From the NCBI GenBank assembly GCA_026418995.1, contig JAOAAG010000037.1, forward strand, positions 1-37,340: a stretch of 37,340 nt of DNA, read 5' to 3'. This stretch comes from Anaerolineae bacterium. Its GTDB lineage: Bacteria > Chloroflexota > Anaerolineae > B4-G1. Within the stretch, counting starts at the first letter, position 1, and the number at the start of each line of letters is the position of its first letter. Both the position numbers and the translations under genes were made by a program. Below are positions 1-37,340 of the stretch, in pieces. A model generated the notes under the pieces. It did no database searches. It saw only the letters and a list, made by a program, of their open reading frames with translations, and had not been told where the DNA came from.

Positions 1-19
1 AGATGTGTATAAGAGACAG
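1..19. other. Tn5/Nextera mosaic end (library adapter)
   Basis: The first 19 bases, AGATGTGTATAAGAGACAG, are exactly the Tn5 mosaic end used in Nextera libraries. This is not genomic sequence. Translated in frame with the following gene it gives the artefactual peptide MCIRDR, which should not be read as a real N-terminus. Confidence 0.97.
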
Positions 20-20
20 G

Positions 21-245
21 ATATACTTTGTGCGGGACAACGGCGTGGGTTTCGATATTTCCTATGCCGATAAACTCTTCGCCCCCTTCCAGCGTTTGCA
101 CAGCGCAAGCGAATTCCCCGGCACCGGCATCGGCCTGGCCACGGTACAGCGCATCATCGCCCGGCACGGGGGACGCATCTGGGCGGAGGCGGCTGTGGGA
201 GAGGGCGCTGCCTTCTATTTCACACTTCCCAGCTATCCGCAGTAA
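21..245 (+). CDS. Sensor histidine kinase, C-terminal ATPase fragment (5' truncated)
   Basis: This is the tail of a two-component sensor kinase, about 74 residues. It shows the end of a HATPase_c domain: the G1 box DNGVGFD, an F box FAPFQRLH and the G2 box GTGIGLA, followed by the usual GGRIWAE and FTLP strands and a TAA stop. The enzyme would autophosphorylate a histidine, but the dimerisation and sensor domains lie outside the window. The [15 protein letters not shown] form is typical of PAS- or phytochrome-type kinases, but the ligand cannot be told. The left edge is an adapter junction, so the gene is cut by cloning and not broken in nature. It converges on the CotH gene across a 146-bp gap (246-391) in which I see no feature. 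Confidence 0.9.
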
Positions 246-391
246 CCGCCTGGCCTGTCCAGGTCACGCATCAATCGGTGACACCGTCGCCGCTTGTCGC
301 ATGATCGTGTGTCCGCTGCTGTCCGTTGCGAAGACTCGTCGTTGTCCTGGCTTCCAGCTTAAAGCCTCACCAGCAGTCAGCGCTTGCCGGT

Positions 392-3300
392 CTATCGGTT
401 GTTTGTCCCCGGCGTCGGAGGGGCCAGCGCGCGCCAGAGCGCACCGCCATCGGGTACGCGCCCCCACGACACATCGGTGAGTTGCGGGCCGTAGACCATG
501 CGATCAACCGGCAAGTAACTAGGCGCGGGCAAGGCAAGCGTGAAAAGGCCGATCTCCTCGCCCAGCCGTTCCAGTTTGAAGCTCGTATGGAGCGGTCCCT
601 GTTCCTCATCATCGTCCGCCCAGATGAGCACAAAGCCACCCGCCGGCACAACGGTGCCGTCGGGGATGCGCCATTTGTTCGGACGGCCCAGATCGTCGGT
701 CAGGTACATCCCGCCGATGTCGAGGGGCTCTTTGCCGGCATTGTACAGCTCAATCCAGTCGTCGTACTCCCCCCGTTCGTCCGCGTTGACCGTCCTGTTG
801 GCGGCAAGGAACTCGTTTATCACCAGAGGGGGTGGCCTGTAGCCGACGGAGTAGCCGTAGGTAACGGTCGGGGCGGCGCGCGGGTGAATCGCTACTCCCC
901 CCAGCTCGTCCTCAGCCTGCACGTAGTAGGAGACGGCCACCCCATCCGGCTGGGGCGGAAGCACAGCCGCGTACAGGTGCTCACCGGCAGAACGCATCGG
1001 AACGGAGAGGAACTCCGTAACGGTGACCGGGGAGCTCGGCAGGGTGACGGCGTAGTAAAGCGTCGCTGAGAGCACCGTGCCTTCGTCAACGATGCGTGCA
1101 GTGACAAGGACGCTCTGGGCTGCAGCGGGCGCGGCCGGGCCGTGCTGCAAATCGCCGACAACCGGTGGGGGCTGCTGATTCGGCCCACCCGGAGTGGGAA
1201 GCACCGGCCGCCACCCCCCGCAGCTATCGGGATAGCGTCCCCAGGGCCGGTCTACCGTCTGCGGGCCGTAGTAGACCTCGTCAACTAACTCCCGTCCGGC
1301 ATAGAGGGCCAGCCGTCCCCCATCTCCGTCGAGCTTGAAATTCGTGTGAAGCGGCCCTTGCCCAGGTTGACCGTCGGCCCAAAGGACTAACCGGCCCCCT
1401 GGAGGAATGGTCAGACCGGCGGGTATCCGCCATTTGGTGGTGTTTTCGATCGCGTCGGTCAGATACATCCCGCCCACATCGGCCGCGGACGTTCCAAAAT
1501 TGTGTATCTCGAACCAGTCATCGTATTCGCCAGCTTCATCGGCGAGCACATTCTGGTTGATGGCGAGCAGTTCGTTCAGCCGGAGCGACGGGCGCTGGAA
1601 TCCAGCGACGTAGCGATATGCCTGCCTGGGGGCGCGGGGTGGGGCGACGCTTGCCAGGCCACCGGCGTCCTGAGTATGCAGATAGTAGGTCACTACAGCG
1701 CCATTGCCCAGCGGCGGGAGGGTCGCGCCATACAGCCCGTCGCCAGGCTCACCATCTCCGCGTGTGCCATCGTCGTGCATTACCAGGACGGGTTGCGGCA
1801 CACCGTTTACAGCCCAGTGGAGCAAGACCCGCGGCCTCGTCACGACATCGTAGACATCGGGATCGTGCACGAGGGCCGTGACTGTCACCGGCCAGCCAGC
1901 GAGCGGTTCGGGCGGCGTGTGGGCCACTCCAGTAATCACCGGCGCCCGCCCACGGTTCGACCAGCCAGGGGTAGCGTAGGGAGGGGCAAAGATAACCCAA
2001 GAAGTGGCGCCGTCCGGCTGCCGCCCGATGCTCTGCCCGGGGGGGTGACACAGGACACCAGGTGACAGGGCCCTTTCTTCCACAACCGAGCCGCCGTGGA
2101 CGGGCTTATCGAGCAGGGCTACTATGGCGGAGGTGAGCCCTGCACCGCCGCAGCCGAGCTCCAGACGGAAGGAGGTATGCAGCGGCCCTTCGGCAGGCTC
2201 GCCGTCTGCCCAGATCAGTAAGAAGCCTCCCGGCGGGATGATGGTATCGCTGGGCAACGCCCACTCAGACTGCACCCCCGACTCCGGCTGGATGACCCGC
2301 AGCCTCATCCCACCGACATCAAAGCTGACCAGGCCGGGGTTATGCAGCTCGATCCAGGGTTCATACTCGCCGAACTCGTCGGCGAGCACGGTGCTGGTGT
2401 AAGGCATCAGCTCGTTGAGCACAGGCAGCGGCCCACGGGCTGGGCAGTAGACGGGAATCTGGGCCTTCAGCCAGCCGCGCCGGTTGGTGATGTAAGTTTT
2501 CAACTCGGCCGGGCCGTTACGGAAATCCTCATTGCTACCCCATTTCAGCGTATCCGCCTCGGCGTAGGGAGCGATATAGCTATGGAGAGCATCTATGAGC
2601 GGAAAAAGCGCTGCCTCGGTGAACTCCTCCTCAAGCAATGCGCGCAGGCGACGGCAATAGGCAAAGCGAAACGCCTCGTTACGGAGCACCCGGGTGATCA
2701 ATTTGTTCCACTTGCCATCGGCTTTTGGACTGGTCACAGTACCGGAGTCAATCGGGTTATCCCAGCTTATATCACGGTCGAGGACACCGTTCGCCCCCCA
2801 GTTGTGCCCCAGCGTCAGGTCCAGATCCCAGGGTATAAACGCCCACCAGTCCTCCTTGAGATCGTGATAGAGATAATAATTCTTCTCCACCCACTCGTAA
2901 TTACCCAGCACAATCTGCACAGCGTACCAATCCAGGTAACGTCCCACGTCCATTCTGTCAGCCAGAGCCGCAGGGAAGGCGGCATCGGAAGTGAAGTTCA
3001 CCACCCGCAGCAGGTCCAGGATATCAGCGTTGCTATCCTCCCGGTTAGTCTTCTTGACATACGCGGTAACCCCCTCTCCCACCCAGTCGAAATTGCTCCC
3101 ATAATCCCCCTTATACAGGTTACCGTTGGGGTCCCACCCGATGCGCTCCAGGAAGCGCTGGTCAATCTGCTCGACCTGCACATACACCCCCTTGTACTCG
3201 CCGTTGATCTCCAGGCGCACGAATTGGGTGCGCGGGGCTGGCAGGCCGACACGGCGGAAGAGGTCGTAGGCCAGCATCTCGCGGAGCAGAGAGCGGTCGG

Positions 3301-5089
3301 GGAACTCAGCGTTCAGGTTCAGCTCACGCTGTCCCTGGAAAGGAGTGGCCGCCGGGAAGCGGATCTTCCACGACTTCTTGCGGTGGTAACGGGCAGTATC
3401 GCCCCGAAAGCGTACCGCCACCTCGTAGCTGGTGCCCTCGTAGGTGAAGATCGCCGGCACTGTCTCGTCAGCGCGGAAATTCGCGTAGAGCCAGGCCAGA
3501 TGAGCGGGATCAATCGTCAGGCTGTAGAGCGGGGGAGGGGGTGGTCGCTGCGCGCTGACCAGCGGCAAGTAAACGGTGCAGCCTTCGGTTGGCCTTACGG
3601 CAACGTAGTTCGAGCGCTCCAGCACGTTTTCTTGCGCGTCCCTGGCCTCGACGGAGACAGTATACCAGACCCCGTTGGTGAGATCGGTCAGGGTGTAGGC
3701 GCGGGTCGTGGTAGGGATGCCGGTGATGAGGCCGGGGAGGATGGCCGTCGCAGCCCCTTGCTCAACCGTCGTGCTGATCGCGAAGCTGGCCAGGGCAGTG
3801 TTATGGCCCGCCACCTCCCAGTTAAGGCGGATACTCCTGTTCCCGGCGCGGGCCGTCAGGCGCAGGAAGGGAGACTGTGCCTCATAGGCCCCTATATCCG
3901 GCGCCCCCCAGCGCGGGCGAGGGTTGCCGTCCAGGTCCGTGGTCACTTCCGTGTCCTCGCCAGCATCCACAAGCGGTGAGTCAGGGCGCAGGTGGAAATC
4001 CTCCGGGCCCACAAACGCCGGAGCAACATTCAGGTTGCCCTTCCCCGGCCAGCCTCCCTGCACATCTGAGTGGGTTATGGTCACTGTAGAGGGAGGCCTG
4101 GCCTGCAGATCCAGGCGGACAGGATACTTGCCGCCCCAGATGATGGTATTGATGACACGGGCGCTCCCGCCGCCCGCGCCTGGGCGGTCCAGCGACTCGT
4201 CGAGCAGCAGCCCCTCGCGGTTGCCAACAAGTGTCGTGTGGACGATGCGGGCGAAGGAGCCATCCTTCACTGCGATGCCGATGGCGGAGGAGTAGACCAG
4301 CGTGTTGATAATGGTAGCGGAGGCCGGCGGTGTCGCGGAGAGCGCGGTCGGGCGCAGGGCCAGCGTATGCTGATGGGGAGGCCCCACCGAGATGCCTTTG
4401 TCGCCGCAATGATGGAGACGGTTGCGCAGGACGATCACATAGGAGCTGTTGATGTCCAGACAGTCGTCCTTGATGTGGTGGACATGGTTGTCTATCACCA
4501 GGGGCCTCAGGTGGTGGGGGACATTGCGTATCTGGATGCCCTCGCAGGCATCGCTGCAAGACACGTTATAGATATGATTGCTCTGGATAATGGCCATGCC
4601 GCCGTCACTGACCAGGGCGTCCCGGCGGAGATCGTGGAAGGTGTTGTGGTGCAGATGGATGCGGCTGTTTTGGGCGTAAAAGCCCTCCATATACTCAAGC
4701 TCGGCATAGCCGAGGCGGTTGTCGGCCTGGGAGTTGACAATAACAATGCGGCTCCAATACGTGCCGGGGTCGCGCCTGGTGAAACGGATGGTCGCCGTGG
4801 GCGTGCCCTCTGCGAGCAGCCGTCCATAGACACGGAGCGCCACCCCCGGAGCGAAGCGCACCTCGACCCCCGGCTCAATGGTCAGCGTGATGCCGGATGG
4901 CACAACCAGCTCCCGCACCACGAGATGGGGGTTGCCGGATGGGGAGAAGGTGGTATCCCTGGTCAATTCGCCGCCCCAGATGGTGCCGGATTGGCCGAAG
5001 GCCCGGTTAACCGCGCAGGTTAACAGGCCGGCCAGGGCCAGCGCAAGCAGCATCCCCAACTGACGCGGGCAGGGGAGCGTTCCACGCAT
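392..5089 (-). CDS. Exported beta-helix / FnIII / CotH-kinase / triple lamin-tail protein
   Basis: A giant secreted or surface protein of 1565 residues. The ATG at 5089 is preferred to the GTG at 5104 because GAGGGGG sits 6 nt upstream of it. Residues 1-33 form a signal peptide. About 40-405 is a right-handed beta-helix ending in PDIGAYEAQ, about 410-500 is FnIII-like, then comes YLPLV and a proline run. About 520-880 is a CotH-type kinase-like domain (NGEYKGVYVQVEQID, PWDLDLTLG, and KKSWKIRF in the N-terminal part). Three lamin-tail domains start near 888, 1168 and 1420 (LNEL/INEF, then GEYxxWxELxN and GGM), separated by Ig-like segments. CotH proteins are known as secretory-pathway protein kinases in spores; here a structural or cell-surface role is inferred. 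It is the second gene of an operon with the stalk protein upstream, 11 nt apart. Confidence 0.88.
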   Translation of the reverse strand: MRGTLPCPRQLGMLLALALAGLLTCAVNRAFGQSGTIWGGELTRDTTFSPSGNPHLVVRELVVPSGITLTIEPGVEVRFAPGVALRVYGRLLAEGTPTATIRFTRRDPGTYWSRIVIVNSQADNRLGYAELEYMEGFYAQNSRIHLHHNTFHDLRRDALVSDGGMAIIQSNHIYNVSCSDACEGIQIRNVPHHLRPLVIDNHVHHIKDDCLDINSSYVIVLRNRLHHCGDKGISVGPPHQHTLALRPTALSATPPASATIINTLVYSSAIGIAVKDGSFARIVHTTLVGNREGLLLDESLDRPGAGGGSARVINTIIWGGKYPVRLDLQARPPSTVTITHSDVQGGWPGKGNLNVAPAFVGPEDFHLRPDSPLVDAGEDTEVTTDLDGNPRPRWGAPDIGAYEAQSPFLRLTARAGNRSIRLNWEVAGHNTALASFAISTTVEQGAATAILPGLITGIPTTTRAYTLTDLTNGVWYTVSVEARDAQENVLERSNYVAVRPTEGCTVYLPLVSAQRPPPPPLYSLTIDPAHLAWLYANFRADETVPAIFTYEGTSYEVAVRFRGDTARYHRKKSWKIRFPAATPFQGQRELNLNAEFPDRSLLREMLAYDLFRRVGLPAPRTQFVRLEINGEYKGVYVQVEQIDQRFLERIGWDPNGNLYKGDYGSNFDWVGEGVTAYVKKTNREDSNADILDLLRVVNFTSDAAFPAALADRMDVGRYLDWYAVQIVLGNYEWVEKNYYLYHDLKEDWWAFIPWDLDLTLGHNWGANGVLDRDISWDNPIDSGTVTSPKADGKWNKLITRVLRNEAFRFAYCRRLRALLEEEFTEAALFPLIDALHSYIAPYAEADTLKWGSNEDFRNGPAELKTYITNRRGWLKAQIPVYCPARGPLPVLNELMPYTSTVLADEFGEYEPWIELHNPGLVSFDVGGMRLRVIQPESGVQSEWALPSDTIIPPGGFLLIWADGEPAEGPLHTSFRLELGCGGAGLTSAIVALLDKPVHGGSVVEERALSPGVLCHPPGQSIGRQPDGATSWVIFAPPYATPGWSNRGRAPVITGVAHTPPEPLAGWPVTVTALVHDPDVYDVVTRPRVLLHWAVNGVPQPVLVMHDDGTRGDGEPGDGLYGATLPPLGNGAVVTYYLHTQDAGGLASVAPPRAPRQAYRYVAGFQRPSLRLNELLAINQNVLADEAGEYDDWFEIHNFGTSAADVGGMYLTDAIENTTKWRIPAGLTIPPGGRLVLWADGQPGQGPLHTNFKLDGDGGRLALYAGRELVDEVYYGPQTVDRPWGRYPDSCGGWRPVLPTPGGPNQQPPPVVGDLQHGPAAPAAAQSVLVTARIVDEGTVLSATLYYAVTLPSSPVTVTEFLSVPMRSAGEHLYAAVLPPQPDGVAVSYYVQAEDELGGVAIHPRAAPTVTYGYSVGYRPPPLVINEFLAANRTVNADERGEYDDWIELYNAGKEPLDIGGMYLTDDLGRPNKWRIPDGTVVPAGGFVLIWADDDEEQGPLHTSFKLERLGEEIGLFTLALPAPSYLPVDRMVYGPQLTDVSWGRVPDGGALWRALAPPTPGTNNR

Positions 5090-5100
5090 CTGGCACCCCC

Positions 5101-5970
5101 TCACCTGTGGGCAGGTGGTTTCACCAGCAGCGCGGCGTCATCAAAGAAAGCAGCGTGGTAAACCTGGGCAAACTGAGTCTCCGCGAACGCGCACACCGTG
5201 ATCCGTCCCTCCTCGCCAACCACTACCTCCGGCGAGCTGAGCAGGATCACCCCATCTTCCTGGTTGACGATCTGCTCCGTGCCCCAATGCGCAGCATCGC
5301 ACCCCTCGCCGCCAGCGGGGTCCACACCTGCCTTCAGAATGTAGCCGCCGGCGACATCCCTGACGAAGCCCATGGCACGGATTTGAAACTGCACCCGGCT
5401 GCCCGTCGTTGCGGTCACCGTCTGAAAGACCCAGGCCCGTAACTTGACCCATGGCTCTGTGTCAATCTGAAGCGTAGAACCGTTGATCCACTGGCGTGGG
5501 TCGTCGGCTTGATGGAATCTCGGAGCGGCGTAAGAATTGGCCACATCGAAAGGTTGGCCGGGCGCCCAGTTGACAAACCCGCCCATGGTCCAACCTGGGA
5601 TGAAATTCAGCCCGAGCCCGTCGAAGGTGGGATTTGCCAGGGGAAAGGCAAGTGGAACGGGTGTAGCAGTGGGCGTGGGCGAGAGCGTCGGCGAGGGGGT
5701 GAAGGTGGGCCAGGGCGTTTCCGTCGCGGTGGGCGTGTAGGTGGGACGTGGAGTTGGTGTTGGTGGGGGAGTTGAGGTGGGAACGGGAGTCCAGGTAGGC
5801 ACCGAGCGCGTCGTGTTCGCATCCACTGTGGGCAAGAGCTGTGCCAGAGTGGGAGGAGGTGAGGAGGGCACCGGTGCATACGAGCGGAGAACGATGCCGG
5901 CCACTAAACATAAGGCCAATACATCACCCAGTCCGAGGAGGCCGACAATAAGCCACTTTTTACGAGACAC
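5101..5970 (-). CDS. Membrane-anchored T/P-stalk protein with C-terminal beta-sandwich domain
   Basis: I do not recognise a named family. Residues 1-30 (VSRKKW then a hydrophobic stretch) make a signal anchor. About 40-105 is a Thr/Pro-rich stalk with TPTPTP-type repeats, and the last 170 residues look like a carbohydrate-binding jelly-roll (NPTFDG...GWTMGGFVNW...LRAWVFQTVTATTGSRV...FFDDAALLV). I chose the GTG start at 5970 because AAGGAG lies 9 nt upstream; a longer reading frame to 6066 would run into the -35 box of a good promoter. Its stop is 11 nt from the ATG of the CotH protein, so the two are likely one operon of surface proteins. Binding to a polysaccharide is inference. Confidence 0.75.
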   Translation of the reverse strand: MSRKKWLIVGLLGLGDVLALCLVAGIVLRSYAPVPSSPPPTLAQLLPTVDANTTRSVPTWTPVPTSTPPPTPTPRPTYTPTATETPWPTFTPSPTLSPTPTATPVPLAFPLANPTFDGLGLNFIPGWTMGGFVNWAPGQPFDVANSYAAPRFHQADDPRQWINGSTLQIDTEPWVKLRAWVFQTVTATTGSRVQFQIRAMGFVRDVAGGYILKAGVDPAGGEGCDAAHWGTEQIVNQEDGVILLSSPEVVVGEEGRITVCAFAETQFAQVYHAAFFDDAALLVKPPAHR

Positions 5971-6038
5971 CGTCAGCGGCTCCTTAAATGAAGGCCCGCC
6001 CTGGAATGATGATCTAAGGACATCTCTCGATGCCATTG

Positions 6039-6066
6039 ATAATACCATATCCTGGCGAGAAGGCAA
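6039..6066 (-). promoter_or_regulatory. Sigma-70-like promoter of the CotH operon
   Basis: On the minus strand TTGCCT (6066-6061), a 16-nt spacer and TATTAT (6044-6039). It would start transcription near 6032, about 60 nt before the GTG at 5970. Pattern match only. Confidence 0.5.
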
Positions 6067-6171
6067 GACACGCTGTGCCTCCGGCCAACGGGCCGGCAGG
6101 CAGGCGGGGATGGTTCAAATTCCAGGAAAAACGGGGTTGCACTGCGGAGGCCTATGCGGTGACGCAGGCTG

Positions 6172-6191
6172 GCAGGGATGGGAATCCCTGC
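6172..6191. other. Hairpin in divergent intergenic region
   Basis: GCAGGGAT, loop GGGA, ATCCCTGC: a perfect 8-bp stem. It lies in the 380-bp space (5971-6350) between the divergent CotH operon and the GH3 gene. There is no T-tract, so a terminator is unlikely; operator or fortuitous. The only other items I see in this space are the two promoters and a GTTTG...CAAAC inverted repeat at 6233-6248. Confidence 0.35.
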
Positions 6192-6272
6192 GCAACACCG
6201 CACAGAGCACGCAATCTCTCAGGCGCCTTTGCGTTTGTAAGTGCAAACCTATTGTGAAACATCCCGGCAGGC

Positions 6273-6301
6273 GTGACAAAAAGCGCTTCTCGGTGTAAAA
6301 T
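6273..6301 (+). promoter_or_regulatory. Sigma-70-like promoter of GH3-GH94
   Basis: GTGACA (6273-6278), a 17-nt spacer, TAAAAT (6296-6301). The spacer contains the palindrome AAGCGCTT, the core shape of some LacI-family operators. The predicted start is about 40 nt before the ATG at 6351, which has GGAGG 7 nt upstream. Confidence 0.55.
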
Positions 6302-6350
6302 ACAACCCTGACGAAAGCTGTCATCCCCTACATTCTTCGGAGGTTGCTCA

Positions 6351-8819
6351 ATGTCTAACCGCACCGAGTCCGTTGACCAGCGCGTGGAAGAACTGCTCGG
6401 CAAAATGACTTTGAAGGAAAAAGTCTCCCTCCTCTCCGGCCTGGATTTCTGGCATACTGTCCCGATCGAGCGTCTGGGCATCCCCTCGCTGGTGATGACC
6501 GATGGGCCGCATGGCGTCCGCGCCAGCGAAGCCGGCCGCCCCCAGGGGCCGACCACGGCCTTCCCCACCGGCGTCTCCATGGCCGCCAGTTGGAATCCCG
6601 AGCTGATCGAAAGAGTGGGCGTGGCCCTGGCGGAGGAGACACGCGCTATGGGTTGCGACATCTTGCTTGGCCCATGTGTCAATATCATCCGCACCCCGCT
6701 GGCGGGCCGCAACTTCGAGACCTACTCGGAGGACCCCTATCTGGCCGGGCGTATCGGCGTGGCCTGGGTCAGGGGTCTGCAGAGCCGTGGTGTCGGCGCT
6801 TCCCTCAAACATTATGCTTGCAATGAGCAGGAAACCGAGCGCTTCCGCGGTAGCTCCGAGGTGGATGAGCGCACGCTGCGGGAGATATATCTCTCGGTTT
6901 TCGAGACCATTGTAAAAGAGGCACAGCCATGGACAGTGATGTGCTCGTACAACCGCATTAACGGGATATACGCCAGCCAGCACCGCTACCTCCTGACCGA
7001 GATCCTGCGTAAGGAGTGGGGCTTCGAGGGCGTTGTCGTCTCCGACTGGGGCGCTAACCACACAACGGTGGAGTCCGTGACAGCCGGCCTGGATATCGAG
7101 ATGCCCGGCCCGGCCAAGTACTACGGCCCGTTGCTGGTCGAAGCCGTGCGCAACTGGCAGGTGGACAAGGAGGTGGTGGATAACGCGGTGCGCCGTATCC
7201 TGAGAATGATCATCCGCTCAGGTAGAATGGATGGGGTGGCCCTGCCGGAGGGCAGCGTCAACACGCCGGAGCACCAGAGCCTGGCCCGTGAGCTGGCTGA
7301 AGAGTCCATCACCCTGCTGAAGAACGAGCGCGGTATCCTGCCGCTTGACGCGGGTAAGCTCACCTCTCTCGCCGTCATCGGCCCTAATGCCGCTGTAAGT
7401 TATATCGCTGGTGGCGGAAGCTCTTACGTGGAGCCGCCCTATGGCGTCAGTCCCCTGGAGGCGCTGCGGGCCAGGCTGAGCGATACGGCTAAAATCGGCT
7501 ACGAACAGGGTTGCGACAACTACGTAGAGCTACCCCCGCTGAAAGGTGAGTACCTGGTGCCGGCGCGGGGAGAAGGTCAGGGCCTATGGGGCCAGTACTT
7601 TACTAACCCTGAGCTTGCCGGCGAACCGGCGGTGGAGCGGCTTGATAGAAATCTGGCCTTCTGGTGGCTGCGCCCGCCCGAGCCGGTCGCGCCGGAACGT
7701 TTCTCCGTGCGCTGGAGTGGTCAAGTGAAGGCCCCGGGAGCTGGCCGTTATGAGCTTCAGTTGGTCAGCTCTGGCTTTGCCCGTCTGTACCTGGACGGGA
7801 AGTTACTGCTCGACGTCGTCCCGGACCCGTTCTCTCGCTCTGACTGGCCGGTCAGCACCGCCTCAGCTTTCGTGGAATTCGCGGCCGGCGAGACGCGCGA
7901 CATAGTAGTAGAGTACATTAAACCGGCCAGCGTGGATTTCTCACAACTGTACCTGTTGTGCGGTTACGCGCCGAGACCAGAAGAGGACGACAGGATAGAG
8001 CGAGCAGCGGAGTTAGCCAGGAACTCTGACGTGGCCATCGTTTTCGGCGGGATGCCCACCGGCTACGAGTCTGAGGGCCGCGACCGGCCGCATATGAACC
8101 TGCCTGGCAGACAGGACGAGCTGATCCGGGCTGTAGCACGGGCTAATCCCAATACTGTCGTCGTGCTGAACTGCGGGGCGCCGGTGAGCATGCCATGGCT
8201 CGACGAAGTGCCCGCGCTGATCCTGGCCTACTACCCTGGCCAGGAGTGGGGCAACGCGCTGGCCAATATCCTCCTGGGGGCGGTGAATCCCTCCGGCAAG
8301 CTCTCCTTTACCATCCCCAGGCGTTATCAGGACAATCCCACCTTCATCAATTACCCCGGCGCCAGAGAGGTGCGCTACGGCGAGGGCATCTTTGTCGGCT
8401 ACCGTTACTACGACGCCAAAGAGATCGAGCCGCTGTTCCCCTTCGGGTTTGGCCTCTCGTATACCACGTTTGAGTACAGCGATTTGCGTGTCCCGGAGCA
8501 GGCACGCATTGGCGAGCCGGTCGAGGTCACGGTAACGGTAAGGAATACAGGCGACCGCGCTGGCAAGGAGGTGGTGCAATTGTACGTTGGCGACAGGGTC
8601 GCTTCTCTGCCACGCCCGCCCAGGGAACTGAAGGGCTTTGCCAAGGTCGCGCTGCAGCCGGGCGAGAGCCGTACCGTGCATTTCACGCTGGAGCGGAGAG
8701 CGTTCGCGTTCTATGACCCCTGGCGCAGGGAGTGGGTGGTGGAACCGGGCGAGTTCGAGATACTGGTGGGTGCCTCGTCCAGGGACATCCGGGCCAGGGC
8801 CGTGCTCGGGCTCGTCTGA
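6351..8819 (+). CDS. GH3 beta-glucosidase with PA14 insertion
   Basis: A beta-glucosidase of glycoside hydrolase family 3 (822 residues) that releases the non-reducing terminal sugar from beta-linked oligosaccharides. Residues 1-330 form the TIM-like domain with KHYACNEQE and the nucleophile motif VVSDWG (Asp232). The second domain is interrupted at about 408-540 by a PA14 module (GLWGQYF...RYELQLVSSGFARLYLDGK). The acid/base loop follows with YESEGRDR (Glu573 or Glu575), and about 715-818 is the C-terminal FnIII-like domain. This order matches the KmBglI type, in which PA14 shapes the substrate pocket. There is no signal peptide, so it is cytoplasmic. The phosphorylase follows 32 nt downstream. 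Exact substrate (cellobiose, xylobiose or another) is not decidable from sequence. Confidence 0.95.
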   Translation: MSNRTESVDQRVEELLGKMTLKEKVSLLSGLDFWHTVPIERLGIPSLVMTDGPHGVRASEAGRPQGPTTAFPTGVSMAASWNPELIERVGVALAEETRAMGCDILLGPCVNIIRTPLAGRNFETYSEDPYLAGRIGVAWVRGLQSRGVGASLKHYACNEQETERFRGSSEVDERTLREIYLSVFETIVKEAQPWTVMCSYNRINGIYASQHRYLLTEILRKEWGFEGVVVSDWGANHTTVESVTAGLDIEMPGPAKYYGPLLVEAVRNWQVDKEVVDNAVRRILRMIIRSGRMDGVALPEGSVNTPEHQSLARELAEESITLLKNERGILPLDAGKLTSLAVIGPNAAVSYIAGGGSSYVEPPYGVSPLEALRARLSDTAKIGYEQGCDNYVELPPLKGEYLVPARGEGQGLWGQYFTNPELAGEPAVERLDRNLAFWWLRPPEPVAPERFSVRWSGQVKAPGAGRYELQLVSSGFARLYLDGKLLLDVVPDPFSRSDWPVSTASAFVEFAAGETRDIVVEYIKPASVDFSQLYLLCGYAPRPEEDDRIERAAELARNSDVAIVFGGMPTGYESEGRDRPHMNLPGRQDELIRAVARANPNTVVVLNCGAPVSMPWLDEVPALILAYYPGQEWGNALANILLGAVNPSGKLSFTIPRRYQDNPTFINYPGAREVRYGEGIFVGYRYYDAKEIEPLFPFGFGLSYTTFEYSDLRVPEQARIGEPVEVTVTVRNTGDRAGKEVVQLYVGDRVASLPRPPRELKGFAKVALQPGESRTVHFTLERRAFAFYDPWRREWVVEPGEFEILVGASSRDIRARAVLGLV

Positions 8820-8851
8820 GCGATTGGAATAGCGTGCGAGGGTATCCTGCG

Positions 8852-11275
8852 ATGACCGATACGCCGAATCCCTACGGTTACTTCGACCCCGTCAACCGCG
8901 AGTATGTCATCACCCGTCCCGACACTCCCACCCCGTGGCTTAATTACCTGGGCGAGGGACGTTATGGCGGCATCATCTCGAATACGGCCGGCGGCTATTC
9001 CTTCGACCGTGACCCGCGCAGCCGGCGCGTGACCCGCTATCGCTATAACGGCGTCCCCGCCGACCAGCCGGGCCGCTACGTCTATCTGCGCGATCAGGAA
9101 AGCGGCCTCTATTGGAGCCCTACCTGGCAGCCGGTAGTGGAACGTCGGCTTGAGAGCTACGAATGCCGCCATGGCGCGGGCTACACACGCATCCGTAGCG
9201 TATACGGGGGAATTGCTGCCGAGCTCCTCTACTTCGTGCCGCCCCTGGCGCATGCCCCTTACCCGTGTGAGTTGTGGGTACTGCGCGTGAAAAATGCTGG
9301 TCCGACCCCCAGGCGATTGCGCACCTTCAGCTATGCCGAGTTCAGCTACTACGATGCCGTCGTGGACCAGACCAACCTGGACTGGGGTATGCACATCGTG
9401 CGCAGCCGTTACCAGGACGGCATCATCTACACCTCGACCCAGTTCCGCCCTACGGTGACCTTCTTCTCCAGCAGCCGGCCACCCCTCGGCTTCGACACCG
9501 ACCGTGAGGTCTTTGTCGGTCGCTATAGAGACCTCTCCAACCCGATCGTGGTGGAGAGCGGACAACCGACCGGCAGCGAAGCCCCGCGCGGGAACAACAT
9601 CGGCTCGCTCTGTCACGAGCTGCTCCTGGCTCCTGGAGAGGAAAGTGAGATCGTCTACATCCTGGGAGTGACGGACGACGGATCCTCCATCCCCGAAATC
9701 GTAGCACACTACCGGCAGGAGGAGCATGTACGTGCGGCTTTCGAGGCGCTGCGGGCCGATTGGGAGCGGTATTTGAGCTGCTTTGTCGTGGAGACACCCG
9801 ATCCCGAGATGAACGCCATGCTCAATTTCTGGAATCCGGTGCAGTGCCGCGCCAATCTTTACTGGTCGCGTTTCGTCTCCGGCTACGATACCGGGCTGGG
9901 GCGTGGCATGGGCACCCGCGACTCGGCTCAGGACACACTGGGCACAGTACATAGCCTCCCTACCCAGGCACGCAGTACGCTGACCACACTGTGGCGGCTC
10001 CAGTTCCGCGATGGTCACACCTGGCATCAGGTCTTCCCGCTCACAGGCGAGGGTGGGCCGGGGCTGGCCGCCGAGTTCCCAGGGTGGCCTCAGTGGTTCA
10101 GCGATGATCATCTCTGGCTGGTCATCGCCACCTGTGCTTACCTCCGGGAGACGGGGGACCTGGCCTACCTGGAAGAGAACGTCCCCTATCAGGATGGCGG
10201 AGAGGACACGGTATGGGGACATATGCTCAGGGCAGTGGACTTCACGCTTGCCCATCGCGGGCCACATGGCCTTCCCCGCCTGGGCTTCTCCGATTGGGAC
10301 GATACAATGAACCTCGACCATGGGAGCGGCAAGGCGGAGAGTGTCTGGAGCGGTGAACAGTTCTGCCGGGCGATGCTGGACCTGGCCGAACTGTGTCAGC
10401 ACCTGGGCCGGGAACAGGAGGCTGACCGTTTCCTGTCCCTCCATCGGGAGATGGCCGAGATCATCAACCGCACCTCCTGGGACGGAGCCTGGTACGTCCG
10501 GGCATATGACGACGAGGGGCTCCCGGTGGGCGTGGAGCGGGAGCAGTACCACAAGATCAATCTGAACCCCCAGACGTGGGCCGTCATCGGCGAGATCGGC
10601 GACTTCGGCTGCGAGGATGGGCTGGAGCGACAGATTCAGGCTATGGAACAGGCCCATGAAAAGCTCAATACGCCGTTCGGGCTGCGGCTGATGTGGCCGC
10701 CTTACGATACCTACCTGCCCCGGGTGCAGGGGACGAGTACCTTCCCGCCCGGAGCTAAGGAAAACGGCGGTATCTTTTGCCACGCCAACACCTGGGCCGT
10801 CGTGGCGGCGGCGAAACTGGGATGGGGTGACCGGGCCTACCAGTACTACCGCCAGTTTCTGCCCCTGGCACGCACCGACGCCGACCGCTATCTGGTCGAG
10901 CCGTATGTCTACTGCCAGAACATCTGTGGACCGGAGCATCCCCAGTACGGTATGGGCCGCAATTCCTGGCTGACCGGCACCGCCTCGTGGGCATACGTGG
11001 CCGCCACCCAGTGGCTGCTGGGCATTCGTCCCACCTTCAAAGGGCTTCGCATCGCGCCTGTGCTCCCCTCCGATTGGGCTGGCTTCAGTGCCAGGCGCGT
11101 GTTCCGTGGCGTGACGTATCACATCGTCGTGGAGCGTGTCGGGCCGGGCAACGAGGTCGCGTTGACAGTGGACGGAAAGCCGGTCGAAGGGGATATTGTC
11201 CCTCTCCCGCCTGGCGGCACGGCTATGGTGAATGTAAAAGTAGCGCTGGGGAAATTGCCTGGATATAACGGTTAG
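8852..11275 (+). CDS. GH94 family glycoside phosphorylase (cellobiose-phosphorylase-like)
   Basis: A 807-residue phosphorylase that would split a beta-linked disaccharide or oligosaccharide with inorganic phosphate to give a sugar 1-phosphate. The ATG at 8852 was chosen (GAGGG about 9 nt upstream); a longer frame to 8732 would overlap GH3. GH94 hallmarks: the N-terminal GYFDPVNREYVI and WLNYLGEGRYGGIISNTAGG segment, the general-acid motif FSDWDD (Asp481-Asp484, with Asp484 the likely acid), and KENGGIFCHANTWAV. No signal peptide; cytoplasmic. Coupled to the GH3 gene, it offers an energy-saving alternative to hydrolysis of imported sugars. Cellobiose, chitobiose, laminaribiose or longer glucans cannot be told apart here. 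Confidence 0.9.
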   Translation: MTDTPNPYGYFDPVNREYVITRPDTPTPWLNYLGEGRYGGIISNTAGGYSFDRDPRSRRVTRYRYNGVPADQPGRYVYLRDQESGLYWSPTWQPVVERRLESYECRHGAGYTRIRSVYGGIAAELLYFVPPLAHAPYPCELWVLRVKNAGPTPRRLRTFSYAEFSYYDAVVDQTNLDWGMHIVRSRYQDGIIYTSTQFRPTVTFFSSSRPPLGFDTDREVFVGRYRDLSNPIVVESGQPTGSEAPRGNNIGSLCHELLLAPGEESEIVYILGVTDDGSSIPEIVAHYRQEEHVRAAFEALRADWERYLSCFVVETPDPEMNAMLNFWNPVQCRANLYWSRFVSGYDTGLGRGMGTRDSAQDTLGTVHSLPTQARSTLTTLWRLQFRDGHTWHQVFPLTGEGGPGLAAEFPGWPQWFSDDHLWLVIATCAYLRETGDLAYLEENVPYQDGGEDTVWGHMLRAVDFTLAHRGPHGLPRLGFSDWDDTMNLDHGSGKAESVWSGEQFCRAMLDLAELCQHLGREQEADRFLSLHREMAEIINRTSWDGAWYVRAYDDEGLPVGVEREQYHKINLNPQTWAVIGEIGDFGCEDGLERQIQAMEQAHEKLNTPFGLRLMWPPYDTYLPRVQGTSTFPPGAKENGGIFCHANTWAVVAAAKLGWGDRAYQYYRQFLPLARTDADRYLVEPYVYCQNICGPEHPQYGMGRNSWLTGTASWAYVAATQWLLGIRPTFKGLRIAPVLPSDWAGFSARRVFRGVTYHIVVERVGPGNEVALTVDGKPVEGDIVPLPPGGTAMVNVKVALGKLPGYNG

Positions 11276-11283
11276 GGTATACT
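11255..11283 (+). promoter_or_regulatory. Possible promoter before the actin-like gene
   Basis: TTGCCT (11255-11260), a 17-nt spacer, TATACT (11278-11283), overlapping the 3' end of the GH94 gene. The start point would be near 11290, leaving a very short leader with the SD GGAGGAG. It could uncouple the actin-like gene from the sugar operon. Confidence 0.4.
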
Positions 11284-11301
11284 AAGCATCGGAGGAGAGA
11301 G

Positions 11302-12993
11302 ATGGATCATCGGGGCGGGCAGACCATACCTCCTCCCCAGGACGAGGAATGGGTCCTTACGAGCACGTTGCCTGAAGGGGCCCTTTTCGTCAGCCCGGAT
11401 GGCATCTTATACCAGGTGGTGATGGCGAAGGGCGGCGGTTTCCGCAAGGCGGAGCCATGGCCATGGCTCCCATATGGCTGGAGCATTGACGCGGAGCGAC
11501 CGAACGCCGTGGCGCTGGTGCCGGATTCGCCGCTGGCGCGCAACTACCCGGTGGTGGCCAGGGGCAAACCGCTTCCCAACGTTAGCCTGGAGGAACTGTC
11601 CCCTCCCGGTGGCCGCCCGATCCATTATATCTTTCCCACCGAGCAACTGGCCAGGCTAGCCGCCCAACTGGATGAGACGCTGGCCCATACCCCGAACTTG
11701 AAGGCTTATCGGACTGCTGGACGGTGGGTGCTCGCATTGTCGGGTAAAGAGGTGATGCTGTTGCGCGTCTACCACTATCTGGAGGATAGCGCCGGCACGC
11801 CGATGGACCTGGAGGCGCGTTTTGCTGGAGAGCGTATCGAAGCCCTGCCCTGCACTCAGGGGCCGTCCTACTGGCGATACATCCCGGGGTGGAGGGATAA
11901 AGTAACTGGTGAGATACAGGAAAGCGAAGTGAGCGTGTCGCCACCGCTGGTGGAGGAGCGCGTCTCACCAGCGGTGATCGAAAGAAGGGAGAGTATGTCT
12001 GCAATGATCCTGGCGGTTGATATTGGTTACGGCTACACCAAGGGCATCGCGCCCAACGGTCTGCGCTTTTCCTTCCCCAGCGTGGTGGGCGCTGCTGAGG
12101 AGATTAACTTCAGCACGGATCTGATACGGGGGGGAGAGGAGCGGCCGGTCAGGTACGATAACTGGCGTTTCTTTTACGGTCAGCAGGCCGTGCTCCAGAG
12201 CCGCATCCAGTCCGCTATCTTTGACCGCAGCCGTGTGCAGGACCACACTTTCAAGCTGCTCTTCGTGGCCGCGCTGGTCGAGCTGGCCAAACACATGCCC
12301 GAGGTGCGACACCTCAACGTGGTGACCGGCCTCCCGGTTGACTTTTTCGCCGACCGCTCTGAGGTCATCCGCTCCTTTGAGGGGACCTACCGCATCACGG
12401 CTGACCGTGCAATCGAGCTCACGGTGGACGCGGTCTTCGTCGCGCCTCAGCCATTCGGATCGCTATTCCGCGAATTGCTAAACGAGAACGGTAAAATCGT
12501 CAACACCGAGATCGAGCGCGGGCGCATCGGAGTGATTGACATAGGCTCCTACACCACCGATTTCATCGTCTCCGATGAATTGCGCTACGTGCAACGGCTC
12601 AGCGGCTCGGCCCGCGTCGGCTGGAGCAAAGTGGTCGCTCAGGTGCAGCAGGCGCTCGATGACAGGTATATGCTGGAACTGATGCCGCACGAGGTGGATC
12701 GAGCGATCCAGCTCGGCGAAGTGCGTGTGCGCGGGGAGCCGGTGCCGATCGGGCCGCTGGTCGAGCCTGCCATCAACGATATCAGGACGGCGATTGTCGC
12801 GCGGGCGCGCGATCTGTGGGGCACCGCCGCCAGCCTGGACGTTATCCTGGTTACCGGTGGGGGTGGCCCGCGCCTGTACGACGCGATACGGGAGACATAC
12901 CCGCATGCCCGGCTGCTTGAGAATGCTTTCTGGGCCAATGCCGAGGGCTTTATGCGTTTTGCCCAGCGTCCCGCTACGTTCCAGAGGCAATAG
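11302..12993 (+). CDS. ParM/StbA-type actin-like ATPase with unknown N-terminal domain
   Basis: A 563-residue fusion. Residues 1 to about 195 form a globular domain I do not recognise (LPEGALFVSPDGILYQVV, YHYLEDSAG), followed by a charged linker to about 231. From Met232 on it is a complete bacterial actin of the ParM/Alp class: phosphate-1 loop AVDIGYGYTK (Asp240), TGLPVDFFADR, phosphate-2 loop VIDIGSYTTDF (Asp413) and the adenosine motif VTGGGG (519-522), then NAFWANAEGF near the end. ParM relatives polymerise with ATP to push DNA apart. GGAGGAG precedes the ATG at 11302. A second ATG at 11995 (Met232) has AAGG 6 nt upstream and sits exactly at the actin domain start, so a short form by internal initiation is possible. 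A ParR-like small gene follows. Confidence 0.88.
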   Translation: MDHRGGQTIPPPQDEEWVLTSTLPEGALFVSPDGILYQVVMAKGGGFRKAEPWPWLPYGWSIDAERPNAVALVPDSPLARNYPVVARGKPLPNVSLEELSPPGGRPIHYIFPTEQLARLAAQLDETLAHTPNLKAYRTAGRWVLALSGKEVMLLRVYHYLEDSAGTPMDLEARFAGERIEALPCTQGPSYWRYIPGWRDKVTGEIQESEVSVSPPLVEERVSPAVIERRESMSAMILAVDIGYGYTKGIAPNGLRFSFPSVVGAAEEINFSTDLIRGGEERPVRYDNWRFFYGQQAVLQSRIQSAIFDRSRVQDHTFKLLFVAALVELAKHMPEVRHLNVVTGLPVDFFADRSEVIRSFEGTYRITADRAIELTVDAVFVAPQPFGSLFRELLNENGKIVNTEIERGRIGVIDIGSYTTDFIVSDELRYVQRLSGSARVGWSKVVAQVQQALDDRYMLELMPHEVDRAIQLGEVRVRGEPVPIGPLVEPAINDIRTAIVARARDLWGTAASLDVILVTGGGGPRLYDAIRETYPHARLLENAFWANAEGFMRFAQRPATFQRQ

Positions 12994-12996
12994 CTA

Positions 12997-13030
12997 AGGT
13001 GACGGTCACTGCCCTAAGTGACCGTCACCT
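12997..13030. repeat. Perfect inverted repeat, candidate centromere/operator
   Basis: Arms AGGTGACGGTCACT (12997-13010) and AGTGACCGTCACCT (13017-13030) are perfect complements around the loop GCCCTA. Each arm is itself a palindrome, GTGAC-S-GTCAC, so there are two 11-bp sites 20 bp apart. It begins 3 nt after the actin-like stop and ends 16 nt before the ATG of the small gene. No T-tract follows, so it is better read as a binding site, for instance of the small RHH-like protein, than as a terminator. Confidence 0.85.
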
Positions 13031-13046
13031 GGTGGTGGGGATTACG

Positions 13047-13337
13047 ATGCGGTTCACCTTCCGTCTGGACTTCAATCCCTATAACGCCGAACACCGGCGG
13101 GCTGCCGAGTGGCTGGCTGCTCAACCGGACCCGACCGAGGCGGTGGTGCGGCTGCTGCGCGCTGCCGGCGAGGGCGAGCGACGCTTACGACATTGGGAGG
13201 AGCTGGCTACACAGCTTGCCCAGGAACTGCACCAGGTGCGTATACAGATGAGCGCGCGTTCCCCGGAGCAGGACGCCCACCCTGTCACCAGAGAAGACCC
13301 GGAATCGGCTCACAGACTGGATACGCTATTCAGGTGA
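13047..13337 (+). CDS. Small ribbon-helix-helix-like protein, probable ParR-type partner
   Basis: A 96-residue protein with no firm family match. The start at ATG 13047 (GGGG 6 nt upstream) is preferred to the GTG at 12999, which lies inside the inverted repeat. The N-terminus MRFTFRLDFN reads as a beta strand, followed by the helices HRRAAEWLAAQ and PTEAVVRLLRAA: the layout of RHH DNA-binding adaptors that accompany ParM-like actins. Residues about 38-70 are a charged, coiled-coil-like helix, and the last 25 are polar and probably disordered, as in ParR tails that contact filaments. Position right after the actin-like gene and its inverted repeat supports the pairing. DNA binding and segregation are inference. 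Confidence 0.65.
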   Translation: MRFTFRLDFNPYNAEHRRAAEWLAAQPDPTEAVVRLLRAAGEGERRLRHWEELATQLAQELHQVRIQMSARSPEQDAHPVTREDPESAHRLDTLFR

Positions 13338-13341
13338 AAAC

Positions 13342-13367
13342 AAAGCACCCGCTCAGGCGGGTGCTTT
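13342..13367. terminator. Bidirectional intrinsic terminator
   Basis: AAAGCACCCGC, loop TCAG, GCGGGTGCTTT: a perfect 11-bp stem flanked by A-rich and T-containing edges. It lies 4 nt after the ParR-like stop and before the converging HAD gene, so it can serve both strands. Confidence 0.85.
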
Positions 13368-13396
13368 GGACATCGCGGACGCCGTGAGGCCCGTAG

Positions 13397-14125
13397 TCAA
13401 TACTTCCTCAGCCACTCCCACAGCCCGGCCAGATCCCCTTTCCCCACCAGTGTGATGCTGCCAAGGTTGGGGGCATTCTGGTCGGTCACCCAATAACCGG
13501 GTATGCCCACCGATGCTGCCTGGGCTATATCCCACTCCCAGCTATCGCCCACCATCAGGCACTCCTCTGGCTGCCGCCCCAGATATGCCAGTATCTCGCG
13601 ATAGTAGGCCGGGTGGGCTTTGGTGGCGTGCATATTCTCGTATGAGGTGATCAGCGTATAATCAAACTCGCTCACCGGCACCCCGGCCCACTCCAGCCGC
13701 TGCTCGATAGCGGAGCGCGGGAAGAGCGGATTGGTGGCAATCACCACCTGTAGCCCCCGGCCAAAGGCCCATTCGACCAGGCTACGCGCTTCCGGTATGG
13801 GGCGGGTCAGAGCACGCAGCCTGGGAAATTCCTCGGCATAGAAGCGCTCGAAGATAGGTTGCAGTTCCTCCTGGCTATATCCCACCTCTGGATAGAATAC
13901 GGCGGCGAACACCTCGGCGTTGGTGGGACCGCTGCCGTCGTTAGCGTCCATCGCGTAGCTAGCGCGCATCAGGGCAGCGATCAGCCGCTCAGGGGGTATC
14001 AGATCGGCCACCCAGCGGGTGAGCGCCTGGAAGTACATCGGCACGAACCTTTCCATGGAGTTGACCAGCAGCGTATCGTCCAGATCGAACAGCATAGCCC
14101 TGAGTGTGTCTTGTTGCCTGTCCAT
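13397..14125 (-). CDS. HAD-superfamily hydrolase (phosphatase-like)
   Basis: A 242-residue cytoplasmic HAD hydrolase. Motif I is LFDLDDTLL (Asp14 nucleophile, Asp16), motif II is the Thr of VIATNP, motif III the Lys of HATKAHP, and motif IV GDSWEWD. An all-helical cap of type C1 lies between motifs I and II (about 25-110). These enzymes usually hydrolyse small phosphomonoesters; the substrate is not predictable. The SD before ATG 14125 is weak (GAGG, 8 nt). It lies 63 nt downstream of the beta-helix/DUF11 gene on the same strand and may share its transcript, though no functional link is evident. Confidence 0.88.
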   Translation of the reverse strand: MDRQQDTLRAMLFDLDDTLLVNSMERFVPMYFQALTRWVADLIPPERLIAALMRASYAMDANDGSGPTNAEVFAAVFYPEVGYSQEELQPIFERFYAEEFPRLRALTRPIPEARSLVEWAFGRGLQVVIATNPLFPRSAIEQRLEWAGVPVSEFDYTLITSYENMHATKAHPAYYREILAYLGRQPEECLMVGDSWEWDIAQAASVGIPGYWVTDQNAPNLGSITLVGKGDLAGLWEWLRKY

Positions 14126-14188
14126 GTAAGCGCCTCATAGAGAGTTTTCTTTAACTGGCAGTTGTATCAGCGGAATGTGCGAATCCCA

Positions 14189-16903
14189 TTAAGAGCCGCG
14201 CAGCACCAGCGGCAGGTACACGGCATGCCAGGCATATGCCACAGAAACGTACCTCCCCTCGACTCCTTCCTCAGTCGACACCTCCACCACGTTCGTTAAC
14301 GGCCCGATGTAATCAGCCTCGACCGTGATCACCACCGTCTCCCTCCAGACGCCGCCCGGCGCGGTGATGAAGGCGGTCCAGGTGAGCGGCGCCGTGGGCG
14401 TAAGGCCTGTCCCACCGGCGTGTTCCCAGGAGGTGATGTGCAGCGGCAGGGTGTCGGTAATGGTAGCGTGCAGGTCAAAGTCGCCCGTGTTGGTGACTAA
14501 CAGCGTGTACTCGATGCGCCCGCCAGGCCTTACTATCTGAGGACGGGCCAGCTTGACCACTGAGAGGGCGGGAGCCAGCGTGTGAGTGAAGCTCCCCGTT
14601 GCCCCTTCTGCGCTTGAGGCTCGCACTACGTTGACCAGCGGGCCGATGTGGTCGGAGTTAACGATGACAGCAAAGGTGGTGGACCAGACGCCGCCCGGCG
14701 CAGGAATGAGCGCCGTCCACACGCGCTGGCCTGGGGGGCTGACCCCTGCGGGCAGCTCGTCGGTGATGACGGCATGGAGCACAAAATCGCCGGTATTGGT
14801 CACGAGGATGGTATAGCTCAGCGGCATCCCCAGCCGTACCACAGGTGGGGTGGCCAGCTTGACCACCGCGAGGCGAGGGGACAGCGTATGGGTGAAGCTG
14901 TCGGACGCTCCCTTGTCGCTTGTGGCCCGCACCACATTGATCAGCGGGCCGGTGTGAGCAGGGTTGACGGTAACGGTGAACGTGGTAGACCAGACGCCGG
15001 ACGCGGGAATTTCAGCCGTCCATACGCGCACACCCGGGGGGCTGACCCCTGCTGGCAGCTTATCAGTGATCGTCGCGGTGAGCGTCACGCCACCGGTGTT
15101 GGTGACGAGAACGGTGTAGCTCAGGGGACGGCCGGTCTGTGCCCAGGCCGGGGTGGTGTACTTGCTCAGACTTAGCGCGGCCTCAAACTCGTCAGCGCCG
15201 ATATCCGGCGCCCGGCCGATGGGCCGGCGATGTCCGTCAATATCATCCCTCACGCCGACATCTGCGCCGGCGTCAATGGCCGGGGAGCCGGGCAGGAGGT
15301 GGTAGTCCTGCCCACCTGGGTCTACAAAGCGCGGCGAGGCGACGATAGGGTCACTGCCGAACACCGCCCCATCCTTATTGTCCCACAGTAGCGTGCGTGC
15401 GGCCTCCAGGCGCACTCCCCTGGAAGATATCAGACCCACCTGATGGCCGGCTACAATGTTGTTATAAAAAGTGAGCGTCAGCGGGGTAAGAATGTACAAT
15501 CCCACCCCTTGAGCAGCTTTTACGCCGCCGACAAACGTATTATGGTATACGTAGCCCCTGCTTGTGCCGCTCAACTCAATACTGGCGGTGATGCTCTGGC
15601 CGACGAAATTGTTGGTCACCGTAAAGAGCGGGCTTCCCCTTATGGCCAGGCCCGTACCACTACTGAATATCCGATTGGCCTGAATGTGAACGGTTTTGCT
15701 TCCCTCAGCGCGTATACCGTTGTCAAAGCTGCCCTGCACGGTGTTGCGCGAGATGGAGATATAATGGCCGCGCACATCCATCCCGTCGTTCTCAGCGGTA
15801 TAGACGGCATTCCCGCTGACCGTAACCCGGGTGGCGGAGCTGGCGGTGCGTATACCATCCCCACCCGCGTTGTACACCAGGTTGCCCAGAATATTCAGCA
15901 CCCCATTCTCGCCGTTGATGCCCCGGTCGGCGGGGCTGCGAACCGTGTTCCCGGCCACGGTGATATACAGGCCGCGTGCGTCAATGCCATCGTTGCCGGC
16001 ATTGCGGACGATATTGTCGCGTATCTCGGCGTAGGTGCTGGCCACACCGGTGCGGATGCCGTCGCCGCCGGTCCCCTGGATGAGGTTGCCGACGATCGTA
16101 GAACGCCCCGCCTCGACCTGGATGCCCCGGTCGTCTATCGTGCTGAGCTGATTCCCGCTTATCACATGGGTGCCGGTGAGAATGTTAATCCCGTGATAAT
16201 CGGCCAGGGGATCCGGCACCACGTTACGGATGATGTTGTCCTCGATGAGGGTGGTGCCGCTCTCTACCAGGATGGCATGCCGGCCGGTCGTGTAAACCCG
16301 ATTCGCTCTCACGACCACTGTGCCGCCGTCTATCTCGATCCCTTCCCGGTCTATCGCTGTAATCAGATTCCCTACCAGCCAGACGCGGCCCCTCTCGATC
16401 TCGATGCCCTGCCTGGTCACTTCGCGGATGATGTTGTTGGTTATGGTGATGGCGCCAGCGTAGATATGGAGGCCGTCGCGGCCGTTCCGAAAGATAAAGC
16501 CGTCGAGCACTGCCGCCCCCTCTCCAACTGTCACCTCGACAATGTGATTTCCCCCGCCGTTAACAACGGTCGGGTAGGAGATGGGAGAACGGACGGTGAA
16601 GGAGGGGTCCCACCCTCCGAGCAGGGTGACGCCGTAGGAAATGAGCAGGTTTTCGGTATAGGTGCCCCCGGCGACCCACACCTGGTCGCCGGGGGAGGTG
16701 GCCAGTTTCAGCGCCTCAATGATAAGGCCGCAGGGATCGGTGGGGGCGGTGCATGAGCCGGTGCTTCCCTCGAGTACGTAGTAGATACCTGGCGCAGCGC
16801 GGGCCGTCGGGGTGTGACGGCTGACAAGGGTGAGGAGCACAAAGGTAAGCAGCAGCGCCGTCAGAACGGCCAGATAGAGCTTGAGGTGGCGGGTGGTGTC
16901 CAT
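14189..16903 (-). CDS. Exported beta-helix protein with three DUF11 repeats and YLPLV C-terminus
   Basis: A 904-residue secreted protein. Residues 1-37 are a signal peptide ending ARAAP. About 40-560 is a long right-handed beta-helix with repeated short units (NxIxxxxxxGI pattern), closed by a PDIGADEFE segment of the kind that ends many beta-helix surface proteins. About 575-885 holds three tandem DUF11 modules (VTNTGD...ITDxLPAGV...GVWSTTF...GPLxNVV). The protein ends AVYLPLVLRGS, a C-terminal motif I associate with exported Chloroflexota proteins. There are no pectate-lyase catalytic residues that I can point to, so an adhesin or structural role is as likely as an enzyme. AAAGGAGG stands 6 nt before the ATG at 16903. 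The same beta-helix plus YLPLV theme occurs in the CotH protein. Confidence 0.88.
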   Translation of the reverse strand: MDTTRHLKLYLAVLTALLLTFVLLTLVSRHTPTARAAPGIYYVLEGSTGSCTAPTDPCGLIIEALKLATSPGDQVWVAGGTYTENLLISYGVTLLGGWDPSFTVRSPISYPTVVNGGGNHIVEVTVGEGAAVLDGFIFRNGRDGLHIYAGAITITNNIIREVTRQGIEIERGRVWLVGNLITAIDREGIEIDGGTVVVRANRVYTTGRHAILVESGTTLIEDNIIRNVVPDPLADYHGINILTGTHVISGNQLSTIDDRGIQVEAGRSTIVGNLIQGTGGDGIRTGVASTYAEIRDNIVRNAGNDGIDARGLYITVAGNTVRSPADRGINGENGVLNILGNLVYNAGGDGIRTASSATRVTVSGNAVYTAENDGMDVRGHYISISRNTVQGSFDNGIRAEGSKTVHIQANRIFSSGTGLAIRGSPLFTVTNNFVGQSITASIELSGTSRGYVYHNTFVGGVKAAQGVGLYILTPLTLTFYNNIVAGHQVGLISSRGVRLEAARTLLWDNKDGAVFGSDPIVASPRFVDPGGQDYHLLPGSPAIDAGADVGVRDDIDGHRRPIGRAPDIGADEFEAALSLSKYTTPAWAQTGRPLSYTVLVTNTGGVTLTATITDKLPAGVSPPGVRVWTAEIPASGVWSTTFTVTVNPAHTGPLINVVRATSDKGASDSFTHTLSPRLAVVKLATPPVVRLGMPLSYTILVTNTGDFVLHAVITDELPAGVSPPGQRVWTALIPAPGGVWSTTFAVIVNSDHIGPLVNVVRASSAEGATGSFTHTLAPALSVVKLARPQIVRPGGRIEYTLLVTNTGDFDLHATITDTLPLHITSWEHAGGTGLTPTAPLTWTAFITAPGGVWRETVVITVEADYIGPLTNVVEVSTEEGVEGRYVSVAYAWHAVYLPLVLRGS

Positions 16904-16926
16904 AGGGGGCCTCCTTTCCGGGTCAT

Positions 16927-16959
16927 GCGTACTGCGTGTTGCGTACTGCGTGTTGCGTG
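16927..16959. repeat. RNTQY-type short direct repeat
   Basis: Two exact 14-bp units GCGTACTGCGTGTT followed by GCGTG, in the leader of the DUF11 gene. The reverse complement reads ACGCAGTACGCAACACGC, the same family as the repeats at 20386-20413 and 22544-22566. Confidence 0.8.
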
Positions 16960-16963
16960 GGCG

Positions 16964-16991
16964 ATTATAGTCGTTTTGGGGTTAAAAGCAA
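16964..16991 (-). promoter_or_regulatory. Promoter of the DUF11 beta-helix gene
   Basis: Minus-strand TTGCTT (16991-16986), a 16-nt spacer and a perfect TATAAT (16969-16964). It overlaps the stop codon of the glycosyltransferase gene, so the beta-helix gene can be expressed on its own. Confidence 0.55.
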
Positions 16992-18113
16992 ATCAAAGTG
17001 TGCTTTGAGTTGAGTGGCGGCACGCTCCCAGGTAAATTGAGCTGCCTGGGCCAATCCACGCGTGATCATCGCTTGCCTTCTCTCAGCATCGGCCAGCACC
17101 AGCGCCATCGCCTGGGCCAGGCCGTCGGTATCGAGAGGGTCCACTAACAGGGCCGCGTCGCCGGCTACCTCCGGGAGCGAGGAGGCGTTCGAGCAGACGA
17201 CAGGCACGCCACAGGCCATCGCTTCCAGCACCGGCAGCCCAAACCCCTCATAGAGGGAGGGGAAGGCGAAGAGCACGGCGTTGCGATAGAGCGCCGGCAG
17301 GTCGCGGTCGTCAACAAAGCCCAGGATGTGCACCCGGTCGCAGTATCTCTCCGCCTCGGCCAGGACTTCCTGATACAGCCAGCCAGGTGCGCCCGCGATG
17401 ACCAGTCGGAGTTGGGGATCGGGTAATTGGCCGAATGCCCGGATGAGGCGCACATAGTTTTTGCGCGGCTGCAGTGTGCCCACGGAGAGGATGTAGGGCT
17501 TGGCGCCGACGCCGTAGCGCGTCTGCAGGCGTTGCAGTTCTCCTTCGTCAGGCTGCGGGCAGAAGCGCGCCTCTACACCACTGTACAGCACGCGCACCTT
17601 TTCGGGCGGCGTTCCCAGCAGGGCGATCAGGTCAGCACGGGTGTGGGCAGAATCGGCCAGCACCAGGTCCGCCCGCGCCACCGACCGGGGCACTACTCGC
17701 TCCAGGTAGCGACACAGCGCGGGGACAAACGCCTCCGGGTAGCGGAGGAACGAGAGGTCGTGGACGGTGAGGAGGGTGCGCGTGGCGCGACTGGTTGGCG
17801 GGAGGACAAAGTCCGGTGAGTAGAACAGGTCGAGCGAGCCGGTGATCACTTCTACGGGGAGGGGCAGGCGTAACCTGTGCCAGAGACGGGCGAGCCAGTC
17901 GTCAGAAATGGGAAGCGCGCGTACCTCCACGTGATCCTGCAAAGGTGCAGCCCACGCCCTCCGGCGGGCCGGCTCCAGCCCTCCCACAGCGGCGAAAACC
18001 ACGTAGTGGTGCGGGCTCTCCAGCCTCAGCAATGCGTGCACCAGTTCGCGGGTGTAGCGCCCGATGCCGGCACGCTGGCGGGCCGCCGCGGTGTAGTCTA
18101 TGCCGATGCGCAT
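16965..18113 (-). CDS. GT4-family glycosyltransferase
   Basis: A 382-residue GT-B fold retaining glycosyltransferase, cytoplasmic or membrane-peripheral, using a nucleotide sugar. The N-terminal Rossmann domain begins [20 protein letters not shown] with a glycine-rich acceptor loop. The C-terminal domain shows [12 protein letters not shown] and the EX7E motif EGFGLPVLE ([21 protein letters not shown]). The start ATG at 18113 lies 2 nt after the stop of the GT-C-like membrane gene, so the two are translationally coupled. Mannosyl- or rhamnosyl-transfer to a cell-surface glycan is the usual role of such pairs, but donor and acceptor cannot be assigned. Confidence 0.93.
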
Positions 18114-18115
18114 CT

Positions 18116-20371
18116 CTACCTTTCCGTTGGCAGCACCCGAATGGTCGTGAGCGTGACGCTGGTGGCCTGCATCCGTCCCCCCTTCGGCACCGTGGGCAGG
18201 TGGACAATGCGCCCCTCCTGGAACTGATACACGACTACACGCACCTCATATACACCAGGCGGGGCATCTGTAGCGACTGCCAGGGCATACGGGTCGGTGA
18301 TGGGCTGGCCGGGCCGCCAGGTGGAGGTCGGAGCCGTGCCGTCTACGGGCCAACCGTCGCGTTGAGCAGCCTTGCGCCACATGCTATCTATCACCTGTAC
18401 CGAGATGGTGTAGTCGGTATCCATCGCTCGCAGAGCCTTCCAGTAAAGGATCAGCTCAATCGTCTCGGACGGGCGCACCACCCTCTGTCTCAGCTCGTAC
18501 CCCACCAGGGCCAGTTTGTTACCAAAGTTGATGAAGATGGGATTAGGGAACTCGCCGGGCCTGGGGAGCACCTCCACCCTCCCGAAGCGTACATTGTCGG
18601 CTCCGGTGTCGGTGAGCACCCGCGCTCCACTCGTCCGGTCGTACAGGCCGACCTCAAGCTGGGCCACGTCAGGAGTCCAGGCGGTATCCGGTACCTGCAG
18701 CACATAGCGGTCACGCCAGGTATAACCTGGCTTCAGCCGGGTCGTGGACAGCCGCCCCAGGCCGGGAAAGGTATCCCGCTGCGCCACGAGCAGTTCTCCC
18801 TCACCCAGTAAATGGACGAAGACGGTATAGTCTCGTTCGGCAGGCGCGATAGCCTCCCAGTAAAGGGTCACCGGCACCTGTCCCCCGGGCTGCACGGCCG
18901 CCGTATCCAGCTCATATCCCCGCAGACGCAGTATATCCCCGAAATTTACCTCCAGCGGATGTGGTATGGACACATGTGTCAGATGCTCCGGCAGAGCATA
19001 GGCCGGCCTGATCCAGGCAAACGGCGCAATGACCGCGAGGCCGAACAGGAGCAGGGCAAAGCCCAACGGGACGTGCCGGCCGGAATCTCGGGGAAACCAT
19101 CCTACCACTCCCAGCGCCAGCATGAGCGACCAGGTGGAGATGGCGGAGAAGACCAGGCGGCCCTGTGAGGACCAGGTGTCGCGTGCCCAGGAAAGCGCCC
19201 AGGGGAGAAACACACCCAGTCCCCACAAAAAGCAGAGGGCAAGATGGAGTTTGCGGAGGGAATTGCGCCACCGGACGATGGCCGGGATAAGGCCCAGGGC
19301 GGCGAACATCGCGCAGCCATTGAGCATACCATAGACCAGAGAGGGCATGGGGACATTCAGACCACCGAAGTTACCCCAGTAGCCGGCGGCGAAGCTGTGG
19401 CGCTCGCGCCACAGTTGCGCCAGGTCCGCCGGCACCTCGCGGGTGCCCAGAATCAGTTTGAAGACGTTAAGGCCGAGCCAGTCGCCGTACAGTATAAAGT
19501 TACGCCAGTACCACCAGCCGGCAATGCATACCAGCGGCAATGCCGTCGCCACTCCGCCGAGCACAAACTCCTTCCATGAACGATAACGCAGCGCCCGTAG
19601 CGTGACCACGAGCGCCACGAGCACCGCCAGAGCCGGCCAGCCGAGCTTGGTCAACGCCGCCAGGCCCAGCACGACCCCGAGAGCGACATAGAAAACCAGC
19701 GCTCTTTGTGTGTTTAGATCGGCCAGGTTGAGGATCATCAGCACAGCCAGGTTGCACAGGAGCACAGCCAGATTGTCGTTGTTCACCGAGGCGGAGATAA
19801 AGACGAACATGGGGGTAAAGGCATGGATGGCAGCCGCGCCCAGCGCCAGTTCAGGATGGAGTGGCAAGACCAGGCGGACAATGCGGTAGGTCAGATACAC
19901 CGACCCGACCCCCATCAGGACAGAAAGGAAGCGAATGATGTGCAGGGCCAGGATGGTACCTCGCCAGGGAAATGCCTCGCGCGCCGGATCGTGCACGACC
20001 AGATTGATATTGCCGTCGGGGGTCGCGACGCCGTTATCCACGTGGGGGTTCAGATAGCGCACCGCCTCCATATCGGAGGTGTCAATCCACGCCGTGGCGA
20101 CGGCCATCAGGAAATAGTAGAGCGGGGGCTGGCTGCCCTCCTGCCTCCAGGGTGTCTCTACGCCCGGTACCTGCACTGGCAGGCTCCAGTGATCGGCGAT
20201 GTATTTGACCATGGGGTAATGCCATAGCTCATCGGAGGCCTCGAAGGGAGGGACGATGACGCTGTATAGCACGCCCAGGATGGCGAAGGTGAGGAGAATG
20301 AGCGCTATTCCCCGGCGGTAACAGTCCGGGTGCTCAGAATGTTGGGATTGGAGTGAGGAAACAGGTTGCAT
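18116..20371 (-). CDS. GT-C / DUF2142-like polytopic membrane protein with two extracellular beta domains
   Basis: A 751-residue membrane protein. The first 460 residues contain about 10-12 hydrophobic segments. The first outer loop carries PPFEASDELWHYP, the acidic motif seen in GT-C enzymes and DUF2142 proteins that use lipid-linked sugars, and QGRLVF occurs in a later loop. Residues about 470-750 are outside the membrane and hold two related beta-sandwich repeats (GQVPVTLYWEAIAPAERDYTVFVHLL and ETIELILYWKALRAMDTDYTISVQVI). It probably transfers a sugar from a polyprenyl carrier onto an extracellular glycan or protein; this is inference. AGGGGAG precedes the ATG at 20371 with a tight 3-nt spacing. 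The GT4 gene follows directly. Confidence 0.85.
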   Translation of the reverse strand: MQPVSSLQSQHSEHPDCYRRGIALILLTFAILGVLYSVIVPPFEASDELWHYPMVKYIADHWSLPVQVPGVETPWRQEGSQPPLYYFLMAVATAWIDTSDMEAVRYLNPHVDNGVATPDGNINLVVHDPAREAFPWRGTILALHIIRFLSVLMGVGSVYLTYRIVRLVLPLHPELALGAAAIHAFTPMFVFISASVNNDNLAVLLCNLAVLMILNLADLNTQRALVFYVALGVVLGLAALTKLGWPALAVLVALVVTLRALRYRSWKEFVLGGVATALPLVCIAGWWYWRNFILYGDWLGLNVFKLILGTREVPADLAQLWRERHSFAAGYWGNFGGLNVPMPSLVYGMLNGCAMFAALGLIPAIVRWRNSLRKLHLALCFLWGLGVFLPWALSWARDTWSSQGRLVFSAISTWSLMLALGVVGWFPRDSGRHVPLGFALLLFGLAVIAPFAWIRPAYALPEHLTHVSIPHPLEVNFGDILRLRGYELDTAAVQPGGQVPVTLYWEAIAPAERDYTVFVHLLGEGELLVAQRDTFPGLGRLSTTRLKPGYTWRDRYVLQVPDTAWTPDVAQLEVGLYDRTSGARVLTDTGADNVRFGRVEVLPRPGEFPNPIFINFGNKLALVGYELRQRVVRPSETIELILYWKALRAMDTDYTISVQVIDSMWRKAAQRDGWPVDGTAPTSTWRPGQPITDPYALAVATDAPPGVYEVRVVVYQFQEGRIVHLPTVPKGGRMQATSVTLTTIRVLPTER

Positions 20372-20385
20372 ATGCTCCCCTGGTG

Positions 20386-20413
20386 CTGCGTGTTGCGTAT
20401 TCCGTGTTGCGTG
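20386..20413. repeat. RNTQY-type short repeat, second copy
   Basis: CTGCGTGTTGCGTATTCC followed by GTGTTGCGTG, 15 bp upstream of the ATG of the membrane protein. It matches the 14-bp units at 16927-16959 in both sequence and position (the leader of a minus-strand gene). Confidence 0.75.
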
Positions 20414-20434
20414 TGCCGAGGGCCACAGGGGGTT

Positions 20435-20463
20435 ATGATACCTCTGTCTTGAAAGCAGCGCAA
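20435..20463 (-). promoter_or_regulatory. Promoter of the DUF2142/GT4 operon
   Basis: Minus-strand TTGCGC (20463-20458), a 17-nt spacer, TATCAT (20440-20435). The start would be near 20428, about 57 nt before the ATG. The -35 is weak. Confidence 0.42.
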
Positions 20464-20474
20464 GTGCATTGGCC

Positions 20475-20503
20475 TTGCGTTCCGGTGTCCCCGATAGTAT
20501 ACT
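20475..20503 (+). promoter_or_regulatory. Promoter of glyA-gcvT
   Basis: TTGCGT (20475-20480), a 17-nt spacer, TATACT (20498-20503). It is divergent from the membrane-protein promoter. The 75-nt leader shows no recognisable glycine riboswitch and ends in a strong SD, AGGAGGAG, before ATG 20587. Confidence 0.42.
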
Positions 20504-20586
20504 TCCGCAATGTCAGGCGTGATGTCGCATCAGCAGGGAGACGTGTTCTCCGTTCATAGCCCAGTTGAACACCCCAGGAGGAGACC

Positions 20587-23500
20587 ATGCCCGACGATTT
20601 TCTCTTCCGCGCTGACCTGGAAGACCTGGACCCCTTCATAGCTGACCTCATTCGCTGGGAGCAGGAGCGCCAGGCCCGTAAACTCATCCTCATCCCCTCC
20701 GAGTCCTACGCCCCCAGGGCCGTCCGGCAGGCGCTTGGCTCTGTGTTTCAGAATGTTTATGCCGAAGGCTACCCGCCTCTGAGGATGACCCGCGACCCTG
20801 AGGAGCGGCTGCGGGACGTGGCCTGGCAACTGGCCTTCTACCGCCGCTATGCCGACCGCCGTTTCTACAAAGGCGTGGACTATGTGCATCTGGTGGAGTG
20901 CCTGGCCCAGCGTCGCTGCGCTGCACTCTTTGCCCACGACGACGTCCGCCCGGAGCACATCTTTGTTAACGTCCAGCCCCTCTCCGGCGCCGCGGCCAAC
21001 CTGGCCATCTACCAGGCTCTCATGAGACCCGGCGATGTCCTGATGGGGATGGACCTCTTCCAGGGCGGCCACCTGACCCACGGCTCCGAGTTCAATATCT
21101 CCGGGAAATGGTACCGCCGGGTCTCCTATGGCGTAGACGCGAAGACTGAGCGGCTGGACTACGACGCCATCCGGGCGCTGGCCCGTCAACACCGGCCGCG
21201 CGTCATCGTCGCCGGATACACCTCCTACCCTTGGGCGCCCGACTGGCGTGCCTTTCGCGCCATCGCCGACGAGGTTGGAGCCTATCTCGTCGCCGACATC
21301 GCGCATACTGCCGGGATGGCCGCTGCCGGGGCCTATCCCAACCCTGTCGGCATCGCCCATGTTACCGTCTTTACCACCCACAAGACCATCTGCGGGCCGC
21401 GCGGTGCCTGCATCCTCACCACCGACGAGGCACTGGCTCAGGCGATCGATATGGCCGTCTTCCCCGGTGAGCAAGGCGGGCCGCATGTCAACAAGTTTGC
21501 GGCGATGGCCGTGGCTTTTGGACTGGCCCGGACAGAGCACTTCCGGCGGCTTCAGCACCAGATTGTTGCCAACGCCAGGGCCCTTGCAGAGGCCCTTCAG
21601 AAGCGTGGGCTTCGCCTGGCCTACGGCGGCACGGATACCCACTTGCTCGTGGTGGATCTGAAGTCGGTGAGCGACCGCGAGGGGGGCGACCGCAAGGGGG
21701 GCGACCGCGAGGGGGGCGACCGCAAGGGGGGCGACCGCAAGGGGGGCGACCGCAAGGGTCGCCCCTACGTCCTGTGGGGGGAACCGGCGGCCCGTATCCT
21801 GGACCTGGCTGGCATCGTTGTCAATAAGAACACCATCCCAGGGGACACCCAGACCGCATTAGCGACGGGCATCCGCATGGGCACCCCGTGGGTCACCCAG
21901 AGGGGGTTGAACGAGGAAGATATGGAGACCCTGGCAGACCTCATCGCCCGACTCCTGCGCGCCATCCGGCCCTTCGCCTATAACGGCCTGGTGGGCACGC
22001 TCCCGCGCGGAAAGGTGGAGCTGGACGTTCTGGAAGAGGTGCGGGCGGGAGTAGCGAAGCTGGCAGAAAAGGCCGGGATTGACTTTGCATACGCCCCCAC
22101 CGGCTACCCTCATTTCTACTCTTTCGGGCCTGCCGGGAAGAATACCGCCCTGCGCGTGACCGGCTGGCGGGCCCGGCAATTTATCCAGCAGGTGGTTACT
22201 GCCAACATCGCCGATCTGGAGGCGGGCCAGACCAGAGCCGCTCACATGCTGGATCGCCACGGCAGCCTCATCGCCAAGGTAGTCATCCAGCGGGAGACGC
22301 CCGACGAGTGGGGCCGGGACCGCTACCTTATCGTCCCCACAGCGAATGGCAGCCGTGTCGCTGCCTGGCTGCGCGCTCTCTCCGACGGTTACGTCCTCTT
22401 TGACGAAGCCGACATCTACCGCAAGATTGAAGGGCCGGTGGTGGTAGAGGAAGCCCCGGACATCCCCGCCCTCTCGCTCGTCGGAGACGCAGAACTAGAC
22501 CTCACCAAACCCTACTTCATCGGCCAGTCCGCCTTCACGGAACGCGCAACACGCAATACGCAATACCCTGAATGGCGCTGGGAGGAACGACAGTCCCCCA
22601 TCAAGCGCACCCCCCTCTACGAGACCCACAAGCGGCTAGGCGCGAAGATGGTCCCCTTCGCTGGGTGGGAAATGCCGGTCTGGTACACCTCCGTGGGAGA
22701 GGAACACCGCGCGGTGCGGGAGACGGCAGGCCTTTTTGACGTGGCCCACATGGGCGTCTTTGAGGTCGCTGGCCCCCATGCTACCGTCTTCCTGGACACC
22801 GTCTGCTCCAACTACGTCGCCTGGCTGGAGGACGGGCAGTCCCTCTACGGCTACCTCCTGGACCCCGACGGCAACGTGATAGATGATGTGATGATTTACC
22901 GCCGCCGGGCTGATCTCTACCTGATGGTGGTCAACGCCGCCAACGAGGAGAAGGACTGGGACTGGCTGAACGCGGTAAACGAGCAACGGGTGATGATTGA
23001 CCGAACCCGCCCGTGGGTGCGGGTGGAGGCGCAGGCGACCTTGCGCAACCTGAAGGATCCGTCAGCGGGGGAGTTGCAGCAGCGGGACCTGGCCCTGCAG
23101 GGCCCGGCGTCGCTCCCGACACTGCTGGCGCTGGCCGATGGAGACCGGTTCCGCACCGCACTGGCCCGTCTGCGCCGCACGGACCTGCTGGAGGGAGCCC
23201 TGGCGGGGATTCCCGTCGTCGTCGCCCGCACCGGCTACACCGGCGAGGAGTGGGGCTACGAGATCTTCGTCCACCCTGACCAGATGCCCACACTCTGGGA
23301 CAAAATTCTGGAGGCTGGAGAGCGGTACGGGGTCAAACCGGCAGGGCTGGGCGCGCGGGATTCCACCCGCACCGAGACGGGACTCCCCCTCTACGGCCAC
23401 GAACTGGCGGGCCCTTTCAACATCTCGCCGCTGGAGGCGGGCTTCGCCGGGTATGTCAAGTACCACAAGCCCTTCTTCATCGGACGGGACGCGCTCCTGG

Positions 23501-23844
23501 CCCAGGAGGAGACGAGGGAGCGGGAGGTGCTCCGCTTCCGCGTCGCCGAAAAGGGGGTCCGTCGCCCACAGACGGGCGACCCGGTGGTCAATCGCAGGGG
23601 GCAACTGATCGGCCATGTCACCAGTTGCTCCATTGACGCCGAAGGGTATCTGGTGGGGATGGCGATTGTGAAGCAGCAGTACCACGTGCCGGGAACCCAG
23701 ATTGCCATCTTCCCGCTGGGCGGGAAGTCGTTGGAGGAAGCGGCGGGGGCCGACCGGGCTGTCCTACCGGTGGAGGCGACGGTGCTCACCCGTTTCCGGG
23801 GGCGGGTAATGGAGGCTCAGGTCTTACGGACGGCGGAGGACTGA
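20587..23844 (+). CDS. glyA-gcvT: Bifunctional serine hydroxymethyltransferase / glycine cleavage T-protein fusion
   Basis: A 1085-residue fusion in one-carbon metabolism. Residues 1-490 are SHMT (serine plus THF to glycine plus methylene-THF): [15 protein letters not shown] and the PLP lysine Lys266 in [12 protein letters not shown] (most relatives have HKTLRGPRG). About 515-650 resembles a degenerate folate-binding GcvT/YgfZ N-domain ([20 protein letters not shown]). Residues 670-1085 are a complete aminomethyltransferase ([56 protein letters not shown]). Two repeat-derived insertions keep the frame: a GDRKG tract at about 361-394, in the loop after HLLVVDL, and RATRNTQY near 652-660 before the GcvT part. 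Fusion would couple glycine production and cleavage in the cytoplasm. Lipoyl GcvH and GcvP are not in the window. Confidence 0.95.
21671..21768 (+). repeat. GC-rich 15-bp tandem repeat ending in a palindrome, inside glyA
   Basis: Five tandem 15-bp units GCGACCGCRAGGGGG (R alternates between units) and a sixth that ends in GGTCGCCCCTAC. The last unit forms a perfect 9-bp hairpin, GGGGCGACC (21743-21751), loop GCAAG, GGTCGCCCC (21757-21765). Translation gives [11 protein letters not shown] repeats and then GRPY. Because the unit is 15 bp, the reading frame is kept. Confidence 0.92.
22544..22566 (+). repeat. RNTQY-type short repeat inside gcvT linker
   Basis: GCGCAACACGCAATACGC followed by AATAC, in frame and encoding RATRNTQY in the linker between the SHMT/GcvT-like part and the GcvT part. 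It is the reverse complement of the leader repeats at 16927 and 20386. Confidence 0.75.
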
Positions 23845-23851
23845 CTGTACG

Positions 23852-23891
23852 GCCGGACATGGCTGTGGTGGTGCTCCATCTGTCCGTCGGC
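23852..23891 (+). terminator. Possible weak terminator hairpin after glyA-gcvT
   Basis: GCCGGACATGG pairs imperfectly with CCATCTGTCCGTCGGC, just 7 nt after the stop codon. No T-tract follows. Beyond it, 23892-24105 shows nothing I can name. Confidence 0.3.
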
Positions 23892-24105
23892 TCAACCTAC
23901 GCATCCGCCCTATCTCGTCTTTCACTGTGACCACCGACATCTGGTCTCGGGGTACCTTATCTGACCGCGTTAGCGAAACAATGTTGCCCTCCACTGGGTC
24001 AAAGCCGTAGGGTGGTACACAAGTGCTATCGCCGACCCTTGTCTGATCCCGCATCCTTGCTTGCCGAGGAGACGGCGGTAGCAGTAAGGGTATCCCCCTG
24101 TTTTT

Positions 24106-24176
24106 TGCAAGCGTTCACAAAAGGTATTGACAAAAGCACAAAATCGTGGTAAAATCTTTATGCAAACGTTCACAAA
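24106..24176 (+). promoter_or_regulatory. LacI-type operator pair around a strong promoter (importer operon)
   Basis: Operator TGCAAGCGTTCACAAA (24106-24121), -35 TTGACA (24127-24132), a 17-nt spacer, -10 TAAAAT (24150-24155), operator TGCAAACGTTCACAAA (24161-24176). Operator centres are 55 bp apart, and the second covers the start point. The core AACGTT with a central CG is the LacI-family signature. The same layout stands before lacI at 35011. It drives the binding-protein gene through a leader of about 280 nt. Confidence 0.9.
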
Positions 24177-24212
24177 TAAGCCTGTAGCCAAAAGGGTAGG
24201 CTGTTTCCCCTC

Positions 24213-24226
24213 TGTGAGCGTTTTCC
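24213..24226 (+). promoter_or_regulatory. Degenerate LacI-type operator in leader
   Basis: TGTGAGCGTTTTCC matches the leader operator TGTGAACGTTTACA at 11 of 14 positions. Its centre is 52 bp from the preceding operator centre, close to five helical turns. Confidence 0.45.
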
Positions 24227-24233
24227 AGGCTTC

Positions 24234-24250
24234 TTCTGAAACTTTCAGAA
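24234..24250. promoter_or_regulatory. Perfect 17-bp palindrome in leader
   Basis: TTCTGAAA, C, TTTCAGAA: perfect 8-bp arms with a 1-base centre, unlike the LacI-type sites. Too tight for an RNA hairpin, so a dimeric DNA-binding protein site is more likely. Confidence 0.5.
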
Positions 24251-24299
24251 TAGCAGCATAGGTCCTCATTGTCCGTCATTTCGTTTAGGGCTCAAGATG

Positions 24300-24313
24300 T
24301 GTGAACGTTTACA
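24300..24313 (+). promoter_or_regulatory. LacI-type operator in leader (distal)
   Basis: TGTGAACGTTTACA, nearly palindromic, about 130 nt before the binding-protein ATG. Equivalent in role to the operator at 35177 before lacI. After it, 24314-24442 holds only the SD GGAGGGAGG. Confidence 0.8.
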
Positions 24314-24442
24314 TTCTAGGAAATGTGCTGAGATCTGTAGAGGAGGTGTCCTATTCGAGCCGGTGACTAGTGATTCCCCCAGCCTTAAGTGATGCGTCTT
24401 GCAACACCCTTTTGTAGCTTTCTGAAATTGGAGGGAGGAAAA

Positions 24443-25813
24443 ATGGAAGAGAAACGGTTAAGTCGTCGTGAGTTTTTGCGCTTAAGCGCATTGGCCGCGG
24501 CTGGTGCGGCGCTGGCAGGTTGTGCGCCTCAGACGCCTGCTGCAAAGCCGACTGAAGTGGTCAGCACAGCTCCCCCCACAGAGCCGACCCCGTTCCTGTT
24601 CTGGTTCCAGGCCGAGAATCACGAGCCTGAATACCGGACACGCGTTGAGGAGCTCAACGAGAAATTTAACATCAAATTCTCGTATGAGCTTATGTCGCGC
24701 GATGCGATGACTCAGAAATTCCCAGCGACTCTGATGGCTGGCAGTGGTTTTCCTGACATCATCGAGCAAAATGCTGATGATATCGTGAAGTTCCTGAAAG
24801 GTGATGACAGTGTTATTCCCTTTGTTGACTTAAAACCTGCGCTGAAGGCCAGCCCTTATGCAGACCAGGTGCTGATGAGCCGGTTTGACCGCTATAGCAA
24901 GGACGGGAAGTTTTACGGTGCACCCCATGACGTACACCCTGTCTTGATGCTTTATCACGAAAGAGCATGGCAGGAATACGGCTATGATCCCTCGACCTTC
25001 ACTACTTACGAGAAGTTCCTGCAGGCTGCCAAAGGCGTTGCTGCCAAGACCAATATGGAGATGCCAGATGGTCGGCCCCTGGGGGTCATCATGGACTGCT
25101 TGAGCTGCACCAACTTGCCGGCTCGCATGATGGACCTGGGGATCTGGTGGACGGACGCTGACGGTAATCCTATGTTAAAAACCCCAGAGTTCAGAGAGGC
25201 TGCCTCCAACTGGATGCTCTTCCGGGATTACTGGATGAACATTGATTGGGGCAACCAGGTGGCTATGCTCAAAGAGGGACAGGTACTGACGCAGTTCTGC
25301 CCTGACTGGCTGTATGGGATTCACTTCCAGGGTACTGCCAATGACAAGGAATGGCTGGCCAATTCTCCGATGCGAATGGCGATCCTGCCAGGCATGAAGG
25401 AAGACGCCCCACGCACTACATCTTGGGGTGGTACCAGTGCGTCGGTGCCCAAGCTATCCCCCATTAAGGAACTGGCGGTTGAGGTTCTGCTATACCTGTA
25501 CTTTGAAAATGGTGAGGGCCAGCTAGCTAAACGGTTTGTAGATACGGGGATTTTGCCGCCTGTGCCAGGATGCTGGGATGACCCTGTGTTCCACGAACCC
25601 AAAGAGTATCTTGGTGGGCAAATCGCCGGTGAGCTCTTCATTGAGGCGGCCAAACGTCTGCCCAGCTACTCGGAACAGTGGACGACACACCTGGTCACAG
25701 AGGCGTGGGGTGGCCAGTTTGCCTCCGCGTGGGCCGGGGAAATCACCCTCGATGAGGCCATTGAAGCCGCTTACGCGCAGGCTGTCGCAGACATCGAGAA
25801 GAACAAGTTTTGA
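24443..25813 (+). CDS. ABC sugar transporter substrate-binding lipoprotein (family 1)
   Basis: A 456-residue extracellular solute-binding protein that would capture oligosaccharides and hand them to the permeases. The ATG at 24443 follows GGAGGGAGG. Residues 1-30 combine a twin-arginine-like motif, SRREFLRL, with a lipobox LAGC, so it is exported folded and anchored as a lipoprotein. A T/P-rich linker follows (residues 30-50), then the bilobal domain with FPDIIEQNADDI and a Trp/Tyr-rich C-terminal lobe typical of sugar binders. It heads the operon controlled by the LacI-type operators. Base composition is visibly more A+T-rich than in the genes before 23844. Xylo-oligosaccharide is the likely ligand from context only. 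Confidence 0.93.
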   Translation: MEEKRLSRREFLRLSALAAAGAALAGCAPQTPAAKPTEVVSTAPPTEPTPFLFWFQAENHEPEYRTRVEELNEKFNIKFSYELMSRDAMTQKFPATLMAGSGFPDIIEQNADDIVKFLKGDDSVIPFVDLKPALKASPYADQVLMSRFDRYSKDGKFYGAPHDVHPVLMLYHERAWQEYGYDPSTFTTYEKFLQAAKGVAAKTNMEMPDGRPLGVIMDCLSCTNLPARMMDLGIWWTDADGNPMLKTPEFREAASNWMLFRDYWMNIDWGNQVAMLKEGQVLTQFCPDWLYGIHFQGTANDKEWLANSPMRMAILPGMKEDAPRTTSWGGTSASVPKLSPIKELAVEVLLYLYFENGEGQLAKRFVDTGILPPVPGCWDDPVFHEPKEYLGGQIAGELFIEAAKRLPSYSEQWTTHLVTEAWGGQFASAWAGEITLDEAIEAAYAQAVADIEKNKF

Positions 25814-25859
25814 TCCAACAACTACAGCCTGCCCCTATGATACGTGGCCTGGTGAATGT

Positions 25860-25889
25860 ACCGGGGGAGTGGGGAGTTGCTCCCCCGGT
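25860..25889 (+). other. Intercistronic hairpin between binding protein and permease
   Basis: ACCGGGGGAG, 10-nt loop, CTCCCCCGGT: a perfect 10-bp stem 46 nt after the stop. No clear T-tract follows (CACTTTATGT). Such hairpins in sugar ABC operons often stabilise the upstream message or act as partial terminators, giving more binding protein than permease. Confidence 0.75.
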
Positions 25890-26154
25890 CACTTTATGTA
25901 TAATGTCATTGGTATACCGATTCCGGCCGCATGGAGACATGACTCTATCGGTTAATGTTCAGTGAAGAGTTTGGTCCCCAGGAATATACCTCTGCTTTTC
26001 TTCCGTGTCCGGTGCCCAGCCAGTGTTTCGCATCTGCCCCGGTCGGTTATGCTGAGGCTTATCCTGTTCTCGTACGCTCATCGCCAACACCACTCCGTGT
26101 TGCCCCTGGCAGGGAAGGGGACCATTAAGGACTAGACACCTGAAGGAGGTTCAG
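25890..26154 (+). other. Non-coding spacer
   Basis: 265 bases between the hairpin and the first permease. I see no gene, operator or convincing promoter in it, only the SD AAGGAGG before ATG 26155. Confidence 0.6.
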
Positions 26155-27105
26155 ATGGCAAGTGTCGCTGTTGCACAGCCAGCGAAAAAGCGCTCTCCGA
26201 TTGTAGAGTTTATTTCTGATCAGACGAAGTGGACCCCCTATCTGTTTGTCGCACCGTTTTTCATCACCTTCGCGATTTTCACTCTCTACCCGATGTTACG
26301 TGCCGTGGTTATGGGATTCCAGGAGTCCCTGGGCTACTCTGGCAAATGGAACTGGGTGGGGCTGGCTAATTATGTTGAAGTGTTCACGAATGATCCGCGC
26401 ATAGTTACCGCGTTCAGAAACTTTATCTACTACACCCTGGGAAGCCTGGCCACCCAGTTGCCCTGCGCATTTTTCCTCGCTTTGCTACTGACCTCTCCTT
26501 CGCTCAGAGCAATGGGCTTATGGCGCACCCTGTTCTTTATTCCCGCCGTGCTGCCCGGCGTCACTATGGGAGTCGTTGGTCTCTGGTTCTTCAGCAAGAC
26601 TCATGGCTTTGCCAATGCGCTCGTCGTCGCCTTTGGAGGTGAGCGCATAGATTGGGGAGGTTTTACATACTACATTATGCCTCAACTGTTAACGATAGCC
26701 TTCTGGCAGTGGATGGGTTATCACGCCGTGTTCCTCATCGCGGGTATGAGCGGTATTGGTACCGAAGTCATTGAGGCGGCCATCATGGATGGGGCGACGG
26801 CCTGGCAGAGAGCGCGCTACATCATTTTACCGCTACTCAAACCGATCTTTGCCTATATTTCCATCACCGCGGCAGCAGGCTCGCTGATGAATTTCGATAT
26901 TCCGTACGTGCTCTTTGATGCAGGAGGAGGACCGCGTGGGCAAGGCTGGTTTTTTATGACCCATATCCGCGATATGGCGTTTGTGCAGTTTCGCATGGGT
27001 TATGCGACTGCCATCGGCTGGTTAGTCTTTTTCATCGCCGTCGTGATCACTGTTTTGCAGTTCCGCCTCTATAATTTCAGACTGGGAGAACAGGAGGTGG
27101 CCTGA
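26155..27105 (+). CDS. ABC sugar transporter permease (MalF/UgpA-like)
   Basis: A 316-residue inner-membrane permease with six predicted transmembrane segments (first at about 28-48, WTPYLFVAPFFITFAIFTLYP). The cytoplasmic EAA loop reads EVIEAAIMDGATAWQRARYIILPLLKP, the contact site for the ATPase. SD AAGGAGG lies 5-6 nt before the ATG. Its stop codon overlaps the next permease start by one base (TGATG), so the two are translated as a coupled pair and probably form the heterodimeric pore. No ATPase gene is near; a shared MsmK/UgpC-type ATPase elsewhere is likely. Confidence 0.95.
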   Translation: MASVAVAQPAKKRSPIVEFISDQTKWTPYLFVAPFFITFAIFTLYPMLRAVVMGFQESLGYSGKWNWVGLANYVEVFTNDPRIVTAFRNFIYYTLGSLATQLPCAFFLALLLTSPSLRAMGLWRTLFFIPAVLPGVTMGVVGLWFFSKTHGFANALVVAFGGERIDWGGFTYYIMPQLLTIAFWQWMGYHAVFLIAGMSGIGTEVIEAAIMDGATAWQRARYIILPLLKPIFAYISITAAAGSLMNFDIPYVLFDAGGGPRGQGWFFMTHIRDMAFVQFRMGYATAIGWLVFFIAVVITVLQFRLYNFRLGEQEVA

Positions 27106-28001
27106 TGACAACGCCAACCGTTATGCGTCCTGTGACTTCCAAATATGGACTCGGTATCCGGTCAAGAGTGCGTCCATTTCACTTGCGCTCCATCCTGGTT
27201 ACAGCCCTGACCATGATCTTGGCCCTGATCTTCATCTGGCCCTTTTTGTGTATGGTGGGTTGGACGTTTAACCAGATTGACGTGGTCATGAATCCACTGC
27301 TCCCAATTCCGGCCAAATTCAGCATGCAATTTTATCAATTGGTGTTCAGCGAGAAGTACCAGATGCACAGATATGCCCTCAACTCTATATTGGTAGCTGT
27401 GGCAACGATGATGCTGAGCACCTTCACGACCACACTGGCGGGCTATGCTTTTGCCAAACTGCGCTTTCCGGGCCGTGATCTCTTGTTCTCCATCATTATC
27501 GGGATTATGCTGCTGCCGACCACAACGATGCTGGTTCCACAGTTTGTGGTGATGAAAGAGTTGGGGCTGGTCAACAAATATTGGGGGCTGATTTTGCCCA
27601 GCGTCGGTGGTGGCGCTTTCGGCATTTTTATGATGCGCCAGTTTATGCTCAGTATCCCTACCGAGATGCTGGAAGCAGCGCGGATGGACGGCGCAAGCGA
27701 GTTTGACTTGTTTTTCAGAATTGTGGTGCCCAATGCTAGCGCTGGGATTGGGGTCATTGCGACCCTCTCACTGCGTGACAGTTGGAATGCCTTGTTGTGG
27801 CCGCAAATCATTATCAGTGATGTGAATAAACGCTTGCTGATGCCTGCGATCGTGACGTTGAACCAGATGCAGGTGGCCGATGTGTATGCACTGCCGGTCG
27901 TCCGCGCAGCGGCTATCCTGGCAGCACTGGTGCCCTTAGCCTTGTATGCTTACAGCCAGCGCTATTTCATCTCCACTCTAGCGGGAGCCATCAAGGGTTA
28001 G
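27105..28001 (+). CDS. ABC sugar transporter permease (MalG/UgpE-like)
   Basis: A 298-residue second permease. It has six transmembrane segments, with the first at about 28-50 (ILVTALTMILALIFIWPFLCMV) and the usual large outer loop after it. The EAA loop is EMLEAARMDGASEFDLFFRIVVPNASAG. The ATG at 27105 overlaps the preceding stop and uses the SD CAGGAGG inside that gene's end. A strong terminator follows 19 nt downstream, so the binding protein and two permeases form one transcription unit, with the enzymes probably reached by readthrough or by their own promoter. Confidence 0.95.
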   Translation: MTTPTVMRPVTSKYGLGIRSRVRPFHLRSILVTALTMILALIFIWPFLCMVGWTFNQIDVVMNPLLPIPAKFSMQFYQLVFSEKYQMHRYALNSILVAVATMMLSTFTTTLAGYAFAKLRFPGRDLLFSIIIGIMLLPTTTMLVPQFVVMKELGLVNKYWGLILPSVGGGAFGIFMMRQFMLSIPTEMLEAARMDGASEFDLFFRIVVPNASAGIGVIATLSLRDSWNALLWPQIIISDVNKRLLMPAIVTLNQMQVADVYALPVVRAAAILAALVPLALYAYSQRYFISTLAGAIKG

Positions 28002-28019
28002 GTTACTCTTCGAGCCTCG

Positions 28020-28052
28020 AAGGGATTAGGGAGACCTCCCTAATCCCTTTTT
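28020..28052 (+). terminator. Strong intrinsic terminator after the permeases
   Basis: Arms AAGGGATTAGGGAG and CTCCCTAATCCCTT, a 14-bp perfect stem around AC, running into TTTTT. A smaller overlapping hairpin, CTTCGAG-C-CTCGAAG, precedes it. The rest of the gap to 28190 shows only the SD AAGGAG, and no clear new promoter. Confidence 0.9.
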
Positions 28053-28190
28053 GTTTGGAGGTTGCCTCTAACCTGGGCGCGTGATGACTGTCATAGATGG
28101 CACGATGGTAGAACATTGCGAGAATGTCTGGTTCGTCTCTTAAGACTTGCAGTTTCCCGACGTATCTGTCCGACTTAAGGAGAGCTCGAT

Positions 28191-30773
28191 ATGGCACAAG
28201 CAGGTCTAGCTATCAACGATCAGGACTATTTCGAGATGCCCGGCTTGAACGTGCTGGTTTACCACAATACTTTCCTGGAGGGCCATCAGGGAGGCGTTGA
28301 GATCATCCAGCACGGAGAGCGGGTCGCAACAAATGGTGAGTTGCGTCTGAGCCCTGCGCCAGGACAATGGCAGCCGATACCCGAAATCGGCGGGGGCTTC
28401 CCATCTATCGGCGTGAGTCCCCGGCCGGTCACCCTTCAGTACCGAAAGGTGGACAGGGAGACCAACACCATTAGCATCAGATGCCGATATCCTGACAAAA
28501 GTCGGGATCGAAAAGGGTTCAACCCGATCATCTATCCCGACCTGCACATCGAGTATACGGTTCGGGTTCAGGCGGAGGGCTCATCGTTTACCATTACAGT
28601 AGATTTGGAAGAGCCGCTGCCTGAAGACTGGGTAGGTCGGGTCGGTTATAGCCTGGAACTCTTTCCCGGCGACCTGTATGGTAGAACCTACTACATGGAC
28701 GGACAACCGGGCATGTTCCCTCGCCAGGCCAACGGCCCGACGTACCTGAACCCCGAAGGCGAGGCCGAGGCGGTGCCGCTGGCTACAGGTCATACGCTGG
28801 TGGTTGCTCCAGAAACCGATCGCTTCCGCATGACCATCGAAAGCCAGGGCAGCCCGCTTCAGTTGCTGGATGGGAGTCTGAAGCACAATAACGGCTGGTT
28901 TGTGGTGCATTCGCTCGTTCCGGCAGGGGCCACGAAAAACGCCATCCAGTGGAAAATCACCCCCCACGTGATCCCCGACTGGAAGTATGAGCCGGTGATC
29001 CACGTTTCTCAAGTGGGCTACCATCCCCGGCAGAAAAAGGTGGCCTTTATCGAATTGGACAAGCGGGAAACGGTCATTCAGAAAGCAGGTCTCCAAAGAG
29101 TGAGCCCATCGGGCGAATATCAGACGGTGCTCGAAAAGCAACCCGAACTCTGGGGCCAATACCTGCGCTATAAATATGCCACGTTTGATTTCTCAGAAAT
29201 CGCCGAGCCGGGGATTTACGTGGTGAAATATGGCGACCTGCTCAGTCACCCGTTTCAGATTGACCGCAACGTGTACAAGCGTCACGTCTGGCAGCCGACG
29301 TTGGAGTATTTTCTGCCGATGCAAATGTGCCACATGCGGGTCAATCAGAAATACCGGGTCTGGCATGGCCTCTGCCATATGGACGACGCTTTAATGGCCC
29401 CCAGGAATATCAACCATTTTGACGGGTATGACACGATAAGGGCACAACCCACCTCATCTCCGTTCAAGCCGCTCGAGCACATCCCCGGTTTCAACGCTGG
29501 CGGCTGGCACGATGCTGGCGACGACGACATCCGCACAGATACGCAGGTCAGTACGGTGATGGCGCTGGCACATACGTATGAAGAGTTTAACGTCCAGTAT
29601 GATGAAACCTACATTGACCAGGAACATCATCACGTAGAAATTCACCAACCTGACGGCAAACCCGACATCCTCCAGCAGATTGAACACGGAGTGATCTGGA
29701 TTCTCAACTTCTATCGCCGATTTGGCGAACTGGGTGTGGGGGTCATTGTGCCTACTCTGCGGCAATATGTGCACTTGGGCGACCCATCCACTCAGACCGA
29801 TAACAAAGTCGTTGATGAGGCCGTTGCCCAATCGCGCGCCGCTCATATAGAGGGACTCTGGTACAAAAAGGTAGCGAATCGCTATTCCAGGATATTCGAC
29901 CCCGGAGAAAACCTGCATGAGATCGAGGAGGTTATCCCGGATTTGGATGACCGGCTGGTCTTTACGCAAACCAATCCGGCCCGGCAATTGTTTGTGGCAG
30001 CCGGGCTGGCGCTGGCGGCCAGAGTGCTCAAGGGCTACAACGACGCGCTGGCAGATGAGTGCCTGAACGTGGCAGAGTCTCTCTGGGCAGCCCATAAACA
30101 CATCACTGACAGGGAGATGGTCATCGTCCACGCCTATGGGTATCGCGGCAGTGTCGAAAGTCTGAAGATCCATGTCCTGGCTGAATTGATCCTCACCACA
30201 GGGAAGGAAGAGTATAAACAGGAGCTTTGTCGTATGGGAGCGGTGGTAGAGGAGCACTTTGGTAGCTCAGGCTGGGCGCTGGGGCGCGTATTGCCGCTGC
30301 TCGACTGTCCCGAATTCCTGCAAAAAGTCACCGCTGCCGCCCGTGCTTACGCAGCCGAACTGGAACAACGCATGCGCGAAAACCCGTTTGGTTGCCCTCT
30401 AGTTCATACGGAAATTGTGGGATTGAGGCAGTATTTCCTCTACAGAGGCTGGCCCGAAATATTTACAGCCGAACCCCTATTCTCTGCGATGAACTATCTC
30501 TTGGGCTGCCGCCCTGGCAAAACGACCAATAGCCTGGTGTCTGGGGTAGGAGGCAACTCCCCGGTGGTTGCGTATGGCTTCAATCGCGCCGACTGGAGCT
30601 ACATTCCCGGAGGAACCTTCTGGAATGCGATGAATCTGGTATTCCCCGATTTGCCGGAAGATAAAGTCTGGCCCTTTTTATGGCAGGAACGAGAGTACAT
30701 CACCGACGCGGCTTGTATGTTCATGTTCATGGTGATCGCCGCAGACAGGCTCTTGGAAGAACAAACGCAATAG
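28191..30773 (+). CDS. GH9-like glycoside hydrolase with N-terminal beta domains, non-canonical acid motif
   Basis: An 860-residue protein without signal peptide, hence cytoplasmic. Residues 1-275 are an unfamiliar beta-rich domain. About 285-370 is the CelD_N-type Ig domain (VIHVSQVGYHPRQKKVAFIE), and about 380-855 an (alpha/alpha)6 catalytic domain with the base motif GGWHDAGDDD (Asp441, Asp444). Classical GH9 enzymes end with a Y-x-T-N-E motif whose Glu is the proton donor. Here the region reads WQEREYITDAAC (831-842), so the expected Glu position is Ala840 and the donor may be Glu833 or Glu835. Start supported by AAGGAG 8 nt upstream. It begins the enzyme block and may trim imported oligosaccharides. 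Substrate is uncertain; cellulase annotation should be avoided. Confidence 0.82.
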   Translation: MAQAGLAINDQDYFEMPGLNVLVYHNTFLEGHQGGVEIIQHGERVATNGELRLSPAPGQWQPIPEIGGGFPSIGVSPRPVTLQYRKVDRETNTISIRCRYPDKSRDRKGFNPIIYPDLHIEYTVRVQAEGSSFTITVDLEEPLPEDWVGRVGYSLELFPGDLYGRTYYMDGQPGMFPRQANGPTYLNPEGEAEAVPLATGHTLVVAPETDRFRMTIESQGSPLQLLDGSLKHNNGWFVVHSLVPAGATKNAIQWKITPHVIPDWKYEPVIHVSQVGYHPRQKKVAFIELDKRETVIQKAGLQRVSPSGEYQTVLEKQPELWGQYLRYKYATFDFSEIAEPGIYVVKYGDLLSHPFQIDRNVYKRHVWQPTLEYFLPMQMCHMRVNQKYRVWHGLCHMDDALMAPRNINHFDGYDTIRAQPTSSPFKPLEHIPGFNAGGWHDAGDDDIRTDTQVSTVMALAHTYEEFNVQYDETYIDQEHHHVEIHQPDGKPDILQQIEHGVIWILNFYRRFGELGVGVIVPTLRQYVHLGDPSTQTDNKVVDEAVAQSRAAHIEGLWYKKVANRYSRIFDPGENLHEIEEVIPDLDDRLVFTQTNPARQLFVAAGLALAARVLKGYNDALADECLNVAESLWAAHKHITDREMVIVHAYGYRGSVESLKIHVLAELILTTGKEEYKQELCRMGAVVEEHFGSSGWALGRVLPLLDCPEFLQKVTAAARAYAAELEQRMRENPFGCPLVHTEIVGLRQYFLYRGWPEIFTAEPLFSAMNYLLGCRPGKTTNSLVSGVGGNSPVVAYGFNRADWSYIPGGTFWNAMNLVFPDLPEDKVWPFLWQEREYITDAACMFMFMVIAADRLLEEQTQ

Positions 30774-30790
30774 GAGATAGGAGAAAGAAC

Positions 30791-31615
30791 ATGCTTGCTC
30801 ACTGGACACAAGATGATTTACTCGTCAACGGCGTGCGGCTGCATTACTATCGCACCGGTCACGGGGACAAACGCCCCATGGTATTGATTCACGGCTTTTC
30901 GGACAACGGCCTATGCTGGACGCCGGTCGCGCGCGCCCTCGAAGCCGACTATGACGTGATTATGCCGGATATGCGCGGCCATGGCCTTTCGGCGCGCGTG
31001 CAGCCGGGTGAAGCCGTGGACATGGCCGCCGATGTAGCCGAGCTCATCCGCACTCTGGGGTTGAGTCGCCCGATTGTAGGCGGACACTCGATGGGGGCAG
31101 CGGTCGCCTACCAACTGACCGTGCGTTTCCCGGAGCTGGTCAGCGCCCTGTTCCTGGAAGACCCGGGCTGGTGGCTCACCCGGCCGGCCCCACCTCCGCC
31201 TGACGAGAACCCCATAGCGAAATGGGTCAAGAGCCTGTCCACCCAGACGTTGGAAGAATTGCTGGTGCAATACCGCAAGGATCACCCCACCTGGCCCGAA
31301 GAGTTGTTGCAGCCAATGTGTGAGTCCAAGAAACAACTCGATCCCATGATCTTTGATGTGGTGAGCGCCGGAATGCACTCCGAGGAGTGGAGTTGGCGAA
31401 CGACCCTTCAGAACGTTACCCAACCCATCTTGCTCTTCACCGGCAACCCGGAGTTGGGGGGAATCGTGACGCCGGAGGTCGTCGCAAAAGTGCGCGAGTT
31501 GAACCCCGGCGTCACCATCGTCACCATCCCCGATGTGGGCCATCTCATCCGTTTTGACAAATACCCGGCCTTCATGGAGGCCTTATGGGCATTCTTGAAG
31601 CAATTGCCGGCTTGA
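30791..31615 (+). CDS. Alpha/beta-fold hydrolase
   Basis: A 274-residue serine hydrolase of the alpha/beta fold, cytoplasmic. The ATG at 30791 was chosen because AGGAG lies 8 nt upstream; a longer frame would overlap GH9. It shows the oxyanion motif LIHGFSDNG, the nucleophile elbow GGHSMG (Ser100), a cap of about 60 residues containing TRPAPPPPDENP, and the catalytic His in DVGHLIRF near the end. The locus suggests an esterase that removes acyl groups from xylo-oligosaccharides, but the family also covers lactonases and C-C hydrolases. It lies 17 nt after GH9 and 10 nt before GH39, in one operon. Confidence 0.88.
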   Translation: MLAHWTQDDLLVNGVRLHYYRTGHGDKRPMVLIHGFSDNGLCWTPVARALEADYDVIMPDMRGHGLSARVQPGEAVDMAADVAELIRTLGLSRPIVGGHSMGAAVAYQLTVRFPELVSALFLEDPGWWLTRPAPPPPDENPIAKWVKSLSTQTLEELLVQYRKDHPTWPEELLQPMCESKKQLDPMIFDVVSAGMHSEEWSWRTTLQNVTQPILLFTGNPELGGIVTPEVVAKVRELNPGVTIVTIPDVGHLIRFDKYPAFMEALWAFLKQLPA

Positions 31616-31625
31616 GGTGATGACG

Positions 31626-33158
31626 ATGAACATCAACGTCCATCTGCAACAACCCGGACAGCCCATTGTCCACCACTGGCGCGTGTGCGTCGGCGGCGGG
31701 CGGGTGGCCGAAGCCCTACGTGCCGACTTTCAAAAGCACCTGGAAATGGTCCAACGCGAGATGCCCTTTCAATACATCCGTATGCACGGCCTGTTCCACG
31801 AGGATATGATGGTCTACCGTGAAGAAAATGGCCGGCCGATCGTCAACTGGCAATATGTGGACCTGGTCTACGACCACTGGCTTTCCATTGGCATCCGGCC
31901 ATTCGTGGAATTGAGCTTCATGCCCTACGATCTTGCCAGCGGCGAGGAGACCGTTTTCTGGTGGAAAGGAAATATCACCCCGCCGAAGGATTGGGAACGC
32001 TGGGAATGGTTCATCGAACAGTTCATCCGCCACGTCATCGAACGCTACGGGTTGGATGAGGTGCGGCGCTGGTATTTCGAGGTGTGGAACGAACCGAGCC
32101 TGGATATTTTCTGGAAAGACGCCGATTTTGAGGCCTATATGGAACTCTACGCGCGCACCGCGCGCACGCTCAAGCGCGTGGATCCGCACCTGCGGGTCGG
32201 CGGCCCGGCCAGCCACGGGTTTGGCGACGCTGTGGGCGAGCCGCCGTGGGGCAAAGAATTCCTGGCCGCGTGTGCCGAACGCCAACTACCGCTTGATTTC
32301 TTCTCCACGCATCCTTATCCTACCTTCTACCCGGTTGACCCGGAAGGCCATGGCTACATGACCTGGGATGGCCCAGACCGCCTGTTGAAGGATGCGCTGG
32401 GCTGTGACCAACTCTTGCGTGCCTCGGCTTATCCCCACATCGAACGCCATTACACCGAATGGAGTTCCAGCCCCAGTCCGCGCGATCCCGTGCACGATAC
32501 CGCCTTTGAGGCTGCGTTCATCGTGGACAACAACTGGCGGGCGCGTGGCCTGATGGATTCGCTGTCATTTTGGACGGTCAGCGACATTTTTGAGGAATGC
32601 CGAGTGGGAGATACTCCCTTTCACGGCGGTTTTGGACTGGTCAACATCCAGGGCCTGAAAAAGCCCTCGTATCACGGGTACTGGTTCCTGTCGCGCCTGG
32701 GCGAGGAGGCGCTGGCTGAAGGTGATGGCTACGCCGTCACCCGACGCCGCGACGGCACCCTGGCGATCTTGCTGTGGAACTATTGCCACTATCGCGACGA
32801 CGCTAACGACAGCCGTCTGATGGCTGCCGCGAAACCGGGCGAAATCTACGACCTGTTTGATGTGCGACCTCCTCGCAAGTTCACGGTGCACCTGGAGGGC
32901 GTGGGAGCATCTGTCCGCGTGCAGACGACGCGCTTCGATCGGGAACACGGCAGCGTGTACGATGCCTGGGTGGCCATGGGGGCGCCGCAGCACATCCTCC
33001 CCGCCGATCTGGAGGTGTTGCGCCGTCGCATGGAGCTGGACGTTACCGTGCAGCGCGTTACCACGCCAGCACATACACTCGAGTGGACTGTCACAGTGCA
33101 GCCCTTTGGGGTGACCTTGCTCGAGATTAGACCGGAGTATACCAACACAGGAGGTTAG
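31626..33158 (+). CDS. GH39 beta-xylosidase-like enzyme
   Basis: A 510-residue retaining glycosidase of family GH39, which includes beta-xylosidases and alpha-iduronidases. Acid/base Glu156 is in FEVWNEPSLDIFW and nucleophile Glu278 in YTEWSS; both positions agree closely with characterised bacterial XynB enzymes. TIM barrel at 1-340, then a beta-sandwich accessory domain. No signal peptide, so it acts on imported xylo-oligosaccharides. The ATG at 31626 was preferred to GTG 31617 or ATG 31620 because GAGGTG lies 6 nt before it. It sits between the esterase-like gene and the xylanase, 2 nt from the latter's start. Confidence 0.93.
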   Translation: MNINVHLQQPGQPIVHHWRVCVGGGRVAEALRADFQKHLEMVQREMPFQYIRMHGLFHEDMMVYREENGRPIVNWQYVDLVYDHWLSIGIRPFVELSFMPYDLASGEETVFWWKGNITPPKDWERWEWFIEQFIRHVIERYGLDEVRRWYFEVWNEPSLDIFWKDADFEAYMELYARTARTLKRVDPHLRVGGPASHGFGDAVGEPPWGKEFLAACAERQLPLDFFSTHPYPTFYPVDPEGHGYMTWDGPDRLLKDALGCDQLLRASAYPHIERHYTEWSSSPSPRDPVHDTAFEAAFIVDNNWRARGLMDSLSFWTVSDIFEECRVGDTPFHGGFGLVNIQGLKKPSYHGYWFLSRLGEEALAEGDGYAVTRRRDGTLAILLWNYCHYRDDANDSRLMAAAKPGEIYDLFDVRPPRKFTVHLEGVGASVRVQTTRFDREHGSVYDAWVAMGAPQHILPADLEVLRRRMELDVTVQRVTTPAHTLEWTVTVQPFGVTLLEIRPEYTNTGG

Positions 33159-33160
33159 GA

Positions 33161-34894
33161 ATGCTCAAGAGGTTGTTTACCAAAAAAATCTGGCTCGCCG
33201 TCGTTACCGCGTTTGTGGTGATTGCGGTTATCGCTGGACTCTTGCTCCGGTCTAAACCACAGCCCGAGGTGGCCGCAACGGTGGCGCCTACCCAAGTCAG
33301 TACGCTGGAGCCCACCCAAGTCAGCACGCCGGAGCCTACCAGAGTCAATACCCCAGAGCCATCGGCGACCCCCAGGCCGACCGAGGCGCCCGAGGTGCTC
33401 AAAGAATATGATTTCGAAGATGGCACGACACAAGGCTGGATGCCGCGCGGCGAGGCATCAGTCAGCGTGGCTACCGACGTCGCCCACTCGGGCTCCTACA
33501 GCCTTCTGGCGACAGACCGCAAGGCAGGGTGGCAGGGCGCAACCGTGGACGTAGCGGGATTGCTGGAGCCAGACTGCACGTACGAAATCGGTGGGTACGT
33601 GCGGCTGGCCGAGGGAGAGCCGGCCAGCAGGGTGGTCATCACTATGCAGCGCACTCCGGTGGGTGGAGAGACCAAATATGAGTGGATTGCGCCCAGCGCA
33701 GAAAAAGGTGTGACCGATGCCGAGTGGGTCTATCTGAAAGGGCGGTACTCTTACAGCGGCGAGGTCTCCGAGTTGTTGCTGTACGTAGAGAGCCCTGACG
33801 CCACATTGGTTGATTTCTACATTGACGACATCACCATCACACGCCTGTCAGGGTGTACGTCAAGGCCCTCGGTCCAGACCGACATACCCTCGGTGTATGA
33901 GACGTTGTCTCCCTACTTCTCTTGGGTTGGTGCGGCGATCGAGCCGGACATGCTCGACAAGGAGCAGCACACTCTCCTGCTGACCCGTCACTTTAACAGC
34001 ATCACGCCCGAGAATGCGATGAAGCCTGGCGTGATCCAGCCATCTGAGGGGGAATTCAGATGGGCAGGCGCCGACAGGCTGGTTCAGTACGCCAGGGAAC
34101 ATGGCATGGCGGTTCATGGCCATACCCTGGTGTGGCATCAGCAGGTCGGAGAGTGGATGTTTGAAGATAGCGAGGGCAACCCCCTGGAGGCAACGCCGGA
34201 GAACAAGGAACTGGTGCTGCAGCGCCTGGAGACCCACATCCGCGCGGTCGTCGGCCGCTACAGGGACGATGTCCAGATCTGGGATGTGGTCAACGAGGTG
34301 ATCGATCCGGGTAATTCGGACTGCATGCGCCGGAGCAGATGGTACGACCTCACTGGTATGGACTATATCGTGACGGCTTTCCGGGTAGCAGATGAGGTGG
34401 CGCCGGACGCTGTGTTGCTCATCAACGACTATAGTACCACAGAGCCGCGGAAGCGCGCCTGTCTATACAACCTGGTGCGCGATCTGCGCGCGCAAGGCGT
34501 GCCCATTGATGGCGTGGGCCACCAGATGCACATCAACATTGCAAGTCCGTCTGCGGAGGTCATCGAGGAGACGATCCTGATGTTTGCGGAGCTTGGCATA
34601 GAGCAGCACATCACCGAGTTTGATATGAGCATCTACGCCAACGATACGGAATCGTACACGGTTGTGCCGGAGAGAATCCTGATCAGGCAAGGCAAGCGCT
34701 ACAAAGCGGTGTTCGACGTCTTCAAGCGCCAGGCTGAGCACATCCAATCGGTGACGTTTTGGGGCTTGGCCGACGATCACACGTGGCTCAAGACCTTCCC
34801 TGTCGCGCGGCTCGACTTGCCGCTGCTCTTTGACGAGCAACTACAGGCCAAGCCTGCCTACTGGGGCGTCGTTGATCCGACGAAACTACCGTAG
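33161..34894 (+). CDS. Membrane-anchored CBM-GH10 endo-1,4-beta-xylanase
   Basis: A 577-residue endoxylanase. Residues 8-30 are an uncleaved-looking signal anchor, without a clear signal-peptidase site. About 36-78 is a Thr/Pro linker of 8-residue repeats, and about 80-232 a CBM22/CBM4_9-type carbohydrate-binding module (YDFEDGTTQGWMPRG ... VDFYIDDITI). GH10 fills 240-577: WHQQVG, acid/base Glu379 in WDVVNEVID and nucleophile Glu486 in ITEFDMS. AGGAGG is 6 nt before the ATG. It would cut xylan at the cell surface and feed the importer. The gene closes the enzyme operon; no clear terminator follows before the lacI promoter module. Its CBM is closely related to both modules of the truncated gene at 36512. 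Confidence 0.96.
   Translation: MLKRLFTKKIWLAVVTAFVVIAVIAGLLLRSKPQPEVAATVAPTQVSTLEPTQVSTPEPTRVNTPEPSATPRPTEAPEVLKEYDFEDGTTQGWMPRGEASVSVATDVAHSGSYSLLATDRKAGWQGATVDVAGLLEPDCTYEIGGYVRLAEGEPASRVVITMQRTPVGGETKYEWIAPSAEKGVTDAEWVYLKGRYSYSGEVSELLLYVESPDATLVDFYIDDITITRLSGCTSRPSVQTDIPSVYETLSPYFSWVGAAIEPDMLDKEQHTLLLTRHFNSITPENAMKPGVIQPSEGEFRWAGADRLVQYAREHGMAVHGHTLVWHQQVGEWMFEDSEGNPLEATPENKELVLQRLETHIRAVVGRYRDDVQIWDVVNEVIDPGNSDCMRRSRWYDLTGMDYIVTAFRVADEVAPDAVLLINDYSTTEPRKRACLYNLVRDLRAQGVPIDGVGHQMHINIASPSAEVIEETILMFAELGIEQHITEFDMSIYANDTESYTVVPERILIRQGKRYKAVFDVFKRQAEHIQSVTFWGLADDHTWLKTFPVARLDLPLLFDEQLQAKPAYWGVVDPTKLP
33287..33358 (+). repeat. 24-bp tandem repeat in xylanase linker
   Basis: Three 24-bp units encoding PTQVSTLE, PTQVSTPE and PTRVNTPE. 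They form the stalk that spaces the CBM from the membrane; such units vary in number between strains. Confidence 0.85.
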
Positions 34895-35010
34895 TTGTCA
34901 CATAGTGCGGACTGGCAAGGCTTTCTTCCTCATTCATTCCCAAGTGAGCCAACCATTGCAGCGAGATGATTTTCATCGCTGGCGTGTGGTTTGTGCTTCT
35001 TCCTGGTGTG

Positions 35011-35081
35011 TGCAAACGTTCACAAAACTCTTGACAAAAGCTCCATAATGTGGTAATATTGTAAATGCAAGCGTTCACAAA
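35011..35081 (+). promoter_or_regulatory. LacI-type operator pair around the lacI promoter
   Basis: Operator TGCAAACGTTCACAAA (35011-35026), -35 TTGACA (35031-35036), a 17-nt spacer, -10 TAATAT (35054-35059), operator TGCAAGCGTTCACAAA (35066-35081). Operator centres are 55 bp apart, exactly as at 24106-24176, with the two operator variants swapped in order. This makes lacI self-controlled. The remainder of 34895-35209 shows nothing else except the operator at 35177. Confidence 0.92.
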
Positions 35082-35176
35082 CGCGCCGCAATGCGAATGC
35101 AATCCCCTCATATGTGAGCATCCGCCCACTAAATCCTGTAGAAATAGCCTTCGGTTCACTGCTGGATACAGATAAA

Positions 35177-35190
35177 TGTGACCGTTCACA
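35177..35190 (+). promoter_or_regulatory. LacI-type operator before lacI start
   Basis: TGTGACCGTTCACA, with flanks AAA and TTT extending the palindrome, 19 bp before the GTG of lacI. Binding here would block elongation or overlap initiation. Confidence 0.85.
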
Positions 35191-35209
35191 TTTTTGAAGA
35201 AGGCTGCCT

Positions 35210-36256
35210 GTGACGAAAAAAACATCCGGTAACGTGACCATAGTGGATGTCGCGCGCGAAGCCGGCGTCTCCTATACCACGGTGTCCCGCGTGCTCAACA
35301 ACAAGGAGAACGTCAAGCCGGAAACGCGAGAGCGCGTCCTGACGGCAATGACACGCCTCGGTTACGTGGTGGATCAGCGAGCACGTAGCCTGGCGGGGGG
35401 ACATTCTCAGGTTATTGGCTTGCTGGTCCACGACCTGGGCACTAGCTACATTGGGTTAATCATCCGGGGCATCGAAGCGGAGCTAGCTCCAGCCCAATAT
35501 GATCTCCTGCTCTATACCACCCATCGGCGTAAGACAAAAGAATCTGTATACGTCGCTACGCTCACGCGAGGTCTGGCAGATGGCCTGCTGATCGTCTTGC
35601 CGCGTAATCCGGGCGCTTATTTAGAGACGCTACGTGTGTCTAACTTCCCCTATGTACTCATTGACCACCGTGGTGTTAGTGAGGAGATCTCAGCAGTGAC
35701 GGCTGCTAACTGGCAGGGAGGCTACACCGCCACCGAGTATCTGATCAAGCTAGGCCATCGGCGTATCGGTCACATCACAGGCTCTATGGATCAGGGATGT
35801 GCCCGCGATCGGTTGGAAGGCTATAAGGCTGCATTAGCGGACCATGGGATTCCCTTCGACCCGGAACTGGTGCAGGAGGGTGACTTTTTTCAGCCTGCTG
35901 GTTACAACGGTACCCGCGCATTACTGAATTTACCCGACCCTCCCACTGCCATCTTTGCTGCCAACGATGTGATGGCCTTCGGCGCAATGGAAGCCATACG
36001 TGAGTGCAACCTGCGTATCCCCGAGGATGTCTCGGTGATGGGTTTCGACGATATCCCCGAAGCCTCCAGAGTCCATCCTCCACTCACCACCATACAACAG
36101 CCATTGGAAGAAATGGGACGTCTTGCGACGCGCATGCTGCTGGAACGCCTGAGGGATCCTGCAATTGGCCCCCGGCGTGTCGAGTTGCCGACCAGGCTGA
36201 TTGTTCGTCAATCCTGCCAGCCGCCCGGCCGAGGCAATGCTCAGGCTGGTGGTTAA
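35210..36256 (+). CDS. LacI-family transcriptional regulator of the xylan locus
   Basis: A 348-residue repressor. Residues 9-30 form the helix-turn-helix (VTIVDVAREAGVSYTTVSRVLN), about 52-60 the hinge helix (ARSLAGGHS), and 65-335 the periplasmic-binding-like sugar domain with IFAANDVMAFGA and VMGFDDIP. The GTG at 35210 starts the HTH in the usual place; the SD AGAAGG is about 7 nt away. It most likely binds the TGCAARCGTTCACAAA-type operators before itself and before the importer, and a weaker one before the next gene. The effector is likely an imported xylo-oligosaccharide or xylose; that is inference from the neighbourhood. Confidence 0.95.
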   Translation: MTKKTSGNVTIVDVAREAGVSYTTVSRVLNNKENVKPETRERVLTAMTRLGYVVDQRARSLAGGHSQVIGLLVHDLGTSYIGLIIRGIEAELAPAQYDLLLYTTHRRKTKESVYVATLTRGLADGLLIVLPRNPGAYLETLRVSNFPYVLIDHRGVSEEISAVTAANWQGGYTATEYLIKLGHRRIGHITGSMDQGCARDRLEGYKAALADHGIPFDPELVQEGDFFQPAGYNGTRALLNLPDPPTAIFAANDVMAFGAMEAIRECNLRIPEDVSVMGFDDIPEASRVHPPLTTIQQPLEEMGRLATRMLLERLRDPAIGPRRVELPTRLIVRQSCQPPGRGNAQAGG

Positions 36257-36317
36257 GCTTCGTCGCGGGAAAGCGTACTGACTGTAGTAATCCGCAACAT
36301 ATACCAGCTAGTAACCC

Positions 36318-36330
36318 AGAAGGAGGTGAT
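36318..36330 (+). promoter_or_regulatory. Orphan Shine-Dalgarno-like sequence in leader
   Basis: AGAAGGAGGTGAT is almost the full complement of the 16S rRNA 3' end, yet no ATG, GTG or TTG lies at a proper distance. A CTG 3 nt beyond the motif opens a frame of about 30 codons. Leader peptide, standby ribosome site or chance. Confidence 0.35.
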
Positions 36331-36343
36331 ACTGGGGGAGGAA

Positions 36344-36359
36344 CGCAAGCGTTTTCAAA
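36344..36359 (+). promoter_or_regulatory. LacI-type operator before secreted CBM gene
   Basis: CGCAAGCGTTTTCAAA matches TGCAAGCGTTCACAAA at 13 of 16 positions. It lies in the 255-bp leader (36257-36511) after lacI. I see no convincing promoter beside it, so this gene may be read from the lacI promoter with the operator as roadblock. Confidence 0.65.
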
Positions 36360-36511
36360 AAATAATTGGCCAGCTTCTGAACGGTATAAAGAACTGTCCT
36401 TGCCCCCCGTCTGCCGGTGCGGATTAGCAGCTCAGCACCACCTCAATTGGGCAAGTGATGACGTGCCTAGTTCCGCTATCACCGTAATTTAGCGTACGAG
36501 GAGGAAAGAAA

Positions 36512-37319
36512 ATGACACAGGCTCGGAGGTGTGGGGTTCCTGTTATCTACCTGTCTATCGTGCTTCTGTGCATTATGGGGCTTTTCCCATCGGCGGCCAG
36601 CAGCCAACCGGTGGATAGTGTCACCGGGTACACTGGCGGCCTGGTGAGCTCTGCTGAATTATCCTCGGCTCCCCTGGTGCCGAATGCCCCCAGAGCCACG
36701 GCCGCGGCGCCACTGGGCCAATACGGCTTTGAGAGTGGCACCACCGAAGGCTGGTTCCCGCGTGGCCAGGATGTGACACTTGCCGCCTCTACGGAGGCAG
36801 CCCGCAGCGGCAACTACAGCCTTAAGGTAACAGGCCGTACCGCGAGTTGGAATAGCCCCGGCCTGAATGTGCTGGGGCGGATTCAGCCTAACGGTACATA
36901 CGAAATCGAGGGATGTATGCGGCTGGTGGCCGGACAAGCGGTCACTCAGACCAGGGGCATCATCTCTATGGAACGCACACTCCTTGACGGAAGCAAACGA
37001 TGGGACTGGGTCGCTCCTAGCGCACCTAACGGCGTGACCGCCGCGGGCTGGACCTGCCTGAAAGCGAACTATTCGTTCGATACCCCGGTTCAGGCACTGG
37101 TGCTGTACGCAGAAACGCAGGGTGATACGGCCGCTTTCTACCTCGACGACGTCTCCATCAGACTGGTTACTCCTCCTCCCTCAGGCACCGTCGTCGAGTA
37201 CAACTTTGAAGATGGTACGACGCAGGGATGGGCACCACGCGGCCCCGTGACGCTCGCTGCCCTGACAGAGGCGGCTCATACCGGCAACTATAGCCTCAAG
37301 ACCACTGGACGTACTGATC
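36512..37319 (+). CDS. Secreted tandem-CBM protein, probable second xylanase (3' truncated)
   Basis: The open frame runs off the window after 269 residues. The ATG at 36512 follows GAGGAGG. Residues 1-31 are a signal peptide ending FPSAASS, then a short linker. A complete CBM22/CBM4_9-type module spans about 68-220 (YGFESGTTEGWFPRG ... AAFYLDDVSIRL), and a second begins at about 227 (VEYNFEDGTTQGWAPRG). Both resemble the CBM of the GH10 xylanase. CBM22-CBM22-GH10 is a common xylanase architecture, so a GH10 domain is expected downstream, but it is not seen. The last two bases before the adapter (TC) are genomic; the following bases are library sequence. Confidence 0.88.
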
Positions 37320-37340
37320 CTGTCTCTTATACACATCTGA
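37320..37340. other. Tn5/Nextera mosaic end, reverse orientation (library adapter)
   Basis: CTGTCTCTTATACACATCT, the exact reverse complement of the left end, followed by GA, as continues in one of the Nextera adapters. Not genomic. Confidence 0.97.

Follow-up and report, generated by a model that had tools for sequence, protein, structure and literature searches.

The FcmBC pair of Nostoc punctiforme is a chromosomal, ParM-derived system of plasmid-partition origin that sets cell shape (PMC12645912), so repurposing of a ParM-derived pair does happen. Chromosomal ParMs that are still able to polymerise are also known, and the cParMs of Desulfitobacterium and other bacteria have a ParR-like gene nearby (PMC12270681). 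A further comparison, by analogy only, is provided by IncC (ParA) of plasmid RK2, a partition NTPase for which alternative start codons give forms with or without an N-terminal part (PMC2666795), although this protein is a Walker ATPase and not an actin.

A hot-spring Chloroflexota bacterium carries a plasmid-type actin gene and its usual partner gene on the chromosome. Like the FcmB and FcmC genes, the locus is chromosomal and encodes an actin derived from ParM with a ParR-like partner after it, but its actin is fused through a linker to an additional N-terminal domain (hereafter the N-domain; Table 1). No N-terminal domain is reported for FcmB in the available part of that work, in which membrane attachment depends on FcmC (PMC12645912); the words ‘N-terminal’, ‘fusion’ and ‘fused’ are absent from the text of the cParM paper (PMC12270681); and a literature search found no paper on such N-domain–actin fusions. 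Our tentative preference, held with slightly less than even confidence, is that a chromosomal ParM/ParR pair has been repurposed and that the N-domain gives its filaments a new, non-plasmid partner, as in FcmBC but by another route. If so, the locus would join cyanobacterial FcmBC as another example of a plasmid-partition actin put to use in cell biology, and its distinctive route would be that the actin itself acquired a domain for cargo or anchoring.

The fused actin

The fused gene is a single uninterrupted ORF of 563 codons. Residues 233-556 form the actin core (Pfam ALP_N, 1.4e-23; MreB-like_C, 1e-12), and the actin domain matches a partition protein in PHROGs (3.6e-51). The nearest solved actin by sequence is pCBH ParM (PDB 6ixw / 6izr), which is matched over the full length of the actin (E 1e-23; 2.5e-23 in a separate search) and which differs in being plasmid-borne and in lacking an N-terminal domain. 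Similarity is weak to Dh-cParM1 (E 8e-9) and to CorM (PDB 9rmi; E 6.7e-7), a ParM-superfamily actin that was compared by sequence and PDB name alone and on which the literature search found no paper. The original prediction had called the protein a ParM-class actin with Asp240, Asp413 and GGGG519-522 intact, and the Pfam and pCBH ParM matches agree with it; all of these motifs are in place and are invariant in an alignment of three fusions, so the ParM/ALP-class actin-like NTPase of a ParMRC system, with its nucleotide-binding motifs, is present. Because the source genome also encodes MreB (E 8e-139), the fused protein is an additional actin.

It had also been claimed that the N-terminal domain could not be placed, and database comparison bore this out: searches of Pfam, PHROGs, NCBIfam and PDB sequences gave no match to residues ~16-197 of the fused protein, which hold a domain of ~185 residues.

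Table 1. Features of the fused actin locus. Positions are those of the window, the whole stretch of 37,340 nucleotides that was analysed.
Feature	Position	Strand	Remarks
Fused gene: N-domain, linker and ParM-type actin	11302..12993	+	563 aa, stop included; homologues intact in G005 and G007
N-domain	11347..11895	+	Family unnamed in databases; occurs in another Anaerolineae order as a protein of its own
Linker	11896..11994	+	Length and sequence vary among genera (alignment, codon-position identities)
Candidate internal Shine-Dalgarno (SD) GAAAGAAGGGAGAGT	11980..11994	+	Before ATG 11995; counterparts in G005 and G007
ParM/ALP actin domain	11995..12993	+	ATG 11995 may also allow its separate translation
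Perfect inverted repeat	12997..13030	.	Arms of 14 nt, 12997-13010 / 13017-13030; copy of a palindrome dispersed genome-wide
ParR-like partner	13047..13337	+	96 aa; conserved C-terminal tail EDPESAHRLDTLF
Terminator-like hairpin CAAAGCACCCGC / GCGGGTGCTTTG	13341..13368	+	Directly 3' of the ParR-like gene

The partner gene, the inverted repeat and the genomic setting

The start of the partner gene is assigned to ATG 13047 and not to GTG 12999, because the latter falls within the inverted repeat and the equivalent ATG is the start in relatives. A small gene adjoins the actin in five genomes (the three fusions plus G002 and G046), and across the order most stand-alone actins with sufficient downstream sequence are also followed by one. 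Many of the small genes downstream of stand-alone actins show a recognisable RHH pattern, with Pfam RHH_1 matches in 5 of 22, and the window partner itself has no Pfam RHH match. A profile of the fusion-type partners aligns with that of the partners of stand-alone ParMs (hhalign probability 92.9, P 3.7e-7) over 83 columns that include the C-terminal tail. This tail reads E-(D/N)-P-E-S-A-x-R-L-D in the fusion-type partners, and many partners of stand-alone ParMs have E-(D/P)-P-(D/E)-x-A-x-x-L-D. The tail of ParR is the part that binds ParM, and the partner tail is similarly placed.

In an AF2 model of the partner (pLDDT 83), the N-terminus is extended and helices span residues 14-25, 29-70 and 85-94. 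The top Foldseek match of the model among 350,542 chains is pB171 ParR (2jd3), at a non-significant E of 2.9, and the partner profile weakly matches 2q2k, which we take to be pSK41 ParR, at an E of 0.41 that is likewise non-significant alone; both of these ParRs consist of an RHH plus a C-terminal tail, a layout that the partner probably shares. The earlier idea of a ParR-like RHH partner is therefore upheld as to its ParR-like character by adjacency, profile and tail, whereas the RHH fold, with which the helix pattern and the profile are compatible, is probable and has moderate support. This ParR-like protein may still bind DNA, a point against the repurposing that we prefer.

The repeat between the two genes had been described as a perfect inverted repeat that forms a built-in DNA site. 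It is indeed perfect, but it is dispersed genome-wide and thus supplies no cassette-specific site. The half-site GTGACNGTCAC occurs in 299 copies in this genome (G000) versus 10 for a reversed-pattern control, and the copies are mostly paired 17-19 bp apart, in a dispersed palindrome whose sequence approximates AGGTGACNGTCACTTC..GAAGTGACNGTCACCT. Its abundance is unlinked to the fusion: fusion-bearing G007 has 8 copies (control 8, so not enriched) and G005 has 21, and the half-site is abundant in G019 (155), where the actin is a stand-alone relative, and in G053 (76) and G029 (54), and scarce in the other relatives. The inverted repeat is absent from the sister fusion loci. For these reasons a role for the repeat as parC or operator was dropped. 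The window cassette has no tandem or direct repeats flanking its genes and no iteron array, and thus no repeat-type parC lies next to the genes. Taken by itself, the palindrome of two half-sites has the appearance of a short element, either REP-like or mobile.

A chromosomal location, as originally suggested, is indicated by the fused locus of G007, which lies 4-9 kb from genes for thymidylate kinase, TsaD and an SppA-type peptidase, and by the lack of any plasmid or phage record with 80% coverage of the fusion; plasmid carriage, a hallmark of ParMRC, is therefore not seen. The window protein scores 49 bits against the NCBIfam FcmB model NF052678, for which the cut-off is 300. Because the parC and the plasmid of ParMRC are lacking and the FcmB cut-off is not reached, the system is filed as a variant of chromosomal ParMR, with a chromosomal ParM and a neighbouring ParR-like gene, and as a member of neither the ParMRC nor the FcmB family.

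It is possible, though somewhat unlikely, that the locus is a working DNA partition system which has moved to the chromosome, or which is the sign of a chromosomal region or of an element that has integrated; in that case the ParR-like protein would bind some centromere, the actin would push DNA apart and the N-domain would be an accessory regulator. Both ParMRC protein parts are present in their usual order, polymerising chromosomal ParMs are on record (PMC12270681), and stand-alone relatives (L028, L050) sit in ParM - ParR-like - FtsK/SpoIIIE cassettes typical of mobile DNA, all of which would fit such a system. It is harder to reconcile with window genes that have no iteron array or cassette-specific site around them and whose sole long repeat without mismatches belongs to a dispersed element, with the housekeeping genes that surround the G007 locus, and with the fused cassettes themselves, beside which no FtsK gene was seen.

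FtsK/SpoIIIE-type neighbours are frequent in mobile cassettes. Among Anaerolineae relatives, the same compact ParM - ParR-like - FtsK/SpoIIIE layout was found by eye at L017 and L052, which together with L028 and L050 are probably mobile elements. Other neighbours were noted as well. Genes for L,D-transpeptidases (YkuD) lie beside the actin/ParR-like pair in genomes of two different families, G007 and G046 (L041:6637-7788, L045:648-2775), and a HAD-type hydrolase gene is convergent to the ParR-like gene in the window (13397-14125) and in G005 (L042:1146-1868), and not in G007. Elsewhere in the window, positions 20587-23844 hold a 1085-codon ORF that joins a serine hydroxymethyltransferase domain to an aminomethyltransferase (GCV_T) domain.

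Conservation of the fusion and a candidate internal start

When 60 related genomes were searched, fusions of the N-domain to a matching actin came to light in two further genera of the family (G005 and G007; the named records of the fusion-bearing relatives are DSDT01000048 and DUEK01000003). The three fusion proteins can be aligned end to end except in the linker, the length of which differs strongly, and they share 62-64% identity in the N-domain and 70-74% in the actin. Within the N-domain, codon-position identity is 73-82% at first and second positions and ~42% at third positions, with.73/.74/.42 among the values for the three positions, a pattern by which the N-domain is judged to be a constrained protein and the fusion to be under purifying selection in three genera. 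Since the fusion is intact in two other genera, and third positions are near-random where first and second positions are conserved, the sequence evidence indicates that it is genuine; an assembly or frameshift artefact was ruled out, and its recurrence in G005 and G007 dispels the concern, raised with the original prediction, that the N-domain and the actin might be separate genes in all relatives. A related actin and partner are also present in G002 and G046, on contigs that end inside the actin, short of the full-length 5' end. Phylogenetic analysis of 23 actins places the fusions, together with the G002 fragment, in a fully supported clade (100/100) that is separate from the order's stand-alone ParMs.

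All three fusions have kept an ATG at the ancestral actin start, and in each it is preceded by an SD-like stretch (AGAAGGGAG in the window, AAGGAGGT in G005 and AAAAGGAG in G007) around which the linker has otherwise diverged. The SD duplex dG at this internal start is -7.5 in the window, -12.4 in G005 and -11.3 in G007. Among 234 in-frame internal ATGs of neighbouring genes, used as a control, 9% reach -8 and ~2% reach -11.9; read off as quantiles, ~10% reach the window value, ~1-2% that of G005 and ~3% that of G007. The Arg pair encoded at the internal SD uses AGA/AGG, a choice made for 16% of Arg codons in the window and for 6% of those in G007. The full-length start of the window has a better SD than the internal one (-9.7 vs -7.5), those of G005 and G007 look weak, and a strong SD precedes the equivalent actin start of several stand-alone relatives. 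These features, for which the statistics are moderate, are suggestive of a retained internal start, by which one gene may make both a fused and a short actin.

The kept ancestral start and SD, together with the weak-looking full-length starts of G005 and G007, are also what might be expected of an accidental read-through fusion of neighbouring genes, in which there is no joint function and translation from the actin's own start supplies most of the actin. This is very unlikely, as the frame has stayed open in three genera at ~42% third-position identity despite a several-fold change in linker length, and a neutral fusion would often have acquired a stop. The variable linker also bears on the proposal that the N-domain is autoregulatory, sensing a ligand or partner and keeping the actin non-polymerising without tethering any cargo. 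A single soluble-looking domain on a long linker could act in this manner, and the retained internal start would yield an unregulated short form; such a switch is nevertheless quite improbable, because linker length varies too widely among genera to favour a precise intramolecular lock, and structure and database comparison recognised no ligand-binding fold in the N-domain.

The N-domain family and the proposed role of the filament

A class-wide search identified a stand-alone N-domain homologue in G266 (E 7e-25), and such proteins, 31-37% identical to the window N-domain, are found in 21 of the 154 genomes of that order, mostly in one GTDB family. The gene usually lies on the opposite strand, between genes for a secreted Ig-repeat protein and a G5/DUF348 protein, after which O-antigen ligase and NAD-epimerase genes follow; in several genomes rpoB (identified by eye) is upstream. 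G266, the sole carrier of a stand-alone N-domain that was checked, has no ALP_N actin. The occurrence of the N-domain without an ALP actin and near envelope-polysaccharide genes indicates that this domain exists independently and that its attachment to an actin took place in one lineage. No N-domain relatives were found in viral contigs. Weak profile matches in G204, G399 and G330 (E 4.5e-4 to 6e-4 per genome, with ~400 genomes) were read as chance; those in G204 and G399 are inside larger proteins, VanW-like by eye, and that in G330 has internal stops.

That the extra front domain is a separate protein elsewhere suggests that the filament now serves a role other than plasmid sorting. The earlier proposal that the N-domain tethers filaments to a non-plasmid cargo is plausible and draws circumstantial support from the stand-alone family, and it is put forward as a guess because a structure model of the N-domain (four-sequence input; pLDDT 60) gave no significant match (top hits at E 0.42 in Foldseek and Z 4.9 in VIA). 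We infer a link to the envelope from the gene neighbours of a homologue that is 31-37% identical and belongs to another order.

Under the repurposing that we tentatively prefer, the actin domain would polymerise, as its intact motifs predict, and the ParR-like protein would bind the filament via its conserved acidic C-terminal tail, as expected from the ParR family and from conservation of the tail. The N-domain would hang from the filament subunits on a flexible linker and couple the filaments to a non-plasmid, probably envelope-related, partner. Because the ancestral actin start is retained inside the fused gene, two products are suggested, and the fused and short actins could co-polymerise, with only part of the subunits carrying the N-domain. 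An unlikely but more far-reaching version is that a plasmid-partition actin became a chromosomal cytoskeleton via an envelope-linked adaptor, with the internal start giving subunits with and without the domain and so setting the density of a cargo receptor on the filament. If the repurposing is correct, an unnamed conserved Anaerolineae family beside envelope-polysaccharide genes would be linked to a cytoskeletal filament, making the role of this family testable.

In the order of G266, an unnamed ~220-residue family (L100-L112 and L040) is conserved across GTDB family f56, at a constant locus that also encodes envelope proteins and O-antigen ligases, and many members of the protein family have a C-terminal motif like DDTLPH.

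Follow-up and report, generated by a model that had tools for sequence, protein, structure and literature searches.

A LacI-family regulator in an Anaerolineae genome and the probable copying of its promoter array to a nearby importer operon

Two genes of an Anaerolineae bacterium, one coding for the substrate-binding protein of an ABC importer and the other for a LacI-family regulator, are preceded by promoters of the same design, which raises the question of what this arrangement controls and how it came to be present twice. The window, by which we mean the whole stretch of 37,340 nucleotides that was analysed (contig JAOAAG010000037.1, assembly GCA_026418995.1), contains six LacI-type operators (TGYRARCGTTCACA), found by direct reading and pattern search. 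The components of the two arrays are as follows.

24106–24119, plus strand: importer array operator O1, upstream of the -35 (reading and pattern search)
24127–24132, plus strand: importer promoter -35, TTGACA (sigma-70 promoter scan)
24150–24155, plus strand: importer promoter -10, TAAAAT, preceded by TG (sigma-70 promoter scan)
24161–24174, plus strand: importer array operator O2, expected over the transcription start (reading and pattern search)
24213–24226, plus strand: decayed importer operator O3, with an intact counterpart in G385 (comparison with G385)
24300–24313, best match on the minus strand: importer leader operator O4 (pattern search)
35011–35024, plus strand: lacI array operator O1 (reading and pattern search)
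35031–35036, plus strand: lacI promoter -35, TTGACA (sigma-70 promoter scan)
35054–35059, plus strand: lacI promoter -10, TAATAT, preceded by TG (sigma-70 promoter scan)
35066–35079, plus strand: lacI array operator O2 (reading and pattern search)
35113–35126, plus strand: decayed operator O3 in the lacI leader (comparison with G385)
35177–35190, plus strand: lacI leader operator O4 (pattern search)

The order is the same in each array: O1, TTGACA, 17 nt, TG with the -10, O2, and the leader operator O4. An earlier note on this DNA had described twin operator-promoter-operator modules with 17-nt spacers, O1 and O2 centres 55 bp apart in both, the operator variants TGCAAGCG and TGCAAACG exchanged between O1 and O2 of the two arrays, and a further operator in each leader (24300 and 35177); direct reading, the pattern search and the promoter scan recover all of these, and add one decayed operator per leader (24213 and 35113) that had been overlooked. 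With up to three mismatches allowed the operator pattern gives 13 strand-hits in the window, compared with 0.95 ± 0.97 in 100 shuffles (maximum 4). The importer and lacI promoters are the best two of ten sigma-70-like matches in the region 23840–36400, at 11/12 and 10/12, where shuffles average 6.5 matches. No Rfam match to an RNA element was found in the window, leaders included.

The reach of the operator was examined in the whole assembly (3,848,697 bases in 418 contigs, 96% complete). At no more than one mismatch there are eight strand-hits, every one of them from the six window sites, and the reversed-pattern control gives five; the near-exact sites are thus confined to these six, and the predicted regulon is a local one of two promoters within one 11-kb stretch, not the wider regulon that the motif had been expected to define. 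A looser palindrome scan (up to three mismatches) yields 87 forward hits, merely double the 46 of its control, so that specificity is limited to near-exact sites. In G385, a genome of the same family and a sister genus, 6/6 exact sites likewise fall in its two arrays.

The genes around the arrays, and the hairpin that follows the permeases, are listed here.

24443–25813, plus strand: ABC importer substrate-binding lipoprotein, PF13416 (domain search)
26155–27105, plus strand: importer permease 1, PF00528 (domain search)
27105–28001, plus strand: importer permease 2, PF00528 (domain search)
28019–28050, plus strand: strong terminator-like hairpin of 14 pairs, 3' of the permeases (hairpin scan)
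28191–30773, plus strand: GH9 glycoside hydrolase (domain search)
31617–33158, plus strand: GH39 glycoside hydrolase (domain search)
33161–34894, plus strand: GH10 xylanase with CBM4/9 (domain search)
35210–36256, plus strand: LacI-family regulator, 348 aa, PF00356 and PF13377 (domain search)

The regulator carries the LacI helix-turn-helix (PF00356, E 4e-19) and a periplasmic-binding-like sugar domain (PF13377, E 4e-46), and near its own gene lies an even, CG-centred palindromic operator that is conserved in orthologs; all of these place it in the LacI family. It stays below the NCBIfam equivalog cut-offs for CcpA (197 of 442 bits), PurR (241.5 of 501) and RbsR (262 of 382), and the proteins of solved structure closest to it in sequence are PurR and CcpA.

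The operator is a property of the clade to which this regulator belongs. Among 298 genomes of the class, the clade comprises about 20 LacI genes that are 53–67% identical to the window LacI, the next matches falling to 46%. A matrix built from the window sites only, and therefore a non-circular test, finds operators near lacI in 17/19 ortholog loci (L048–L066). A broadened matrix, partly circular because several of the loci scanned had contributed sites to it, finds them within 420 bp upstream of lacI in 18/20 larger ortholog loci, with 38 of its 46 hits inside that zone (about two expected from shuffles) and no operator in L093 and L096; the more distant LacI genes have such sites in 2/10 cases, one of which, L067, shares the hinge residues. 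In many orthologs an operator lies immediately after the -10, and leader operators recur across several of them. When 396 genomes of the class were scanned for operator-TTGACA-operator, 11 places in nine genomes matched, and none matched the reversed control; nine of the 11 belong to the window LacI clade, and the other two (G241, G350) are at LacI genes 34–37% identical. As to the form of the sites, nearly every operator, taking all six in the window together with O1 and O2 of G385, joins a TGTGA half to a TGCAA or TGTAA half, with O1 and O2 sharing half-site orientation in the window and in G385, and many orthologs have symmetric TGCAA or TGTAA sites.

How the array came to stand before two genes is best seen in G385, which has one array at the importer binding-protein ortholog (C78) and one at lacI (C336). 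Four operators match in order between them, the third being the one present as a relic in both window leaders, and the two arrays are 72% identical (135/187). Behind the importer array is a decayed, frameshifted start of lacI of about 48 codons, identical to the C336 lacI at 104/140 bases (local score 119, with no shuffle above 39), which runs on into the importer's own leader. This relic indicates that the lacI promoter was copied together with the gene start, and it would be hard to explain by any other origin; the draft genomes are fragmented and G385 has 6% contamination, and the relic is too strongly diverged from the existing copies to be an assembly mix-up of them. The word 'duplicated', as applied to the window modules in the earlier note, is therefore probably literal, and the two are probably true duplicates. 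A third G385 lacI (C345; L124 2967–3605), 83% identical to the window's, has no recognisable upstream operators.

For the window's own importer array we infer the same origin. Its promoter spacer matches that of lacI at 12/17 positions, its non-operator core is similar both to the lacI promoter (z 4.6) and to the older promoter that the importer has in G360 (z 3.5), and the O2–O4 leaders of importer and lacI are alike to a degree equalled in 5/500 shuffles. The kinship of the core to both promoters suggests that the window importer promoter may be a mosaic. Array identity is 65% and 72% within genomes and 54–58% between genomes, which would fit either two copyings or a single one with later gene conversion. 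The alternative that the two arrays are independent and converged on good operator positions draws on the bracketed promoters at the two non-orthologous LacI genes of G241 and G350, on the likeness of the window core to the older importer promoter, and on the importer leader of the window, in which no lacI coding relic was found (score 19 against a shuffle mean of 18.75); set against the relic in G385 and the matches of spacer and core in the window, we regard it as unlikely.

Copying of the lacI promoter also offers an account of the distribution of repressors at this importer. Among 48 genomes of the order the importer is present in six and a window-type LacI at high identity in six, and only G000 and G385 have both; these two have the array at the importer. 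No array stands at the importers of G360, G219, G324 and G398, which have instead sites of the type TTGTGA-N4-TCACA (that of G398, TGTGATGCATCACA, read by eye, lies beside the promoter, and one in G219 is barely at the broadened-matrix threshold of 14.0). Each of these four genomes also has a 65–100% ortholog of another LacI, which adjoins the importer in G360, G324 and G398 and is on a separate contig in G219; no ortholog of it was found in G000 and G385 (best matches 40 and 41%). From this reciprocal distribution of two LacIs and their sites the importer apparently changed its repressor by promoter capture, a swap that is suggestive at two genomes versus four. The copied piece would have reached from O1 into lacI coding sequence and come to lie before an importer formerly under the different LacI, which was later lost. 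That the importer captured the whole autoregulated array with the gene start, that the old LacI was lost, and that the arrays have since evolved in concert is the sequence of events we somewhat favour, and the G385 relic would then apparently be a fossil of the capture step.

Taken as a whole, we give a probability of roughly three in four to a local, autoregulated LacI repressor of xylan-sugar uptake whose importer array was copied from the lacI promoter. The regulator very probably represses its own gene and the nearby importer through the same site arrangement; binding, repression and inducer are predictions from the DNA and its relatives. Lacking inducer (most likely xylo-oligosaccharide or xylose), LacI dimers would occupy O1, next to the -35 of a strong sigma-70 promoter, and O2, next to its start region, and would thereby exclude polymerase, with the leader operator O4 as an additional roadblock; inducer would free both promoters.

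Looping by LacI and GalR in E. coli also involves several operators around one promoter, and the earlier note had proposed that a loop or cooperative binding, with helical phase fixed, is at work here. Applied to the window, LacI at O1, O2 and O4 would bridge the sites and the 55-bp spacing would be set by helical phase, for which the two or three operators per promoter, the identical spacing in both window arrays and the recurrent leader operators of several orthologs could speak. However, in nine homologous arrays (near-identical G234 and G254 counted once, and the non-orthologous 53-bp array of G241 excluded) the O1–O2 spacings are 52, 53, 55, 55, 56, 57, 60, 62 and 62 bp, with a Rayleigh R of 0.27 and p about 0.5 at 10.5 bp per turn, and the distances from O2 to the last operator (n=9) are 83–167 bp with R 0.02; a fixed phase is rejected on this 52–62 bp spread over all phases, and the phase-conserved spacing of a tetrameric, looping LacI is not seen. 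That both window arrays have 55 bp is accounted for by shared origin and identical promoter geometry. The protein ends 12 residues past the PurR-like core with the tail QPPGRGNAQAGG, which has no leucines and in which the C-terminal leucine-heptad helix of tetrameric LacI is absent, so that a Lac-type tetramer is unlikely. The window system thus differs from E. coli LacI and GalR both in this tail and in spacing that is not phase-locked among relatives, and looping appears improbable; autoregulation together with steric repression by dimers is the better fit, and two dimers, one at each promoter end, would explain the design with no loop.

Halves of the form TGTGA...TCACA resemble the sites of several regulator families and the genome has seven LacI genes, either of which might suggest that the sites serve a CRP-like protein or one of the other LacI paralogs instead. 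This is highly improbable, as the sites travel with the window LacI clade, none were found upstream of the genome's six other LacI genes, and their even, CG-centred form is typical of LacI sites in the available portion of a survey of LacI regulons (PMC4052901).

The inducer assigned to this local LacI repressor derives from other loci, since the usual importer of the clade differs from that in the window. Elsewhere the clade heads xylose or xylo-oligosaccharide operons: at 20 ortholog loci, some of which end at contig edges, there are GH8 genes at nine, xylA at seven, xylB at four and GH43 at three, and this linkage to xylose catabolic genes, as at least one of the four, is present at 12/20. 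The ortholog xylA and xylB products exceed the NCBIfam curated cut-offs, an importer binding protein (distinct from that of the window) is encoded at 15/20 loci, and the same operon type occurs in three further members of the order. No hit to xylA or xylB was found in the window, though GH10 and GH39 are present. The xylose genes at ortholog loci make xylo-oligosaccharide or xylose the likely inducer class. Comparison with relatives in this way supports two parts of the earlier note, the assignment of the operators at both genes to this LacI and the connection to xylan sugars.

Much of this resembles local LacI sugar regulons as described by Ravcheev et al. 2014 (PMC4052901), in the portion of that survey available, where autoregulation is given for 72% of studied regulators and more than one site for about 20% of operons: an even CG-centred palindrome, a local regulon, autoregulation and multiple sites. 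Site pairs there have spacing peaks at 13, 22 and 32 bp, whereas those of the window clade are 52–62 bp apart around the promoter, and the window has, unlike the regulons so described, a second promoter that seems to descend from that of the regulator gene. In Anaerocellum bescii, XynR (PMC12285236), as described in the accessible part of that report, is likewise of the LacI family, acts on xylan genes and has a core site resembling that of the window (GTAAACGCTTAC at XDL); the likeness is by description, and XynR controls several loci in contrast to the two promoters of the window LacI. We recognised no description of the window system in the accessible portions of literature on LacI regulons, Chloroflexi xylan control, promoter duplication and flanking operators. 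The control circuit is an ordinary LacI one; the promoter capture is unexpected, and fairly well documented by these comparisons. The locus would provide a compact natural example of regulon growth in which a regulator's promoter is copied to a second operon, and thus not solely through point mutations that create new operators, together with a precisely defined operator and a xylan-responsive promoter that can be tested, for a little-studied group.

Several further features of the window are noted. Long terminator-like hairpins are located at 25860–25889, after the binding protein, and at 28019–28050, after the permeases (nine such hairpins in the region, with 10.1 expected); these two may lower expression stepwise along the importer operon and make control of the GH9, GH39 and GH10 genes by the importer promoter less certain. 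The importer leader contains an AGGAGGT box (24335–24400), kept in L108, L125, L126 and L136, about 100 nt upstream of the real start codon. The large protein at 8732–11275 (about 808–847 aa), which we presume to be GH94-like, has no NCBIfam match, and a 41% relative is encoded near the lacI ortholog in L081. Upstream of the importer array, at 20587–23844, a single open frame of 1085 aa fuses serine hydroxymethyltransferase and glycine-cleavage T protein, with a low-complexity repeat within its first half.
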